In this document: positions 1 to 64,000 of the stretch, piece by piece
Layout of the letters: the number at the start of each line of letters is the position of its first letter
Numbering within the stretch: the stretch's first letter is position 1
NCBI RefSeq assembly: GCF_900009265.2
Contig: NZ_LR735021.1
Location: 188,436-252,435, forward strand
Direction of reading: 5' to 3'
Source: Planktothrix paucivesiculata PCC 9631
GTDB taxonomy: Bacteria; Cyanobacteriota; Cyanobacteriia; Cyanobacteriales; Microcoleaceae
Length of the DNA stretch: 64,000 nt
The notes under the pieces: model-generated
Database searches by the model: none
Seen by the model: only the letters and a program-made list of their open reading frames with translations
Told to the model about the DNA's origin: nothing
Translations under genes and position numbers: made by a program

Positions 1-501
1 TCTTTTGAACAGTATATTTCTTGGTCTCCAGAAGCCAAGTTTGAGTTTTGGGATGGCAAACCTCAAATTGGCAGTAAAGAAGGCATTCGTAACTTGATGG
101 GAATGTTACTGATGACCTTTGGTTTAGCAGATGCTTTAAAGGTCTTGCCACCCGTTGAGTGGGTAACAGCGTTATTAGAAACAGAAACTCTAAGCTGGCA
201 AGATGCCCAACGGAAAGCAGTTTGGTGGGATTTGGCTCGTCAAGCTGCTACCCTATTGCGTTCTAAATATGGGGTAACTCGCTTGGGAGTCATTGGAGAT
301 TTGGTCAAACCTGAGCCCTTAAATTTTTGGTCAGAAATTACGCTGGTTGTTTGGGATTTAACAGAGAGGAAAGATTACGAGATTTACCATGATTTGTCTA
401 ATTTAAGTAAGGAACCTGAGATTAACTTTATTGAGGCAGATAGTAAGTATGCTACGCTGGCTCAACAGCAAGCAATTTCTCAATTGTTGGTTGAAATTTA
501 G
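1..501 (+). CDS. Uma2-like protein, 5' end missing
   Basis: The reading frame is open from base 1, so the gene begins outside the window. The first residues (SFEQYISWSPEAKFEFWDGK) resemble the opening of the Uma2/DUF820 family (PD-(D/E)XK-type nuclease fold) common in cyanobacteria. The C-terminal half, from about the TTG at 94, does not follow the Uma2 pattern. Its last ~80 residues (YGVTRLGVIGDLV followed by a strand-rich stretch) look like a nucleotidyltransferase-type fold. No catalytic motif is clear in the visible part. It converges on the next gene, with 32 bp between stop codons. The family call is moderate; function is unknown. Confidence 0.55.
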   Translation, partial: SFEQYISWSPEAKFEFWDGKPQIGSKEGIRNLMGMLLMTFGLADALKVLPPVEWVTALLETETLSWQDAQRKAVWWDLARQAATLLRSKYGVTRLGVIGDLVKPEPLNFWSEITLVVWDLTERKDYEIYHDLSNLSKEPEINFIEADSKYATLAQQQAISQLLVEI

Positions 502-533
502 GGCTGGCTGAATTAAATTCTTAAATTAATTCC

Positions 534-1151
534 TCAAAAACTGGCTTGGAAAATCTCGGAAGCGGTTAAACTCAACTCTGGAAAAGTGAGTGATTCAATG
601 CGTTGATTTTCTCGAAATTGACTGACTTGATACTCGCCTTCAACAAGCTGGTAAATAGAAAGAGTCGGTTGTTTAGGATTTCCGATAAATCTTCTTCCTC
701 CTAATCCTAAATAATCGACAATCCAATATTCAGCAATCCCTAAAACCTCATATTCTTCTAATTTTAAAGCATAATCATCACTCCAATTGGTTGAAACTAC
801 TTCAATAACCAAGGGGACAGAACTTCCTTGAGTGATAATCGATTCTTTTTCCCATCGGGGATTCTCTGCAACTCGTCGTCCATCGATGACAATCACATCA
901 GGTTCATATCCAGACTCATCACGCGCCGATTTAATCACGCTTTCTTTAGGGATAAAATAGGGAAGTTTTAATCGTCTAATTTCAAAGTTCAGTTCAGCAA
1001 TCAGAAAACCAGCTACCCGCGAATGTGTGCCTGTGGGTTTAGGCATTTGTACAATTTCTCCGTTGTGTAGTTCATAGTGACATCCCGACTCTTCTGGATA
1101 CCAAGCAATAAATTCATCAAACGTTACAGTTTTAGGTATAGCTTGAATCAT
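534..1151 (-). CDS. Uma2 family endonuclease (DUF820)
   Basis: This 205-residue protein has the full length and motif order of Uma2 family PD-(D/E)XK proteins: an N-terminal FDEFIAWYPEESGCHYELHNGEIVQM, then YEPDVIVIDGRR (conserved Asp), then VPLVIEVVSTNWSDDYALKLEEYEVLGIAEYWIVD with the E-x-K-like active-site elements. Such genes occur in many copies in cyanobacterial genomes, and their biological role is not established. The start is the ATG at 1151. It stands alone on the minus strand, between a convergent neighbour and a divergent recombinase. Confidence 0.85.
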   Translation of the reverse strand: MIQAIPKTVTFDEFIAWYPEESGCHYELHNGEIVQMPKPTGTHSRVAGFLIAELNFEIRRLKLPYFIPKESVIKSARDESGYEPDVIVIDGRRVAENPRWEKESIITQGSSVPLVIEVVSTNWSDDYALKLEEYEVLGIAEYWIVDYLGLGGRRFIGNPKQPTLSIYQLVEGEYQVSQFRENQRIESLTFPELSLTASEIFQASF

Positions 1152-1226
1152 AATCTTTGTTTAGGGTTAATTGAGATAAAATCAAACCTAGATTCTATTC
1201 TAATCTTCCTCAACTCTATCTAAATC

Positions 1227-1260
1227 GCACTCCGCACCCCGCACTCTCCACTCCGCACTC
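1227..1260. repeat. short GC-rich tandem repeat (cactccgcac type)
   Basis: A run of degenerate copies of cactccgcac / gcactc lies just upstream of the recombinase start. It is low-complexity and much richer in C than its surroundings. It ends 12 bp before the recombinase ATG and so sits in its 5' leader. No function is evident. Confidence 0.6.
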
Positions 1261-1272
1261 TTAAAACTTCCT

Positions 1273-2247
1273 ATGAACACCCTCCCGTCTAATTCTGCTG
1301 TTGAAATTGTTCCAGCTTTTGTTGCGGGGACATTAACTGAACGTAATGTGATGGAGGATTTGTTAGCCACAAAGCGTTCGGAGAATACCCGGAAAGCTTA
1401 TCATCGGGATTTGAAGGATTTCTTTTGGGCAGTTGCTCATCAAGAACCCACCGCTCAGTTAGTGATTGAGTTTTTACAGTTATCCAAGGAACAAGCCTTA
1501 AGTTTGGTATTAGGTTATAAGCAACAATTACTGTCGAGGAAGTTATCAGAAGCAACGGTGAATCGACGTTTAGCCGCGATTAAAGCGTTGGTTGCATTCG
1601 CTTATCGGATTGGACAATGTGCTTGGACATTGGCAGAATTGAAGGGGGAGAAGGTTAAGACTTATCGGGATACGACGGGAATTCCCCCGGTGGCGTTTAA
1701 GAGGATGTTACAAATTCCCAATCGTCGCATACTTAAGGGCAAACGAGATTATGCGTTATTAAGGTTGTTATGGGATAATGTCCTACGGCGGGAGGAGGTG
1801 TGCCAAGCCAATCTTGAGGATTTGGATTTGGAGGGGAAAACGTTGAAGATTTTGGGGAAGGGGAAGGGAACACAGAAGGAAGCGGTAACGTTATCGAAGC
1901 CGACGGTGGAAGCTTTGCAAGATTGGTTGGTAGCTAGACGAGAATTAAAACGCTCTAAACCGTTGTTTATTGCGTTAGATAGAGCGAGTTATGGACATCG
2001 GCTGACGGGGACGGGGGTTTATAAGATTGTTAGTCAAATTGCCAGAGAAGCGGGGATTAATAAGCCGTTATCGCCTCATCGGATTCGTCATTCGGGGATA
2101 ACGGCGGCATTGGAAGCAACGAATGGAGATGTGCGAAAGGTGCAGAAATTGAGTCGCCATTCAGATTTGAATACGTTGATGATTTATGACGATAATCGGA
2201 AAAATCAGCAGGGGGAAGTTACTGATTTGTTAGCGGATTTGGTTTGA
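1273..2247 (+). CDS. tyrosine recombinase (phage-integrase family)
   Basis: This 324-residue site-specific recombinase has an N-terminal SAM-like core-binding domain (about residues 20-115) and a C-terminal catalytic domain. The catalytic set is visible: Arg in LRREEV, Lys in the GKGKGTQKE beta-hairpin, His-x-x-Arg in SPHRIRHSG, His in SRHSD, and the nucleophilic Tyr in LMIYDDN. Length and motif spacing fit a complete XerC/XerD-like enzyme. It lies upstream of an AbrB/Doc TA pair, in a typical mobile-DNA setting. No attachment site could be defined. Confidence 0.9.
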   Translation: MNTLPSNSAVEIVPAFVAGTLTERNVMEDLLATKRSENTRKAYHRDLKDFFWAVAHQEPTAQLVIEFLQLSKEQALSLVLGYKQQLLSRKLSEATVNRRLAAIKALVAFAYRIGQCAWTLAELKGEKVKTYRDTTGIPPVAFKRMLQIPNRRILKGKRDYALLRLLWDNVLRREEVCQANLEDLDLEGKTLKILGKGKGTQKEAVTLSKPTVEALQDWLVARRELKRSKPLFIALDRASYGHRLTGTGVYKIVSQIAREAGINKPLSPHRIRHSGITAALEATNGDVRKVQKLSRHSDLNTLMIYDDNRKNQQGEVTDLLADLV

Positions 2248-2290
2248 TAGTTATACTCATTTGAGGAGTTGGGAATTTAACGTTAATATA

Positions 2291-2314
2291 GTAGTTACAT
2301 TTGTAATTACATTG
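2291..2314 (+). promoter_or_regulatory. candidate operator of the AbrB/Doc module
   Basis: Two direct 12-bp copies stand head to tail: GTAGTTACATTT at 2291-2302 and GTAATTACATTG at 2303-2314. Each holds the near-palindrome GTAATTAC. They lie 12 bp before the antitoxin ATG, where AbrB/MazE-type antitoxins usually bind to repress their own operon. The repeat and palindromes are seen directly; operator function is inferred. Confidence 0.5.
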
Positions 2315-2325
2315 GGGTAAGTTTC

Positions 2326-2553
2326 ATGATCCAGACCTTAAAGTTACGCAAAATTGGTAATTCCGTAGGGGTGACATTTTCTAAGGAGTTATTAGAAAAG
2401 CTCAACCTTTCCGAAGGGGATACTGTATTTGTGACGGAAACTGAACATGGACTCCAGCTTAGTCCTTATGACCCTGAATTTGAGAAGGCGATGGCTATTT
2501 ATCGCCAAGGTAGCCAGAAGTTTCGTCAGGCGTTGAAGGAACTCGCTAAGTGA
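2326..2553 (+). CDS. AbrB/SpoVT (MazE-like) antitoxin
   Basis: This 75-residue protein opens with a swapped-hairpin AbrB DNA-binding domain: MIQTLKLRKIGNSVGVTFSK, then LEKLNLSEGDTVFV. The C-terminal tail, rich in charged residues, would bind and neutralise the toxin. It precedes a Doc-family toxin with a 4-bp overlap, the normal antitoxin-first order. Doc toxins are often paired with AbrB-type or Phd-type antitoxins. A tandem palindromic repeat upstream is the likely self-regulatory operator. Confidence 0.88.
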   Translation: MIQTLKLRKIGNSVGVTFSKELLEKLNLSEGDTVFVTETEHGLQLSPYDPEFEKAMAIYRQGSQKFRQALKELAK

Positions 2554-2942
2554 ATGAACCAACTTGGCTAACGGAACAAATGGTGCTTGCTATCCATGAA
2601 GATTTGATTTCTCAGTATGGTGGGTTATCTGGGGTGAGAGATAGCCCGTTATTAGCCGCGAGTTTAGCCCGTCCCCAGCATAGATTTTCTTATCAGTCGG
2701 AAGTTTCGCTCTGGGAATTGGCGGCGGCTTATTGTTTTGCTTTGTGTAAAAATCATCCCTTTGTGGATGGGAATAAGCGGACAGCTTTTATGGCAATGTA
2801 TATTTTTTTGGGGTTGAATGGTTATGGTTTTAACGCACCAGAGCCGGAGATAGTATTAGTGATGGAGGGTTTAGCATCGGGGGAAATTGACGAAAATGCT
2901 TTGCACGTGTGGCTAGAAAAATATGCTGATAAATTGCTCTGA
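2550..2942 (+). CDS. doc: Doc toxin (Fic/DOC family)
   Basis: This 130-residue Doc-type protein carries the Fic core motif HPFVDGNKRTAF at about residues 71-82. Doc enzymes phosphorylate translation factor EF-Tu and stop protein synthesis. The start is GTG at 2550, inside GTGA, and overlaps the antitoxin stop by 4 bp, which indicates translational coupling. The nearby ATG at 2554 is out of frame and gives no long protein. Length is normal for Doc, so the module looks intact. Confidence 0.9.
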   Translation: MNEPTWLTEQMVLAIHEDLISQYGGLSGVRDSPLLAASLARPQHRFSYQSEVSLWELAAAYCFALCKNHPFVDGNKRTAFMAMYIFLGLNGYGFNAPEPEIVLVMEGLASGEIDENALHVWLEKYADKLL

Positions 2943-3007
2943 ATAATATGATCTAATATCAGGATTATTGTGGTTTATTCCCTAAAAAATGGCTGAGGAT
3001 TTAAAAA

Positions 3008-3298
3008 ATGAACCGAGAAAATTTAATCGCTTTTTTAAAAGCTCATGGGGCAGAAATTCGGGGTTATGGTGTAAAGTCTCTGGCTTTATTTGGTTCGGTA
3101 GCCAGGGATGAAGCCACGGCTAACAGTGATATTGATTTATTAGTGGAGTTTGACGGTAAGGTGACGTTTGACTGTTACATGGACTTAAAGTTTTTTCTGG
3201 AGGATAGTTTGGGATGTCCCGTAGATGTAGTTAGCAAGAAGATGTTAAAGCCTCAAATTAGAGATGTTATTGAAACAGAAGCCATCTATGTCTCGTAG
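3008..3298 (+). CDS. MNT-type nucleotidyltransferase (MntA-like antitoxin)
   Basis: This 96-residue minimal nucleotidyltransferase has the signature LFGSVARDEATANSDIDLLV (GSxAR...SDIDLLV), which includes the two metal-binding Asp residues. In MNT/HEPN modules this protein adenylylates and silences a HEPN RNase (HepT). The HepT reading frame begins at 3288, overlapping this stop as expected, but ends after 12 codons. The nucleotidyltransferase itself is full length, so it is now an orphan or acts on a partner elsewhere. Confidence 0.88.
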   Translation: MNRENLIAFLKAHGAEIRGYGVKSLALFGSVARDEATANSDIDLLVEFDGKVTFDCYMDLKFFLEDSLGCPVDVVSKKMLKPQIRDVIETEAIYVS

Positions 3299-3326
3299 TC
3301 TCCGACTGTATTTTGAGGATATTTAA
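3288..3326 (+). pseudogene. hepT (HEPN, DUF86) N-terminal remnant
   Basis: ATG at 3288, overlapping the MNT gene by 11 bp, opens a frame reading MSRSLRLYFEDI and then stops at TAA 3324-3326. This matches the usual start of cyanobacterial HepT proteins (MSRSLRLYLEDIL...), which are normally about 110-115 residues. No HEPN sequence, including the RxxxxH RNase motif, continues downstream in any frame. The toxin has lost about 90 percent of its length, probably through the rearrangement next to the IS982 element 290 bp away. Confidence 0.7.
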
Positions 3327-3615
3327 AATTAGGAATTATTGAAACTACTTCATGAAATTTTGGTAGATAGACCTTTGAGAATGCCTAATACTTCATAAAG
3401 TGAGTTGGTACGGGGATCTAGTAGCGAAAACTCGGCTGACCATGCGTATTCTGGTTGTCTCGATTTTTCCATTTTCAGGAATAAAAAGTTATTCCACGTG
3501 AGTTCGATGGAGTTTGATCGCCACACCCTTCGGCTGACGCTCACGGCGAAGCCACAAGCTGTAAGTTCTCAGGCGGGAAGTGAAATTAGCTTGTCAGTTT
3601 TAATGTTTATTTAAT
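3327..3615. other. non-coding or scrambled stretch between hepT remnant and IS
   Basis: No convincing gene is visible. Short open frames exist on both strands (for example a 40-codon frame ending near 3350 on the minus strand), but they resemble no family I recognise. The stretch holds an imperfect palindromic motif around 3525-3555 (cttcggctgacgctcacggcg region). It probably is debris of the event that removed hepT. Confidence 0.4.
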
Positions 3616-4586
3616 GCGCGGGAAATTTGAGTTTATTCAAAATGATAAACTGGTTGTTTAATCTCATACAATGATGGCTTTTCAGGTTGATAAGTATAAG
3701 CAATCATTCCGGCTACTAAATTCACCATAAAATTACCTACACTTCGATGTCTTGTATGTTCAATTTGGCATAAGTTTTTCAGTTGATCATTCACTGATTC
3801 TATTATACCTCTTTTTCTTAATTTCATTTTATCTGACCACAACATTAGTTTATTTTTCATGTTTTTCTTCAGCCTAGTTATCAGTTGTAAACCTTTTTCA
3901 TGTAATTGCTTAAATAATTTTTCGGAAATATATCCCTTGTCTCCAAAAATTTTTCCCACAATTCCTTCTGTTAATTCTGGGACTACTTTTCGGTCATCAA
4001 CATTAGCAGGTGTGACTTGAAAATTTAAAATTTCCCCATAGTCGTTGATGATTAAATGTAACTTAAATCCAAAATAAAAGCCAATTGAACTTTTCCCCCA
4101 TTCCGCTAGTCCAGCAAAGACTTTATGGCTATTTGCTCGATTTTCATGACAGACCTTTAAGGCGGTCGAATCGATAAAACTTGTTCCAGTTACCTCGCCT
4201 TTACAACAATATTCAAAGTAACAACATAGTGCTAATAAAGCATAAGACATTAACTCAACAAAACGATTATAACTGACTAAGTTAGGCATAGCTTTTGACC
4301 AATATGCCATTACTTGTAATCGGTAAAAGTCTTTAAATGTTCGGTAACGTGAACCATGAAATCCGATCAATATTGTCATTATTTCACTTAAAGTCAAGCG
4401 GGTTTTGGGTCGGCTTTGACCCACCACTTCTGGTAACAACATTTGTGCCAATAAGGGTTCAAATACTTGACAAAAGTCATCCAGGTCACAAAAAACTTTT
4501 GTTATGTCTAAGTGTGATGCTCTGTGATCCATAAAAGCCTCCTTAATTGTCTAATATTTGCTGGTTACATCTCTATTTTCCCACGC
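3616..4586 (-). mobile_element. IS982-family insertion sequence
   Basis: A single transposase gene is flanked by imperfect terminal inverted repeats. The left end (3616-3631, GCGCGGGAAATTTGAG) pairs with the right end (4571-4586) at 13 of 16 positions. The total of about 970 bp is normal for IS982 elements. I could not identify a target-site duplication, so the outermost bases may be off by a few. The element separates the hepT remnant from the minisatellite. Confidence 0.7.
3633..4532 (-). CDS. IS982 family transposase
   Basis: This 299-residue DDE transposase has the IS982 motifs in order: FIDSTALKVC (first Asp), WGKSSIGFYFGFKLHLI, LNFQVTPANVDDRKV, IFGDKGYISEKLF (second Asp), and RGIIESVNDQLKN followed by IEHTRHRS (catalytic Glu region). 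It catalyses cut-and-paste transposition of its own element. The frame is intact from the ATG at 4532 to the stop, with no internal break, so it may still be active. Confidence 0.93.
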   Translation of the reverse strand: MDHRASHLDITKVFCDLDDFCQVFEPLLAQMLLPEVVGQSRPKTRLTLSEIMTILIGFHGSRYRTFKDFYRLQVMAYWSKAMPNLVSYNRFVELMSYALLALCCYFEYCCKGEVTGTSFIDSTALKVCHENRANSHKVFAGLAEWGKSSIGFYFGFKLHLIINDYGEILNFQVTPANVDDRKVVPELTEGIVGKIFGDKGYISEKLFKQLHEKGLQLITRLKKNMKNKLMLWSDKMKLRKRGIIESVNDQLKNLCQIEHTRHRSVGNFMVNLVAGMIAYTYQPEKPSLYEIKQPVYHFE

Positions 4587-4605
4587 TTACTGATTAGATC
4601 ATATG

Positions 4606-4737
4606 CCCAATAGTCGTCTGTTTTGTCGCGATCGCCTGCCCAGTAGTCGTCTGTTTTATCGCGATCGCTTGCCCAGTAGTCGTCTGTTTTATCGCGATCG
4701 CCTGCTCAATAGTCGTCTGTTTTATCGCGATCGCACT
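4606..4737. repeat. 33-bp HIP1-containing minisatellite, 4 units
   Basis: Four head-to-tail 33-bp units start at 4606, 4639, 4672 and 4705. Each holds the core agtcgtctgttt followed by tcgcgatcgc, so every unit carries one HIP1 octamer. Units differ at only one to three bases. The array begins 20 bp beyond the IS982 right end and overlaps the 3' end of the restriction-like gene on the minus strand. Because 33 is a multiple of 3, an 11-residue repeat peptide appears on the plus strand, but this is not taken as a gene. Confidence 0.85.
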
Positions 4738-5234
4738 CCATCGAACTCACGTTTATTCCCATTTGTCACCATGCCAAAGGTAGGATGAGTTGGTTGGTTG
4801 GGGCTGGCGTACATATAGGCAAGGGTCTGAAGAATGGCAGAATATGTACTGAATTTCAAGCCTTTGGCTTCGATAACGGCTATCCATAGTTTGCCATTAA
4901 ATACCAAGACATCTAAGCGACCACGCACAGGCTCATTATTGTCTTCTTCGTCAATGATAATTGGGTCTTCAGCCGAAATATCAAAGGGGTCTTGATAAAA
5001 ACCTGCTATGTCTAACAATGGCGATAAAACTAGCATTTTGACTAATACTTCGATGGTTTTACGGCGATATAGCACTTGTCGCATAAATTGGTTGCGGATG
5101 CGATCGCACTTGGCTTTTTCTTCTTCAGAGAGTGCTATCGGTTCTAGCCATTCCGTAAAGAAGTTGCTATCGGTAGCGACTTGTAGGTTTAATCGTTCTT
5201 CTAGTTCATAAAGTGTGATTTCATTGGCTTGCAT
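4722..5234 (-). pseudogene. truncated type I restriction R-subunit-like protein
   Basis: The 170-residue product resembles the short cyanobacterial 'restriction endonuclease subunit R' family, about 200-210 residues with a PD-(D/E)XK-type core. Visible elements are ITLYELEERLNLQ, VKMLVLSPLLDIAGFYQDPF, RGRLDVLVFNGKLWIAVIEAKGL (Asp and E-x-K active site) and TFGMVTNGN. After TNGN the family continues for some 40 residues, but here the frame passes into the HIP1 minisatellite and stops at 4722. The nuclease core survives while the C-terminus is lost. The start is ATG 5234, with a good ggagaaat ribosome-binding sequence upstream. Confidence 0.65.
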
Positions 5235-5367
5235 GATTTTTATTTCTCCTATAGGGTAAGTTGTTTATCACCTTTGGCTTTCTGTGTTGGATGTGTGTAT
5301 TCGGGGTATTGCAACGATTCATGAAAAATTCCGCCATATCGCCCGAAACGCTTACCTAGAGAGATTT

Positions 5368-8300
5368 TTAGCGATACCAGCATTCCTCATCTACACCTTC
5401 TTGAATCGCACCTAATGCTTTGAGAGTAGTTTTTTGCCCCTCGGAAATCCCTGTTACCCCCGTAATATTCATGCCTTCGTAAGGAAGAATGCTCTTTAAG
5501 GTTTGTATTAATTTATAGGTCTGTATATCCCACAGTTGAATAGGCTGTTCCAAAAATGCGATCGCCAATAACGGTTTCACAGGATTCCAATCCACTGACC
5601 AAGCATGATTTTTACCCTCAATAACCTGCTCACATTCACCCGTCCTCACATCCCAAATTCTGACGGAGGTATCTGTACTGGCACTCGCCACCTGATAGCC
5701 ATCGACATTCCAAGCTACGGAATAAATATGTCCAGTGGCTGGAGACTGTAACGTTCTTAAACACGCTCCAGAGGCTACATCCCACAGTTGAACGTTCCCA
5801 TCATAATCTCCACTAACCAGAGTTTTACCATCAGGACTCAAGGCAATCGAATGAATCGGATGATTCGCCTCAATCACGCGCTCGCAAACCCCTTGGCTCA
5901 AATCCCACAGCCGAATAGTTCCATCTGCACTCCCACTTGCTACCCGGTTGCCCACTGGGAACTCAACAACCGACATCACTTGGTTCTGATGACCCGATAG
6001 GGTTAATAAACATTCCCCAGAGTAAGCATCCCAGATCCTTACGGTTTGATCGTTACCACCGCTAATGACATAACTTCCATCCCGCCTCCAAGCCACTGAC
6101 CGCACCCAATTCTCATGTCCTGATAACACCTTTAAGCATCGCCCAGTCTGAACCTCCCAAATGCGAACTGTGGCATCTGCACTACCACTCACAATCAAGC
6201 GTTCGTCAGGACTCCAGGCAACCGATAACACTTCTTTGGTATGTCCCTGAAATACCCTTAAGCATTCACCCGTTTGGCTATCCCACAGTTGCACGGTATA
6301 GTTCGTGTTACTACTCAAAAGCCGAACTCCGTCTTTGCTCCACCGGACATACCAACAGGAGTTACTATAGCCCCGCAATGTTTTGAAACAGTCACCCGTT
6401 TCATAATTCCAGAATTTAATCACTTGATCAAAGGATACACTGACGAGGGTACTGCCATCTCGACTCCAATCGATCGCCCAAACCAAACTCTGTTCCCCCT
6501 GAAACACGTGCAAACAGTTGAGAGAACTATCCCACAGAGGCAGGATTTGAGCGAGGCTTCCCCCAGCCAGTCTATGACCATCTGGACTCCATTCCACTCG
6601 ATAGATACAATCCTGGGTGGTGGTTGCCTGTAAGCACTCTCCGGTTTGCCAATCCCACAGTTTGACGGTTTTATCATATCCACTGCTGGCGAGGACTTTG
6701 CCATTGGGATGCAACGCTAAGGACAACACCCAATATTCATGGGCCGGAATTACACGAATACAGTCCCCTTTAGTGACATCCCAGAGTTTAATCGTATGAT
6801 CGGTGTAGGCTCCTGCCAAAATAGTCCCATTGGCAAGCCATGCGACATCATGAACCCAACAACTCTGATTCGTTAGCTTGCTTGGGCCTAAGCGAGTTAG
6901 ACAGGTTCCCGTTGCTGCATCCCAAACCATGATCAATGGATCTTGCCCTCCACAAGCCAGTTTTTGACCATCGGGACTCCAAGCCAGGGAAAAAACCCAT
7001 TTCGTATATCCCTGAAACTCGCGCAAGCATTGACCCGTGCGAGTATCCCAAACCTGAATTCTGTGTTCGGCACAACAGACTATCATTGTGCCATCAACAC
7101 TCCAGTCCCCTGCTTTAATCCAGCCTCGTCCAGCCTGGATTGTCATCAATGGCTGCATCGGTTTAAACTGCCAAATATGTAGTCCTCCATTGTTATCTCC
7201 AACGGCAAAGCGTCGCCCATCGGGGCTAAATTTCACCCAGGCTCCCCCCGTAAATAGTTGGGTAAAGAGGGATTGAGCAAAATGAGCCGATTGAAAATTG
7301 ATGTCCTGTAAGGTCGCACCTCGCAAGTCGGCATGGCGAATTTTTAAATGAGAAAAGTCCCATCCCGTCAGGTCAATTTGTAGGTGTCGGCACAGATTGA
7401 TCAAGTTACCGACGCCGTAGCTTAAGAATGGCGTGGAGCAGTGGCGTAATGCGGTTAAAATCGATTGCAGATGCTGCTCTAGGGTTTCAGAATTGTAAAG
7501 TGAGTCTTGGAGTTTTTGGATTAAGGGCTGTAAAATTAATCGAACTTGACTGTCTCGAATATAGTCTAAAACTGTTGTTTTAATTAGGGCGTAGCGATGA
7601 AAATATGAGAATTTAACCGTTAACAGTTCGGTGACAAGTTGCTGAATTAAACCGTCTGTAACATATTCCATCACCACGGGCTGTAGGGTATATTCGCCTG
7701 AGCGCTTTTCAATTAAGCTGCGTCGCGTTAAGGATTCTAGGGATTCTAATAGGGTTGCCCGTGAAATCGGAGGGACAATATCATCTTGTAGTTCTGCAAT
7801 AGTTGTCCATTCTCGATTAATAGCCAACCAATACATGATAGTTTGTTCGATAGGAGACAACCGCTCAAATTGCCGATTTAATAAGCGATGAATTCCATTA
7901 AATACTAATATATTTTCTTGCAAAAAAGAGTTAATATTCCCTTCAAACAAACTCTGAATTGAGGCAGCAACAATTTTTAGGGCGAGGGGATTGCAACAAT
8001 ATAATTTACACAGGCGACGTTTTTCTGCATCGGTTCCGATGAGTTGTTTGGAGTCCATTAAGGCGAGGGAGGTTTCCCAGGAACCGCTTAGACATAGCGA
8101 TCGCACTGCTCCGTTTAAGTCTTCTGATATGGCAACTTGGGCAGATTTCTCACGACTGGTGAGTACAATACAACTCTGATGACTGGCTTCTCCCAGTAAT
8201 TGCAATAATTCACCATAGTCTGTAAAATCTGGCTGGTAGTATCCGGCGCAATTGCCAGCTTGTAAAATCGTTTCTTGATTATCCAAAATCACTAAGCAGC

Positions 8301-8910
8301 GATGGGTTTGTAACCAGTACAGGAGTCGTTCGGGTTTAGCTTGGATATCTTGCTGGTTAGAAAGGAAAGGCACCAGTTCAGACAATAAGGTATCTAAGAG
8401 AGGGGCGTTACGGAGCGATCGCCAAATCAAAAATTGAAATTGTTCTTGTAAGAGTTGAGCGACTTTAGCCGCTAAGGTACTTTTACCAATTCCCCCCATT
8501 CCCACGAGGGCAATGAGTCGGCAGCGATCTTGTATTATCCATTGGGTCAGGGTTTCAATCTCTTCACCTCGACCTTGGAAGTTGGAAACATCGAGCGCCT
8601 CACCCCAATCAATTGAACGTTGGACTTGAGGTTGGGGGATAGCCGTCGGGGTATCAAAGTGAGTAATAATGCCGCGCAGATTGGTTTTGTTGACTTTGCG
8701 GCCTAGTGCCTCACTGAGAAGTTTCCAAAATTTGGGGCCAATGTCCCGTTGGAGATAGTTGATGGAATAGCCTGAGCGCTCGGCAATGCGATCGTAGGTT
8801 AAGTTGTTCCAGGCACCGAACAGAAGAGCCACTTCAACCTCAGTGAGTGTTCTAGCAATTCTGGGAGCGATCGCACCTTTGACCACTTCCAATGCCTGCT
8901 CAAATTCCAT
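5368..8910 (-). CDS. NLR-like STAND protein: HTH / NB-ARC / pentapeptide / 14 WD40 repeats
   Basis: This 1180-residue signalling NTPase starts with a helix-turn-helix domain of the vWA-MoxR-associated (vMAP) type (about 1-85: LTEVEVALLFGAWNNLTYDRIAERSGYS). An NB-ARC/AAA domain follows, with Walker A GMGGIGKST at about 137-145 and Walker B CLVILDN near 205-211. A helical region and a short pentapeptide-like segment (LKIRHADLRGATLQDINFQSA, about 525-545) come next. From about 555 to the end lie 14 WD40 units ending LHIW, IQVWD, IMVWD and so on, enough for two seven-bladed propellers. This STAND design senses a ligand through WD40 repeats and oligomerises through NB-ARC. No effector domain other than the HTH is seen. 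Possible roles are transcriptional control or conflict response. Confidence 0.88.
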   Translation of the reverse strand: MEFEQALEVVKGAIAPRIARTLTEVEVALLFGAWNNLTYDRIAERSGYSINYLQRDIGPKFWKLLSEALGRKVNKTNLRGIITHFDTPTAIPQPQVQRSIDWGEALDVSNFQGRGEEIETLTQWIIQDRCRLIALVGMGGIGKSTLAAKVAQLLQEQFQFLIWRSLRNAPLLDTLLSELVPFLSNQQDIQAKPERLLYWLQTHRCLVILDNQETILQAGNCAGYYQPDFTDYGELLQLLGEASHQSCIVLTSREKSAQVAISEDLNGAVRSLCLSGSWETSLALMDSKQLIGTDAEKRRLCKLYCCNPLALKIVAASIQSLFEGNINSFLQENILVFNGIHRLLNRQFERLSPIEQTIMYWLAINREWTTIAELQDDIVPPISRATLLESLESLTRRSLIEKRSGEYTLQPVVMEYVTDGLIQQLVTELLTVKFSYFHRYALIKTTVLDYIRDSQVRLILQPLIQKLQDSLYNSETLEQHLQSILTALRHCSTPFLSYGVGNLINLCRHLQIDLTGWDFSHLKIRHADLRGATLQDINFQSAHFAQSLFTQLFTGGAWVKFSPDGRRFAVGDNNGGLHIWQFKPMQPLMTIQAGRGWIKAGDWSVDGTMIVCCAEHRIQVWDTRTGQCLREFQGYTKWVFSLAWSPDGQKLACGGQDPLIMVWDAATGTCLTRLGPSKLTNQSCWVHDVAWLANGTILAGAYTDHTIKLWDVTKGDCIRVIPAHEYWVLSLALHPNGKVLASSGYDKTVKLWDWQTGECLQATTTQDCIYRVEWSPDGHRLAGGSLAQILPLWDSSLNCLHVFQGEQSLVWAIDWSRDGSTLVSVSFDQVIKFWNYETGDCFKTLRGYSNSCWYVRWSKDGVRLLSSNTNYTVQLWDSQTGECLRVFQGHTKEVLSVAWSPDERLIVSGSADATVRIWEVQTGRCLKVLSGHENWVRSVAWRRDGSYVISGGNDQTVRIWDAYSGECLLTLSGHQNQVMSVVEFPVGNRVASGSADGTIRLWDLSQGVCERVIEANHPIHSIALSPDGKTLVSGDYDGNVQLWDVASGACLRTLQSPATGHIYSVAWNVDGYQVASASTDTSVRIWDVRTGECEQVIEGKNHAWSVDWNPVKPLLAIAFLEQPIQLWDIQTYKLIQTLKSILPYEGMNITGVTGISEGQKTTLKALGAIQEGVDEECWYR

Positions 8911-9102
8911 AGATTTTTTAGCTTTGAGAAAATATCAATCTAACTTAAACCATACTTTCCATACTTGACAACTCCATACTTTCCTGTAAAGACGGCATCG
9001 GGGAGTTGGGATAGATTATTGATTACATGGGTGGTAGCCCTGATTTTATGAACAATATTTTAGCTAGTTTGTAAGAATCTGATAAAAACGAAAGGTAAAA
9101 CT

Positions 9103-12100
9103 ATGTTGCTCTCTAATTCCTCCATTCAAAAAACGAACCATTACATCAATTGCATTACCCACGAGGGAAAAGTAGTGCTGTTTGGCACTGCTCCTGATGG
9201 AAAAATTTACTACACAGTCAAGCGAGATGGATATGAGGATAACCCTGATTATGACAATAACGGTTGGGAGAATTGGTCACAGTTAGAATTCCCCAATGAA
9301 GATCCAGATTCCTCAGTTGTAGAAAAGGAAAGAAAAGAATTAACTCGCCAAGATTTTCCGAATAGCTTTATTTTGCAATCCCGCTACAGAACTAACGAAG
9401 AATCTGCTGTTGCTCCAGTTCAACTGGTATCTGGATTGGGTCACATCTATGTTTTCCGGCAGTCTAAAACGAATACATTGCTGGTAGATCGCTTCGTGTT
9501 AGATGGCATGACCAATACACTTAATCGCAAATTGGAAGTCCGCTATCAGCAGAGTCGAAAGAAATATGAGCCTTTTAAGGCTAACAAAAATAGCCAAGGG
9601 ATAGGTATATCCAGCTTCGATTCTCTGAATTTTCAGGATAAGGATAAAAAGAAATTCTATGAACCGACTACAGAAATCAGCATCGTAAATAATTTGTTCA
9701 ATGGCTGGTTTTCGGTAGTTTTGTTGCCAACTAACGAACTTGATAAGTACCGTTGGCATATTTTTGCGTATAACCGCGATACAAAGAAAGTTGAGATCAT
9801 CTCAATTCTTGCTTCTGAAGAGGGTTTGTTTGATGTCAAAGACTCTACCGTATTCGATCCAAAACCCGGAGAACCCAGTGTTTTACTACCTCGTAGAATT
9901 CCAGGAATTATCCGTCGTAGCTTGGAATTAAATGACGATAAAGGTAAAATATTAAAGATAGTTAATGGGCTGTCGGCTACGAAATATGATGTGCAGTCTG
10001 AGATTCTCACTCAAGATAATCAAACTCAACTGATCAAAGATGCTACGAAAATCATGCTGGTTATTCCTACAGATCAAGGGAATACAGTAGCATTAAGTTT
10101 TGCCGCTGCAAAAGATGGAACTCTATCGCAAATTTCTGAAGATGAAAACTCTCAGATATTGCGAAGCAATAATCGCTATGTTTTACTGCCTTTGAATACC
10201 TTGGATGAAATAAAAGCAATTGGAGATAGCACTCCACCTGCTACAGGCACAATCGCTGGTATGGCGAGAACTGAGGGCGATCGCATCCAAATCACTTCAG
10301 CCCAAGCGGTTACATTAAATCCAGGAGATAATGTCAAAATTCAAGGGACAACCCACTATAACGGGTATCACGTTGTTCAGAAAATCAATGATAATACCTT
10401 TGAAATTGAGGCCAAATGGGTTGATGGCAACAGTGAAAACTGGCAGGTGGGAACTTGGGAAGAGCTTCCATCCGAACAAAGTGGTTTAGTTTTTGATGGC
10501 ATCATTACCGCCTTTGAGCGCACAGTCGAAGGGAAGTTAATGATTACCAGCCCCAATCATGGACTCGATAGTGGGGATGGAGTCCAAATCTCAGGTACCC
10601 AGGGCTATGATGACACATATCCCGTGACTGAGGTTGATAGCAATCGGTTTACCCTGGATGTCAAATGGCAACCGGGAGCCGCCGCTAACGTTAAACTCGA
10701 ATCTCGCAAGCAACGGGGTATTAACTTTGATGGCATAGGAGACTATATTGAGATTCCAGCCCTCAGTGAGTTAAAACCGCCATCTCCAGACTATTCTTTT
10801 GGTGAAACCTACTCGGTTTGGATTTATTTGTCGAACAACGGAACTGGAGAACAATTAATTGTTGGCGAAAAAGGTCAACTAATGCAGTTGGCACTCAACA
10901 ATAATCAGGCAATCCTGAGAGTTTCTTTCAGCGATGGTTTTCGCCAAATTGAAGATCCACTTCCTGTAACCACAAACCAATGGGTGCATTATGCAGGCAT
11001 TTTTTCATGCGAACAGAAAACAACTGACGATCAGAAAACAACAGAAACTAATTTAATTCTGTGTCGAAATGGGGAGCAAGTTGCCAAGCAAGTAGTCTCG
11101 GCAACCCCTGAAAGCAAACCTCAAGCTCAAGATAGCGGAGGAAGCAGTAATGCAAATAAAAATAAATGGCAGCCTGAATTTCTGATTGGAGGCACAGCCA
11201 AATCTAACTATTTCACTGGGAAAATTTCCGATGTCCAGGTGTGGAACCATGCCCGTCAACCCAAAGAAGTTCAAGATAGTATGTATCTGCGACTGACGGG
11301 TAAGGAAGTTGGTTTAGTTGGGTATTGGCGACTTGGAGCCATTGTAGAAGGCGACAAACGGGAAGTGGTCGATTTTTCTGTCTTTGATAACAATGGCATC
11401 GTGTATGGTGACGCATTTGTTAGCGCTGTTACCCTTGCTCGCAAGCTCAAGGACAATAAAACCCTAATCGTTCAGTACACTAATGATGAAATGTTTGCTG
11501 TGACCCAACGGGCGACCTATATAGAGAGCTTTGAGTTTAAGTTGGATCAGCTTATCGATCCTAATAACATTGATGGAAAGGGAAATAAAGTCTTTAAACT
11601 TTCCTATTGGGGCAAAGCCAATCGAGACTCAGAAAAGCAAGAGAACTTCTTACCAGAAAACTCCATACTTGAAGACCTTAAGAATGGTTGGTATCAAGCT
11701 TCAGCACGTTTCACTATTCCTGATGGGGTAAAGATGGTTCGTTCTTTTGGGCTTGTTGATGTCAAAGGTGATAATTGGACAAAACTTGAAATTCGCAAGC
11801 ATCGGATTCAGTTAGTATCTGATGCAATTACAGAAGCCCAATACAGTGACGAAGTTAAGTTACAAACTCTAGTAAACCAACAATCAGCAGCCCAACAAAA
11901 CTTACAAATATTAGCGCGATATGAGCAAGAAGAGGGGATTTTGCTGCTTCGCAAGTGGGAGTTAGAACAAGCAAATAAACCCGACAGAAAGATTAATTTA
12001 GAAAAGAAAATAAGTGAGCTTAAGAGGGAGGTTGAGCAATGCCAAAAATCTTACGATGATGCGAAAGCAAACATTCAAAATTACTGGTATAAAATCGTTG

Positions 12101-15100
12101 CTAAACACAGCGGGAAAGTTCTGGATGTAGATGGTGCTAAGAAGGAAGATGCAAATGTTCATCAATGGACATGGGTGAATGGAGATAACCAAAAATGGCA
12201 ATTTGTGTCAGTAGAGGGGGGATACTATGAAATTGTTGCCAAACATAGTGGCAAGGTTCTAGATGTATCTGCGGCAAAGAAAGATAATAATAGAAATGTC
12301 CAGGTGTGCAATCGGTTCAATGTAGATAACCAAAAATGGAAGCTTGAGGGGTTGGGAGGCAACTGCTATAAAGTTATTGCCAAACACAGTGGCAAGGTTC
12401 TGGATGTATCAGGAAAATCCACGAGCGATGGAGGGAATGTCCAGCAGTATGAATGGCAAGCCAAAGATCCCCAAGGTCAAGAATGGTTGATTGATAAGCT
12501 AGATGAATATCCGAATGATGCAATTAAAAAGGCGAACGAGGCACTACAAAGCAAAAACAGTGAACTTCTCAAAGCTCAAATAGAATTAAGTGATTTCAAT
12601 GATGCCAGCGATCTATTGAATATTGTGAACCAACGACTCACTATTATTCAGAACGAGATTAAGAAATTAAATCTGAAAGAGATTGGTGGTCAATCAAAAC
12701 CCATGATAATGACCGTTCTGGCAACTGATCGCCGGAAATTGATAACTCAAGGCGCATTATTGGACTTTGTTCGTCCTACCAGCCGATTAACTGCTCTTGA
12801 AACCTGTGAAGGTAATGTCCAACTGACCTACTTTGATAATCAAGGCAAAATGCGGCAAACCATCTTTGACGCTACCACTGACAGTCGTAATGCCTCATTT
12901 GAACAGTGGATTCCTGATCAGCTACCTCTTTGTTTAAAACTTTCTGGGAGTGGTTCTATTAATTGCGGTAAAATTGCCCTTGACAACCGGAGTTTTACGA
13001 TTGAGTTTTGGGCAAAACGGGATCAGCTTGGGAAAAGCTTCCTTCTTAGCCAAGGTAAGGAAGAAAAAAATAAAGCCTTACACATCGGCTTCCGCGAGAA
13101 TGGAAAGTTTACGTTTGCTTTTTACGGCAACGATCTCGACACAGACAAAGATTATAACGATTTTGAGTGGCATCACTGGTGTTGTGTTTATGACATTCAA
13201 ACGGATGCAAAAAATGTAAAAACTACTAGAACACGAGCGATTTACCGAGACGGAGAAGAAGTCGTCAAGCAAAACACTGAAAATGATCACGAAGAAGAAG
13301 TCGCCAAGCAAAACACTAAAGATTATCAAGGTTCAGGTGATTTAATACTAGGACAATACATAAATTCACAGTATCCTTTTGTAGGAAGACTTGTAGAAGT
13401 TAGAATTTGGGAAATTGCCCTGAGTGCAGAAGAGGTTGCAGTCAATAGTAAAGTCCGGCTCAGTGGCAATGAACCTGGGTTAGTCGCATATTATCCTCTG
13501 AATGAATTAGATAAAATCCGAGATCTGACTGGAAAACAAGCTGATGGAAACATTCAAGGTACTCCGAGTTGGATTGGATGTACCGCACCGATTGGTAAAT
13601 TTAAGCATTCAGTTTTAAGATTAGATGGTGTCGATGATTATTTAAAAGTTCCCAATTCAGATGAGCTTGATTTTGCTACAAACCAAAATTTTACGGTTGA
13701 ATCATGGATAAAAGCAGATTTGATTCAGCAAGATAAAAGCAATAAGGACAACGATATCATTGAAAAATGGGAAGGAAACCAGGGATATCCCTACGTTATC
13801 AGGTATCTTCCAGACAGTGGGCAGATTTTAGCTGGTCGATATGACGGCACTAAAGGAGTTGCTATTACTTCGGCTGTAAGCATTAATGATGGACAGTTTC
13901 ATCATGTTTCTTTTGTAAAAGAAGGAAATAAGCTATTCCTTTACATTAATGGTAAGATTGCTAACGGTGGCAGTAAAACAGATACACTTACTGCTAATAC
14001 CAAGAATGGCTCTCCGCTCTATTTAGGTTGCAGAGGCGGGAATACGAAAAATTTCTTTACTGGTCAAATTTCAGAACTCCGTATCTGGAACAAAGCTCGC
14101 ACTGAGCAAGAAATTCAGGCTAATATGCACAAGCGGCTAACGGGAACAGAATCAGGACTTGTTGGATATTGGCCACTTAATGAGATTGATAGAACACAAG
14201 TATTAGACCTTAAAGGTACTAATCCTGGCACAGTCGAGGGTCCTGTGATAACCCAAGACTATACTCTGCCAATTGGTGAAGATGCACTGATTAGCTGTGA
14301 ATACAGCACGATTGGGTTAGATGCTGATCAGAAAAAATCTGCTATGATGCGGCGTTTCTTTGCTTATCCTAGTATTGCTGGGGTCAACCTATTACCCGAT
14401 AAACGAATTGAAACCTTAGAAATGGCATGGATTGGGAATGCTCAGATTAATCCTACCTTGTTGGGCTATATTGAAGGTGCGCCACCTATACCAAGCGAAA
14501 ACCTAACTATAGAGGATAACTACAACGCAGCGACTTCCGTAGAACTTGTGTCATCTGAGGATGTTGCCTATAGCTGGAACCGCGAACAGGAAGCAGGATT
14601 AGGTGCAACAAGCTCTCTCTTTATGGGAGTGGATCAAAAAGTCACCGTTTCAGCGGGAGTTGGAGCGGAAGTTGGTGAGACAGCCTTAGAGACAAGAGTA
14701 GGATTTCAAGGAAACTTATCTTCAAAATACAGCTTTCTCAACAGTAGCAATGTTTCATCATCATCTGGTTTAAACATTACTAATAAGCTAAGTTTAGTCG
14801 GCACTCAGGAAAAGCAGCCTAAATTCAACCAACTCGGTAGCCGTTTTATTCCTAAAAATGTTGGCTATGCGGTAGTCGTGTCGGGTTTGGCAGATGTTTT
14901 CATTCTGCGTCTAAGCCGTAGTCAAAAAGTCGTGGGTACTCAAATTTTACCTAATGAAAATATTCCTTTAGATGTGAATACCATTACGTTCTTGATCAAT
15001 CCTGCCTACACCATGAATGGCAGTCTGGACGGAATGACTGGCAGCAAGGCAACGAGCGAACGATTCTTCCAGCAGGTTTCAGAGAAGCGAGCGCAATATG

Positions 15101-16149
15101 GTTCTCTCTATCCAGCCAGCTATTTCCGTTTGCTAGAAGCCTATGATTTGAAAAAACAAATTGACTATCGAGATCAACAACGCAAGTCTTACTTTGAGCA
15201 ATTTAATTCACGACTTGTCGATGAGGCTTCTTTAGACAGGGAAGTAAATAATTCAAACTACAACACAGGTGAGACGAATCTTGGCAAAGAAGATGAAACT
15301 AAAAAACTCGATCAAGAGATCAAAACTCTGGAAAAAGAAATAGAAAATCTTGAAGCAAAAGTTTCTTTGTCACCAGAAGACCAAAAGAAATTGGATCAAA
15401 AAGGAAAAGAACTAGACCAAAAGCAGAAGCAAAAAGAAGCAGCCTTACAAGATAAGATTAGAGACTTAGAAGACTTGAGATCCTCTACAAAAGAAAATTC
15501 AGCAGCAGACGACAAAAAGAAAGAAATTAACTCTCGATTTAACGATGCTTCCCAACAAATTCATGCAACAGAAAGCTTGGCGGGTTGGCAAAAAAAGATG
15601 GAAAATATTCAACTTCTTGCGGGTAAACGTAACATCGTTAATGCCTATGTGTGGGATGCGGATGGAGGCTTCTACTCTGAAAGCCAGCAGTTTAGCAATT
15701 CCATTGAACATACAATTGGAGGCTCGTTTAATTTAGAGACAGCGGTTGGAGGTCAAGGTGTCCTCAAGGTGTTTGGAGTGGGTTCTGAGTTACAAGCACA
15801 GGCGACGGTTCACATGACCCAAACAATGACTAAAACCGTAAGTCAAAGTAAGGGCTTTGCCCTAAATGTCGATATTAGTGGAGTCGAAAGCCGAGGTATT
15901 ACCGATTATAAAGATCGCCCCATATTACCTGGTGAAAAAGTTGATCGCTATCGCTTTATGAGCTTCTACCTTGAAGGTAGCACCAATAATTTCAATGATT
16001 TCTTTGCCTATGTGGTCGATCCCGAATGGTTAGCTAGTAATGATGAAGAAGCTCGTGCCTTGCGTCAAACGGCGACTGGTTCACCCAATAAGACTTGGCG
16101 GATTTTGCATCGGGTCACTTATGTGGAACGTCCAGCTTTAATGAGTTAG
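9103..16149 (+). CDS. giant LamG / ricin-lectin protein with possible pore-forming C-terminus
   Basis: This 2348-residue protein has no recognisable signal peptide. Approximate order: strand-rich N-terminal region (1-380); two related ~60-residue modules (about 383-445 and 466-527, sharing ITSxxxxxLxxGDxVxIxGT); LamG jellyroll 1 (about 540-760); coiled coil; ricin-type beta-trefoil with three KHSGKVLDV repeats and QKW motifs (about 994-1133); LamG 2 (about 1275-1480); LamG 3 (about 1503-1720). Then comes a Ser/Thr-rich amphipathic strand region (about 1800-1960), a Lys/Glu-rich coiled coil (about 2050-2160), and another alternating strand region (TVHMTQTMTKTVSQSKGFAL, about 2240). LamG and ricin domains bind glycans. 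The strand pattern resembles aerolysin/MACPF-like toxins, which is inference only. It ends 206 bp before the lipid operon, with no proven link. Confidence 0.75.
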   Translation: MLLSNSSIQKTNHYINCITHEGKVVLFGTAPDGKIYYTVKRDGYEDNPDYDNNGWENWSQLEFPNEDPDSSVVEKERKELTRQDFPNSFILQSRYRTNEESAVAPVQLVSGLGHIYVFRQSKTNTLLVDRFVLDGMTNTLNRKLEVRYQQSRKKYEPFKANKNSQGIGISSFDSLNFQDKDKKKFYEPTTEISIVNNLFNGWFSVVLLPTNELDKYRWHIFAYNRDTKKVEIISILASEEGLFDVKDSTVFDPKPGEPSVLLPRRIPGIIRRSLELNDDKGKILKIVNGLSATKYDVQSEILTQDNQTQLIKDATKIMLVIPTDQGNTVALSFAAAKDGTLSQISEDENSQILRSNNRYVLLPLNTLDEIKAIGDSTPPATGTIAGMARTEGDRIQITSAQAVTLNPGDNVKIQGTTHYNGYHVVQKINDNTFEIEAKWVDGNSENWQVGTWEELPSEQSGLVFDGIITAFERTVEGKLMITSPNHGLDSGDGVQISGTQGYDDTYPVTEVDSNRFTLDVKWQPGAAANVKLESRKQRGINFDGIGDYIEIPALSELKPPSPDYSFGETYSVWIYLSNNGTGEQLIVGEKGQLMQLALNNNQAILRVSFSDGFRQIEDPLPVTTNQWVHYAGIFSCEQKTTDDQKTTETNLILCRNGEQVAKQVVSATPESKPQAQDSGGSSNANKNKWQPEFLIGGTAKSNYFTGKISDVQVWNHARQPKEVQDSMYLRLTGKEVGLVGYWRLGAIVEGDKREVVDFSVFDNNGIVYGDAFVSAVTLARKLKDNKTLIVQYTNDEMFAVTQRATYIESFEFKLDQLIDPNNIDGKGNKVFKLSYWGKANRDSEKQENFLPENSILEDLKNGWYQASARFTIPDGVKMVRSFGLVDVKGDNWTKLEIRKHRIQLVSDAITEAQYSDEVKLQTLVNQQSAAQQNLQILARYEQEEGILLLRKWELEQANKPDRKINLEKKISELKREVEQCQKSYDDAKANIQNYWYKIVAKHSGKVLDVDGAKKEDANVHQWTWVNGDNQKWQFVSVEGGYYEIVAKHSGKVLDVSAAKKDNNRNVQVCNRFNVDNQKWKLEGLGGNCYKVIAKHSGKVLDVSGKSTSDGGNVQQYEWQAKDPQGQEWLIDKLDEYPNDAIKKANEALQSKNSELLKAQIELSDFNDASDLLNIVNQRLTIIQNEIKKLNLKEIGGQSKPMIMTVLATDRRKLITQGALLDFVRPTSRLTALETCEGNVQLTYFDNQGKMRQTIFDATTDSRNASFEQWIPDQLPLCLKLSGSGSINCGKIALDNRSFTIEFWAKRDQLGKSFLLSQGKEEKNKALHIGFRENGKFTFAFYGNDLDTDKDYNDFEWHHWCCVYDIQTDAKNVKTTRTRAIYRDGEEVVKQNTENDHEEEVAKQNTKDYQGSGDLILGQYINSQYPFVGRLVEVRIWEIALSAEEVAVNSKVRLSGNEPGLVAYYPLNELDKIRDLTGKQADGNIQGTPSWIGCTAPIGKFKHSVLRLDGVDDYLKVPNSDELDFATNQNFTVESWIKADLIQQDKSNKDNDIIEKWEGNQGYPYVIRYLPDSGQILAGRYDGTKGVAITSAVSINDGQFHHVSFVKEGNKLFLYINGKIANGGSKTDTLTANTKNGSPLYLGCRGGNTKNFFTGQISELRIWNKARTEQEIQANMHKRLTGTESGLVGYWPLNEIDRTQVLDLKGTNPGTVEGPVITQDYTLPIGEDALISCEYSTIGLDADQKKSAMMRRFFAYPSIAGVNLLPDKRIETLEMAWIGNAQINPTLLGYIEGAPPIPSENLTIEDNYNAATSVELVSSEDVAYSWNREQEAGLGATSSLFMGVDQKVTVSAGVGAEVGETALETRVGFQGNLSSKYSFLNSSNVSSSSGLNITNKLSLVGTQEKQPKFNQLGSRFIPKNVGYAVVVSGLADVFILRLSRSQKVVGTQILPNENIPLDVNTITFLINPAYTMNGSLDGMTGSKATSERFFQQVSEKRAQYGSLYPASYFRLLEAYDLKKQIDYRDQQRKSYFEQFNSRLVDEASLDREVNNSNYNTGETNLGKEDETKKLDQEIKTLEKEIENLEAKVSLSPEDQKKLDQKGKELDQKQKQKEAALQDKIRDLEDLRSSTKENSAADDKKKEINSRFNDASQQIHATESLAGWQKKMENIQLLAGKRNIVNAYVWDADGGFYSESQQFSNSIEHTIGGSFNLETAVGGQGVLKVFGVGSELQAQATVHMTQTMTKTVSQSKGFALNVDISGVESRGITDYKDRPILPGEKVDRYRFMSFYLEGSTNNFNDFFAYVVDPEWLASNDEEARALRQTATGSPNKTWRILHRVTYVERPALMS

Positions 16150-16355
16150 GAAAAGTTACTGCAAAGTAAGTAAACTGCATTTGAGCATTAAGTGCGATCG
16201 CCCAACTTCACAGCCTAATTCAGTCAACATGGGTCGATTGAAGAGCGTGAATAGGGCGATCGCTTCTATCCATTAACCTCCAAAAAGTTGCTCCAGTCAT
16301 CGAGCAAATTGAAATGAGAAGGGGGGTCAGCTTATAAATCTCTGGGTAAAGATGT

Positions 16356-19300
16356 ATGAAAATTACAAATTTTATTGATATTATTCAATTGAGAGCTTTA
16401 ATTGAGCCAGATAAAACCTCTTTTATTTTTCTGCAAGACGGAGAAAGAGAAGCCACCAAACTTACCTATAAAGAATTAGAGCAACAAGTAAAAGCGATCG
16501 CATCTCAACTGCAAAAGATCGCCAATCCTGGGGATCGAGCTTTACTTCTCTACCCACCAGGACTTGATTTTATTACAGCCTTTCTTGCTTGTTTATATAC
16601 TGGAGTAATTGCAGTTCCAGCCTATCCACCCCGACGAAATCAACATCAGTCTAGGTTAGAAGCAATCATTGCAGATGCTCAACCGCTAGTTGTTCTAACT
16701 ACAACTGATTTGTTAGCAAATATTAGCAATCAAATAAGCCAAAATCAGCAATTCTCAAACTTGCAATGTATCGCTACTAATAATCTGCTGAGTAGTGAAA
16801 ATTTTACTCCTTATCAAGCTACTTCAGATACCCTGGCTTTTTTACAATACACTTCAGGATCTACAGGTACGCCAAAAGGTGTAATGGTTACACATGGCAA
16901 TTTATTGCATAACAGTAAACTAATCCAGACTTGTTTTCAAAACACACCAGATAGTTTAGGAGTGTCTTGGTTGCCACCTTATCATGATATGGGATTGATT
17001 GGTGGAGTGCTACAACCGTTATATGTTGGTGGGTCTATGATTTTAATGTCACCATTAGCATTTATCCAAAAACCTTGGCGTTGGCTACAAGCTATTTCTC
17101 GCTACAAAGGCACTACCAGTGGTGGGCCAAATTTTGCTTATGAATTATGTATTAAAAAAATTACGCCAGACCAAAAAGCACAACTTGATCTTAGTTCTTG
17201 GGAGGTCGCTTTTAATGGCGCAGAACCGATTCGTGCAGAAACGCTGGAACAGTTTACGGCAGCTTTTAAGTCTTGTGGTTTTCGGCGCGAAGCATTTTAT
17301 CCCTGCTATGGTATGGCGGAAGCAACTTTATTAGTTTCTGGAGGGTTGAAAACATCTCCACCGATTGTTTCTCAACTTGATGACATAACAGGGCAAAACC
17401 AAGGAGTTCCAAATGCTAATATTTCAGTAAATGTCCATAAAATTGTTAGTTCTGGTCAGACAGGAGTAGACCAAAAAATAACGATTGTTGACCCTAAATT
17501 ATTAACTCCATGTTCTGAAGAGCAAGTAGGAGAGATTTGGGTATCAGGGCCAAGTGTAGCCAAAGGATATTGGCAGAAATTAGAGGAAACAGACAAAACT
17601 TTTAATGCTTATCTAGGAGATGAAGGGCCTTTTTTAAGAACTGGAGATTTAGGAATTTTGCACAATGGGGAACTTTATGTTACAGGTCGCCTAAAAGACC
17701 TAATTATTATTAGAGGCAAAAATTATTATCCTCAAGACATAGAATTAACGGTAGAAGAAAGTCACCAATCTATAAACAAACCTAATGCTTGTGCGGTTTT
17801 TGCCAGTGAAATTAATGGTGAAGAAAGCATAGTTATTGTAGCTGAATTAGAACGAGGTTATCGAGGATCAAATACGAATTTGAGTGTAGAGAATCTTGAG
17901 CAAGAAACGCCACTAGCTTCATCAAAAGTTGAACTAGAAGCCGTGTTTAGTAGCATTAGACAAGCGGTAGCTAGAGAACACGATCTGCAAGTTTATGCAA
18001 TTTTACTGGTTAAAGTTGGGAGTATTCCTAAAACTTCTAGCGGTAAAATTAAACGCCATGCTTGTCGGGATAGATTTCTGGCAGGAACATTGAAAATATT
18101 GGGAGATTCTTATTTGCAATGCACTCAAAAACCAGCAATTCTTAATAATTCTAATGAAATAGATAATTATCAACTCAAACTAGACCAAGCTGATTTAGAC
18201 CCAACCAAAGCTGATAGTGACCTTCTAATTCAGTGGTTGCGCTCCTATGCTCAAGAGCGAATCAATTCTTTTATTATTGATGAACGTCGTTGTATTCCCC
18301 CTTATATAGTCTTGGATTTCGGTAATCAAGGACTTTTAGGGATGCAAGTACCAAAGCAATATGGAGGAATTGCCCTAAGTAACGTTAGTACCATGCGAAT
18401 TTTGGAGCAGTTAGGGGCAATTGACTCTACTTTGGCGTTATTCACTGGTCTGAACAATGTTTTAGGTATTCGCCCTATTCTCAATTATGCCACTAATGAA
18501 GTACGCGATCGCATCCTACCGATCCTTGCCACTGGTAGAGAACTAGCAGCTTTTGCCCTCACAGAATCAGGTGCCGGGTCTAATCCTCAAGCCATTTCTG
18601 CTCAAGCCATACCAACGAATCACGGGGGTTGGCAATTATATGGCACAAAAATTTGGAGTGGTGCAGCAGCTTGGGCAGGTGTAATTAATGTATTTGTGCA
18701 AAATGTTGATCAAAAAGGTAAACCCAAGGGTATCAGTGCATTCGTAGTGAGACAGGGCAGTAAAAACCTCCGTCAAGGGCCAGAAGCCCTGACAATGGGG
18801 ATGCGGGGGATGATTCAAAACACCATCTATTTAGAGGGCGTCCCTGTAGAACCAGAACATTTGTTAGGTCAGCCAGGAATGGGGATGGAAGTTGCTCAAG
18901 ACGCGATGATGTACGGGCGCTTGAGTATTGCTGCTGCTTGTGTAGGCGGAATGAAACGTTGCGCTCAGTTAATGGTACGCTATGCTGAACGCCGATCTAT
19001 TTCTACTGGACGGCTTTTAGATAATCCTGTAACTTTAAAGCGCCTAACAGATTTAACGGCAGCAACGGCGGCAGTTGAATCTTTGGTTTATCGCATAGCT
19101 ACTCTACTAGACTTGGGGTATCCCGTTCCCGTAGAAGCTTACACAGCTTGCAAAACCTCTGCACCAGAATTTTTCTGGCAAGCGGCTGACCATCTAGTAC
19201 AACTACTAGGGGGACGTGGCTATATTGAGACGAATATTGCACCCCAGATTTTACGAGATGCTAGGATTTTAAGGATTTTTGAAGGGCCAACAGAAACGCT

Positions 19301-21368
19301 CAACAGTTTCTTAGGTTCGCGCTTAGTTCATCACGGCGAGGAACTCGCTCGATTTTTGAGCGAAGGATTGAATGCTGCCACAATTTCTCAACGTTTGCAA
19401 GCTTTAGCAGCACAGATTTATCATCAATATAGTGAGTCGAAAGAAGATCCCATTACTGCAACTCGTTGGGCTTATCTACTCATTGGTGAACTTGCAACCA
19501 AAGGGATTTTGTTAGCTGCGGCTGAGTGGGCATATACACGCGCTGAATCACCACATCTACATCAAACTGTTACTTGGGCACAACTACAATTTGAGCAAGC
19601 AATTGCGAACACGCTTTCTCAATTTGAAAATCATGCTCTTTTTTGGCAAGCAAACAATATTGTGGAAAGAGTTAACAGCTACGTTAATAATATAGGCGAG
19701 CTAGAACAAAATTTAGCAGGTGAAGATCGTGAATTAGATAATTTTCTGCGTAAAAATATCAATAAAAATCTTGATAATGATCCTATAGAATCTAAGGCAT
19801 TAATTAAATTTGAGCAAATTAAACAGGAGAACAAAGTTTTAGATAGCCCAGATGTTACAGAAACACAATTAAGCAATAATTATCAATCTATTCAAGATTG
19901 GATTGCTAATTGGTTAGCTGGCAAATTAAAAATTACTGTAGAAAAAATTAATATCAACCAATCATTTTCAGACTATGGCTTAGATTCAGTAACAGCTATA
20001 GAACTATTACACGAGCTCAACCAGTGGTTAGCAAGCGCTTTAGAATTAGAAACATATCTAATTTGGCAATTTCCAACTATTGCTCAGTTAGCTAATTACA
20101 TAGCTGATCAATTAGAAAAAATTTCTTCCCCTAATACAGTGCAATTTAGTTTACTACCAGATGAGGCTATCGATCTCAATTCTGAAGCAATTTTAGAGTC
20201 AGAAATCACTCCTATATCTAACAAATCTTCTATTATATCTCAATCATCAACCATCTTTTTAACGGGAGCAACTGGATTTTTAGGTGCTTTCTTATTAGCA
20301 GAATTATTACACAAAACATCTGCTAAGATTTATTGCTTAGTCCGAGCAGTAGATGAAGATAAAGCTTTAATGAGAATCCAAAATAACTTAGATTATTACT
20401 CACTTTGGCAGTCAAAATTTAGTAATAGAATAATCCCTGTATTGGGTGATATAGATCGTCCACAATTAGGTATTAGTAATGAATATTTTGCCAAACTAGC
20501 GACAGAAATAGATCTGATTTATCACAATGCGGCTGTGGTTAATTGGGTATTTCCTTACTCTAGCCTAAAGTCAAGTAATGTATTGGGAACTCAAGAAGTT
20601 TTAAGATTAGCGACTCAAAGCAAAATTAAACCAGTACACTATATCTCAACAACAGCAGTATTTGAATCTCCATCCTATGCGGGAAAAGTAGTTTGTGAAC
20701 AAGACCCTTTGATGTTTAGTGAAGGGATTTATTTAGGCTATTCGCAAAGTAAATGGGTAGCAGAAAAATTAATAGCGATCGCACGAGATCGAGGTTTACC
20801 TGTTTCCATTTACAGACCTCCGTTAATTTCTGGACATAGCAGAACAGGAGAATGGAATATTGATGATTTTACCTGTTTGATGATTCGAGGTTGCGTGCAG
20901 ATGAAAGCTATGCCAAAATTAGATTATCTGATGGATCTCGCGCCAGTTGATTTTGTAAGTCGTTCTATCGTTTATTTATCACAACAGCCTGAATCTTTAA
21001 ATCAGGTATTTCATTTGAATAATCCCTATCCTCTTCATTGGAATAAGTTTATCGAGTGGATACTTGAATATGGTTATCCAATTGATCAAATTCCTTATCA
21101 AGACTGGCTCAATCGCCTCAAAGAAGAATCAAGTTCTACAAACAATCCTTTATCACCGCTATTAAGTTTTTTCCTCAAACAATGGTCTGACACACAACTA
21201 ACTATACCTCAAATGTATCAGCAAAAATCTAAACCGAGAATTGACTGTCAACAAACTATCTTAGCCCTGGCTAATAGTGGAATTACTTGTCCTCGATTAG
21301 ACGATCAATTGCTGCATACTTACTTTGAATATCTATTAAAAAAAGGAGGACTAAATCCACCAATTTAA
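16356..21368 (+). CDS. FAAL-acyl-CoA dehydrogenase-ACP-thioester reductase megaenzyme
   Basis: This 1670-residue enzyme joins four domains. (1) Fatty-acyl-AMP ligase, about 1-590, with AMP-binding loop YTSGSTGTPKG (165-175) and RTGDLG. (2) Acyl-CoA dehydrogenase, about 620-1010, with the FAD motif AAFALTESGAGS, LGGRGYI, and the catalytic Glu of RIFEGPTETL (near 975), VLCAD-like. (3) Acyl carrier domain, phosphopantetheine Ser1211 in DYGLDSVTA. (4) C-terminal NAD(P)H thioester reductase, with TGATGFLG (1303-1310) and catalytic Tyr1462/Lys1466 in YSQSK. It should load a free fatty acid, desaturate it at C2-C3, and release it as an aldehyde or alcohol. It is the first gene of the putative ether-lipid operon. 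Domain identities are firm; the product is inferred. Confidence 0.9.
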   Translation: MKITNFIDIIQLRALIEPDKTSFIFLQDGEREATKLTYKELEQQVKAIASQLQKIANPGDRALLLYPPGLDFITAFLACLYTGVIAVPAYPPRRNQHQSRLEAIIADAQPLVVLTTTDLLANISNQISQNQQFSNLQCIATNNLLSSENFTPYQATSDTLAFLQYTSGSTGTPKGVMVTHGNLLHNSKLIQTCFQNTPDSLGVSWLPPYHDMGLIGGVLQPLYVGGSMILMSPLAFIQKPWRWLQAISRYKGTTSGGPNFAYELCIKKITPDQKAQLDLSSWEVAFNGAEPIRAETLEQFTAAFKSCGFRREAFYPCYGMAEATLLVSGGLKTSPPIVSQLDDITGQNQGVPNANISVNVHKIVSSGQTGVDQKITIVDPKLLTPCSEEQVGEIWVSGPSVAKGYWQKLEETDKTFNAYLGDEGPFLRTGDLGILHNGELYVTGRLKDLIIIRGKNYYPQDIELTVEESHQSINKPNACAVFASEINGEESIVIVAELERGYRGSNTNLSVENLEQETPLASSKVELEAVFSSIRQAVAREHDLQVYAILLVKVGSIPKTSSGKIKRHACRDRFLAGTLKILGDSYLQCTQKPAILNNSNEIDNYQLKLDQADLDPTKADSDLLIQWLRSYAQERINSFIIDERRCIPPYIVLDFGNQGLLGMQVPKQYGGIALSNVSTMRILEQLGAIDSTLALFTGLNNVLGIRPILNYATNEVRDRILPILATGRELAAFALTESGAGSNPQAISAQAIPTNHGGWQLYGTKIWSGAAAWAGVINVFVQNVDQKGKPKGISAFVVRQGSKNLRQGPEALTMGMRGMIQNTIYLEGVPVEPEHLLGQPGMGMEVAQDAMMYGRLSIAAACVGGMKRCAQLMVRYAERRSISTGRLLDNPVTLKRLTDLTAATAAVESLVYRIATLLDLGYPVPVEAYTACKTSAPEFFWQAADHLVQLLGGRGYIETNIAPQILRDARILRIFEGPTETLNSFLGSRLVHHGEELARFLSEGLNAATISQRLQALAAQIYHQYSESKEDPITATRWAYLLIGELATKGILLAAAEWAYTRAESPHLHQTVTWAQLQFEQAIANTLSQFENHALFWQANNIVERVNSYVNNIGELEQNLAGEDRELDNFLRKNINKNLDNDPIESKALIKFEQIKQENKVLDSPDVTETQLSNNYQSIQDWIANWLAGKLKITVEKININQSFSDYGLDSVTAIELLHELNQWLASALELETYLIWQFPTIAQLANYIADQLEKISSPNTVQFSLLPDEAIDLNSEAILESEITPISNKSSIISQSSTIFLTGATGFLGAFLLAELLHKTSAKIYCLVRAVDEDKALMRIQNNLDYYSLWQSKFSNRIIPVLGDIDRPQLGISNEYFAKLATEIDLIYHNAAVVNWVFPYSSLKSSNVLGTQEVLRLATQSKIKPVHYISTTAVFESPSYAGKVVCEQDPLMFSEGIYLGYSQSKWVAEKLIAIARDRGLPVSIYRPPLISGHSRTGEWNIDDFTCLMIRGCVQMKAMPKLDYLMDLAPVDFVSRSIVYLSQQPESLNQVFHLNNPYPLHWNKFIEWILEYGYPIDQIPYQDWLNRLKEESSSTNNPLSPLLSFFLKQWSDTQLTIPQMYQQKSKPRIDCQQTILALANSGITCPRLDDQLLHTYFEYLLKKGGLNPPI

Positions 21369-21389
21369 TTGCTAGAGATAAATTAATTA

Positions 21390-22142
21390 ATGCACAAAAA
21401 AGAGATAGCTTTAATCACCAATGACTCATCTAAATTAATGAAAAACCCCCAACTTCCAAATTGTCTTGTTAATCCAGTCCAAAATATTATTTGGATTGGT
21501 GGTAGAGCAATTTACCAACATTGGTTTAAACTAAAATGTCAAGGAATAGATAATATTCCCCAAGAGCAAGCATATATAATTGCGGCTAATCACGTTAGCC
21601 ATCTTGATGGCCCAGCACTGATAGCAGCCCAAGGTAAACATTTTAAAAATGTTTATAGCCTAGCAGCAAAAGATTACTTTTTTCAAGAACCGTTTAAAGC
21701 TTGGGTGTACAAGAATTTCTTTAACATGATTGCTTTTAAACGAAAAAGTAATTTTTTAAGTTCTGTGCGTTACTGCCAAAAAATTGTTGCTGAAAATAAA
21801 GTAATTGTTTTTTTTCCAGAAGGAACTCGTTCTGTAACAGGTGAACTGCAACCACTAAAACTAGGGCTAGGCTTATTAGTGGTTCACTTAAATGTTTTGG
21901 TTGTTCCTGCTTATATTTATGGGACTTATCAAGCTTTGCCTAAAGGTAGACATTTTCCTAAACGACATCCAATTTATGTAAGTTTTGGCTTACCTTTAGA
22001 CTTCAGCCATTATCAAGCTAAAAAACATCTACTTGACAATCGGCAAATTCAACGAGAAATTATTAATGATGTGTATGTAGCGATTGCTCAATTGCGTGAC
22101 AATTTATTAGGAGGTTTGAATTATGAAAACTTGGGGACATAA
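21390..22142 (+). CDS. PlsC-type glycerol(one)-phosphate acyltransferase
   Basis: This 250-residue membrane-associated acyltransferase has the PlsC/LPLAT motifs NHVSHLD (His68, Asp73) and FPEGTR (142-147). In this operon it could acylate dihydroxyacetone phosphate to give the acyl-DHAP needed by the next enzyme, or add the sn-2 acyl chain later. It follows the megaenzyme by 21 bp, and its end overlaps the AGPS gene by 20 bp. No Shine-Dalgarno is obvious at the ATG 21390; an internal ATG at codon 17 is an alternative start that keeps all motifs. Confidence 0.88.
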   Translation: MHKKEIALITNDSSKLMKNPQLPNCLVNPVQNIIWIGGRAIYQHWFKLKCQGIDNIPQEQAYIIAANHVSHLDGPALIAAQGKHFKNVYSLAAKDYFFQEPFKAWVYKNFFNMIAFKRKSNFLSSVRYCQKIVAENKVIVFFPEGTRSVTGELQPLKLGLGLLVVHLNVLVVPAYIYGTYQALPKGRHFPKRHPIYVSFGLPLDFSHYQAKKHLLDNRQIQREIINDVYVAIAQLRDNLLGGLNYENLGT

Positions 22143-23856
22143 ATGGGGGTTTGCCGATACCCAGTTTGTAATTAATGAGGATCGCTCTGTAACTTTGACA
22201 GGCGATCGCTACAACCTATCAGGTTATAAAATGCCTTATTTCCTTCCCTATATAGAAGAACAATTAGGTATTGAAATTAATCCCTATGACCAACAACAAG
22301 AAATCACAGAAAAGTCGATCAACCCTCCAACCATTAACAAAGATTTTTGTCAAGCCTTGGCAAATATATTTCCTAGCAATCAATATACTTTTGAAGATCG
22401 AGAACGCCTGTTTCACAGTCATGGACAAAGTGCTTTTAAAGAAATTTACAAAGTTCTTTATTCTAAATTAGACCGAACTGTAGATATGGTATTTTACTGC
22501 CAATCAGAGTTAGATGCAAAAACAATTATCAATCTTGCCATAGAACATAATATTTGTCTTGTTCCTTTTGGAGGCGGAACTAATGTTAGCTGTGCTTTAA
22601 AATTACCAGAAAACGAAAAAAGAATGTTAGTTTCTGTAGATATGCGACGAATGGATAAAATTGAGTGGATCGATCAAGAAAATCTCCGCGCTTGTGTTCA
22701 AGCAGGAATTACAGGTCAACAGCTTGAGGAACAGTTAAGAAATGATGGTTTTATTTGCGGTCACGAACCTGATAGCTTAGAGTTTTCGACTTTAGGCGGT
22801 TGGATTTCTACAAATGCCAGTGGAATGAAGAAAAATCGCTATGGTAATATTGAGCAAATTGTAGAAAATATTACTCTAATTACTCCCAAAGGCACAATTG
22901 AACAAATACAACCAACCCCCCGCTCTTCCATGGGAATACAGATTCAAAATCTCTTATTCGGGAGCGAAGGAAACTTAGGATTAATTACCAAAGCCGTGAT
23001 TAAAATTAATCCTGTTCCCGAAGTAAAAAAATATGGTTCTCTCGTTTTTCCTAACTTCGAGTTAGGAGTAAAATTTTTATATAACTTAGCTCATAATGGA
23101 TTTGTACCAGCTAGCATTCGCTTAGTTGATAATAACCAATTTCGCTTCAGTCAAGCACTTAAACCAAAGTCAACTAATATTAAAACATGGATTGATAAAC
23201 TCAAAAAAATCTATGTATTAAATCTGCGTGGCTTTAATCCTAACCAAATGGTAGCAGCAACTATTGTGATGGAAGGCTCTGTTCAAGAAGTTGCCTATCA
23301 ACAAGCTAATATATATGCCTTAGCCAAAAAATATCAAGGTTTGGTATCGGGGGCAGAAAATGGAAATCGGGGCTATATGCTAACTTATGCTATTGCCTAT
23401 ATGCGCGACTTCTTATTAAAGTTTTATATTATGGGTGAAACATTTGAAACCTCTGTTTCTTGGAGCCAAATTCATCAACTTTGTCAGGCTGTTGACCAGA
23501 CATTGAAAGAACAACATCAGAAATTTAATTTACCTGGAAAGCCTTATCTGTCTTACCGGATTAGTCAAATTTACCATACAGGGGTTTGTTTATATTTTAT
23601 GTTTGGCTTTTACAGTAAAGGAGTGGAATACCCAGAAGTAGTTTCTACTCAAATCGAGCATTCTTTGAGACAAGCAATCATGGCAAATGGTGGGTCTATT
23701 TCTCATCATCATGGTGTTGGCAAAAGTCGCCAAGAATTTATTAAAAATACTCTGTCATCTGATAGCATTGAATTAATTAAAGAGATTAAACAAGCTAACG
23801 ATCCGCAAAACATTTTTGGAATCGGCAATTTTTCGAGAGATAGTAAAACTATATGA
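22123..23856 (+). CDS. alkylglycerone-phosphate synthase (AGPS/ADPS), ether-lipid enzyme
   Basis: This 577-residue FAD-dependent enzyme follows eukaryotic alkyl-DHAP synthase along its whole length. It has N-terminal MKTWGHKWGFAD; VPFGGGTNVS (147-156); GHEPDSLEFSTLGGWIST (from 213); SGMKKNRYGN; GSEGNLGLITKAVIKI; PASIRLVDNNQFRF; a histidine triplet SHHHGVGK (His528-530); and Tyr491 in VCLYFMF, matching the AGPS active-site Tyr and His triplet. AGPS swaps the acyl chain of acyl-DHAP for a fatty alcohol, the step that makes the ether bond. Generic FAD-linked oxidases (GlcD-type) lack these AGPS-specific blocks. It overlaps both neighbours, so it is translationally coupled. Confidence 0.9.
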   Translation: MKTWGHKWGFADTQFVINEDRSVTLTGDRYNLSGYKMPYFLPYIEEQLGIEINPYDQQQEITEKSINPPTINKDFCQALANIFPSNQYTFEDRERLFHSHGQSAFKEIYKVLYSKLDRTVDMVFYCQSELDAKTIINLAIEHNICLVPFGGGTNVSCALKLPENEKRMLVSVDMRRMDKIEWIDQENLRACVQAGITGQQLEEQLRNDGFICGHEPDSLEFSTLGGWISTNASGMKKNRYGNIEQIVENITLITPKGTIEQIQPTPRSSMGIQIQNLLFGSEGNLGLITKAVIKINPVPEVKKYGSLVFPNFELGVKFLYNLAHNGFVPASIRLVDNNQFRFSQALKPKSTNIKTWIDKLKKIYVLNLRGFNPNQMVAATIVMEGSVQEVAYQQANIYALAKKYQGLVSGAENGNRGYMLTYAIAYMRDFLLKFYIMGETFETSVSWSQIHQLCQAVDQTLKEQHQKFNLPGKPYLSYRISQIYHTGVCLYFMFGFYSKGVEYPEVVSTQIEHSLRQAIMANGGSISHHHGVGKSRQEFIKNTLSSDSIELIKEIKQANDPQNIFGIGNFSRDSKTI

Positions 23857-24662
23857 ACAAGTTTAATGGTTTAGTAGCATTAATTACTGGGGCATCTTCT
23901 GGTATTGGGGCAGAAATTGCCAAAGAACTCGCTCGTCAAGGCGCAAAGGTAGCACTTTTGGCAAGACGCATAGACCGATTAACAGCTATAGCCACAAAAA
24001 TTGACCCTAGTGGTCAAAAGGTAATAGCGATTCAGTGTGATGTAGCTATAGATGAAGAAGTTGAAAAAGCTGCCAGTTTTGCTCGAAGTAAGTTCGGCAA
24101 AATTGACATTGTTGTTGCCAATGCGGGTTGGTCTTTAAAAGGAAAAGTAGCCGACTTAAGCGTGAATGATTATCGCAAGCTATTTGCTACAAATGTGTTT
24201 GGAGTTCTTAACACAATCCACGCTACCTTAGATGACCTGAAAAAAACCCAGGGAAGATTAGTGGTGATTAGTAGCGTTAAAAGTTACATTGCCTTGAGTG
24301 GTGATTCTGCTTATAGTATGAGCAAATTTGCTTTACGGGCTTTATGCGAATCCTTATCTCAAGAATTAGCTGCTGATGGGGTATCAGTAATACACATTTG
24401 TCCTGGGTATGTGGCAACGGAAATTCGCCAAGTCGATAACGAGGGGGTTTGGCATCCAGATTGGTCAGATTCTATTCCGTCAATATTATTAATCTCTCCC
24501 ACCCAAGCCGCCAAAGAAATTGTGAAGGCGATCGCCCAAAGAAAACCGGAAAAAGCCATTGCGAACTATAGCAAAATAATTATTTTTATGAAACGCCATC
24601 TACCTGGTTTAGTCAGATGGATCATATTCAGATTCAAAATTAAAGTTTCTTATAAAATGTGA
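23853..24662 (+). CDS. short-chain dehydrogenase, probable acyl/alkyl-DHAP reductase
   Basis: This 269-residue classical SDR has the cofactor motif TGASSGIG (12-19), NAG in the fourth strand, a catalytic Ser in VVISSVKS, and Tyr154/Lys158 in YSMSK. ARR after the second strand favours NADP(H). The ATGA overlap with AGPS couples it to ether-bond formation. The natural next step is reduction of alkyl-DHAP to 1-alkyl-glycerol-3-phosphate, done in mammals by the SDR DHRS7B/PexRAP. The C-terminus (HLPGLVRWIIFRFKIK) is basic and hydrophobic, consistent with membrane contact. SDR class is certain; substrate is inferred from position. Confidence 0.88.
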   Translation: MNKFNGLVALITGASSGIGAEIAKELARQGAKVALLARRIDRLTAIATKIDPSGQKVIAIQCDVAIDEEVEKAASFARSKFGKIDIVVANAGWSLKGKVADLSVNDYRKLFATNVFGVLNTIHATLDDLKKTQGRLVVISSVKSYIALSGDSAYSMSKFALRALCESLSQELAADGVSVIHICPGYVATEIRQVDNEGVWHPDWSDSIPSILLISPTQAAKEIVKAIAQRKPEKAIANYSKIIIFMKRHLPGLVRWIIFRFKIKVSYKM

Positions 24663-24670
24663 GGATAATT

Positions 24671-25600
24671 GTGGAAATTTTCAATCCGTTAATTGTACCA
24701 ACGCTGACTCTTTTGGGGGGAGAAATTGCGATCGCGCTATCCTTTTTCACTCTATTTGCCATCATCTATCGACGGGATGCAGCTAAAATTAAACATCATG
24801 CCTTAAAATTAGCCATCTTAATTGCCATTGGGTTAATTTTAATTGGTGCCGCTGGACTGGGAAAATACGGATTGCTCCCTGTGACTTTATTATTAGCCTA
24901 TTTTGGCTGGCAGGAATTACTCAATACTGTACAAATAAAGTATGGTGCTATTCCTTTACCCATGTTGTTACAACTGTTAGGAACAGTTGGAATTGTTGGG
25001 GGTCTGTGGGAAAATCCTTTAGCAATTTTCTTCGGGGTGATTGTTGCTACTTGGGTCGGAATTGCCATCCCCATTTTTATTCTTGATAATCCCCCACCCA
25101 TGTACGGAATGTTAACGACAGCTTTTGGCATGGTTTTGATCACCCTACCCCTCGCCTGTTTACTCACACTGGTTGATTCGGCTTATCAAGAATTTAATCT
25201 TCTCATCTTACTGGTTTTAACCCATGATGGTTTTTCTCAAGGGGTTGGTCAAATCTTAGGAAAAAATCCTCTGATTCCTAAAATTAGTCCTAATAAAACA
25301 TGGGAAGGAACTATAGGAGGACTGCTATCTTGTCTACTTTTAGGTGGTTTTGCTCATTTTATCTTACCAGAATGGCAGCTTTGGCAAGTTTTATTATTAT
25401 CAGGAGCAGTTGCTTTTCTGGCACTCACGGGTGATTTGATTGCTTCTTGTCTCAAGCGAGAAGCAGGAATCAAAGATTTCAGTCAAATCTTAGCAGTAAC
25501 AGGAGGAATTTTAGATAAGTTTGATAGCCTTATATTTACAATTCCAATTTTTTATATTATCGTGAATTTTCAACATCATCTCAATTTTTTGATGAATTAA
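24671..25600 (+). CDS. CdsA-like phosphatidate cytidylyltransferase
   Basis: This multi-pass membrane enzyme (309 residues) is of the CTP_transf_1 family. The family signature is seen near the C-terminus as SCLKREAGIKDFSQILAVTG followed by GILDKFDS, with NKTWEGTIGG upstream. The usual HGG...DR is TGG...DK here, a departure from housekeeping CdsA. It would convert (alkyl,acyl)-phosphatidic acid and CTP to the CDP-lipid. I prefer the GTG at 24671 because GAGG (24661-24664) lies at ideal spacing; GTG at 24659 is possible and would overlap the SDR stop. Confidence 0.82.
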   Translation: MEIFNPLIVPTLTLLGGEIAIALSFFTLFAIIYRRDAAKIKHHALKLAILIAIGLILIGAAGLGKYGLLPVTLLLAYFGWQELLNTVQIKYGAIPLPMLLQLLGTVGIVGGLWENPLAIFFGVIVATWVGIAIPIFILDNPPPMYGMLTTAFGMVLITLPLACLLTLVDSAYQEFNLLILLVLTHDGFSQGVGQILGKNPLIPKISPNKTWEGTIGGLLSCLLLGGFAHFILPEWQLWQVLLLSGAVAFLALTGDLIASCLKREAGIKDFSQILAVTGGILDKFDSLIFTIPIFYIIVNFQHHLNFLMN

Positions 25601-25608
25601 GGAGCAAA

Positions 25609-26238
25609 ATGTTTAGTCCTATTCTGCGTCAACTTGATTTAGCTAACAGTTTAACTTTAACTGGATTAGTTTTGAGTTTTTTTTCGGTTCTGTTTACAGT
25701 CAACGGGCATTATAATCAAGCCGTAATTTGTATAATCTATGCTGGCATAATTGATTTATTCGATGGGTTTGTTGCTAAAAAAATTTCTCGTACAGAATTA
25801 CAGTCCGAAGTGGGTAAGCAATTAGATAGTATTGTAGATCTTTGTTCCTTCGGTTTAAGTCCAGCAATTTTTGCGTACTGCTTTGGATTGAACGATTTAT
25901 TATCGATCGCCATATTAATATTTTATTTAGCAGCCAATGCTTTGCGATTAGCATATTTTAACACCACAGGTTTAATAAATGAAGGAAATGAACAATATTA
26001 TACAGGCTTACCTGTTACTTACACGGCTCTGTTTATTCCTTTGGTATTTACAGCGAGATTTGTGTTGCCGGATAACATAATGAAGTTAGTTATAGAGGGT
26101 CTTTACTTACTATTAGCTTTAGCAATGTTAGGAAACTTTAAAATGCTGAAGCTGCGCGGTATTTGGTATGCCATATTTGCTTTTGGTGCAATTGGACTAA
26201 CGGCTGTATATGTTTGGGCGATTGCTCTTGGCATATAG
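25609..26238 (+). CDS. CDP-alcohol phosphatidyltransferase, PssA-like
   Basis: This 209-residue membrane protein carries the CDP-alcohol phosphotransferase motif as DGFVAKK...SEVGKQLDSIVD. The four Asp residues are present, but Lys replaces the usual Arg of DGxxAR and the loop is about three residues longer than standard. The segment SEVGKQLDSIVDLCSFG most resembles phosphatidylserine synthase (PssA). It would attach a head group, probably serine, to the CDP-lipid made by the preceding CdsA-like enzyme, 8 bp upstream. A good GGAG precedes its ATG. The exact alcohol acceptor is uncertain. Confidence 0.85.
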   Translation: MFSPILRQLDLANSLTLTGLVLSFFSVLFTVNGHYNQAVICIIYAGIIDLFDGFVAKKISRTELQSEVGKQLDSIVDLCSFGLSPAIFAYCFGLNDLLSIAILIFYLAANALRLAYFNTTGLINEGNEQYYTGLPVTYTALFIPLVFTARFVLPDNIMKLVIEGLYLLLALAMLGNFKMLKLRGIWYAIFAFGAIGLTAVYVWAIALGI

Positions 26239-26328
26239 TTATAGCATGATTAATAATAAAGAGCCTTGAAATCAGCAGAAAAAGCGCAAAACTGGCAAAA
26301 GCTATAGCAAAACTTAACCACTAGAAAA

Positions 26329-27609
26329 ATGCAGACTTTCCTTTTGATTTGGTTTGGACAGCTAATCTCTCTAATTGGTTCTGGGTTGACTCGCTTTGCA
26401 TTGGGAGTGTGGCTGTATCAGACTACTGGCTCATCAGTACAATTTTCGCTGATGTATGTATTTGCTGAATTACCTTATATTATCCTTGCTCCTTTTGGAG
26501 GCGCAATTGCTGATCGATGGAATCGACGTTTGCTGATCATTTTAAGTGATATCGTTGCCGCTCTTTGTACTCTTTCTATTGCTTTGCTGATGTGGCAAGG
26601 TGGGTTACAAATTTGGCATCTTTACCTAGCAGTTGGAGTCAGTTCTGCTTGCAAAGGATTTCAACAACCAGCTTATTATACAATCCCAACGCTCTTTGTT
26701 TCTAAAGAAGATTTTGGTCGGGCTAATGGTATGATTCAACTCGCTCAAGGAGCAGGGCAATTATTATCGCCTATCTTAGCTGGAATATTAGTCGATACAA
26801 TTAAAATATATGGAGTTATTTTTATTGATTTTATTACCTTTATTATAGCTACATCAACACTAATATTTATATCATTTCCTAATGTTGCTCATCACCGTTA
26901 TGGTAACTTTTCTCCAACTTCACTGTTAGAGAATATCGTTGAGGGTTGGTATTATATCAAGGCTCGTCGTGGTTTATTAATGCTCCTAATATTCTTTTTT
27001 ATTACTGACTTCACGATTGGGTTAGTACAAGTATTAATAACTCCAATGGTGTTAAGTTTTACCAATGCGAAAGTTCTAGGTCAAATTTTTTCTATAGGTG
27101 GAAGCGGTTGGTTATTAGGAGCTATTTTAATGAGTACCTGGAGCGGTTTTAAGCGGAAAGTTGATGCTGTCTTATGCTTTGAATTTATATTAGGCTTTTC
27201 AATTTTAGTAGCAGGTTTGCAACCTGAACCAATATTAATTAGTGCTGCCGCTTTCTGTGCTTTTTTTAGCGTTCCCGTTATTATTAGCTCTCATAATTCA
27301 ATTTGGCAGGTTAAGGTTGACCCAAAAGTTCAAGGTCGTGTTTTTGCCTTGCGGGGAGCGATCGCTTGGGCTGCTTTTCCCTTTGCTTACCTTGTGGCTG
27401 GCCCTTTAGCAGACTATGTATTTCAGCCTTTATTACTTCCAGATGGATTACTAGCAAATAGTGTTGGTCTAGTGATTGGTGTCGGCCCAGGCAGGGGTAT
27501 TGGCTTACTATTCATTTTAGTAGGAATATTTGTAATATTGGCAACAGTTGCTGCTTATAATTATCCAACTATTCGCAGGGTAGAAGATGAATTACCTGAT
27601 ATTGAATAG
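26329..27609 (+). CDS. MFS transporter, candidate exporter or flippase of the lipid cluster
   Basis: This 426-residue, 12-helix major facilitator protein has the loop motif GGAIADRWNRR after helix 2. It resembles the MFS_3 subgroup (enterobactin-exporter type) common next to cyanobacterial lipopeptide genes. It follows the PssA-like gene by 90 bp on the same strand and ends the cluster, so it may export or flip the product. It could also be an independent drug exporter. Codon use and AT content match the preceding genes. Confidence 0.8.
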   Translation: MQTFLLIWFGQLISLIGSGLTRFALGVWLYQTTGSSVQFSLMYVFAELPYIILAPFGGAIADRWNRRLLIILSDIVAALCTLSIALLMWQGGLQIWHLYLAVGVSSACKGFQQPAYYTIPTLFVSKEDFGRANGMIQLAQGAGQLLSPILAGILVDTIKIYGVIFIDFITFIIATSTLIFISFPNVAHHRYGNFSPTSLLENIVEGWYYIKARRGLLMLLIFFFITDFTIGLVQVLITPMVLSFTNAKVLGQIFSIGGSGWLLGAILMSTWSGFKRKVDAVLCFEFILGFSILVAGLQPEPILISAAAFCAFFSVPVIISSHNSIWQVKVDPKVQGRVFALRGAIAWAAFPFAYLVAGPLADYVFQPLLLPDGLLANSVGLVIGVGPGRGIGLLFILVGIFVILATVAAYNYPTIRRVEDELPDIE

Positions 27610-27782
27610 CCAACTCAGTAGATCGAAAAATTCTGTGAAATCGAATTTGCTCTACACAATCGCCTCTGGGCCTCGTTCGGCCTGAATCTTGATTTTTTCA
27701 TCAACATTTGTCTTCTGCCCCATGTTCCAGAGTAGTATTAATACTCTTGATTTTAAGGTAAATTAACATACTTTTGGCTAAA

Positions 27783-28676
27783 TTAGTCCAGCAATTTGTC
27801 TAAGGCTGTTTGAGCAATTAGTTCCGCTTTCTCTGATGTGACTTTTTGATACTGTAACGTGGTCTGGATACTACTATGTCCCATCAATGCCCGTAATTCT
27901 TCTAAACCCATTAACCCGACTCGCTCGGTGGCAAAAGTATGTCTTAAATCATGCAATCTAGCGTCTTGAAGTGTAGGGACGAGGGCGATCGCGTCTTTCC
28001 AGTCTTGATAGGCTTGGCTGTAGCTAAGGCGGCTGATCTGGAGGGTTTTGGGGTGCTGGGCGACAAATAAGGCGGTGGCCTGGGGAGGGCGAGTCCCCTG
28101 AATATAGCGTTCTAAGGCTTGGGCTGCATCGGCACTGTAGAAGCACCAGCGTCGTTTATTGCCTTTACCGATGACTTGGAATTTGCGGTCGGAGGAGTTG
28201 ATTTGGTCGAGATCTAAGGCGAGGACTTCACTAACTCTGGCCCCACTGCGGTGTAGTAAACGGACTAATGCCATGAGTCGCCAGTTGGAGAGGTGGCGGA
28301 TGGCTTGATATAGGGCGTTGAGTTGATGGGGTTTAAGGTAGCGGATCGTGCTGTCTTCGTGGTGTTCTCCTTGCTGGGCATCGGGTTTTCTGGGTTTGAG
28401 GCGGGCGATGGGGTTGAGGGGGATATAGCCTTCATCTACGGCAAAGTTCATGAGGGCGATGAGGATGCGTTGATGGCGGCGATGGGTGGTGTAACTCAGG
28501 TGGGTTAAGGAGTCGAGGTAGTCGCGCACTTGTTGGCGATCTAGCGTTTTAATGTCCGAGAAGCCATACTGTTGTAGGAAGGGAATCAGGGTGAGTTCAT
28601 AAGACTTTCGGGTAGCGGGGGAAAGTTCAGGACGCTGTAAAAATTGGGTAGCAATTGTAGCAATTGTGGTTGTCAT
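27783..28676 (-). CDS. tyrosine recombinase (XerC/XerD-like)
   Basis: This site-specific recombinase of about 297 residues starts at ATG 28676 (MTTTIATIATQFLQ). A longer frame opens at 28730, but its first 18 residues are atypical. Core-binding domain residues are about 1-95. Catalytic residues: Arg in RSGARVSEVL, Lys in GKGNKRR, HxxR in HDLRHTFAT, His in LMGHSS, and Tyr in TTLQYQKV. It is divergent from an XRE-type regulator. It is complete and probably functional. G+C is visibly higher than in the lipid operon on its other side. Confidence 0.92.
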   Translation of the reverse strand: MTTTIATIATQFLQRPELSPATRKSYELTLIPFLQQYGFSDIKTLDRQQVRDYLDSLTHLSYTTHRRHQRILIALMNFAVDEGYIPLNPIARLKPRKPDAQQGEHHEDSTIRYLKPHQLNALYQAIRHLSNWRLMALVRLLHRSGARVSEVLALDLDQINSSDRKFQVIGKGNKRRWCFYSADAAQALERYIQGTRPPQATALFVAQHPKTLQISRLSYSQAYQDWKDAIALVPTLQDARLHDLRHTFATERVGLMGLEELRALMGHSSIQTTLQYQKVTSEKAELIAQTALDKLLD

Positions 28677-28736
28677 AAAACAGGAATTATGCTGAAATAA
28701 GAAGAGGTTAATCACTACTGTTTTTAGCATATTTTA

Positions 28737-29231
28737 ATGCACACTTTAACATCGGAATTTCTGCCCCAACCCGAGGAAACCCTGGGGGAATACGTGCGAC
28801 GGCTGCGAGGACTGAAGCGTCTGAGTCAAGAGCAGTTGGCGCAAGGGTGTGGGTTGCATCTGCAAAGTATTGGCAAGATTGAGCGGGGGTTAACGACTCG
28901 TTTGAGTCAGAAGGCGAAACGGGGTCTGGCTCAGGTTTTGGGGGTTCCGGTGGCGTATTTGGAGGCGGCGGTGCGGGGGACGGGGGTGGAGGTGTCTCAG
29001 GCGCTGAAACTGTGTCTGTGCTGTTGGACACCGGGGACGGCGCCGGAGTTGGGGTGGCTTGACCCCAGGGCCAAGTTTTGTTTTTTGTGTGGGGGGGTTT
29101 TGTGCGATCGCTGTTCCCACTGTTCTCATCCCATTACTTCTGAGCAATATCGGTTTTGTCCGATGTGTGGTCAGTCTTATCGGGATGGAAAGCACAAAGC
29201 TGTTGATTTGAGAAAGACAGAGCAGAAATAA
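28737..29231 (+). CDS. XRE-family regulator with C-terminal zinc ribbons
   Basis: This 164-residue protein has an N-terminal helix-turn-helix of the XRE/Cro type (about 14-73: LGEYVRRLRGLKRLSQEQLA...IGKIERGLTTRLS). A Cys-rich C-terminal half follows, with LCLCC, FCFLCGG, CDRCSHC and FCPMCGQ, consistent with two zinc ribbons. It is divergent from the tyrosine recombinase with only about 60 bp between starts. That suggests it controls the recombinase from the shared promoter. The DNA is unusually G-rich compared with neighbouring genes, a sign of separate origin. Confidence 0.8.
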   Translation: MHTLTSEFLPQPEETLGEYVRRLRGLKRLSQEQLAQGCGLHLQSIGKIERGLTTRLSQKAKRGLAQVLGVPVAYLEAAVRGTGVEVSQALKLCLCCWTPGTAPELGWLDPRAKFCFLCGGVLCDRCSHCSHPITSEQYRFCPMCGQSYRDGKHKAVDLRKTEQK

Positions 29232-29245
29232 GAGTTAGAAAATAA

Positions 29246-29336
29246 CCCTCTTTTATCACTAAGGGGAATTTGAACGAAGTTACGCCCTTTCAGCCTACGG
29301 GAAATTAGGCTTTTCCCTTAAAGTGATAAAAGAGGG
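29246..29336. repeat. large inverted repeat with 15-bp perfect arms
   Basis: CCCTCTTTTATCACT at 29246-29260 pairs perfectly with 29322-29336. The arms extend imperfectly inward through AAGGGGAA / TTCCCTTAA. The loop holds a second small pair (gccta / taggc). It sits 15 bp after the XRE gene stop. It could be a transcription terminator, a structured RNA or a miniature mobile element; the sequence alone does not decide. Confidence 0.7.
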
Positions 29337-29448
29337 AAATAAGTAGGTAGGCAGGAAGAAACCAAAGTATGTAAAGATAAATGAAAAGGGAGAAGAAATC
29401 TACCGAGGTCATGAAAATATGGGTGCTCGTTTAAGGGTATTTCTGACT

Positions 29449-29752
29449 GGGTAGTCGCCGAGATACGTGCAAAATGGGACACTTTGTAAACAAATATTGC
29501 AAAATGTCTTTTAATGATTTAAAAACTTGCCCAAAAATGGTACTGAAACATTCTAGTTTTTGGATACTTAAATCCACTGTTAACACTATTCAGTCTTTCA
29601 AACTTGCCCATTTATGACCTTTTTAGGGGATGTTTTACAAAAGAGGACACGCGGAATCCAGTGTTGAAACAACGTAAAATCGTGGATTTTAAACATTAAC
29701 GTTACAAAACTTTACAACGTGTCCCATTTTGCAGGTATCTCGGTGGCTACCC
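29449..29752. mobile_element. 304-bp MITE with 42-bp terminal inverted repeats
   Basis: The left end (29449-29490, beginning GGGTAG) and the reverse complement of the right end (29711-29752) match at 38 of 42 positions. Both share the stretch TGCAAAATGGGACAC. No gene lies between. Long ends starting GGG, and ending in an ACACGTTGTAAA-like sequence on one side, recall Tn3-family ends and their non-autonomous miniature derivatives. No 5-bp target duplication was found. Confidence 0.75.
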
Positions 29753-29787
29753 TAAAAGGGTTCTACAGGATATTAAAAGGAGATTAC

Positions 29788-29810
29788 GGAAAAGCAAAGA
29801 TTGCTTTTCC
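29788..29810. other. perfect 10-bp hairpin
   Basis: GGAAAAGCAA, loop AGA, TTGCTTTTCC form a perfect 10-bp stem with a 3-nt loop, 36 bp beyond the MITE. No T-run follows on the plus strand, so it is not a classic terminator. It may be part of another small repeat. Confidence 0.55.
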
Positions 29811-29859
29811 CATTGATAAAATAAGTTGATAAATTGAAAGTTTACAGAGAATCTCTGGT

Positions 29860-30220
29860 TTGAACCTAATTAGTGAAAATTTCTGCTTTGGCGGGAAAGT
29901 CGGCTTTTATCGCCATTTTTGCTGCAAGTTGTCCTAGCGAGATGGGATTTTCCGTCGATCAACCGCCCCAAGCTCAATCTCACCCTGTTACCGTACTTTA
30001 CTACCTTTCGGGGTTAACCGGTAGGTCAGAAAACTTTATGATTAAAACTGGAGTCCAACGTTTAGCCGCCCCATACGGTTTAATGGGGGTTGCACCCGAT
30101 ACAAGTCTCCGCCATACCAGAATTTTAAGGGAAAATGACGACGGGGAGTTAGCAACTGGGGCGGGATTTTATATCGATGCCACCTTGATCAGAGAATTTC
30201 TGAATATTATCGACAACTGA
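29860..30220 (+). pseudogene. S-formylglutathione hydrolase relic (frameshifted, truncated)
   Basis: From TTG 29860 one frame reads NLISENFCFGGKVGFYRHF, the normal N-terminus of S-formylglutathione hydrolase (esterase D), then runs into a stop. After a frameshift near 29925 the homology continues in another frame: SEMGFSVDQPPQA, PVTVLYYLSGLTGRSENFM, RLAAPYGLMGVAPDTSLRH, GAGFYIDAT. It then ends at 30220. The family is about 280 residues and needs the later GxSxG nucleophile and the Asp/His, all missing here. The usual SGLTCTEENF has become SGLTGRSENF. It is a decayed formaldehyde-detoxification gene, overlapping the end of pgpH by 14 bp. Confidence 0.75.
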
Positions 30221-32684
30221 ATACCGCTTTGGGATAAGCGATCCGTTTGTGATTGACTTGTTCCCAAACTCGGACAAAGATTTCAGCAATTTTTGCCATT
30301 TCTGCCCGGGTTAAACCCGAATCTATTAATTGATTATCTTGCCATCGAGCTTTTAATATTTTATTCACCATATTTAATGCTTCTTCGTGGGTAGCATCCT
30401 TAAGTGATCGCAATGCCGCCTCACAGGAATCTGCTAACATCACAATACCGGTTTCCCTAGATTGGGGAATCGGCCCATCATAGCGAAAATCCTCTTCCCT
30501 AACTTCCAACTCAGGATTTTCTTTAGCCATTTGTTGGGCTTGATAATAGAAATAAGCAATCTGCATACTTCCTTGATGTTCAGGAATAAACGATTGAATC
30601 GCTTTTGGTAAACGATATTTTTTTGCCATTACTAACCCCTGGCTCACGTGCTTTTTAATAATTTTGGCACTTTGCCAAGGGTCATCAATCCGATCATGTT
30701 TATTCGTTCCCCCCATTTGATTTTCAATAAATCCTAAAGGGTCGTGCATTTTTCCAATATCATGATATAAAGTTCCAGTTCTCACCAATTCCACATTACA
30801 GCCCAATTCTTGAGCGGCGGCTTCAGCTAAAGTTGCCACAAACATAGTATGTTGAAATGTTCCGGGTGCTAGGGTTGCTAATTTTTTTAATAAGGGTCGA
30901 TTAGGATTTGCTAACTCAGCTAATCGAATCGGAGTAATTAAATCAAATAGATGTTCTAAATAGGGACTTAACCCCAAGGCGACAATACTCCAGGCTACTC
31001 CTTCTAATACTTGTAATCCCACAACCTTGAGCAGAACATACCAAATTGATCCCGCCGTTGCACTCGCCATTAAATTAAAAATTAAGTAAACAGCGCCTTG
31101 AGCAATTCCCACCTCTAACCCTAGTAATGCTAATTCCTCTCGACTGCGAGATTGTCCCGCCAACAGACTGGCGACCAATCCGCCCACGGCACTAGCGAGC
31201 AAATGAAAACTATCAATTTCCATCCCAATTGGTAATAGCAGCGAAAGCAGACCGACCACCGTTACGCCCACAGCCGAGCCATAAAAACTTCCTACTAATA
31301 AACCCACCGCAGGTAAATTAATCAGAGGTAATTTTAAGAGAATAATAATCGGTGTACTCAAGGTCAGGAGTAATAATAACAACCGATCTCGACGTCGTAA
31401 ACCGCGATGAAATTTCCATTCCACCAATAAAACAATTCCCACTCCTAGGCTGACTAATCCCACTAACTTAATCAACCCCTTAGAATTAATTCCCCGTTCA
31501 CTTAAACCAAAATAATCCAGCAAGACAAAATCCCGTTGAGTAATTTTTTGTCCTTTGTTAACAATAACTTCTCCCTGACTAATATTCACCAACACCGGTT
31601 CAATTTTTTGCGCGACTAACTCCGCCCGGTGTCGAGTTGCTTCGAGATCTTTAACTAAATTGACTTTTAAAACCTGATTCAACAAATCCATAGCAAAGAA
31701 TCGAGTTTCTGTAGGAATCGTATATCTAACATGAACTTCTATGGCTTTTTTTAAGACTTCATCCGGTACACCCGGAGCAATCCCCTGGGTTAACATCTCC
31801 TGAATAATTTGAGCAATTCCCTGTTGGGTTTGTAACCAAATTGGCTCAGACCAACTAAAAATCGACTCATTATAAAAGACTTTTTGATCATTCAATAAGT
31901 CCTGGGCAAAAGCATTCAAAGATGCCGCATATCGCCAACGAGCTTGGGTCACGTCAGACAACAACTCGGAAAATTCAACGGGGGTTGTGCGCTGACGATA
32001 GACTTGTAATTGTTTGAGGGTTTTTTGGCGAATTTCAGCTAAGTTAGCTTCTTGCCAATCGGTAAATTTTGTCGGGTTTTTTTTATTGGGGGTTTTTGGC
32101 GTCAGGGTCGAGGGAATTTGTACACTTACCTGTTCGACTTGGGCGATTAAATCTTGCCATTCTCGTTCGGGAACCCCGCGCAGATAACGCTGAACTTCCG
32201 TGGATAAAATTCCCGTACTGACAAAAGGAAAGGGTTCAGCAATTTTTCGGATTGACGTGCCCTGGGCTAATACCTTTTGAATGGTTTGCTCAATCTCTTG
32301 ATTAACAGCATGATCAATTACTAGGACGGGAATTGAGCCAATTTCAGCCGCTTTGCGCTTTTCATCGGTGGTTTTCAAGTCAGGGACAATAGCATCCCAG
32401 GGGGCGTTAATAGTTTCCTGGGCAACACGGCCGACATTTAATTTTGGTTGGTTGTAAAATCGCACGCCGATGACGCTTGTTAAGGAAACCACACTCACCA
32501 GGAAAAAGGTCGGACTAGCCAAGGAACTCAATTTTTTGTTGACTTTTCGGGATTTAGAATTGGATAAAAATGAAGAGTTAGAACCGGATGGTTTCGGGGT
32601 TGAAGGCTGTATGGGAGACGAGGCGGAATGGGCGCGGCTACAAAGCCGTTCAATCTGTTGCGTCAGAGTAGGTCGCGTATTCAT
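30207..32684 (-). CDS. pgpH: PgpH-type 7TM-HD phosphodiesterase (c-di-AMP hydrolase)
   Basis: This 825-residue membrane protein has one N-terminal helix (about 54-72), then a long extracytoplasmic 7TMR-HDED region. A seven-helix block follows from about 405, and a cytoplasmic HD domain with HTMFVATLAEAAA, YHDIGKM and the HDRI/EHQG metal-binding residues. This layout is that of PgpH, which cleaves the second messenger cyclic di-AMP that controls K+ and osmotic balance. Length and motifs are complete. It faces the fghA relic and stands apart from the ADP-ribosylglycohydrolase-like gene. Confidence 0.9.
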   Translation of the reverse strand: MNTRPTLTQQIERLCSRAHSASSPIQPSTPKPSGSNSSFLSNSKSRKVNKKLSSLASPTFFLVSVVSLTSVIGVRFYNQPKLNVGRVAQETINAPWDAIVPDLKTTDEKRKAAEIGSIPVLVIDHAVNQEIEQTIQKVLAQGTSIRKIAEPFPFVSTGILSTEVQRYLRGVPEREWQDLIAQVEQVSVQIPSTLTPKTPNKKNPTKFTDWQEANLAEIRQKTLKQLQVYRQRTTPVEFSELLSDVTQARWRYAASLNAFAQDLLNDQKVFYNESIFSWSEPIWLQTQQGIAQIIQEMLTQGIAPGVPDEVLKKAIEVHVRYTIPTETRFFAMDLLNQVLKVNLVKDLEATRHRAELVAQKIEPVLVNISQGEVIVNKGQKITQRDFVLLDYFGLSERGINSKGLIKLVGLVSLGVGIVLLVEWKFHRGLRRRDRLLLLLLTLSTPIIILLKLPLINLPAVGLLVGSFYGSAVGVTVVGLLSLLLPIGMEIDSFHLLASAVGGLVASLLAGQSRSREELALLGLEVGIAQGAVYLIFNLMASATAGSIWYVLLKVVGLQVLEGVAWSIVALGLSPYLEHLFDLITPIRLAELANPNRPLLKKLATLAPGTFQHTMFVATLAEAAAQELGCNVELVRTGTLYHDIGKMHDPLGFIENQMGGTNKHDRIDDPWQSAKIIKKHVSQGLVMAKKYRLPKAIQSFIPEHQGSMQIAYFYYQAQQMAKENPELEVREEDFRYDGPIPQSRETGIVMLADSCEAALRSLKDATHEEALNMVNKILKARWQDNQLIDSGLTRAEMAKIAEIFVRVWEQVNHKRIAYPKAVFSCR

Positions 32685-32753
32685 CTGCTTGGAAACTAGA
32701 TCAAGGGGTGGAGCAGCCGTTTGAATTTAATTGTATAGTATTGTTTTGAGTTT

Positions 32754-33722
32754 TTAAGGAAAGCGAATCACCATGGGTTTTCCAGGGCGATATACACCTG
32801 ACCACAGGGCAAACAAGTTCTGAGCTAACTGTAGCAGTTCTTCCTGAGTGGGGTTGAGTTTTAGGGGATTATTTTCGATTTCTGGAGCAGTTGCAAGCCG
32901 AACAGAGGCGTCTGGAAGCTCTAAACGCCATTTGACTGGAATTCCGATTAAGCCTTGATAGGTGCCGGATAAGGCTCCACTAATGGCGGCGGTGATTTCA
33001 GGGTGATATCCCGTTTGTCGCGATCGCAAAACCGTTAAACCATAGTTTTCTGGGGTGCTGAGGAAACAATAGAAGCCCAGGGCCAAGGCCGTCCAATTTT
33101 GAGGCTCAAAATCTGCCAGAACCCTCTGTGGTGGCTTTGGGGTCTGGGTCAGTTGACGAACCGCCGTTTCTAAACTGGCTTTTTGCTCTAAGAGGGTTTG
33201 AACCTGTTCTAATTTAGCGCTCAAGACCGATTCCGTCGGTAATTGCTTCAACAAGTTAGGAATCAGTTGATCGAGTTCGGGATTTTGAGTCAGGATCTGG
33301 GCGATCGCCATAGCCATGGCCAAAACCCCATCCCAAACCGAGGCTATTTGTTCGGGTTGATTCGCTCCCAACTGTTGCAAAGCATTCAAATTATCGTGAA
33401 AAAACAAGGCCAGTGGGAAGCCAACAATAGCCGCCTCACTGCCTGAATTTAACCCCTGTGGGAATGGGAACGCAGGTTTTTGAGAGATTTCCCATTTTAG
33501 AGGTTTTTCCCTCTGGTTCGTCACTCCGGCCCAGTAATCAAGGGGATGAAATCCCTGATGTTGAATTAAGCTTTGAGCGAGTCCGGGAATCAGTTCCCCC
33601 CAATTCAGGGAAGAACCGGGAGATTGGGTTTCAGACCCGTGTTGCAGTTGACCCAACTGATAACCGAGGATTATTCCGAGAAAAGCCCCTTGAAATTGGC
33701 CAGATAGTGAATATGGGTTCAT
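32754..33722 (-). CDS. ADP-ribosylglycohydrolase-like protein
   Basis: This 322-residue, mostly helical protein has the Gly-rich opening [14 protein letters not shown] and a C-terminal block [20 protein letters not shown], which recall the ADP-ribosylglycohydrolase (DraG) family's first and last metal-binding helices. The Asp residues that bind Mg2+ in active DraG enzymes (GDxxG type) are not seen at these places, so hydrolase activity is doubtful. It overlaps aroQ by 4 bp and is probably co-translated with it. Confidence 0.5.
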
Positions 33723-34198
33723 GAAGCCGATGCTAAGGGGTTTTGCCCCTGCAAATGATCAACCAAAGCCCGTAGTCCCAATCGGTAACTTTCGGCCCCA
33801 AATCCACTAATTTGTCCAATCGCCACTGCGGCGATAAAAGAATGATGCCGGAAGGCTTCTCGACGGTAGATATTGCTCAGATGTACCTCAACGGTCGGAA
33901 TTCCAACACCTGAGATAGCATCTCGAATCGCAATACTGGTGTGAGTATAGGCTCCAGCATTAATTAGCAAGCCTTGGTGTTGCCCGAATGCGGAGTGTAT
34001 TGCATCCACCAAAACCCCTTCGTGGTTAGACTGGATGATCGAGAGTTTAACTGGGAATAACTGAGCTTCCTGTTCCAACAATCGATTAATTCCTTCTAAC
34101 GTTGTTTTCCCGTAAATTTCCGGTTCTCGCTGACCCAATAGATTCAAATTGGGGCCATGCAATACTAAAAGACTTAGCAAAGGATTAACCTTAATCAA
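33719..34198 (-). CDS. aroQ: 3-dehydroquinate dehydratase, type II
   Basis: This 159-residue shikimate-pathway enzyme converts 3-dehydroquinate to 3-dehydroshikimate in the cytosol as a dodecamer. Motifs are standard: [18 protein letters not shown] (catalytic Tyr), [48 protein letters not shown] and [11 protein letters not shown]. The frame opens at TTG 34198, five codons before a conserved hydrophobic strand, with no ATG that keeps the LVLHGPN strand. The stop overlaps the next gene by 4 bp (ATGA). Confidence 0.95.
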
Positions 34199-34210
34199 AT
34201 GTTAAATTCA

Positions 34211-34348
34211 CTACCTCCGACGGCGCGGCTCATCCACGGGTACAGGAATTGGCTCCGCTTCGGGTTGAGTCGCCGGGCCCAATAGGGCATCAATAAGCTC
34301 CCGTGCCCATTCTTTTAATTTTTCCAGTATTCTATCAATGTATTCCAT
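34211..34348 (-). CDS. 45-residue conserved-type small protein
   Basis: ATG 34348 opens a 45-codon frame: an amphipathic helix MEYIDRILEKLKEWARELID, a Pro/Glu-rich linker (LLGPATQPEAEPIPVPVDEP) and a basic end RRRR. AGGAG lies about 11 bp upstream. It is on the same strand as aroQ and 12 bp from it, so probably in one operon. Helix, acidic-proline linker and Arg tail are a deliberate-looking composition. I know of no assigned function. Confidence 0.6.
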   Translation of the reverse strand: MEYIDRILEKLKEWARELIDALLGPATQPEAEPIPVPVDEPRRRR

Positions 34349-34851
34349 TGAACAAAAAGCTCCTCGCTGTAAACTAGCTACGCAACTGGACTGGGGGTTA
34401 AGGTTAACCGAATGGTTAGCCCAATCACCGCATAAAGCTCAAAACTTAGGCTTGCTATAGGTTAGCAAGTTTTATCTTTAACAGATATCTCCTATCTATT
34501 TCTTATTCTATTATCTTACCCCATTATGGCTCAAAATTCTATAAAAATTTCTAAAATTTTAAGGATTTGGTAATAGGACAATTTAGAATAATCCCCTGAA
34601 TTTAGGGGTTTGACAGCCCGGAACCCTCTCCTTGCACAATCATATTTCCGATGAATTGAAAAAGGGTAGGATTAGGGTTGCTGATCGGAAACCGTTGGAC
34701 TGAACCCAACGTCCAGAGAAACTGTAATAGATTAATCTTAACAATTTTTCCGGGGATGTTTAGGTATTGAATTGCACAATACCACTCTCAGCATAACGAA
34801 TCTTTACAAATTTAGGCAATAGCTTGACAATTTTCTGTTTTTCCTCAAAGG
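34349..34851. other. intergenic region, no gene seen
   Basis: This roughly 500-bp AT-rich gap between cinA and the small gene holds short inverted motifs (ggttaaggttaacc near 34398) and scattered stop codons in all frames. I see no RNA gene or recognisable repeat. It must contain the promoter of the aroQ operon on the minus strand. Confidence 0.5.
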
Positions 34852-36108
34852 TCAACCCTGACCCAGCAGATGACGACGCAGGAGGTCAAGGGCCGTACTC
34901 GCACTGACTCGCCGTATCCAATCCCGACCTCGTTTTTCCCCAAACCGACATTCCAGACTCTCTACTGACCCCTGGGGCGTCGCTAAACCAATGTAAACCA
35001 GTCCGACGGGTTTGGCTGCCGTCCCTCCCCCTGGCCCAGCAATTCCGGTAATACTTAAACCCCAAGTGGTTTGCAAAAGATTTTTTACACCGACGGCCAT
35101 TTGTTCGGCCACCACGGCACTCACGGCCCCGTATTCCTCTAAATCATCGGGGTTGACCTGGAGGATAGCCGCCTTCACCTGATTATGATAGGCAATCACA
35201 CCCCCCAAAAAATACTCAGAACTGCCGGGAATTTGGGTCAGGATTTGTCCTAAACCTCCTCCAGTACAGGATTCGGCCACACTCAAGGTGGCTTGATATT
35301 CTTGTAATAATTCCCCTACCACCGAGGCGAGGGTTTGACCATTGGCCCCATAACAATCGAGTCCGGCAATTTCTCGGAGTTGGGTTTCAATCGGGGTAAT
35401 TAATTGTTGGGCAATTTCTGGAGATTGTGCCCGGGCAGAAATTCTTAATTTTACCTCTCCATGATTAGCATAGGGGGCAACGGTGGGATTTTTCAGATCC
35501 AGGAAATCAGCGACTTTTTCGGCTAAAGTAGATTCGGCTATTCCCCAAAATTTTAGGGTACAACTTTGAATAATTCCTTGACACCAACCATTATTTTTCA
35601 GATAGGGAATTGCCACATCTGACCACATTTGATAGAGTTCTGCGGGAACCCCCGGAAAGGTTAAAATTGTGAGTTGATCTCCCCGGGGTTTCCAGATAAT
35701 TCCGGGGGCAGTTCCGGTTAAGTTAGCCAGAATTTCTGCCCCTTGAGGAATTAGGGCTTGTTTGCGATTACTCGCCGACATCACCCTTCCCCGTTGATTA
35801 AATTTTTCAGTGATATCTTCAATAATTTCCGGTCTTTCTATCAGGGGAAATCCAAAAAAATCAGCGATGGTTTCAACGGTTAAATCATCGGGAGTCGGCC
35901 CTAAACCTCCGGTAAAAATTAATAATTGAGAACGTTCAGAGGCGATCGCAATTACTTTTTTTAGGCGTTCTCGATTATCTCCGACCACACTTTGATAATA
36001 ATGGGGAATGCCTAATTGAGCCAATTGTTGTCCCAAAAACTGAGCATTGCTATTGAGGATATCGCCCAACAGGAGTTCCGTCCCGACACAAATAATTTCA
36101 GCAACCAT
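34852..36108 (-). CDS. cinA: CinA (competence/damage-inducible; NMN deamidase type)
   Basis: This 418-residue protein has two domains: an N-terminal MoCF/COG1058 domain (EIICVGTELLLGDILNSNAQ, FTGGLGPTPDDLT) that acts on ADP-ribose or NAD-derived pyrophosphates, and a C-terminal CinA domain (VAESCTGGGLGQILTQIPG, GVIAYHNQVK, GIAGPGGGT) that deamidates nicotinamide mononucleotide. Length and motifs are those of the full bacterial CinA. It is monocistronic, and its start ATG 36108 is divergent from the kinase gene 157 bp away. Confidence 0.94.
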   Translation of the reverse strand: MVAEIICVGTELLLGDILNSNAQFLGQQLAQLGIPHYYQSVVGDNRERLKKVIAIASERSQLLIFTGGLGPTPDDLTVETIADFFGFPLIERPEIIEDITEKFNQRGRVMSASNRKQALIPQGAEILANLTGTAPGIIWKPRGDQLTILTFPGVPAELYQMWSDVAIPYLKNNGWCQGIIQSCTLKFWGIAESTLAEKVADFLDLKNPTVAPYANHGEVKLRISARAQSPEIAQQLITPIETQLREIAGLDCYGANGQTLASVVGELLQEYQATLSVAESCTGGGLGQILTQIPGSSEYFLGGVIAYHNQVKAAILQVNPDDLEEYGAVSAVVAEQMAVGVKNLLQTTWGLSITGIAGPGGGTAAKPVGLVYIGLATPQGSVESLECRFGEKRGRDWIRRVSASTALDLLRRHLLGQG

Positions 36109-36264
36109 AAACTTAAAATAAGATAGATTATCAATATACCCCTAATTAATAAACTCAAACCTCCTCAAAACCCTGTTCACTGACTGATGTTATCAAAAGC
36201 ACAGATACAATAAGGATAAATCAACAGTATAAAGATTAACCTGTGTGCTGGGACGGAGATGATC

Positions 36265-37374
36265 ATGGAAACTCAACTGGCAAATCGTTATAAACTGATT
36301 AAACCCTTGGCAACAGGGGGTTTTGGTCAAACCTTCCTAGCTCAAGACTTGCATTTACCCCATAATCCCTGGTGTGTGGTTAAACAACTCAAACCCATAG
36401 CTAAGGATTCTAATACCCAGCAAATTGCCAAACGTCTGTTTATTCAAGAAGCTGATATCCTACATCGTTTAGGACATCATGAACAAATTCCGAGTTTGCT
36501 GGCTCATTTTGAACAAAATCAGGAATTTTATTTAGTCCAGGACTATATTGAAGGTCAACCTTTAAATGAATTAATTATCTCGGGTCAAGCTTGGTCTGAG
36601 GGGGATGTAATTATTTTATTACAGGAAGTTCTGCACGTCCTGGCATTTGTTCATGAAAATCAGGTGATTCATCGAGACATTAAACCTGCTAATTTAATTC
36701 GTCGTCATCAGGATCATAAAATTATTTTAATTGATTTTGGAGCCGTTAAAGAAGTGAGTCTTTGTTCGATTAATTCAACGGGTGAAACCACTTTAACAGT
36801 TGCGGTGGGAACACCTAATTATATGCCCAGTGAACAGCAAGCTTTTAAGCCTAAATTTAGCAGTGATATTTATGCTTTAGGCATGATAGGTTTGCAAGCT
36901 TTAAGTGGTTTATCCCCTCGTCAATTTCCCCAAAATTTAGAAGGAGAATATTGTTGTCGCGTGTTACCGACTCCTCAACCTATCAGTCAAGCCTTAGCCA
37001 ATATTTTAGATAAAATGGTGCGTTATGATTATCGCCAACGTTACCCCACAGCCCAGAATGCTTTGGAGGCAATAGGGCAGTTAACAGAACTGTTTGAACA
37101 GTCTACTATCACCTTTAATCTGCCCCATCTTACGAATACTGATGTTTCGAGCACTACCCAAACGGTTTCCTCCACTATAATAATTTCTAGTATTTTCCAA
37201 GAACAATGTCGTCAAACTTTAGCAGAATTTATTGGCCCCTTTGCTAATTTTATTGTGCAAGATACATTAATAGAATTTCCCCAATTAACCCCACAAGAAT
37301 TAGTGGATAAATTAGCGGCTAATATTCCTGATTCTAACGAAGCTAAATCTTTTCGACAACGTTTAAGAGATTAA
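36265..37374 (+). CDS. Ser/Thr protein kinase with C-terminal helical domain
   Basis: This kinase of about 369 residues has the Gly loop GGFGQTFLAQD, the catalytic Lys in CVVKQLK, HRDIKPANLIRR and DFGAVKE, and a kinase domain to about residue 270. A Thr/Ser-rich linker and a C-terminal helical domain follow (CRQTLAEFIGPFANFIVQDTL...LVDKLAANIP), as found attached to several bacterial kinases and FHA proteins. No membrane span is seen. ATG 36265 has GGAG at six bases and is preferred over ATG 36259. Substrate unknown. Confidence 0.9.
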   Translation: METQLANRYKLIKPLATGGFGQTFLAQDLHLPHNPWCVVKQLKPIAKDSNTQQIAKRLFIQEADILHRLGHHEQIPSLLAHFEQNQEFYLVQDYIEGQPLNELIISGQAWSEGDVIILLQEVLHVLAFVHENQVIHRDIKPANLIRRHQDHKIILIDFGAVKEVSLCSINSTGETTLTVAVGTPNYMPSEQQAFKPKFSSDIYALGMIGLQALSGLSPRQFPQNLEGEYCCRVLPTPQPISQALANILDKMVRYDYRQRYPTAQNALEAIGQLTELFEQSTITFNLPHLTNTDVSSTTQTVSSTIIISSIFQEQCRQTLAEFIGPFANFIVQDTLIEFPQLTPQELVDKLAANIPDSNEAKSFRQRLRD

Positions 37375-37405
37375 AAGGATTATCAGTCTATCTATCCTGC
37401 GGTCA

Positions 37406-38326
37406 TTAATTTCGCTGTTGACCTAGCCGTTGCATCGCCATTTGTAAACTAATTTTCATGCGAGTAAAGGATTTCGCTAACGTACCCACTTCATCGGTAC
37501 TTTTTTGTTCAAATTCTGCATCCATATTCCCCGTACTAACAGCTTCTGCGGCATTAGCCATCCGTTTTAGGGGTTTAACTACATAGCGTTTGAGCCAAAT
37601 ATTGACTAACAAAATTGTTACGGCAAAAATACCAACCACAATGGAGATAATAATAATTTGGGATTGACGCATCCGATGATAAACGGTATTGGCGGGAACA
37701 AAAATAACTTGAGCCCCTACAATTTCGTTCAGTTTCCAACCAAAACCATTCTCTGACCCATAACGGTCAATTAAACTTTTTGGAGCCTTATTGGGTTGAC
37801 TATGACATTCTAAACAACTGGCTTCAGATATCTGAATGGGACGAGCAATATAGAAGACCTTACCTGTGGGAAATTCACGAAATGATTCTAATTGTTTTAA
37901 ATTAGGATCATTTCTAAATTGTGCAATTAATTTCTCCTCAAAAGGATCGGCTTTATCGCGTAAATTAGTGGGATTGAGAGTTGCTTCTTTATAAAAAAAT
38001 TGATTCCACTCGGGGTCTTTTCTCAGAATTTCAAACACTTCTCGGGAGGCATAGGTGGGAACACTTTGAGGCAAAAATTCCGTTGCTATTTGTGCTTCTA
38101 AATGGCTGGTAACTTGGGTATGCGTATAATCACGGACTGCATTCATTGTTTTTAGTAAGATCATGGCTTCGGAGTTAAATTGCATTCGCGCATTAGTATT
38201 GAGAACTCCTGAGAGCACAATTCCACTTAAAACCGTTCCTATTAAGAAAACTAGAACTAACAAAAGTGTAAATTTCTGATTGAGCTTCAGGGAGGGGATG
38301 ATTTTATTGGGTTGGATGAATGACAT
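37406..38326 (-). CDS. membrane heme sensor: DUF3365 (Tll0287-like) + HAMP
   Basis: This 306-residue protein has an N-terminal helix (about 16-38), a periplasmic DUF3365 domain with the c-type heme motif CLECH, a second helix (about 215-238) and a HAMP domain (VVKPLKRMANAAEAVSTGNM...STDEVGTLAKSF). It ends right after HAMP, with no kinase or cyclase output domain, so it must signal through a partner. It is divergent from a PhnD-like lipoprotein (252 bp between starts). It probably senses redox state or a small gas. Confidence 0.88.
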   Translation of the reverse strand: MSFIQPNKIIPSLKLNQKFTLLLVLVFLIGTVLSGIVLSGVLNTNARMQFNSEAMILLKTMNAVRDYTHTQVTSHLEAQIATEFLPQSVPTYASREVFEILRKDPEWNQFFYKEATLNPTNLRDKADPFEEKLIAQFRNDPNLKQLESFREFPTGKVFYIARPIQISEASCLECHSQPNKAPKSLIDRYGSENGFGWKLNEIVGAQVIFVPANTVYHRMRQSQIIIISIVVGIFAVTILLVNIWLKRYVVKPLKRMANAAEAVSTGNMDAEFEQKSTDEVGTLAKSFTRMKISLQMAMQRLGQQRN

Positions 38327-38578
38327 TTTTAATACCTTGTTTTGAGTTCCAGAACCGTTGATTGATCCTAAATAGGGGGAATAGGCAATAGGGATTTATT
38401 TTTCGATAATAATTCAAAAGCCTCGGGTTGTCATCCGGCAAATATTAAGATTGTTAAAAATATCAAGTTTTAGGAACTTTATTCTGTAGAATTATAAAGG
38501 GAAAATTCGGCATATCTGAAAAATAAAGGATTATCTTGGTTTTTAAATTAGACAAATAGCTCAGGGGTTATTGATTTT

Positions 38579-39463
38579 ATGTTCTCTCAAAAGGGGATTT
38601 CCTCTGTATTATTAAGTTTCATTTTTTTAGGGCTTTCTCTGCTGTGGGGGTGTAATACATCTTCTTCTGATTTGTTGGGAAAAATTACAGTTGGTATTGT
38701 TAGTTATGAAACCGCCGAACAAGCCCTTCAGCAATATCAACCCTTTCGAGATTATTTAGCTAAACAGACAAAAACCATCGTAGAAATCGAACCTGCCTTT
38801 AGTGAATTACAGGCGGTAGACCAAATAAAACGTCAAGTGTGGTCAGTGGTATTTGCGCCTCCTGGGTTAGCGGCTATGGCAATTCAAGAGGCTGAATATA
38901 CCCCTATCTTTCCACTCCAAGGCTTGAATGATTACAGCATCATTGTGGTCAGAAAAGAAAGCGAAATTTATACCCTTAAAGATCTTTCTAATAAAAAAAT
39001 AGCATTGGGACAGAAAGGATCATTAGCCGGATACTATTTACCTCTATATGATTTATATGGATTAACTTTAGCAGAAATTCAGTTTGCACCCACACCCAAA
39101 ATAGCGTTAGATTGGTTAAAAATTGGTAAATTAGATGCCGTTGCTGTTTCAGAAAATCAATTTCTAAATTATTCACCTCAGTTTAAATCAAGCCCTTTTC
39201 GGATATTACATAAGTCTCGTCAAATTCCATCAGGTTCGGTCTTGTTTTCATCTACATTTAATCCTCAACAACAGGAAAATCTGAAAAAGATTTTACAAGA
39301 TGCTCCTCCAAATCTGATTGAGCAGGCTGGCTACCTTCCCCATATCCAACCCGATGATTATCAACAAATCATTCAGTTTATGGAAAAAGTTCAACCCCTA
39401 GAAAGAAAATTACGAGACACTCCCGTTATTTTAACGGCTCAGTCAACGGTTAAAACCAAATAA
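38579..39463 (+). CDS. PhnD-like periplasmic binding lipoprotein
   Basis: This 294-residue protein has a lipoprotein signal peptide (LSLLWGC, lipobox Cys at about 25) and a type-2 periplasmic binding fold of the phosphate/phosphonate (PhnD) class: KITVGIVSYETAEQALQQYQ, VFAPPGLAAMAIQ, LKDLSNKKIALGQKGSLAGYY. No ABC permease or ATPase lies nearby, so transport is unlikely to be its own task. Such solitary PhnD-like proteins often serve as ligand-binding parts of sensor systems. Its divergent neighbour is a HAMP sensor, which supports that reading. Confidence 0.82.
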   Translation: MFSQKGISSVLLSFIFLGLSLLWGCNTSSSDLLGKITVGIVSYETAEQALQQYQPFRDYLAKQTKTIVEIEPAFSELQAVDQIKRQVWSVVFAPPGLAAMAIQEAEYTPIFPLQGLNDYSIIVVRKESEIYTLKDLSNKKIALGQKGSLAGYYLPLYDLYGLTLAEIQFAPTPKIALDWLKIGKLDAVAVSENQFLNYSPQFKSSPFRILHKSRQIPSGSVLFSSTFNPQQQENLKKILQDAPPNLIEQAGYLPHIQPDDYQQIIQFMEKVQPLERKLRDTPVILTAQSTVKTK

Positions 39464-39501
39464 CCAGGCTATTTTACCCTTTTTATAGATTAATAATACC
39501 T

Positions 39502-39523
39502 CTCCCCTACTAAAAAAGGGGAG
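39502..39523. terminator. hairpin between convergent genes
   Basis: CTCCCCT (39502-39508) pairs with AGGGGAG (39517-39523) across an A-rich loop. It lies between the convergent stops of the PhnD-like gene and the exchanger. An A-run on the loop side would give a U-run only partly, so it is a moderate candidate for a bidirectional terminator. Confidence 0.5.
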
Positions 39524-39533
39524 TTGAATCTGC

Positions 39534-40625
39534 TTAGGGATTTAAGCGTTTGCGTTTGGCTTTATAGCTGCGAACACTGGTGACAATTAAGGTGACAATG
39601 GTAATGGGAATTACAAAACTGATCATCACAAAATTAAACAAAGGAAGCTCAGAATGTTTTGAAGAATCGAGGATTAAATAGGTGGCATAGGCAAAATAGT
39701 AAGCCAAAAAAAGTACACCTTCCCAACGGTCAATAGATTTGCCCGTATAAAAAATAGGGAAACAGGAAATTGCCACGGCAATCATCACCGGAATATCAAA
39801 ATTTAACGCCGCAGTGGAAACATTAATTCCTTCTGGGGATACGGCGGAGGAAAGTCCTAATACCGCCAGAATATTAAAAATATTGCTTCCGATTACATTA
39901 CCCACAGCAATATCCCGTTCTCCCCTAATTGTAGCCACAACAGAACTCGCTAATTCTGGCAGGGAAGTTCCGGCGGCGATAATGGTTAATCCGATAACTA
40001 ATTCGCTGACTCCAATGGCTCTAGCGATGGAAATTGAACTTTCAACTAGCCAATTAGATCCTTGAACTAATAATACCAATCCAATCCCAATAAAACCGAT
40101 ATTAATAATCCAATTTTTCGGCGTATTTTCAACTAGATTCAGGGATTCATCTCCGTCAGATTCCTCATTTTTTTGTTTCTTAGCTTCATAAATTAAAAAC
40201 AGAGTATAAACAATTGCTCCAATAAATAAAATCGTGCCATCAACCCGACTAATTTTGCCATCACTGGCAAACATTAAGGTTAAAAAAGATACCCCAATCA
40301 TAATCGGAACATCTAACCGAATTAACTGATTGGCTACCATTAAAGGCGCAATTAAAGACGAAATTCCTAATATGATTAACACATTAAAAATATTACTCCC
40401 AACAACATTTCCTAATGCGATATCGGGTTGACCTGCTAAACTCGATTGAATACTAACTGACATTTCGGGAGAACTGGTTCCATAAGCAACAATTGTTAGC
40501 CCCACAAGTAAGGAAGGAATTCCCAAAATTGAAGCAATGGTTGAAGCACCCCGAACTAATAGTTCTGCTCCTAAAACCAATAAGACTAAACCCGCTATCA
40601 ATAACAGAATCACGCTCAAGCTCAT
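39534..40625 (-). CDS. Na+/Ca2+ antiporter (CaCA family, YrbG-like)
   Basis: This 363-residue membrane antiporter has about ten helices. The two alpha-repeats are clear: AYGTSSPEMSVSI...GNVVGSNIFNVLIILG and AAGTSLPELASSV...GNVIGSNIFNILAVLG. They supply the Glu and Asn ion ligands. A charged cytoplasmic loop (KKQKNEESDGDESLN) joins the halves. It extrudes Ca2+ or similar cations using Na+ or H+. I set the start at ATG 40625 (MSLSVILLLIAG); the longer frame to 40697 adds a non-family leader. Confidence 0.9.
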   Translation of the reverse strand: MSLSVILLLIAGLVLLVLGAELLVRGASTIASILGIPSLLVGLTIVAYGTSSPEMSVSIQSSLAGQPDIALGNVVGSNIFNVLIILGISSLIAPLMVANQLIRLDVPIMIGVSFLTLMFASDGKISRVDGTILFIGAIVYTLFLIYEAKKQKNEESDGDESLNLVENTPKNWIINIGFIGIGLVLLVQGSNWLVESSISIARAIGVSELVIGLTIIAAGTSLPELASSVVATIRGERDIAVGNVIGSNIFNILAVLGLSSAVSPEGINVSTAALNFDIPVMIAVAISCFPIFYTGKSIDRWEGVLFLAYYFAYATYLILDSSKHSELPLFNFVMISFVIPITIVTLIVTSVRSYKAKRKRLNP

Positions 40626-40811
40626 ACAATAAAAATCCTTAACCGTTAAAATTAGGTATCTGTGTTTACAATGAAAGATTACAACCCCTTTTGTCAATCT
40701 ATCATGGGTTTAATCAACTTTGTTGATGAGGGTGTGGTAAAGTGGAGGGGGTTAGGATTGTCACCCAGATTGACAGAATTTGTTAAAACAATAAATTTTG
40801 AGGAATAAAAC

Positions 40812-41363
40812 ATGACTTATGCAGAAGATTTAACAACTTTAGTAGTTGTTGCTTACCCGGAACAAGAGAAAGCCAAAGAAGTTTTGAAAGAGCTCAAGGA
40901 ATTGCAAACACAAGGAATTATTTCGATTGTGAATGCTGCGGTTATGGTTAAGAATGAAAAAGGCAAAGTTTCTATTAGTGAAACTGGAGATACCGATGCC
41001 AAAGGCGGCGCAATTATTGGTGGAATTACGGCGGGATTAATTGCCCTTTTTAACCCGATTGGAGCTTTGGGAGTCATTGCTTTAACCGCAGGTGGAGCAG
41101 GAGTTGGAGCTTTAATTACTCATTTTATGGATTTGGGATTTCCCCAAGAAGATCTTAAAGAACTTTCTGAATCTTTAACCCCAGGAAGTTCGGCGATTAT
41201 TGCTTTAGTTGAGCATACTTGGGTTGATAAATTAACGGAAACTTTAGAGGAGTATGCCGGAAAATTGTATAAACGTTCGATTAAATCGGATATTGCGTCT
41301 CAACTGGAAACAACGGCAAAAACCATCAGTGCTGACCTTGAATCTACGCCCCCGGAAGCCTAA
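40812..41363 (+). CDS. DUF1269 membrane-associated protein
   Basis: This 183-residue protein matches DUF1269: an N-terminal strand-helix domain (LTTLVVVAYPEQEKAKEVLK), a Gly-rich hydrophobic hairpin (GGAIIGGITAGLIALFNPIG and GVIALTAGGAGVGAL) and a conserved LTPGSSAIIALVEH segment. Function is unknown in the family; stress links have been suggested from context elsewhere. GAGG stands upstream of the ATG. A strong hairpin follows the stop. Confidence 0.85.
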   Translation: MTYAEDLTTLVVVAYPEQEKAKEVLKELKELQTQGIISIVNAAVMVKNEKGKVSISETGDTDAKGGAIIGGITAGLIALFNPIGALGVIALTAGGAGVGALITHFMDLGFPQEDLKELSESLTPGSSAIIALVEHTWVDKLTETLEEYAGKLYKRSIKSDIASQLETTAKTISADLESTPPEA

Positions 41364-41376
41364 TTAATCTAAGTAA

Positions 41377-41410
41377 AAATAGGTGGAGGTTTCCACCTAT
41401 TTGATTTTTT
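41377..41410. terminator. strong bidirectional terminator
   Basis: AAATAGGTGGA (41377-41387), loop GGTT, TCCACCTATTT (41392-41402) form a perfect 11-bp stem, followed by TGATTTTTT. It lies between two convergent genes and covers the stop codon of the VTT gene. A-rich sequence on the left side gives a U-run for the minus strand as well. Confidence 0.85.
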
Positions 41411-42014
41411 GGTTTAGAGCATTCTGGGAAATCTTAGTGATATAAATTGTAACAATTACCGTTGCGATTAACCCTATTCCATAGAATAACCATTCTACCG
41501 ACGTACGCGATCGCCCTCCCATCCCTAACTGGGCTAAACTGCCAATTAAAGATCCTATATAAACATATAAAATTGTACCGGGTAACATCCCAATCCAAGA
41601 GGCTAGGAAATAATCTTTTAAGGAAACATTCGTTAGTCCAAAGGCATAATTAAGTAAATTAAACGGAAAAATTGGGGAAAGGCGAGTTAAACCCACAATT
41701 TTCCATCCCTCTTGACTTACGGCTTGATCAATAGCTTTAAATTGTTCATAATTTTCTAGTTTTTTAGTTACCCAATCCCGGGCAAAATATCGTCCAATTA
41801 AAAAGGCAAAGGTAGCCCCAATTATCGACCCAATAGAAACATAAATCGAACCCCAAACCACCCCAAAAATAACTCCCGCACCCAAAGTTAATAGAGAACC
41901 AGGGACAAATAATATTGTGGCTAAGTTGTAGATAATAATAAATGCAACTGGCCCCCACAAGCCTAAATTAGCAACCCAATCTAAGAGATTTTTTAATAAG
42001 TCTTGAACGCCCAT
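41397..42014 (-). CDS. VTT-domain (TVP38/TMEM64, SNARE-associated) membrane protein
   Basis: This 205-residue integral membrane protein has the VTT/DedA signature: GSLLTLGAGVIFG, then GATFAFLIGRYFARDW, and RLSPIFPFNLLNYAFGLTNV...FLASWIGMLPGTILYVYIGS. Family members move lipids between leaflets or support membrane homeostasis. Complete length. It is monocistronic, sharing a terminator with the convergent DUF1269 gene. Confidence 0.88.
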   Translation of the reverse strand: MGVQDLLKNLLDWVANLGLWGPVAFIIIYNLATILFVPGSLLTLGAGVIFGVVWGSIYVSIGSIIGATFAFLIGRYFARDWVTKKLENYEQFKAIDQAVSQEGWKIVGLTRLSPIFPFNLLNYAFGLTNVSLKDYFLASWIGMLPGTILYVYIGSLIGSLAQLGMGGRSRTSVEWLFYGIGLIATVIVTIYITKISQNALNQKIK

Positions 42015-42136
42015 TTTATTCTCCCACGTCTTTAAAATTATATCCCTGAGCAGGTTGGTCTTGAAAACTTTCTTATGTCTTTGTGGTTAAATTTAGCTTG
42101 ACTCTTGTTAATATCAGAGTGCTAACGGCTATAATT

Positions 42137-43123
42137 CTAAATTAAAGATCCCCCACAACTAGAACCACATCCGGCGGTACATCCATAACAATAGGAAGCT
42201 GTTTTTACGGTGTTAATTAAATCTAAACTATTAGCATCTAATAAATCACTAACTGTTAATAATTTTCCCGAAGCATTCCGGGCGGGAATATTTTCCATTT
42301 GGTTAAAGTCACAATCATAAATATAGCCTTGATAATCAATAGATAATTGATTCCGACACATTAAATTAGATACTGTTTCGGGATTATAATTAGATTCTAA
42401 AAACTCTAAATAGGAAGATTCTAATTTTTTCTGCTGTAAATAAGACTTTGTGCGCCCGATGGGTAAATTGGTAATGGTCAAGAGTTGATTAAAATTAATA
42501 TCAAACTGTTGTTTTAAATAATCTTTATAGGTTTGTTCAAGTTGAGATTGTTCCGGCGGTAAGGTAAACTTTTCAGCCGTTGGTAAGGCGGGGTTATAAA
42601 CCAAATCTAAGATTAATTCCGGTGTTTTACCATAGCCCAAACGGTTTAACCCTTGAATTGCTTGAATTGAATCCTGATAGACTCCCTTTCCTCGCATTTT
42701 ATCTACATTATTTTCTAAATAACAAGGCAAGGATGCAATAATTCTTAATTGATGATTGGCACAATATTCGGGTATATCTTCATAACCTGGGACAAAATAA
42801 AGCGTTAAGTTAGACCTAACAATCACTTGTTTTCCTCGGTTTCTGGCTGCTTCTACTAAAGGTTTAAATCCATAATTCATTTCTGGGGCACCTCCGGTTA
42901 AATCCACCGTTTTAATTTGGGGAAAACGATTAATTAATTCAATCAATTGTAGACTAATCTCTAGGTCTAGTTCTTCGGTACGTTTTGGCCCAGCTTCGAC
43001 ATGACAATGATTACAAGCTAAATTACACCGTTTTCCTAAATTAATTTGTAATATTGTAATCGGTTGTTTTGTGAGGGGAAAACCGAGTTTCTGTGAAAAC
43101 GGGGTCAACGTTGTTTGAATCAT
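42137..43123 (-). CDS. arsS: ArsS-type radical SAM protein (arsenosugar biosynthesis)
   Basis: This 328-residue radical SAM enzyme has the cluster motif CNLACNHCHVEAG (CxxxCxxC), LDLTGGAPEMN, and a C-terminal DUF3641-type region ending in a Cys-rich tail (SYCYGCTAGCGSSCGG). This is the architecture of ArsS, proposed to add the 5'-deoxyadenosyl group to dimethylarsenite in arsenosugar synthesis. The tail has Cys where some homologues use selenocysteine. No ArsM methyltransferase lies in the window, so it stands alone here. Confidence 0.88.
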   Translation of the reverse strand: MIQTTLTPFSQKLGFPLTKQPITILQINLGKRCNLACNHCHVEAGPKRTEELDLEISLQLIELINRFPQIKTVDLTGGAPEMNYGFKPLVEAARNRGKQVIVRSNLTLYFVPGYEDIPEYCANHQLRIIASLPCYLENNVDKMRGKGVYQDSIQAIQGLNRLGYGKTPELILDLVYNPALPTAEKFTLPPEQSQLEQTYKDYLKQQFDINFNQLLTITNLPIGRTKSYLQQKKLESSYLEFLESNYNPETVSNLMCRNQLSIDYQGYIYDCDFNQMENIPARNASGKLLTVSDLLDANSLDLINTVKTASYCYGCTAGCGSSCGGSLI

Positions 43124-43218
43124 GAGTTAAATGGGGATTAACTGTAATATTTATCCTGTGTTAATTTTAGCATAAGAATAGCGATATAATCTTATTAAAG
43201 ATTAAATTTCTCATTTCA

Positions 43219-44589
43219 ATGTTACCTTTCCTTTCTCGTATCCCGTCTTTACATCCAGAATCAAAATTACTGACTGTCTGGGAAACCTTACTGGTTTTTG
43301 TCACCCTATATAACTGTTTTATTATTCCCTTTCGCATGGCGTTTAATGCCATAATTTTTGATTTTTGGTTTCTGATAGATTGTCTGGCAGATTTTATTTT
43401 AATTTTAGATATTTTTTTGAGATTTCATATTGGTTATATTGATGAGGGAGAAATCGTTAAAGACAAGCAAAAAATTAGCTATTATTATCGGAATACAGAC
43501 TTTAAATCTAATCTATTAGCGAGTTTACCGATCGATATTTTGATCCATTTATTTTTTCCTAACACCTCTCTAATTTTAATGGGTTTAGCTAGAATTCCCA
43601 GACTGCTAAGATTTCCCCAATGTTTCTTGATATTCAAAAAATGGGACAATAATGTTTATTTTAATTCGGCTGTTATCCGAATGTTTGAGTTATTAATTAT
43701 TGTATTTCTAATTGATCATTGGATAGCCTGTTTGTGGTTTTTTATTGGAAATACAACTGGAAAATCAGGAGAATCTTGGCTACAAGTTAAGGATTTGTAT
43801 TTAGAAAATACAACAACACAATATTTGCATTCCTTATATTGGTCAATCACAACTTTAACAACGGTAGGTTATGGTGATATTACGCCTCAAAATAATATTG
43901 AACTTATCTTTACATTTATAGTGATGTTTTTGGGTGTATCATTATATGCCTTTATTGTTGGAAATGTAGCAGCAATAATTGCTAATTTAGATGCCAGTAA
44001 AAACCGATTTCGAGATAAATTAGGTCGAGTTCAATCCTATATGGGGGAAAGAAAAATTCCCCGATCTTTACAAAAAAATGTCTTAGATTATTACCAATAT
44101 ATGTGGGAATATAATCGAGATATATCCCTAGATTTTGAATTATTAGACGAACTCCCTCACTCCCTAAAAACCCAAATATATTGTTATCTCTATCAAGAAT
44201 TATTAGAAAAAGTTCCTATTTTCCAAGATGCTGAACCCTGTTTTATTGAAGACTTAGTAACTAAATTAAAACCTAGAATTCTCCCCCCTCATGACTATGT
44301 AATTCGAGAAGACCAAATGGGTCATGAAATGTACTTTGTCAAACGCGGACAACTGCAAGCCTTTTCTGAAAAAACCGGAAAAGTTTATAGCGTTATGGAG
44401 CCCGGTTGCTTTTTTGGGGAAATTGCCTTACTTTATGATAGTCGTCGCACAGCTTCGGTGAAAACCTTAACCTATTGTGAGTTATTTGTTCTGTATAAGG
44501 AAGATTTCGATAAAGTCCTAGAAAATTATCCGAAATTCTCAGAAAGAGTTAAACAAATTGCCGAAAAACGGTATCAGTCCCGGGAATAA
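43219..44589 (+). CDS. cyclic-nucleotide-gated potassium channel
   Basis: This 456-residue channel has six predicted membrane helices and the K+ selectivity filter in TTLTTVGYGDITP (about residue 216). A C-linker and C-terminal cyclic-nucleotide-binding domain follow (MYFVKRGQLQAFSE, GCFFGEIALLYDSRRTASV). The order matches prokaryotic and plant-type CNG/HCN channels. The voltage-sensor helix S4 has only a few Arg residues (ARIPRLLRFPQ), suggesting weak voltage dependence. Divergent from arsS. Confidence 0.93.
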   Translation: MLPFLSRIPSLHPESKLLTVWETLLVFVTLYNCFIIPFRMAFNAIIFDFWFLIDCLADFILILDIFLRFHIGYIDEGEIVKDKQKISYYYRNTDFKSNLLASLPIDILIHLFFPNTSLILMGLARIPRLLRFPQCFLIFKKWDNNVYFNSAVIRMFELLIIVFLIDHWIACLWFFIGNTTGKSGESWLQVKDLYLENTTTQYLHSLYWSITTLTTVGYGDITPQNNIELIFTFIVMFLGVSLYAFIVGNVAAIIANLDASKNRFRDKLGRVQSYMGERKIPRSLQKNVLDYYQYMWEYNRDISLDFELLDELPHSLKTQIYCYLYQELLEKVPIFQDAEPCFIEDLVTKLKPRILPPHDYVIREDQMGHEMYFVKRGQLQAFSEKTGKVYSVMEPGCFFGEIALLYDSRRTASVKTLTYCELFVLYKEDFDKVLENYPKFSERVKQIAEKRYQSRE

Positions 44590-44644
44590 TTTTTATCCAG
44601 TGATTAGCCCCATGAATGACAGAAAAATGCTAATCACTGAGAAT

Positions 44645-44929
44645 TTATCGATTAATCGGCTGTTCCAATTGTGCCGGACGACCCGTAATATTAAATCTCT
44701 GCATCAAATACAAAACCCCCGCCGCCATAAACACCCCAAAAACCAACCCAATTACCGTTAAAATAATAAACGAACGTTGAATAATTTCTACGGTTCTAGG
44801 GTCATGTTTTACCCCTTTAACATCTTCGATTTCTTCAGAAACTTCACTGGGCTCGGGTTGGGGAAAGTGCAGTTTATTGGCGTTGCCATTTTGATTAAAC
44901 GGGTCAGGATTATTAGAAGGAAAATTCAT
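44645..44929 (-). CDS. small single-span membrane protein, unknown function
   Basis: This protein of about 94 residues starts at ATG 44929 (MNFPSNNPDPF); an upstream start at 44941 adds four residues. It has an Asn/Pro/Glu-rich N-terminal half, one membrane helix (SFIILTVIGLVFGVFMAAGVLYLM) and a short tail ending QPINR. It looks like a conserved cyanobacterial hypothetical protein. It is convergent with the channel gene and divergent from dus. No function can be assigned. Confidence 0.7.
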   Translation of the reverse strand: MNFPSNNPDPFNQNGNANKLHFPQPEPSEVSEEIEDVKGVKHDPRTVEIIQRSFIILTVIGLVFGVFMAAGVLYLMQRFNITGRPAQLEQPINR

Positions 44930-45011
44930 AATCAAATCCAAAATGATTTAAACCGTTAACTAATTCTATTATAGAGATACTCGGATTTACTGAATTTGTT
45001 CCCTTTTAACC

Positions 45012-46037
45012 ATGACTGTCCTTTCCCCCGAACTGAAACACCGTTTATCCACACCCCTAAAAATTGGCACTGTAGAAGTCAACAGTCGCGTCCTCCAATC
45101 CCCCCTATCCGGTGTCACCGATTTGGTTTTTCGGCGTTTAGTGCGTCGCTACGCCCCCGACTCCATGATGTACACCGAAATGGTTCACGCCAGCGAGGTT
45201 TGTCATGTGCGGGGACTTCCGAAAATTATGGAAGTTGACCCCAACGAACGCCCGATTAGTATTCAATTATTCGACTGTCGCCCCGATTTTTTAGCCGACG
45301 CTGCCCAAAAAGCCGTCCAGGAGGGAGCCGATACCATTGATATTAATATGGGTTGTCCGGTGAATAAAATTACCAAAAACGGCGGGGGGTCTTCATTATT
45401 GCGACAACCGGAAATGGCGGAAACTATTATTCGGTCAGTGGTGGCGGCCGTGGATGTGCCTGTCACCGTAAAAACCCGGATTGGTTGGAGTGATGAAGAA
45501 ATCACGATTTTAGATTTTGCCCGTAGAATGCAGGATGCGGGGGCAAAAATGATCACCATTCACGCCCGCACCCGCGCCCAAGGTTATCACGGTCAGGCAA
45601 AATGGGATTGGATTCGACAGGTTAAGGAACAGTTAAGGATTCCCGTGATTGCCAATGGCGATATTTTTTCTGTGGAAACGGCGATTCAATGTTTACAAGA
45701 AACGGGTGCTGATGGGGTGATGTGTTCCCGGGGAACCCTGGGTTATCCGTTTTTAGTGGGAGAAATTGACTATTTTTTGAAAACCGGAGAATTTAAAACC
45801 CTTCCCTCCGTAATTGAACGGTTGCAATGTGCAAAAGAACACTTACAAGCACTGTGGGAATATAAGGGTGAACGGGGGATTTATCAATCTCGAAAACATT
45901 TAACCTGGTATGCAAAAGGGTTTCCTGGGGCCCACGAATTACGGGATCATTTGGCCAGAATTGAAACGGTTGCCCAAGGATGGGAATTATTAGATGATGC
46001 AATAAATCAGTTATCCCAGAACAGTTTTGTGGCTTAG
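45012..46037 (+). CDS. dus: tRNA-dihydrouridine synthase (DusB-like)
   Basis: This 341-residue FMN enzyme reduces uridine to dihydrouridine in tRNA D-loops. Motifs: QSPLSGVTDLVFRRLVRRY, YTEMVHASEV, SIQLFDCRPD, INMGCPVNKITKNGGGSSLL (catalytic Cys), VTVKTRIGW, ITIHARTRAQGY, VIANGDIFS and GVMCSRGTLGYPFL. The TIM barrel and C-terminal helical domain are both complete. DusB is the likeliest subtype; I did not separate it from other Dus types by alignment. Confidence 0.93.
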   Translation: MTVLSPELKHRLSTPLKIGTVEVNSRVLQSPLSGVTDLVFRRLVRRYAPDSMMYTEMVHASEVCHVRGLPKIMEVDPNERPISIQLFDCRPDFLADAAQKAVQEGADTIDINMGCPVNKITKNGGGSSLLRQPEMAETIIRSVVAAVDVPVTVKTRIGWSDEEITILDFARRMQDAGAKMITIHARTRAQGYHGQAKWDWIRQVKEQLRIPVIANGDIFSVETAIQCLQETGADGVMCSRGTLGYPFLVGEIDYFLKTGEFKTLPSVIERLQCAKEHLQALWEYKGERGIYQSRKHLTWYAKGFPGAHELRDHLARIETVAQGWELLDDAINQLSQNSFVA

Positions 46038-46210
46038 AAAACTTTAAAATCATACAAGGGAACACCGGAACAGGTAAGAAAGTCGCAAGCTGATAGAGTT
46101 TGATAATGGCTTGATGTCCTAATTGCCCTGAATACTCTTATAAAACAACCCTGGTTTTGTAGAGGTGAGGTATCCTTGCCCCTAGAGGAAATAATTAGTG
46201 AGGAATGATG

Positions 46211-47134
46211 ATGGAAACATTAAAAGGACGGGATTTTTTAAGTTTGGCGGATGTGAGTATTGAGGAACTCTATTTTTTATTAGATTTAGCGACAAAATTA
46301 AAATCAGGAATGGTCAAATTGCGTCGCAATAAAGTATTAGGATTAATATTTTCTAAGGCTTCAACTCGAACTCGGGTAAGTTTCACCGTAGCCATGTATC
46401 AATTAGGCGGTCAAGTAATTGATTTAAACCCCAATGTTACCCAGGTGAGTCGGGGGGAACCTTTAGTGGATACCGCTAGGGTTTTAGATCGATATTTGGA
46501 TATTACGGCTATTCGTACCTTTGAACAAAAGGATTTAGAAACCTTTGCTAATTATGCCGAAATTCCGGTAATTAATGCTTTAACTGATCGAGAACATCCC
46601 TGTCAAGTTTTAGCGGATTTAATGACGGTTCAAGAATGTTTTGGAACCTTAGAAGGTTTGACTTTAAGTTATTTTGGCGATGGGGCTAATAATATGGCGC
46701 ATTCCCTATTATTAGGCTGTGCTATGGTGGGAATGAACGTTAGAATTGCGACACCAGCTAACTATTTACCCGACGCCGATATTGTTGAACAGGCAAAAAA
46801 TATTGCTCAAGGAAAAACAGAAGTTATGATTACTGATGATCCCCTAGAAGCCGCTCACGGATCTGATGTTGTTTATACTGATGTTTGGGCTAGTATGGGA
46901 CAGGAAGAAGAAGCCAGGGCTAGAATTCCTCTATTTCAACCCTATCAAGTTAATTCCAAATTAATGGAAAAAACCGCCGATAATTCGATTGTTTTACATT
47001 GTTTACCCGCCCATCGGGATGAAGAAATTACCGATGAAGTTATCGAGGGATCTCGGTCAAAAGTTTGGGATGAAGCGGAAAACAGAATGCACGTTCAAAA
47101 GGCATTATTAGCCGTATTATTAGGAGATGATTAA
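46211..47134 (+). CDS. argF: ornithine carbamoyltransferase
   Basis: This enzyme of about 307 residues of arginine synthesis joins ornithine and carbamoyl phosphate to citrulline. Motifs: KASTRTRVSF (carbamoyl-phosphate site), DREHPCQVLADL (HPxQ), DVWASMGQEEE (ornithine loop) and HCLPAHR (active Cys). Three ATGs lie in a row at 46205, 46208 and 46211. I prefer 46211 because GAGGA ends six bases before it. Full length and probably essential. Confidence 0.95.
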   Translation: METLKGRDFLSLADVSIEELYFLLDLATKLKSGMVKLRRNKVLGLIFSKASTRTRVSFTVAMYQLGGQVIDLNPNVTQVSRGEPLVDTARVLDRYLDITAIRTFEQKDLETFANYAEIPVINALTDREHPCQVLADLMTVQECFGTLEGLTLSYFGDGANNMAHSLLLGCAMVGMNVRIATPANYLPDADIVEQAKNIAQGKTEVMITDDPLEAAHGSDVVYTDVWASMGQEEEARARIPLFQPYQVNSKLMEKTADNSIVLHCLPAHRDEEITDEVIEGSRSKVWDEAENRMHVQKALLAVLLGDD

Positions 47135-47217
47135 CTTTTAGACCCTCTGAAAAAGCAAGCGATCGCCAAAATTATCCCACATCCCGATCCCTACCAAAAA
47201 CACAGCCTCCCTAACCC

Positions 47218-47538
47218 ATGCCGTCAGGTAACATCCTAACTGCCACCGATGTCCTAAATTTACTCGTCAGTGGGATCGACAGAATCACCTTAGAAAACGA
47301 ACTCACCGCCTCAGCTTGGATATCCACCCCAGCTAGAGGCGGCTCAAAAAGCGGTATCGGCATAACCTGGACTAGCCCAAACAATCAATCTAGCGTCAGA
47401 ATTATGACTAAACCCGATGGTTCGTCCTATGCCCGCGTTTACAATGGCTCCGGAGGTGGCGCACCCGAAGAACAACCCCTAAACGCATTAGGACAACCTG
47501 GAATTCGTGCACAAACCCACTTTATTTTACTTCCCTAA
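47218..47538 (+). CDS. unknown 106-residue protein, possible orphan toxin tip
   Basis: The protein has an N-terminal helix (ATDVLNLLVSGIDRITLENEL), a central basic strand region (GSKSGIGITWTSPNNQSSVR) and a C-terminal end PDGSSYARVYNGSGG...ALGQPGIRAQTHFILLP. That ending resembles the closing segment of several Rhs/CDI polymorphic-toxin C-termini, but no catalytic motif is certain. An in-frame TAA lies two codons before the ATG, so it is not a split piece of a larger upstream frame. A small acidic gene follows at 20 bp, in the position of an immunity gene. Confidence 0.5.
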   Translation: MPSGNILTATDVLNLLVSGIDRITLENELTASAWISTPARGGSKSGIGITWTSPNNQSSVRIMTKPDGSSYARVYNGSGGGAPEEQPLNALGQPGIRAQTHFILLP

Positions 47539-47557
47539 TCTCACCCCAAAACCCACT

Positions 47558-47983
47558 ATGAATTTTGAAGAAATCTGGCAACAATACGACTTTACCGAAG
47601 CAGAATTACTCTCAATGGGATGGCAATTTCCCTATAATTATATCCTCAATCTTAACTACTACTGGGAACTCAATCCCACTAACACAAATTCTGAAATTGC
47701 CACCACCGAACAACCCCTAAAACTTATCCTAAAATCTTGTATTCGGCTCGATCTACAACTCAAATCAAATCCTAACGAATTAGAGCAAATTCCGGCTAAT
47801 CTTGGCACAATTATCGGCTGGGGTAAAGTGACTCCTTCCCCTTGGTTAGAAAACCTCTCCCTTTCCCCTGATGAATGGCTTCATCTATTTTTTGATATCG
47901 GTGGAAACAACAAAATCGAAGCTCTTTGTCAGTCAATAGTCATCGAACAATTAGCCAAACAATCCTTAGCACTGATTTCGTAA
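47558..47983 (+). CDS. unknown acidic protein, possible immunity protein
   Basis: This 141-residue protein starts at ATG 47558 (MNFEEIWQQYDF). The frame opens earlier at 47507, but that part overlaps the preceding gene and is Pro/Thr-rich. It is acidic with aromatic clusters (GWQFPYNYILNLNYYWELN, WLENLSLSPDEWLHLFFD), a composition often seen in Imm-type immunity proteins. No family is recognised. With the preceding gene it may form a toxin/immunity pair. Confidence 0.5.
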   Translation: MNFEEIWQQYDFTEAELLSMGWQFPYNYILNLNYYWELNPTNTNSEIATTEQPLKLILKSCIRLDLQLKSNPNELEQIPANLGTIIGWGKVTPSPWLENLSLSPDEWLHLFFDIGGNNKIEALCQSIVIEQLAKQSLALIS

Positions 47984-48095
47984 TCAGTTAAGAAACTAAA
48001 TTTATTCAAAGCCAACTATTAACAACAAAAAAATTGACAAATTTGTTCAATAAAGATAAAATTTAGATAATTTATATCTTGATTTATTAAAAATA

Positions 48096-48383
48096 ATGAA
48101 TACTATTAAATTGCGAAAGCACATCGAGCAAAATCTTTTACAAATTTCGGCAGACAACCTAAAGATAATAGCTGAATTTGTTGAATTTATTAAACAAAAA
48201 GAAAACCCTGAAAATATTAATTATCCATTGCCAGAAAATATTTCTTATAAACCCGCTTCGGGTCAGTCGGTATTGCGACACGCTGGTCAGTGGGTTGGTG
48301 ATGACTTACAAGACTGTCTTGACTTAGTTAATCAAACCAGAGGAAAAGTATTGGTCAATAGACATATTAATCCTTTTGAATAA
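48096..48383 (+). CDS. antitoxin of a VapBC-like module (DUF2281-like)
   Basis: This 95-residue protein has an N-terminal helix pair (IKLRKHIEQNLLQISADNLKIIAEFVEFIKQKE) typical of DUF2281-like antitoxins. A C-terminal tail (SVLRHAGQWVGDDLQDCLDLVNQTRGK) fits the pattern of PIN-toxin-binding antitoxin tails. Its TAA stop shares one base with the next ATG (TAATG), so the pair is translationally coupled. Confidence 0.75.
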   Translation: MNTIKLRKHIEQNLLQISADNLKIIAEFVEFIKQKENPENINYPLPENISYKPASGQSVLRHAGQWVGDDLQDCLDLVNQTRGKVLVNRHINPFE

Positions 48384-48829
48384 TGTATCTTTTAGACACG
48401 AATCATTGTAGCCTTATTCTCCTCGATAACCAAGCTGTTATCCAAAACATAGAACAGGTAGGAGAAACTAATATAGCTACCTCAATTATTACAGCAGGTG
48501 AGCTAATTTATATGGCAGAAAATTCCACTAATAAAGATCAAAACTTAATCCTAATCAACCAGTTTATTGAAGATATTAGAGTTTATTATATTGATCAAGA
48601 AACCGCTAAATTCTATGGACAAATTAAAGCAGCCTTAATCAAAGAATTTGGCCCCCAACAAAAAACTAAACGAAAAACAACTAAAATAACAGAATTAGGT
48701 TTTGATGAAAATGATCTGTGGATAGCTGCTATTGCTCGGCGTTATAATTTTACCCTAGTGACATCTGATAGTGACTTCAACCGCATCAAAACAGTTATCA
48801 GTTTGACCCTAGAAAATTGGAGAGCATAA
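48383..48829 (+). CDS. PIN-domain RNase toxin (VapC-like)
   Basis: This 148-residue PIN-domain toxin has LLDTNHCS (first Asp), a Glu in ITAGELIYM, ENDLWIAAIARR (Asp) and LVTSDSDFNRI (Asp), the acidic cluster that cuts RNA. It is a complete VapC-family protein, coupled to the antitoxin gene. It is longer than typical VapC because of a basic insert (KTKRKTTKITELG) before the third acidic motif. A hairpin separates it from the convergent replication gene. Confidence 0.85.
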   Translation: MYLLDTNHCSLILLDNQAVIQNIEQVGETNIATSIITAGELIYMAENSTNKDQNLILINQFIEDIRVYYIDQETAKFYGQIKAALIKEFGPQQKTKRKTTKITELGFDENDLWIAAIARRYNFTLVTSDSDFNRIKTVISLTLENWRA

Positions 48830-48854
48830 AGTATCGCGATCGCTTATTTCCTAA

Positions 48855-48889
48855 AGCCCCTTAGAAAGCTAGGTGTTTTCCAAGGGGCT
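48855..48889. terminator. hairpin between convergent VapC-like and replication genes
   Basis: AGCCCCTT (48855-48862) pairs with AAGGGGCT (48882-48889), with a further inner GAAA/TTTC pair. It sits 6 bp from the stop of the minus-strand gene. No clear T-run follows, so termination is plausible but unproven. Confidence 0.5.
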
Positions 48890-48895
48890 ACGATG

Positions 48896-51800
48896 TTAGT
48901 AGGACTTAAATAGGGAGAGTTGGATGTAATTAGGGCTAAATCGGAAAGGGTCGGGAGTGGGGGTATTTTCAGATACAATCCTATCTAATTTACCGGGATA
49001 TTGACCTTCTAATTTTAACCAATGTTGAAGAATTTCTTCTCGGTGATCTTGGGGGTCAACCAGACGATAAACCCGGATTCGTTTTTTAGCTTCTGTTTGC
49101 GATCGAACACAGGTTAAACCATAGCCAATTTTATCTAAAAAACGCCGTAAAATTGTAATCGGACTCGAATTTTTAGCCAGCCCAATCCCAATAATTGTTT
49201 TAATAGCATTGCGATCTTTGAGGGCAATTTCCGCAATGGTTTGTAAGTCAGTATCGGTATTTTTTAAATCCCGGTTGGGATTTTTCAGTAAAGCAGGAAT
49301 CCCCAATAATTCCATAATTCCAATAATTGCGCCCAACTGAGAACGGTTAAAATCAGGAGCAAAAATATTTCCCTGTCCCTGCTCCATTAATCGTCTAGCA
49401 ATTAGAGCATCTCGACCGATTAAATAGGGACGACCTAGAGTTAAGAAATAATGAATTCTGAGTTGTTCATACCATCCCTGATCATCTTTATTAATGACAT
49501 CGGAAGTAACAGCAATACCGTAACGTAATTTTAACTCATATTTACGGATAGCCCGGCGTTCTTCGGGGGTTTTCGTTAACTTCTGTTGGAGATAGTAATA
49601 TTGACTATCACTGAGATCTAACGCATTCATTACCGCCACAGATTCCGCTTGATAATTCTGATCTTTTACCGCTAGAATGAGTTCATTTAAACTGGGACGT
49701 TCTGAACATTCGGGTTTAAATTTTTGAGTGGATTTAATCGAGTTTTTGGGTATTTTTTTGGCTTGTGGAATCTCAATAATCTGATGACCCTCTGCCATTA
49801 ACGCGGTTAAAATTGTCTCTCGATAACGCGCCATTCCCGCATTAAATCGCACTGCCATTTTTGCCCAAGCGATTAAGGATTCTGCTTGAAATCCCATTTC
49901 TAAATCATCTAAGGTTTCAAAATCCGATTGTTGCAATAGACGAATATTTAAACGGGTTAATTTTTGCCCACTACTCAGTAAAGAACTCATAGAGGTTGTG
50001 CCATTTCCTACCTGATTAAACCCTCGATTTGCCATCCAAATAAATCGCGGAATATTCTCTCGAATTCTTCCCAAAGCTTGACGAACGGAATTTTCCGCTT
50101 GAATCCCTTGAAATATTCCCCAAACCGAGGTAAAATGGTTATTAATTTCAATACTAACTCCCGTCTCAATTGAGGGCGACGCTAATACAATATCATAGCG
50201 TTTTAGTACCTGATTCAAGTCAGAAATTGCCCCATAAGCCGAATGACTAGGATCAGCTAAGGATTCGGAATCTATTCTTAAAATAGAGCGATCAGGAAAT
50301 TGGGTTTGTAAATAGGTTTCTAGGGTGCGAGTCCCCCATTGACTGGCTAATTTTTGGGCAGATAAACAAACAAAAGGTTTCCCCCCTTCAGCAATATGTT
50401 GTTCTAGGTCTTTTACCAGTTGGTCAGGGGTATTTCCTAAATAGTTATGAATTTTCCCGGCTTGATTCTTTGAGGGTTGCCATTCATTTTGAATAATAAA
50501 AGGTTGCAGATGTACCCCCGATAGGCTAGTTAAGTAATCAATGGAAATATCACTTAAATCAGCATCGGAAATCACGACTTGACCCTTGCCCCCTAAAATA
50601 TTTTGCATCAGGATTTTAAAGGATTTAAGGATAGAAACTCGATGGTTTTGACAGGTTTCTGAGTTTAATCCATGCCATAATACTTGTTCAACTTCATCCA
50701 AAATTACTAACCCATTTGACCAGTCTTGGGCTTGAAATTTAACCCCGGAATTAGGATGGAGAGAGTCCATACATAATCCATATCCTAGGGCAGAATTAGG
50801 GGTATCCACGGGGGATTTCATGTATTGTAATCCAAACCGTTGACAGAGGGATTCAATTAGTCGAATTCGATGACCAATGACTAAAACCCATTGACCCTTT
50901 TTAATCGCTTCTTGAACTATAGTTTCTATAACTTTAGTTTTTCCGGTTCCTTTCGGGGATTTAATGGCGATTAGTTTGGCGGATTCAGGTATTTTTAGAT
51001 CGGATAAATAACGGCTATTGAGAGCAATATCGGCGGCATAGGTTAACCGATTAAAAGAAAAAGCTTTCCAGGTTTCTAAAGGGGTTGCATTTTGATACGC
51101 CTGATCAAATATTGTTTGACCTTGTTCGGCAATTAAATCATCAACTCCTTTGCCTAACTGTGGATTCCAATTGACTATATACACAGAACATTCTGCTTTT
51201 GTGAATAAATATCCTGTTTGCTGAATCGCTGAATTAACGGCTTTAATAGTTCTGGGTTTGGTATCTTGATCAAATACCATATAAATTTTACGATTAGCAG
51301 TTGCAAAAGGCTGTAATTGTTCAATTAAAGCAGGTTTAGCAATTCTATTTCCATATTGATCTCGGGGAACTCGATACCCGCTATGAATCCCAGGAAGTGC
51401 GATCGCAATATATCCGGCTGTTAGTAATGCTCCGGCTTTTTTCGCTCCTTCTGTAATACATAAAGGCAGTTCTGGATGATCAATAACCCAACGCCAAAAT
51501 CCTAAATCTGGCTGATGAAGTTGCAGGTCAGAAGGATGAATATTAACGCCATATTTTTTAGAAATTTGTTCCCAAATCTTCCGGGAAATTCTTAATGCAA
51601 AAATCCCCATCGGTGTGTTAGGAGGATGTTCATATTTAATTAATTTTTCCTGATCTGAATTTAAACGAGGATTTATGGGTTTAAAACATCCCCATAAATC
51701 AGGATTTCCGGTCAAAATATTCATCCCAGAACACCACCATCCTCCTTCATAAAGATGCTGATAACGGTTAAGAATAGGCTGAGAGATACGACCCGTATTT

Positions 51801-51925
51801 AATCGGGGAAGGGTATCAGAATAGAGGAGATAATCTAACGGACGATACCCCTCCAAAGGAATCACATTCAGTTGGGTTAGTTCTTCATCTACGCCGCTTT
51901 TTGTCCACTCTGTCAAATAGTCCAT
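48896..51925 (-). CDS. plasmid-type replication protein, CyRepA family (DUF3854 primase + helicase)
   Basis: This 1009-residue protein has an N-terminal DUF3854/TOPRIM-like primase part (LCITEGAKKAGALLTAGY; YMVFDQDTKP, about 155-285) and a helicase part with Walker A SPKGTGKTKVIE (about 325) and a DExx motif LVILDEVEQVLWH. Later motifs include ASPSIETGVSIE and ALGRIRENI. This matches the CyRepA family of cyanobacterial plasmid replication proteins. Its presence among TA and defence genes may mark an integrated plasmid, or this stretch may itself be extrachromosomal. The frame is intact. No iteron array was seen beside it. Confidence 0.85.
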   Translation of the reverse strand: MDYLTEWTKSGVDEELTQLNVIPLEGYRPLDYLLYSDTLPRLNTGRISQPILNRYQHLYEGGWWCSGMNILTGNPDLWGCFKPINPRLNSDQEKLIKYEHPPNTPMGIFALRISRKIWEQISKKYGVNIHPSDLQLHQPDLGFWRWVIDHPELPLCITEGAKKAGALLTAGYIAIALPGIHSGYRVPRDQYGNRIAKPALIEQLQPFATANRKIYMVFDQDTKPRTIKAVNSAIQQTGYLFTKAECSVYIVNWNPQLGKGVDDLIAEQGQTIFDQAYQNATPLETWKAFSFNRLTYAADIALNSRYLSDLKIPESAKLIAIKSPKGTGKTKVIETIVQEAIKKGQWVLVIGHRIRLIESLCQRFGLQYMKSPVDTPNSALGYGLCMDSLHPNSGVKFQAQDWSNGLVILDEVEQVLWHGLNSETCQNHRVSILKSFKILMQNILGGKGQVVISDADLSDISIDYLTSLSGVHLQPFIIQNEWQPSKNQAGKIHNYLGNTPDQLVKDLEQHIAEGGKPFVCLSAQKLASQWGTRTLETYLQTQFPDRSILRIDSESLADPSHSAYGAISDLNQVLKRYDIVLASPSIETGVSIEINNHFTSVWGIFQGIQAENSVRQALGRIRENIPRFIWMANRGFNQVGNGTTSMSSLLSSGQKLTRLNIRLLQQSDFETLDDLEMGFQAESLIAWAKMAVRFNAGMARYRETILTALMAEGHQIIEIPQAKKIPKNSIKSTQKFKPECSERPSLNELILAVKDQNYQAESVAVMNALDLSDSQYYYLQQKLTKTPEERRAIRKYELKLRYGIAVTSDVINKDDQGWYEQLRIHYFLTLGRPYLIGRDALIARRLMEQGQGNIFAPDFNRSQLGAIIGIMELLGIPALLKNPNRDLKNTDTDLQTIAEIALKDRNAIKTIIGIGLAKNSSPITILRRFLDKIGYGLTCVRSQTEAKKRIRVYRLVDPQDHREEILQHWLKLEGQYPGKLDRIVSENTPTPDPFRFSPNYIQLSLFKSY

Positions 51926-52056
51926 TTCTCTCCCGTTTCAACTCCGAATTTTTAAGCGTAACCTCAGGATGAAACTCTGACTATAAATTTTTGTAAACGT
52001 TTTGACGTCAAAGTGAATTTTTATCGACAAATAGGTACAATTTATGCTAGATAAAA

Positions 52057-54123
52057 CTAAAAATCATATTCCACTTCCAAAATTTCCGTATATTCAAATT
52101 CATTGGGACTTTGATGGACTAAGGGATAGCGATTTCCGGCTAATTCTATCCAGTCTTCCTCACAATCGGTTTTGGGAGAATTGTAGGATAAAACATACTC
52201 TCGTCCGATGCGTTTTTCCATCTCTTGCGCCACTTCTCCGCGCCATTGAGTCTTCGTAACTAAAACAATTAATTGATTCGCTAATTGAGGAATAATACTC
52301 GCAATTTGTCGCCGATAAATTTCATCTAAACTGCCAAAAGGAGAGTCCATAACAATCGGAAATGTACTACTATCGGGGCCCATTAAAGTATTTTTTTGAC
52401 TCCATTCCCTCACGCCTTCAATCACACCCCCAATAAACGATAAACTTAAAATTTGATTTTCCCCCGTGGAAGCGGCGACTTCTGCTTCCTCTCCGGCCGT
52501 GCTTTCTACTAATTTTAATTCATATTTTTCGGTTAATTTTGGTAAATAAGGGGTAAAGGAAATTTGACTAAATAGCTTCTGAACTCGTTTTTCTAACTCA
52601 TGGCGAAATTGCTGGTCTAAATACTGTTTAACCTCACTCAAACGCAGTATGGCATCCTGAGTCACAGCAATTCTTCTTTGAACTAAAAGTTGTTTCATTT
52701 CATTCATTTGTTGCTTATCAATTTGTCGAGATAAACTCTCAATGGTCTGCTTAAAAGTTTCAATTTGCTGTTGATTTGAGCCAGTTTCTCGATTCAGTTC
52801 ACTAATTTTTAGTTCAATTTCATCTAAACGTTTTTGTAACTCTTGAATATCCTCATTCGGAAACTTTCTCAGTTTATTTGTAATACTATCGAGTTCATTT
52901 TCAATCCGTTGTAATTCTTCTCTATTCGTTTGAATATTTAGTTGTTGATGATTGATTTCTTGCCAAAATTCAATCCCTTGTTTGTCTAATTCATCGACTT
53001 GGCTACTCAAACGAATTGCTGTTTCATCAATATCAGCAGTTCCGGCTCGATTTAACAGGTGTTCAACCTGTTCACATTCAGTTTTTCCTGAGATTAACTC
53101 CGCCCCACAAATACATCGTTTTTGCTCTAATAAATTTTGCACAAAATGTTTTGTGATTCCGGTATTTAACTCCCCCCGTTCTCTCATTCCTGAAAATAAA
53201 CTTCTAAATTTTCCCGTTAATTCCGGGATTAAAACCGTATAGGCTTTAGTAGAAATAGCCCGATTAATAGCAATATGAGCTTGATGGAGTTGTTCTCTTA
53301 ATAATTGTTTTTTGCGTTCTAATTCATCTCGCAATTTTTGTAATTCCGCCGCCCCACTTAACTCCATTAAGTGTTCACTTAGGGTACATTTTATCTGTTT
53401 TAAATTCTCTAACTCTTGGTTGATTTCTGTCTGTCTTCGCGATAATTTATCAATTTCCTGCTCCGCTTTTTTCTTGTCTTGTAAATATTTTTTAGTTTCG
53501 GGATTTCCAATAATTGCTAAATCCGTTTCTAGGGATTTTTTAGCTTCTCCTAAATGTTTGATAGAGCGATTTAAAACTTCCACACCCAATAATTCTTTAG
53601 TCGCTTCAGCAATTTCTAATTTACGTTCATCCCTAACAATTTGCTCAATTCGCTCTCCATCAAAAAAGAAATATTGATGTAAACTTAAGGGTAAAATTCG
53701 ATTAATAATTTCCTCCGGTGGGTGAGGTGGTATTACCCAGCGTCCATCATCTCCAGCTACTTGCATTGATAATTCACTGCGACTCTGTTCTATCTCATTC
53801 CCATTTTTATACGCTCGACAAATTCGTTTAACTGAATATCGTTTATGATCATGATCAAAAACTAATTCCACCCAACATCCTATGGCTTTTGTGGGTTCGG
53901 CTTCATTTAAAGCTCGTTTATTAACTAAATGTTCGGAAATAGAAAATGCTGCACTAAACTTTTCATATAAAACCCAAGTAAAAGCATTCATTAAGGTCGT
54001 TTTTCCGGCTCCATTATTACCATGAATAACGGTTGTATTCCGTTCTCCAAACGCTAAATGAATTTCTGGAGTTTTTCCATAAAATTGTCGAAAGTTGCAG
54101 AGTTGAATCGAAATTAATCTCAT
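52057..54123 (-). CDS. DndD-like SMC-family ATPase
   Basis: This 688-residue ABC/SMC-type ATPase has Walker A HGNNGAGKTTLMNAF (about 35-49), YFFFDGERIEQI, long coiled coils (about 190-310 and 370-500) with a Cys-containing hinge (KRCICGAELI), signature STGENQILSLSF and Walker B VMDSPFGSLDE. The layout is that of DndD of the DNA phosphorothioation system, or a close RecN/SbcC-like relative. No DndC, DndE or DndB is in the window. It overlaps the small upstream gene by 4 bp, and a Dnd-type restriction helicase lies 1.3 kb away. DndD identity is likely but unproven. Confidence 0.72.
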   Translation of the reverse strand: MRLISIQLCNFRQFYGKTPEIHLAFGERNTTVIHGNNGAGKTTLMNAFTWVLYEKFSAAFSISEHLVNKRALNEAEPTKAIGCWVELVFDHDHKRYSVKRICRAYKNGNEIEQSRSELSMQVAGDDGRWVIPPHPPEEIINRILPLSLHQYFFFDGERIEQIVRDERKLEIAEATKELLGVEVLNRSIKHLGEAKKSLETDLAIIGNPETKKYLQDKKKAEQEIDKLSRRQTEINQELENLKQIKCTLSEHLMELSGAAELQKLRDELERKKQLLREQLHQAHIAINRAISTKAYTVLIPELTGKFRSLFSGMRERGELNTGITKHFVQNLLEQKRCICGAELISGKTECEQVEHLLNRAGTADIDETAIRLSSQVDELDKQGIEFWQEINHQQLNIQTNREELQRIENELDSITNKLRKFPNEDIQELQKRLDEIELKISELNRETGSNQQQIETFKQTIESLSRQIDKQQMNEMKQLLVQRRIAVTQDAILRLSEVKQYLDQQFRHELEKRVQKLFSQISFTPYLPKLTEKYELKLVESTAGEEAEVAASTGENQILSLSFIGGVIEGVREWSQKNTLMGPDSSTFPIVMDSPFGSLDEIYRRQIASIIPQLANQLIVLVTKTQWRGEVAQEMEKRIGREYVLSYNSPKTDCEEDWIELAGNRYPLVHQSPNEFEYTEILEVEYDF

Positions 54124-54359
54124 TTCACCACATCCTTAATAATTTTGAGAATATCATCATTAATATTCCGGGGATTTTTCATATATAGTTTATCTCGTTC
54201 CGCTTGTAATACCCGTTCAATAATTTCTCGCACTTCCGGGGAAGCATTGATAATTGGGTCTTGAGCTTCTTTAGGATTAATATTATCCCCATAAGTGGAT
54301 TTTTTCTCTGAGAAAACATTAGCAATGGTGCTAATAATACTTTCAGAATATTTAAACAT
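54120..54359 (-). CDS. small partner of the DndD-like ATPase, unknown
   Basis: This 79-residue helical protein (MFKYSESIISTIANVF ... ASPEVREIIERVLQAERDKLY ... DDILKIIKDVVK) is coupled to the ATPase gene through a 4-bp overlap. It does not resemble DndE, which is of similar size but has a different motif set. The coupling suggests a subunit or regulator of the ATPase. No function can be assigned. Confidence 0.7.
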   Translation of the reverse strand: MFKYSESIISTIANVFSEKKSTYGDNINPKEAQDPIINASPEVREIIERVLQAERDKLYMKNPRNINDDILKIIKDVVK

Positions 54360-54619
54360 TTTAATAGGCGCGACATGGCAATTATGATCATTTTAATCTG
54401 AAATTGACAAAAAAATGCGACAAAGCTGAGTTTTAAACCACAAGAGTTGATTAGTCTTAACAAAAATTTATCTTTGGTTGTTGTAATATAAAATACCGTG
54501 CTTGTCACCTAATGACTGTTATGGATCAAAAATGTGTTGACAATGTGTATACAAAGCTGTTAATCTGGAATCAAGCAACAAATCAGCAATTTAGTTTAGC
54601 TCTCACAGAGGTATCATTT

Positions 54620-54916
54620 ATGTGTGGGTCAGAATCTCAAGAGTTAGTCAGCCAAACCCGCGAGGTAACGATCAATATCCGAGCCAAGCAGAATCAACGG
54701 GATTTTATCGATCAAGCGGCTAAAATACAAGGCAAAAGCCGATCAGAGTTCATGCTTCAAACAGCTTACGAAAAAGCCCAAGATGTTATTTTAGGTCACT
54801 GTTTTTTTGGGCTAGATGAGGATAAATTTCAGAAATTCGTGGTGCTGTTAGATACACCGCCTATGCAAAATGAGAAATTACAGGCATTGTTAAATACTAA
54901 ATCGCCGTGGGATTAG
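54620..54916 (+). CDS. tacA: TacA-type antitoxin (DUF1778)
   Basis: This 98-residue ribbon-helix-helix antitoxin contains EVTINIRAKQNQRDFIDQAA, GKSRSEFMLQTAYEKAQDVIL and the tail FQKFVVLLDTPP, the standard TacA plan. ATG 54620 is chosen because GAGG (54608-54611) lies eight bases upstream and the product then has family length. A frame from 54512 adds 36 residues that do not fit. That leader instead holds a TTGACA box (54537-54542) and the palindrome TGTATACA-like site at about 54546-54553, probably promoter and operator. Confidence 0.85.
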   Translation: MCGSESQELVSQTREVTINIRAKQNQRDFIDQAAKIQGKSRSEFMLQTAYEKAQDVILGHCFFGLDEDKFQKFVVLLDTPPMQNEKLQALLNTKSPWD

Positions 54917-55428
54917 ATAAAGATCGAGACAAACTTAGCCCTCCTGAAAAACTAAATCCGTCACATCAAATTGACAACTTTGATTCGGGTAACAGTCAGT
55001 TAGATGACTGGCTCAAGCGTCGTGCTTGGAAAAATGAGTTAGAAGGGGCTTCCCGTACTTATGTTCTTTGTGTGGGTGAAGTTGTCGTTGCCTATTACTG
55101 TCTTGCCAACGGCGCAGTAGCTCAAACTATTGCTCCAGGACGAGTTCGGCGTAATATGCCCGATCCAATTCCGGTTATGGTGATCGGAAGATTGGCCGTT
55201 GATCGGCAGTGGCAAAACCAAGGTATCGGGGGTGCTATGCTACGAGATGCGATTCTTCGCACGCTACAAGCGTCTGAAATTGCCGGAATCCGAGCAATTC
55301 TCGTCCATGCTATCTCGGAAGATGCAAAGCTCTTTTATCAGAAGTATGGGTTTACCGCCTCGGAGATCGATCCGATGATATTGATGGTAAAAGTTAGTGA
55401 TGCTATTATTTCACTTAAGTTAGGGTGA
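54907..55428 (+). CDS. tacT: TacT-type GNAT acetyltransferase toxin
   Basis: This 173-residue GNAT enzyme acetylates aminoacyl-tRNA and blocks translation. It shows FDSGNSQLDDWLKRRAW near the start, the acetyl-CoA loop RQWQNQGIGGAML, and the C-terminal Tyr in FYQKYGFTASEIDPM. The start is GTG 54907, overlapping the antitoxin by 10 bp. Full length, so the module looks active. It is inserted between the DndD-like genes and the restriction helicase and is convergent with the latter. Confidence 0.9.
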   Translation: MGLDKDRDKLSPPEKLNPSHQIDNFDSGNSQLDDWLKRRAWKNELEGASRTYVLCVGEVVVAYYCLANGAVAQTIAPGRVRRNMPDPIPVMVIGRLAVDRQWQNQGIGGAMLRDAILRTLQASEIAGIRAILVHAISEDAKLFYQKYGFTASEIDPMILMVKVSDAIISLKLG

Positions 55429-55441
55429 AAGCCAGGGTTTG

Positions 55442-56863
55442 TTATAAATCTAATAACCCATATCGTTTTTGTAACTGAAGTAATTTTAATCTCGCTTCCC
55501 CGGCATTATCAGCTAAATTGGCAAATTCCAAAAACCGTTTTAACTCTTTTCTTAACAAATTACGTTCAACTTCTAAGGTATTTCTATCTAAATCTGGCGG
55601 TAATACAATCATATCAAATAAAGTTGCCCGTTCTTTCCCCGGATGGGGTCTTAAAATTCTTCCCCGTCGCTGAATAAATTGTCGAGGATTACAACTACTG
55701 GCTAATATTACCGCATTTTGAATCGCTGGAATATCAACTCCTTCATCTAAACACCGAATAGCAACTAATCCTTGTAATTCTCCCTGTTCAAATTGTTGGC
55801 GTAATTTTTCCCGTTCAATTAAAGGGGTTTCGGCGGTATAAGTATTCACCCGATAACCTAATTCTGACCCCAATAACTCAACCGTTGCTTCTAATTGTCG
55901 AGGGGAATAATCCTCTAGGGTTTCTACACTGCCATCCCCACAATAAAATAAAGTATGGGTTGTATGTAACCGGGTTTTCATTAACTGGCGTAGGGCATCT
56001 AACTTATTACTGGCGGAGGCAATTAACCGAGATCTTTGGATGAGTAAAGCGGTGATAGTTTCGTTCTGTTCCCAGTCTTTATCCTCCATTAATGCCCACC
56101 CAATACGAGTAGTTAATCGATGATAAGCTCGACTTTCAGCTTCGGTTAATTCCACTAAAATCGGATAATATAAATACCGGACTAATGCCCCTTGACTAAT
56201 GGCTTGCGCTAAGGTTAATTCCGGTTGTAAAACAGGCCCAAAATAGTCTAAAATAGCCTCGCTTCCACTCTCATCAAAATGTCGTTCAGGCGTGGCAGAA
56301 AGTGCTAATCTCAAGCCAATATTTCGGGGTAAACTTTCTTCTAATCTGGGACTTCCTAAATTATGGGCTTCATCCCCAATAATCAGGGTTTTTTCAGGAA
56401 AATAACGGATTTGAGATTGCAAACCTTCAGAAATTAAGGTGGAATTAGTAGTAATAACCGTTAAAAAAGACTGAGTTCCGGCTCTTAATTGATATAATTC
56501 CGTTGATAACTTTCTTTGCCAATGGCGCACACTTTCAAAGGCTAAAATCGGTTGTAATCCAAATTTTTTAGCCTCCTTTTCCCATTGAATGACTAAATGG
56601 CGATAGGGACAAATAATGATAACTGCTTGTAATCCAATTTGATCATATAATTGAGTGGCGATCGCTAAAGCTGTAATAGTTTTACCGCTTCCAGTTGCCA
56701 TTTTCAAGGTTCCCCGTCCCCGATTTGCAAACCAGTTATTTACCGCTTGCTGTTGATAGGTTCGTAGATGCAAAGATGGGGGAATTTGAGGACAAAATAA
56801 GCCATTACCCATTATACAGTTATCATTTATTGGTGGGCTATAAGTACCAAGCGCATCTGTCAA
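55442..56863 (-). CDS. DEAD/DEAH helicase, DNA-phosphorothioation restriction type
   Basis: This 473-residue superfamily-2 helicase has Walker A KMATGSGKTITALA, Walker B LIIGDEAHNLG, motif III LALSATPER, and the C-terminal QFIQRRGRILRP. It resembles the cyanobacterial Dnd-linked restriction helicase family (dnd_restrict_1) and, more generally, XPB-like helicases. In Dnd systems such a helicase takes part in restricting unmodified DNA. A shorter start at ATG 56812 is possible. It lies near the DndD-like gene, but the modification enzymes are absent. Confidence 0.78.
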   Translation of the reverse strand: MTDALGTYSPPINDNCIMGNGLFCPQIPPSLHLRTYQQQAVNNWFANRGRGTLKMATGSGKTITALAIATQLYDQIGLQAVIIICPYRHLVIQWEKEAKKFGLQPILAFESVRHWQRKLSTELYQLRAGTQSFLTVITTNSTLISEGLQSQIRYFPEKTLIIGDEAHNLGSPRLEESLPRNIGLRLALSATPERHFDESGSEAILDYFGPVLQPELTLAQAISQGALVRYLYYPILVELTEAESRAYHRLTTRIGWALMEDKDWEQNETITALLIQRSRLIASASNKLDALRQLMKTRLHTTHTLFYCGDGSVETLEDYSPRQLEATVELLGSELGYRVNTYTAETPLIEREKLRQQFEQGELQGLVAIRCLDEGVDIPAIQNAVILASSCNPRQFIQRRGRILRPHPGKERATLFDMIVLPPDLDRNTLEVERNLLRKELKRFLEFANLADNAGEARLKLLQLQKRYGLLDL

Positions 56864-56922
56864 CTTATTAACTATAGCAAGTCTAAATCAGTTGCACAAA
56901 AGCATCATATAGTTAAAATTCA

Positions 56923-56999
<77 letters not shown>

Positions 57000-57090
57000 A
57001 TGCCTTAATTAAGACACCTTTAGTGAGTATAACACAGAAAAGATCAGTTAGGATCTATAAAGATGTGAATTTATTAGGAAAAGGTAGCCC

Positions 57091-57960
57091 GTGGTAGTCA
57101 AGCCAGACTGGTTAAGAGTCAAAGCCCCTCAATGGGAGCGTGTTGGCAACGTTAAAGGGATTTTGCGGGATTTAGGCTTAAACACCGTCTGTGAGGAAGC
57201 CTCCTGTCCCAATATTGGGGAATGCTTCAATGCTGGAACCGCCACATTTTTAATTATGGGGCCAGCCTGTACCCGGGCTTGTCCCTACTGTGATATTGAC
57301 TTTGAGAAAAAACCCCAACCCCTAGATATTACTGAACCGGAAAGATTAGCGGAAGCGGTACGACGCCTGAACTTGAATCATGTTGTGATCACTTCTGTCA
57401 ACCGGGATGACCTACCCGATGGCGGCGCGTCCCAGTTTGTTCGGTGTATTGAGGGGGTGCGATCGCTCTCTCCCCAAACCACTATTGAGGTCTTAATTCC
57501 CGATTTGTGTGGGAATTGGGACGCCTTAGAAATAATTTTGCAGGCTAAACCGGAAGTTCTCAACCACAATACCGAAACCATCAAACGGCTGTATCGTCGG
57601 GTTCGTCCCCAAGGCGACTATCAGCGCAGTTTAGAGTTATTAAAGCGATCGCGCCAACTCAGACCCGAAGTTTATACTAAATCTGGGTTAATGGTGGGAC
57701 TGGGTGAAACCGATGGGGAAGTTCGAGAGGCCATGGAAGATTTACGGGCCGTTGATTGTGATATTTTAACCTTGGGTCAATACCTCCAACCCACACCCAA
57801 ACATTTAGCCGTTGGGGGATTTATCCCACCCGAACAATTTGATACTTGGCAGCAGTTTGGTGAGTCTATCGGTTTCTTACAGGTGGTGGCTTCTCCCCTA
57901 ACCCGCAGTTCCTACCACGCAGAACAGGTACGAGCCTTAATGCAGCGATATCCGCGTTGA
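57091..57960 (+). CDS. lipA: lipoyl synthase
   Basis: This 289-residue radical SAM enzyme inserts two sulfurs into octanoyl groups on lipoate-dependent enzymes. It has the auxiliary cluster motif [13 protein letters not shown], the radical SAM motif [22 protein letters not shown], and the C-terminal [10 protein letters not shown]. The start is GTG 57091. Length is normal for cyanobacterial LipA. The last 30 bases of the coding region form the first part of a 67-bp tandem repeat that continues downstream. Confidence 0.94.
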
Positions 57961-58097
57961 TACCGTAGTGAGTCCTTTAGGACTCCCTCTCAAGGTTCGA
58001 GCCTTAATACAGCGATATCCGCGTTAATACCGTAGTGAGTCCTTTAGGACTCCCTCTCAAGGTTCGAGCCTTAATACAGCGATATCCGGGTTGATAC
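57931..58097. repeat. 67-bp tandem repeat copied from the lipA 3' end
   Basis: Units start at 57931, 57998 and 58065 (third one partial). Each begins cgagccttaat followed by acagcgatatcc-like sequence, which in unit 1 is the end of lipA. Each full unit carries the hairpin GAGTCCTTTAGGACTC (57970-57985, 58037-58052). Units are nearly identical, so the duplication is recent. The hairpins could act as terminators. Confidence 0.85.
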
Positions 58098-58152
58098 TCC
58101 AGTTTCCCAAAATTGAGACAAAATAGAGAGAATATTCTAACCCTTGAGAACG

Positions 58153-60228
58153 ATGACTTGCTGCATCAACCCCCAATGTCCGAACCCAAACAACCCCGAT
58201 AATACGGTTTACTGTCAAAGCTGCGGTGTCCCCATACCCGACTTCCTGCGGGGACGGTTTCGCATGATCAAACTGTTAGGACAAGGGGGGTTTGGTCGGA
58301 CTTATTTAGCGGAAGATATCGATAAATTGAATGAGAAATGTGTGGTGAAACAGTTTGTTCCCATGATACAAGGAACAGCAGGACTACAAAAAGCTTTAGA
58401 ATTATTTGAACGAGAAGCGAAACAACTACAACAACTGGGACACCATTCGCAAATTCCGGCATTATGGGCTTATTTTTCAGAAAATAATCAACTCTATTTA
58501 ATTCAGCAATATATTGAAGGGGAAACTTTAGATAAGATTTTACAAAAACAAGGGGTTTGGACAGAACAGCAAGTTAAGGAATTATTAATCAGTTTGTTAC
58601 CTGTTCTCAAATTTATTCACCAGCAAAAGGTGATTCACCGTGACCTCAAACCCGATAATATTATGCGTCGTCGGAATGGGGAATATGTGTTAATTGATTT
58701 TGGGGTAGCGAAAGATTTATCAGGAACGGTAGTCTATACCCAAGTCGGAACCCGTGTTGGTTCCCATGGATATGCAAGTCGGGAACAAATGCAAGGCGGG
58801 GAGGCTTATGCGGCCAGTGATTTATATAGTTTAGGGGTGACTTGTTTTTATCTATTAACTAAAATTTCACCTCTGGAATTATGGTTAGATGACGGTTACA
58901 GTTGGACGACAAATTGGCAAAAATATGTCAAGCAAAATCTTAGTCCACAATTAAAGAAAGTTCTTGATCAGCTACTAAAAAAAGATATTGGAGATCGTTA
59001 TTCTTCTGCTGATCAGGTGTTACAGAATTTACAGATAATACGACCACCACAACCAGCGCCAACACCGAAGCCAACACCGAAGCCAACACCGAAGCCAACA
59101 CCGAAGCCAACACCGAAGCCAACACCAAAGCCAACACCGAAGCCAACACGCACCCACAATAATCATATTAACTTCTGGGTGGGTTTATCTATTGGGATAT
59201 TGCTGTTAGTCGGATTATCTATTGGGATATTGCTGCAAGTCAGATCTAGCAAGGCTAAATCAGTCATTCCGATCAGCAATTCTACAATATCACCAACTCC
59301 CATAGCCGTTGCCACAACCGCCCCCTCACCCCAAGTATCCTCGCAAGACCCCACCTTGGTTGCCACTCTCACCGGACATTCAGAGCCTGTCTCCTCTGTA
59401 GCCTTCAGTCCCGATGGTCGGACGTTAGCTAGTGGGAGTGATGACGAGACGATAAAATTGTGGGATGTGCAGAGCCAACGGCAAATTGCCACTCTCACCG
59501 GATATTCAGGTTCTGTCTTGTCTGTAGCCTTCAGTCCCGATGGTCGGACGTTAGCCAGTGGGAGTTATGACAACACGATAAAATTGTGGGATGTGCAGAG
59601 CCAAGGGAAAATTGCCACTCTCACCGGACATTCAAGTGTTGTCTGGTCTGTAGCCTTCAGTCCCGATGGTCGGACGTTAGCCAGTGGGAGTTTGGACAAC
59701 ACGATTAAATTGTGGGATGTGCAGAGCCAACGGGAAATTGCCACTCTCACCGGACATTCAGATTATGTCGTCTCTGTAGCCTTCAGTCCCGATGGTCGGA
59801 CGTTAGCTAGTGGGGGTCACGACAAGACGATTAAATTGTGGGATGTGCCGAGCCAACGGAAAATTGCTACTCTCACCGGACATTCAGAGTCTGTTGACTC
59901 TGTAGCCTTCAGTCCCGATGGTCGGACGTTAGCCGGGAGTTTTGACAAGACGATTAAATTGTGGGATGTGCAGAGCCAACGGCAAATTGCCACGCTCACC
60001 GGACATTCAGAGTCTGTCGGCTCTGTAGCCTTCAGTCCCGATGGTCGGACGTTAGCCAGTATGAGTGGGGACAAGACGATTAAATTGTGGGATGTGCAGA
60101 GCCAACGGCAAATTGCTACTCTCACCGGACATTCAAGTGATGTCTTGTCTGTAGCCTTCAGTCCCGATGGTCGGACGTTAGCTAGTGGGAGTTATGACAA
60201 CACGATTAAATTGTGGCGAGTGCCGTAG
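58153..60228 (+). CDS. zinc-ribbon Ser/Thr kinase with seven WD40 repeats
   Basis: This protein of about 691 residues begins with a zinc ribbon (CCINPQCPNPNNP...YCQSCG), then a Hanks-type kinase domain (GQGGFGRTYLAED, Lys in CVVKQF, HRDLKPDNIMRR, DFGVAKD). A (PTPK)n linker encoded by near-perfect 12-bp repeats, a membrane helix region (FWVGLSIGILLLVGLSIGILL) and seven WD40 units follow. So the kinase is cytoplasmic and the propeller probably outside. The WD40 units are almost identical in DNA (126-bp period); unit 5 has lost one codon. ATG 58153 is preferred; TTG 58144 is in frame upstream. Confidence 0.9.
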   Translation: MTCCINPQCPNPNNPDNTVYCQSCGVPIPDFLRGRFRMIKLLGQGGFGRTYLAEDIDKLNEKCVVKQFVPMIQGTAGLQKALELFEREAKQLQQLGHHSQIPALWAYFSENNQLYLIQQYIEGETLDKILQKQGVWTEQQVKELLISLLPVLKFIHQQKVIHRDLKPDNIMRRRNGEYVLIDFGVAKDLSGTVVYTQVGTRVGSHGYASREQMQGGEAYAASDLYSLGVTCFYLLTKISPLELWLDDGYSWTTNWQKYVKQNLSPQLKKVLDQLLKKDIGDRYSSADQVLQNLQIIRPPQPAPTPKPTPKPTPKPTPKPTPKPTPKPTPKPTRTHNNHINFWVGLSIGILLLVGLSIGILLQVRSSKAKSVIPISNSTISPTPIAVATTAPSPQVSSQDPTLVATLTGHSEPVSSVAFSPDGRTLASGSDDETIKLWDVQSQRQIATLTGYSGSVLSVAFSPDGRTLASGSYDNTIKLWDVQSQGKIATLTGHSSVVWSVAFSPDGRTLASGSLDNTIKLWDVQSQREIATLTGHSDYVVSVAFSPDGRTLASGGHDKTIKLWDVPSQRKIATLTGHSESVDSVAFSPDGRTLAGSFDKTIKLWDVQSQRQIATLTGHSESVGSVAFSPDGRTLASMSGDKTIKLWDVQSQRQIATLTGHSSDVLSVAFSPDGRTLASGSYDNTIKLWRVP

Positions 60229-60245
60229 GGGCGGGTTCGAGTAGC

Positions 60246-60327
60246 AGAAACCGGGTTTCTCAAGATATCTTGATTTGTAGCAATTAACTTAATTAGAAAC
60301 CCGGTTTCTTTGGGTATTTGCGATCGC
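60246..60327. repeat. dispersed repeat A, copy 1
   Basis: This 82-bp unit holds AGAAACCGGGTTTCT, the palindrome CAAGATATCTTG, a second AGAAACCCGGTTTCT and a final HIP1 octamer. A second copy of the same length is at 60948-61029. Three palindromes in one unit imply a strong folded form in RNA or single-stranded DNA. No coding capacity. Confidence 0.8.
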
Positions 60328-60390
60328 ATTCGGGGCGGGTTTAGCCAGATTTTTGCTAATTAACAGAGATGAACGCGAACCCGCCCCTAC
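60328..60390. repeat. dispersed repeat B, copy 1
   Basis: This 63-bp unit has the inverted ends GGGGCGGGTT...AACCCGCCCC enclosing tagccagattt and ctaattaacagagat. A second copy is at 61685-61747. An extra inverted partner, GTAGGGGCGGGTTCG at 60225-60239, matches the reverse complement of 60376-60390 exactly. Confidence 0.8.
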
Positions 60391-60450
60391 GATATAGAAA
60401 TATTTCTGTTATTCTAAAACAAGGAAACAATATTATTAATTGCTGTGATT

Positions 60451-60669
60451 ATGATTAGACGAGTAACAATTTATTCCGGTGAAGATGGTTACTGGGTGGT
60501 TGAATGTCCGAGTTTACCCGGTTGTGTGAGTCAGGGTAAAACTCAAGAAGAAGCATTAATCAATATTAAAGAAGCAATTCAAGGCTATATTTTAGCTTTA
60601 GAAGAAGATGGTTTACCTGTACCCCAGGAAAATGTTGAGACTTTAGAAAATTTACTGTTAGTGGTATGA
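60451..60669 (+). CDS. hicB: HicB-type antitoxin
   Basis: This protein of about 72 residues has the HicB partial RNase-H fold: VTIYSGEDGYWVVECPSLPGCVSQGKT followed by EEALINIKEAIQGYI. Antitoxin first, then toxin, with a 4-bp overlap. ATG 60451 is preferred; GTG 60445 is an alternative. No extra DNA-binding tail is present, so regulation may rest on complex formation. Confidence 0.88.
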   Translation: MIRRVTIYSGEDGYWVVECPSLPGCVSQGKTQEEALINIKEAIQGYILALEEDGLPVPQENVETLENLLLVV

Positions 60670-60887
60670 GTAAATTGCCTAGAATTTCAGGTAAGGAATG
60701 TGTTAAAGCTTTAGAGAAAGTGGGTTTTTATCTAAGACGACAACAAGGTAGCCATCTGATTCTCAGACGTAATGAACCTTTAACACAAGTCGTTGTTCCA
60801 AATCATTCCGAACTGGATAAAGGAACTTTAAGATCAATTATTAGAGGTGCTGGCTTAAGTGTCGATGATTTTTTACGATTACTGTAA
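60666..60887 (+). CDS. hicA: HicA mRNA interferase toxin
   Basis: This 73-residue toxin has a double-stranded-RNA-binding-like fold: ISGKECVKALEKVGFYLRRQQGSHLILRR, with the catalytic His in GSH, and a C-terminal LDKGTLRSIIRGAGLS. Overlaps hicB by ATGA. Complete and probably functional. Confidence 0.92.
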   Translation: MSKLPRISGKECVKALEKVGFYLRRQQGSHLILRRNEPLTQVVVPNHSELDKGTLRSIIRGAGLSVDDFLRLL

Positions 60888-60947
60888 TCTATATTGAAGG
60901 CAATAAACCCTAGTTATCAGGTCTTTTGGCAAATTGCGATCGCATTC

Positions 60948-61029
60948 AGAAACCCAGTTTCTCAAGATATCTTGATTTGTAGTAATTAATTTAATTAGAA
61001 ACCCGGTTTCTTGGGATATTTGCGATCGC
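60948..61029. repeat. dispersed repeat A, copy 2
   Basis: Same 82-bp pattern as the copy at 60246-60327, with a few substitutions (AGAAACCCAGTTTCT at its left end). The central palindrome CAAGATATCTTG and the final HIP1 octamer are kept. Confidence 0.8.
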
Positions 61030-61053
61030 CGATAGGTGTAACCGAGACGTTGA

Positions 61054-61440
61054 TCATGGTGTTTTGATCTTAAAATAAGTTAATATTTTTTCATCCTGAG
61101 TAATTAATGATAAGCCGTTAATCTTAGCCGTTGCGACGATAATTTGGTCGGCGGGATCTGCATGAAATCCAGAGAGTCGAGTAGATTCTAGGATAATTGG
61201 CAGGTTTAATGGTAGCAATTGAATACCGGGGTATTTTAGGGCGAGTTCGAGCCATTCTTCTATAGAAGACTCAAAAGTTAGTCTATTTTTTTCGACTAAT
61301 TTGGCAATTTCCCAGCAAGAAATGATACTGATTCCTATACCACTTGTTTGATGTGCTAGAATGATATCGCGGTTTTGGGGTGACAGTTTAGGATGATCGT
61401 CAACCCACCAAATCCAGATATGAGTGTCTAGGATAATCAT
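61054..61440 (-). CDS. VapC-type PIN toxin
   Basis: This 128-residue PIN-domain ribonuclease contains MIILDTHIWIWW (Asp5), SIISCWEIAKL (Glu), FHADPADQIIVATA (Asp) and LITQDEKI (Asp). This is the common type II toxin form DTHIWIW...DPADRLI. The gene overlaps its antitoxin by 4 bp. Full length. Confidence 0.92.
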   Translation of the reverse strand: MIILDTHIWIWWVDDHPKLSPQNRDIILAHQTSGIGISIISCWEIAKLVEKNRLTFESSIEEWLELALKYPGIQLLPLNLPIILESTRLSGFHADPADQIIVATAKINGLSLITQDEKILTYFKIKTP

Positions 61441-61649
61441 GTTAGCGCCTCCCAGTCTTCTACGGCTACGGGTTCGTAGGGATATTCATAGCGAATGACT
61501 TTTCCGCGCAGGGGATGTTCAGAGGTAAGCTGTGGTAAGGAAGTTGAGCGCATATCATTTTTGACAGTTTGTAAAATGGCTTCAATGATTAGGATACGAT
61601 CTTCGATTGATGTTCCTTGCAGTTTTTCTAGGATATCTGATTCAATCAT
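61437..61649 (-). CDS. VapB-type antitoxin
   Basis: This 70-residue protein has an N-terminal helix pair (DILEKLQGTSIEDRILIIEAILQTVKND) and a C-terminal strand-rich tail (HPLRGKVIRYEYPYEPVAVEDWEAL) that would lie along the PIN toxin. It is coupled to the VapC gene by overlap. The DNA-binding class is not obvious from sequence. Confidence 0.82.
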   Translation of the reverse strand: MIESDILEKLQGTSIEDRILIIEAILQTVKNDMRSTSLPQLTSEHPLRGKVIRYEYPYEPVAVEDWEALT

Positions 61650-61684
61650 TTGTTTATTCTTGTATGATTAGGGGTAGGTTTAGC

Positions 61685-61747
61685 ATTCGGGGCGGGTTTA
61701 GCCAGATTTATACTAATTAACAGAGATTGTCTCGAACCCGCCCCTAC
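61685..61747. repeat. dispersed repeat B, copy 2
   Basis: A 63-bp copy of the element at 60328-60390 with the same GGGGCGGGTT...AACCCGCCCC ends and only a few internal changes. It lies upstream of the RelE-like toxin gene. Confidence 0.8.
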
Positions 61748-61797
61748 AATTGAGGGATTTGATAATAGGGGAAAGTGCGATCACTATAAATAATATT

Positions 61798-62127
61798 ATG
61801 GAAAGTCAACCCAGGGAGATTCAACGTTATGTGACACCAGATGGTAAAATTCCCTTTGATCAGTGGTACGAATCCCTAAGCGACGCTAAAACTCAATATA
61901 AAATAGATGCAAGGATAGAACGAATTGCGTTAGGTAATTTAGGAGATTACCGTTTTGTAGGAGCAGGGGTTTATGAGTTCAGAATTAATTATGGCCCTGG
62001 TTATCGCCTTTACTTTGGACAAATCGGATTAAAAATTGTGTTATTGCTGTTTGGGGGAGATAAAAGCACCCAAAAACAAGATATTCGTCAAGCTCAGGAG
62101 TATTGGAAAGATTATGACAAACATTAA
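61798..62127 (+). CDS. RelE/HigB-like toxin (Gp49-related killer protein)
   Basis: This 109-residue protein starts at ATG 61798 (MESQPREIQRYVTPDGKIPFDQWYESL). It has the family features KIDARIERIALGNLGDYRFVGAGVYEFRINYGPGYRLYFG and LLLFGGDKSTQKQDIRQA. These are ribosome-dependent mRNA interferases. The order is toxin first, as in HigBA. It overlaps the following antitoxin by 14 bp. A longer frame from 61750 has no family support. Confidence 0.88.
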   Translation: MESQPREIQRYVTPDGKIPFDQWYESLSDAKTQYKIDARIERIALGNLGDYRFVGAGVYEFRINYGPGYRLYFGQIGLKIVLLLFGGDKSTQKQDIRQAQEYWKDYDKH

Positions 62128-62449
62128 AATACCAACTTCTAAACCCTATCAGGATTTTATAATTGAAAAGCTGAAAAATTCTGAACACGCTGCGGGTTTT
62201 TTGACCGCAATATTAGAAGAAGAAAACCCCGAACCTGAATTATTGAAAAATGCGATCGCTAAGGTAATTGAAGCAAAATATCAAAATCAAGATTTATCAA
62301 ACGAAGCCAAATTATGTTATGAAAAACTTAATCACCTGTTAACAGAATCAGGTTGTGCTGAAATTTATGGTTTTATTGAATTATTGAATAGTTTGGGATT
62401 TGAGATTTCAATTCATGTTAAAGAATATATTACAGAAATTGACGAATAA
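62114..62449 (+). CDS. antitoxin partner of the RelE-like toxin
   Basis: This 111-residue protein starts at ATG 62114 (MTNIKIPTSKPYQDFIIEKL). The first half (YQDFIIEKLKNSEHAAGFLTAILEEENPEPELLKNAIAKVIEA) matches the usual start of addiction-module antidote proteins. The second half is helical, and a standard helix-turn-helix motif is weak (LLTESGCAEIYGFIELLNSLGFEISI). It is positioned as antitoxin by overlap with the toxin gene. Confidence 0.78.
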   Translation: MTNIKIPTSKPYQDFIIEKLKNSEHAAGFLTAILEEENPEPELLKNAIAKVIEAKYQNQDLSNEAKLCYEKLNHLLTESGCAEIYGFIELLNSLGFEISIHVKEYITEIDE

Positions 62450-62507
62450 GAACCTGCGATCGCTTGATCATTAAGGCGACTCTTATTTTTATCTTTAACC
62501 TTTGGAA

Positions 62508-62581
62508 CGGGACTGACGGGGCTCGAACCCGCAACTTCCGCCGTGACAGGGCGGTGCTCTAACCAATTGAACTACAGTCCC
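62508..62581 (-). tRNA. tRNA-Asp (anticodon GTC)
   Basis: On the minus strand a 74-nt cloverleaf is read: acceptor GGGACTG/CAGTCCC, D-arm with AGTTCAATTGGTTAGAGC, anticodon stem CCGCC/GGCGG with loop CTGTCAC (anticodon GTC), T-arm with GGGTTCGAGCCC. Discriminator is G, as expected for aspartate. Confidence 0.95.
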
Positions 62582-62690
62582 TTGCTGTCGTTCTTTTTTT
62601 TGCGACAATTTTTATTATTACTGCTTTTTTCTAATTTGTCAAGCCTTTCTAGGAAAATTTTTTTCAGGGGGCTTTGGGCTGAGTTGGGCA

Positions 62691-63728
62691 GTGAAAGCTA
62701 AACTGAAAAAAAGATATGGGGAGGGATTCTCAGTGAATATAGGGCTGAAGCCATTCGATAGGTTAACCCAGGCTGAACTCAATATCTGGGTGAAGGAAGG
62801 ACAACAACGGAGTCAACTCGGCCAGTTACCCAGCTATATTCCCCAATTAGCCCAGGTGAACCCCCAGGAATTTGTCGTTAAAATCCTGACGATCCCAGGC
62901 CCATCCTATCAGGCGGGGAATGAAGCCCTGCGATTTCCGGTAATGAGTGTGATCAAGTGCTTTCTATTATTGAATCGACTGCTGGAATTGGGGGAGGAGC
63001 GGGTATTCCAACGGGTGGGGGTGCAACCTTCCGATCAGCCGTTTAATTCCCTGGAACAGCTAGAGTCCGATGGCGGATGGCCCCGGAATCCGATGATTAA
63101 TAGTGGGGCGATCGCCCTAGCCGGATTGCTCCCCGGAAAGGATGCGGATACTCGCTGTCAGTATCTCTGTTCCTGGTTAAATCAATTCGGCGATTGTCAG
63201 TTAGTCTTAGACCGAGATATTCTGGAGTCCGTGCGTTCAGCCCCCAACGCCAAAAACCAAGCCCTGGTTTCCACCCTGGCGGCTGCGGGTTATTTGGAGT
63301 ATCCCGAGATCACCCTAGATACCTATAACCAAATCTGTTGTTTATCGGCCACCATTTCCGATTTAGCAAAATTGGGTTTGTTATTACTAAAACCGCCCAA
63401 TCCCCAGTGGCAAAATGCCAGTCGGATTGTCAAAGCTTTAATGATGACCTGTGGGCTATATGAAACATCAGGACAGTTTGCGGTGAAGGTGGGAGTCCCA
63501 ACTAAATCCGGGGTGAGTGGGGCGGTATTATCAATTATTCCTGACCTGGGGGCGATCGCTTGTTATAGTCCTCCCCTTGATTCCCAAGGAAATTCTATGG
63601 GAGGTTTATTTTTGATTGAAAAAATGGTTGAAACTGTGAACTACCCACACTTCTCTAGGAGTAAGTGTGGGCTTCTAGCATCAACGGGGATAGCATCAGA
63701 AGAAACAGAAGTTTGTTCCGGTGACTGA
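62691..63728 (+). CDS. glsA: glutaminase, 3' end altered by an IS element
   Basis: This serine-dependent beta-lactamase-like glutaminase turns glutamine into glutamate and ammonia. Motifs: FPVMSVIKCFLLLN (nucleophile in SxxK), QPFNSLEQLESDGGWPRNPMINSGAI, LAAAGY, and KSGVSGAVLSIIPDLGAIACYSPPLDSQGNSMGG. Homology ends at about IEKMVETVN (near 63640). The remaining 29 codons are IS200/IS605 end sequence, so the natural C-terminus is lost, though probably only a few residues. The catalytic core is whole and activity may persist. The start is uncertain: GTG 62691 or GTG 62733. Confidence 0.85.
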   Translation: MKAKLKKRYGEGFSVNIGLKPFDRLTQAELNIWVKEGQQRSQLGQLPSYIPQLAQVNPQEFVVKILTIPGPSYQAGNEALRFPVMSVIKCFLLLNRLLELGEERVFQRVGVQPSDQPFNSLEQLESDGGWPRNPMINSGAIALAGLLPGKDADTRCQYLCSWLNQFGDCQLVLDRDILESVRSAPNAKNQALVSTLAAAGYLEYPEITLDTYNQICCLSATISDLAKLGLLLLKPPNPQWQNASRIVKALMMTCGLYETSGQFAVKVGVPTKSGVSGAVLSIIPDLGAIACYSPPLDSQGNSMGGLFLIEKMVETVNYPHFSRSKCGLLASTGIASEETEVCSGD

Positions 63729-64000
63729 CATCCCCTCAGACTAGCAGTATCGCTGGTTCCCAACGATAAAACTTGTACTGAGCATAGTCGAAGTATCCGC
63801 AAGGCTTCATTTTTGATATTGATCGACGCATTAATATCACGGTCATGGGTAGTTTGACAATGTTCGCAAGTCCAACTTCTAATATCAAGTGGTAAACTAC
63901 CGACTTGATTTAGACAGACGTTACAAGTTTTAGAAGAAGGGAAAAACCGATCAATTTCGATATAGGTTTTCCCTTCTTTTTCGGCTTTGTACTTGAGCAT
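63641..64000 (-). CDS. tnpB: TnpB (IS200/IS605 or IS607-type), C-terminal part
   Basis: The visible 119 codons are the C-terminus of an RNA-guided TnpB nuclease; the rest lies beyond the window. It has KEGKTYIEIDRFFPSSKTCNVC...WTCEHC (zinc finger CxxC...CxxC) and HDRDINASINI (last RuvC Asp). The tail ARSPHLLLEKCG is encoded by the element's hairpin end, so gene and element end overlap. In this family the guide (omega/reRNA) comes from this same 3' end. Confidence 0.9.
   Translation of the reverse strand: MLKYKAEKEGKTYIEIDRFFPSSKTCNVCLNQVGSLPLDIRSWTCEHCQTTHDRDINASINIKNEALRILRLCSVQVLSLGTSDTASLRGCQSPEQTSVSSDAIPVDARSPHLLLEKCG
63644..63671. mobile_element. right-end hairpin of an IS200/IS605-type element
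   Basis: CCCACACTT (63644-63652), loop ctctaggagt, AAGTGTGGG (63663-63671) form a perfect 9-bp stem at the end of tnpB. IS200/IS605 elements carry such subterminal hairpins in place of inverted repeats. The element boundary lies near 63637-63643, in the glutaminase gene. The other end is outside the window. Confidence 0.8.

Follow-up and report, generated by a model that had tools for sequence, protein, structure and literature searches.

Gene content of the locus and its flanks

The window, by which we mean the whole 64,000-nucleotide stretch of Planktothrix paucivesiculata PCC 9631 DNA that was analyzed, carries six open reading frames on the + strand between positions 16356 and 26238. Gene 1 (16356-21368, 1670 amino acids [aa]), proposed to form a line from fatty acid to (unsaturated) fatty alcohol, is composed of a FAAL domain (aa 1-610, 16356-18185; 643 bits to the FAAL structure 7r7f), an acyl-CoA-dehydrogenase-like (ACAD) domain (aa 611-1140, 18186-19775; 166 bits to the ACAD9 structure 8phf), an acyl carrier (ACP) domain (aa 1181-1249, 19896-20102; PF00550, GLDS motif) and a thioester reductase (TR) domain (aa 1291-1670, 20226-21365; 377 bits to TIGR01746). 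It is followed by gene 2 (21390-22142, 250 aa; PF01553), a PlsC-type acyltransferase proposed to act on DHAP or at sn-2, by gene 3 (22123-23856, 577 aa; FAD_binding_4 and FAD-oxidase_C), the alkyl-DHAP synthase (AGPS) predicted to form the ether bond, and by gene 4 (23853-24662, 269 aa; PF00106), an SDR and candidate alkyl-DHAP reductase. Gene 5 (24659-25600, 313 aa, GTG start; CTP_transf_1) is a CdsA-like CDP-lipid synthase, and gene 6 (25609-26238, 209 aa; CDP-OH_P_transf) is a CDP-alcohol phosphatidyltransferase resembling PS synthase (PssA). Genes 1 and 2 are separated by 21 bp and genes 5 and 6 by 8 bp, with overlaps of 20 bp (genes 2 and 3), 4 bp (genes 3 and 4) and 4 bp (genes 4 and 5) between the others; the six coupled genes of the first-pass annotation, with their coordinates, + strand and overlaps or gaps of at most 21 bp, were thus all borne out by the open reading frame and domain analysis. 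That annotation had left out a seventh gene, encoding an MFS transporter (26329-27609, +) 90 bp further on, which is a member of the same cluster and has relatives in the clusters of Calothrix and Nostoc. A promoter and terminator scan was uninformative, its values being near the shuffle mean.

A 2348-aa protein encoded on the same strand (9103-16149), in which three Laminin_G_3 and two RicinB lectin stretches were recognized but which matched no NCBIfam model, ends 206 bp before the operon, and a 1180-aa protein on the opposite strand (5368-8910) has many WD40 repeats preceded by a P-loop-like GMGGIGKST, as in STAND proteins. DNA to the left of the operon is near-identical to Planktothrix plasmids (8 of 9 plasmid records; small IS and integrase pieces). 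A plasmid-borne origin was considered and rejected, as none of the 47 plasmid records matched carried AGPS at ≥60% identity. To the right, homology with the genus mate G424 begins at 29753 and that with three other genus mates at about 30,200. This homology is separated from the operon by genes for a XerC/D-like integrase (27783-28730, −) and for an HTH and zinc-ribbon protein (28737-29231, +). Against one genus mate, only the right edge of an island (29753) was found, with no left edge within 60 kb. Contamination or misassembly is unlikely, because the window lies within a contig of 314,135 bases with Planktothrix plasmid-like DNA on the left and genus-mate homology on the right.

Identity and distribution of AGPS

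By its sequence, gene 3 is a genuine AGPS. In phmmer searches of the PDB it scored 550 bits against animal AGPS (4bby) and 297 bits against AGPS 2uuu, versus 86 bits for LctD, its best match among non-AGPS flavoenzymes, and it shared only 22 to 27% identity, over part of the protein, with the other FAD-oxidases of its own genome. Nesting among GlcD or lactate oxidases, which the first-pass annotation had named as grounds for giving up the AGPS identity, was thus not what these scores indicate. R419, R515, Y578 and H615-617, the catalytic residues of animal AGPS, are conserved in AGPS of the window, of Nostoc and of the cyanobacterial genomes G439 and G558. At S527 of the animal enzyme, threonine is found in the window and G439 and serine in Nostoc and G558.

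Matches to AGPS were rare among near relatives: they were obtained in one of the 61 family genomes, in none of nine genus mates and in 5 of the 388 order genomes sampled (E to 1e-60). Across the phylum, 15 of 386 genomes matched (E to 1e-40); these 15 matches comprise that of the genome itself, five that cover almost the whole protein at 43 to 47% identity, and nine of 28 to 32%. When genome contigs were searched for AGPS relatives (594 stretches; the best 80 of 555 relatives taken), those obtained included AGPS of Nostoc cf. edaphicum LEGE 07299 (87%), Calothrix rhizosoleniae SC01 (71%; G653 and G670 are one and the same Calothrix genome) and an Acidobacteriota metagenome-assembled genome (MAG; 68%). 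In a quickly built 98-row tree, with SH-aLRT as its sole support, AGPS of the window, Nostoc, Calothrix, G439, G558 and G593 (a partial row) formed one clade (SH-aLRT 99), which sits within a 31-row clade of Acidobacteriota, Neomarinimicrobiota, Chloroflexota and Actinomycetota, and animal AGPS branched apart from all 87 bacterial rows placed in the AGPS group. Left out of this tree were L002 to L004 (paralogues), L005 (identical to L075), L008 (identical to L096) and the second Calothrix piece. The AGPS cluster is not the oddity of one strain: AGPS of this clade occurs in five further, distantly related cyanobacteria, and the distribution of the gene cluster among cyanobacteria is sporadic.

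Recurrence of the gene set and known AGPS systems

In a synteny comparison, parts of the same set were found around AGPS in other cyanobacterial genera, as the first-pass annotation had proposed to check, and because of this recurrence the grouping of the genes exceeds chance. Over the six AGPS-bearing cyanobacteria, SDR was present in five, the adjacent CdsA-PssA pair, PlsC and PS decarboxylase (PSD) in four each, a desaturase in four (the window being without one), MFS in three and TR in two; contig ends hide some members in these counts. In Nostoc LEGE 07299, one 5.4-kb contig (coverage 2) carries the end of a desaturase gene, ACP, TR (a stand-alone protein with a TubC docking domain), PlsC, AGPS and SDR, and another contig carries the end of PSD and an MFS gene whose product is 84% identical to that of the window. 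Neither CdsA nor PssA was found in this assembly, which, lacking even a housekeeping CdsA, must be incomplete. In Calothrix, one contig carries AGPS, a PF00487 desaturase and the start of SDR at the contig end, and a second, abutting contig begins inside SDR and continues with CdsA, PssA, PSD, MFS and PlsC; the AGPS frame is broken (L053, 9977-11736) and PlsC has an internal stop (L146, 5762-6532), so that this copy may be decaying or mis-sequenced. G439 has desaturase, SDR, CdsA and PssA genes, then, between the two halves of the cluster, a gene for an mCpol-domain (minimal CRISPR polymerase) protein (L155, 15514-17040), and then PSD and AGPS on the opposite strand. In G558, PlsC and AGPS reach the contig end with a divergent desaturase gene, and another contig has CdsA, PssA and PSD with a convergent SDR gene. 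No MFS gene was found in the stretches of G439 and G558 examined, and of G593 only the AGPS start was found. The PF00487 fatty-acid desaturases beside cluster genes in four cyanobacteria (L053, 11752-12699; L155, 12018-12974; L157, 15606-16751; L020, 2-268) may be vinyl-ether or chain desaturases.

Flanking genes also differed between the two sides of the AGPS tree (tblastn; loci with enough flank). In the clade on the window side, 18 of 42 loci had PlsC upstream and 23 of 37 had SDR downstream, and AGPS was followed by a FAR-like gene in 0 of 37, whereas the corresponding counts in the other clade were 0 of 32, 5 of 35 and 21 of 35. The nearest AGPS kin are found in the PlsC-AGPS-SDR cassettes of Neomarinimicrobiota and others and in the AGPS-SDR cassettes of Acidobacteriota, which share the core genes but had no PssA, PSD or MFS near AGPS in the loci examined, and no nearby CdsA (one lies 8.4 kb away, in L043). 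Like the window, the MXAN_1676-1674 operon of Myxococcus xanthus is described as combining AGPS, an acyltransferase, a fatty-acyl reductase and a protein of the NAD-dependent dehydratase/epimerase family (PMC9131029). However, M. xanthus-type AGPS falls in a different clade, and the M. xanthus system is of the FAR type, whereas in the window the alcohol would come from FAAL-ACAD-ACP-TR, PlsC is separate, and CdsA, PssA-like and MFS genes are added. No FAR1-GNPAT fusion lies beside AGPS in the window, the FAAL-ACAD-ACP-TR protein and separate PlsC being in its place. Myxobacterial ElbD likewise joins acyl activation, ACP and reductase in a multidomain protein tied to ether lipids; the available text of PMC9131029 gives it acyltransferase and FAR1-like domains and names no ACAD, and in the window it is AGPS to which we assign formation of the ether bond. 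With the animal pathway (FAR1, GNPAT, AGPS and acyl/alkyl-DHAP reductase; PMC9131029) the proposed route shares the logical order of steps and a homologous AGPS, but its head group would be introduced through a CDP-lipid and a PS-synthase-like enzyme.

As judged from its genes, the window cluster would be a new form of the established AGPS route. Agps homologues are reported from many Black Sea phyla, with cyanobacteria not named among them in the available text of PMC11868695. We found no description of cyanobacterial AGPS ether lipids in the open-licence PMC literature, consistent with the initial view that no cyanobacterial system with this gene set has been described.

Alcohol supply, head group and proposed pathway

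FAAL, ACAD and ACP follow one another in gene 1 with their motifs intact, as in a FAAL-ACAD-ACP starter line. Proteins matching gene 1 occur in at least 223 of 388 genomes of the order (E to 1e-180; at most two candidates scored per genome), where FAAL-ACAD-ACP without TR is common; among the matches listed, only the window's own protein covered the span 1-1670, and none of the 19 nearest FAAL-ACAD-ACP loci had the TR that sets gene 1 apart from these cyanobacterial proteins. The closest PDB structure to the TR domain is the myxalamid reductase MxaA (4u7w, 353 bits), and myxalamid reductase is listed among those shown to yield alcohols (PMC2835699). Precedent for the FAAL/dehydrogenase/TR logic comes from tambjamine TamA/TamT/TamH, which similarly use a carrier-loaded fatty acid, an FAD-dependent dehydrogenase and a thioester reductase (PMC5939613); the product proposed for the window is, unlike that of the tambjamine system, not an amine but an alcohol for AGPS. 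We propose gene 1 as a natural-product-type FAAL-ACAD-ACP-TR line for alcohol supply. Its domain content had been recognized in the first-pass annotation, which listed ACAD without interpreting it; the presence of this domain leads us to predict an unsaturated, perhaps allylic, alkyl chain.

It is a distinct possibility, if not the one we favor, that ACAD is silent or serves proofreading only and that an ordinary alkyl ether with a saturated chain results. The ACAD activity of gene 1 is putative, and neither FAAL nor ACAD was matched in the stretches examined of Calothrix, G439 and G558. Against this, the IFEG motif, whose glutamate we take to be the catalytic one, is intact and aligned with that of ACAD9 (8phf), and ACAD is conserved in all 19 of the nearest FAAL-ACAD-ACP proteins among the matches listed. 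The prediction of an unsaturated alcohol extends to a planctomycete MAG (L042), in which an AGPS frame (9869-11719) ends 53 bp before a 2601-aa frame (11773-19578) with FAAL, KS, DH, KR, ACP and TR domains; no ER family was among its matches, so an alpha,beta-unsaturated alcohol is predicted there, as in the window.

PS decarboxylase (PF02666) was found in four of the six AGPS-bearing cyanobacteria (in Nostoc as a 55-aa fragment at a contig end; 25.5 bits, cut-off 22) versus 0 of 14 AGPS-lacking cyanobacteria, in a search in which six control genomes were matched, the control Synechococcus elongatus not being among them. The genome of the window had no PF02666 match. PSD lies immediately ahead of MFS in Calothrix and Nostoc, where the window has the 90 bp between genes 6 and 7 (26239-26328), and our interpretation is that the last step was lost or never acquired. 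The product predicted from this difference is ether-phosphatidylserine here and ether-phosphatidylethanolamine (PE) in the relatives, the end product in this genome being uncertain since it has no PS decarboxylase. To call the pathway complete, as had been done, is hence too strong: the PSD of the relatives is missing, and one acyltransferase is at hand for two acylations.

For gene 6, the NCBIfam models for pssA (74.6 bits, cut-off 107) and archaetidylserine synthase (82.7 bits, cut-off 240) were the best scoring, though below their cut-offs, and its sole PDB matches were to a PS synthase (one enzyme, two chains; 33 bits). Gene 5, the second CdsA copy in the genome, matched PF01148 at 141 bits; its signature is TGG..DK, as in Calothrix, G439 and G558, and differs from the HGG..DR that we take to be typical of CdsA and that the other CdsA of the genome carries. 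The steps of PlsC and SDR are assigned from position: gene 2 is proposed as the DHAP acyltransferase (the GNPAT role) from its PlsC family and adjacency to AGPS, and the assignment of gene 4 as an SDR is generic. The general reading as an ether-phospholipid operon stood; its description as plasmalogen-like is without support, as CarF/PEDS1 (PF10520) was matched in none of 14 genomes, including the six AGPS-bearing cyanobacteria, although the absence of such a desaturase, a further difference from the animal pathway, is not proven because control genomes and myxobacterial loci gave no match either.

Gene content and order, the sequence identity of AGPS and the recurrence of the set were computed here, and from them we infer every reaction, substrate and product and the order of steps. 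FAAL would activate a fatty acid and load it onto ACP, ACAD would desaturate the bound chain, probably at C2-C3, and TR would free it, more likely as primary alcohol than as aldehyde. PlsC would provide 1-acyl-DHAP, in which AGPS would exchange the acyl group for the fatty alcohol to create the ether bond, and SDR would reduce the ketone to give 1-alkyl-glycerol-3-phosphate. A second acylation, for which either PlsC or a housekeeping enzyme may account, would precede formation of a CDP-lipid by the dedicated CdsA and then of ether phosphatidylserine by the dedicated PssA-like enzyme. In the relatives, PS decarboxylase would convert the phosphatidylserine to ether PE; the MFS protein could serve to transport the lipid or a lysolipid. 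We consider it probable that this is a sporadic cyanobacterial cluster for ether aminophospholipids working along these lines. More tentatively, FAAL-ACAD-ACP-TR would make a 2-alkenol from which AGPS would form an allylic (2-alkenyl) ether lipid, its head group being serine or ethanolamine. Such a lipid would belong to none of the classes MGDG, DGDG, SQDG and PG reported for most cyanobacterial membranes, and the planctomycete, with AGPS next to FAAL-KS-DH-KR-ACP-TR, would have reached the same chemistry independently.

The operon might alternatively make a secreted ether lipid or lysolipid (a signal, toxin-like compound or surfactant) exported by MFS, a specialized metabolite in keeping with the FAAL-ACAD-ACP line, common in cyanobacterial genomes, from which gene 1 is built, with the sporadic distribution (AGPS in 5 of 388) and with an MFS gene at the operon end that has drug-efflux models among its best matches. 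We regard this as unlikely, since CdsA, PssA and PSD are enzymes of membrane phospholipids and their joint presence in relatives better fits a bulk phospholipid. Still less likely is a decaying acquisition with little or no product, PS decarboxylase being gone; the lack of PF02666 in the genome and of AGPS in all nine genus mates, the limit of G424 homology to the right of the operon and the broken frames in Calothrix would suit it, but all seven frames of the window are open, coupled and conserved. That gene 3 is a GlcD/lactate-type oxidase with another role is hardly credible: GlcD was its best named NCBIfam model (no AGPS model being among the matches), yet at 162.8 bits against a cut-off of 567.9, and we reject this reading on the PDB bit scores and the low identity to FAD-oxidases of its own genome, with the conserved catalytic residues and the acyltransferase and SDR neighbors also against it.

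Ether-linked phospholipids are known as membrane constituents of animals and of some other bacteria. The membranes of most cyanobacteria are described as made of only four lipids, of which PG alone is a phospholipid (PMC13101131). With an ether bond and a head group of serine or ethanolamine, the products of the ether aminophospholipid cluster proposed here would alter this four-lipid picture for some lineages and would give a new source of ether-lipid biomarkers. The cluster would also provide a compact, testable bacterial AGPS pathway, and the use of a carrier line of natural-product type to supply the alkyl group would join specialized metabolism with membrane-lipid synthesis.
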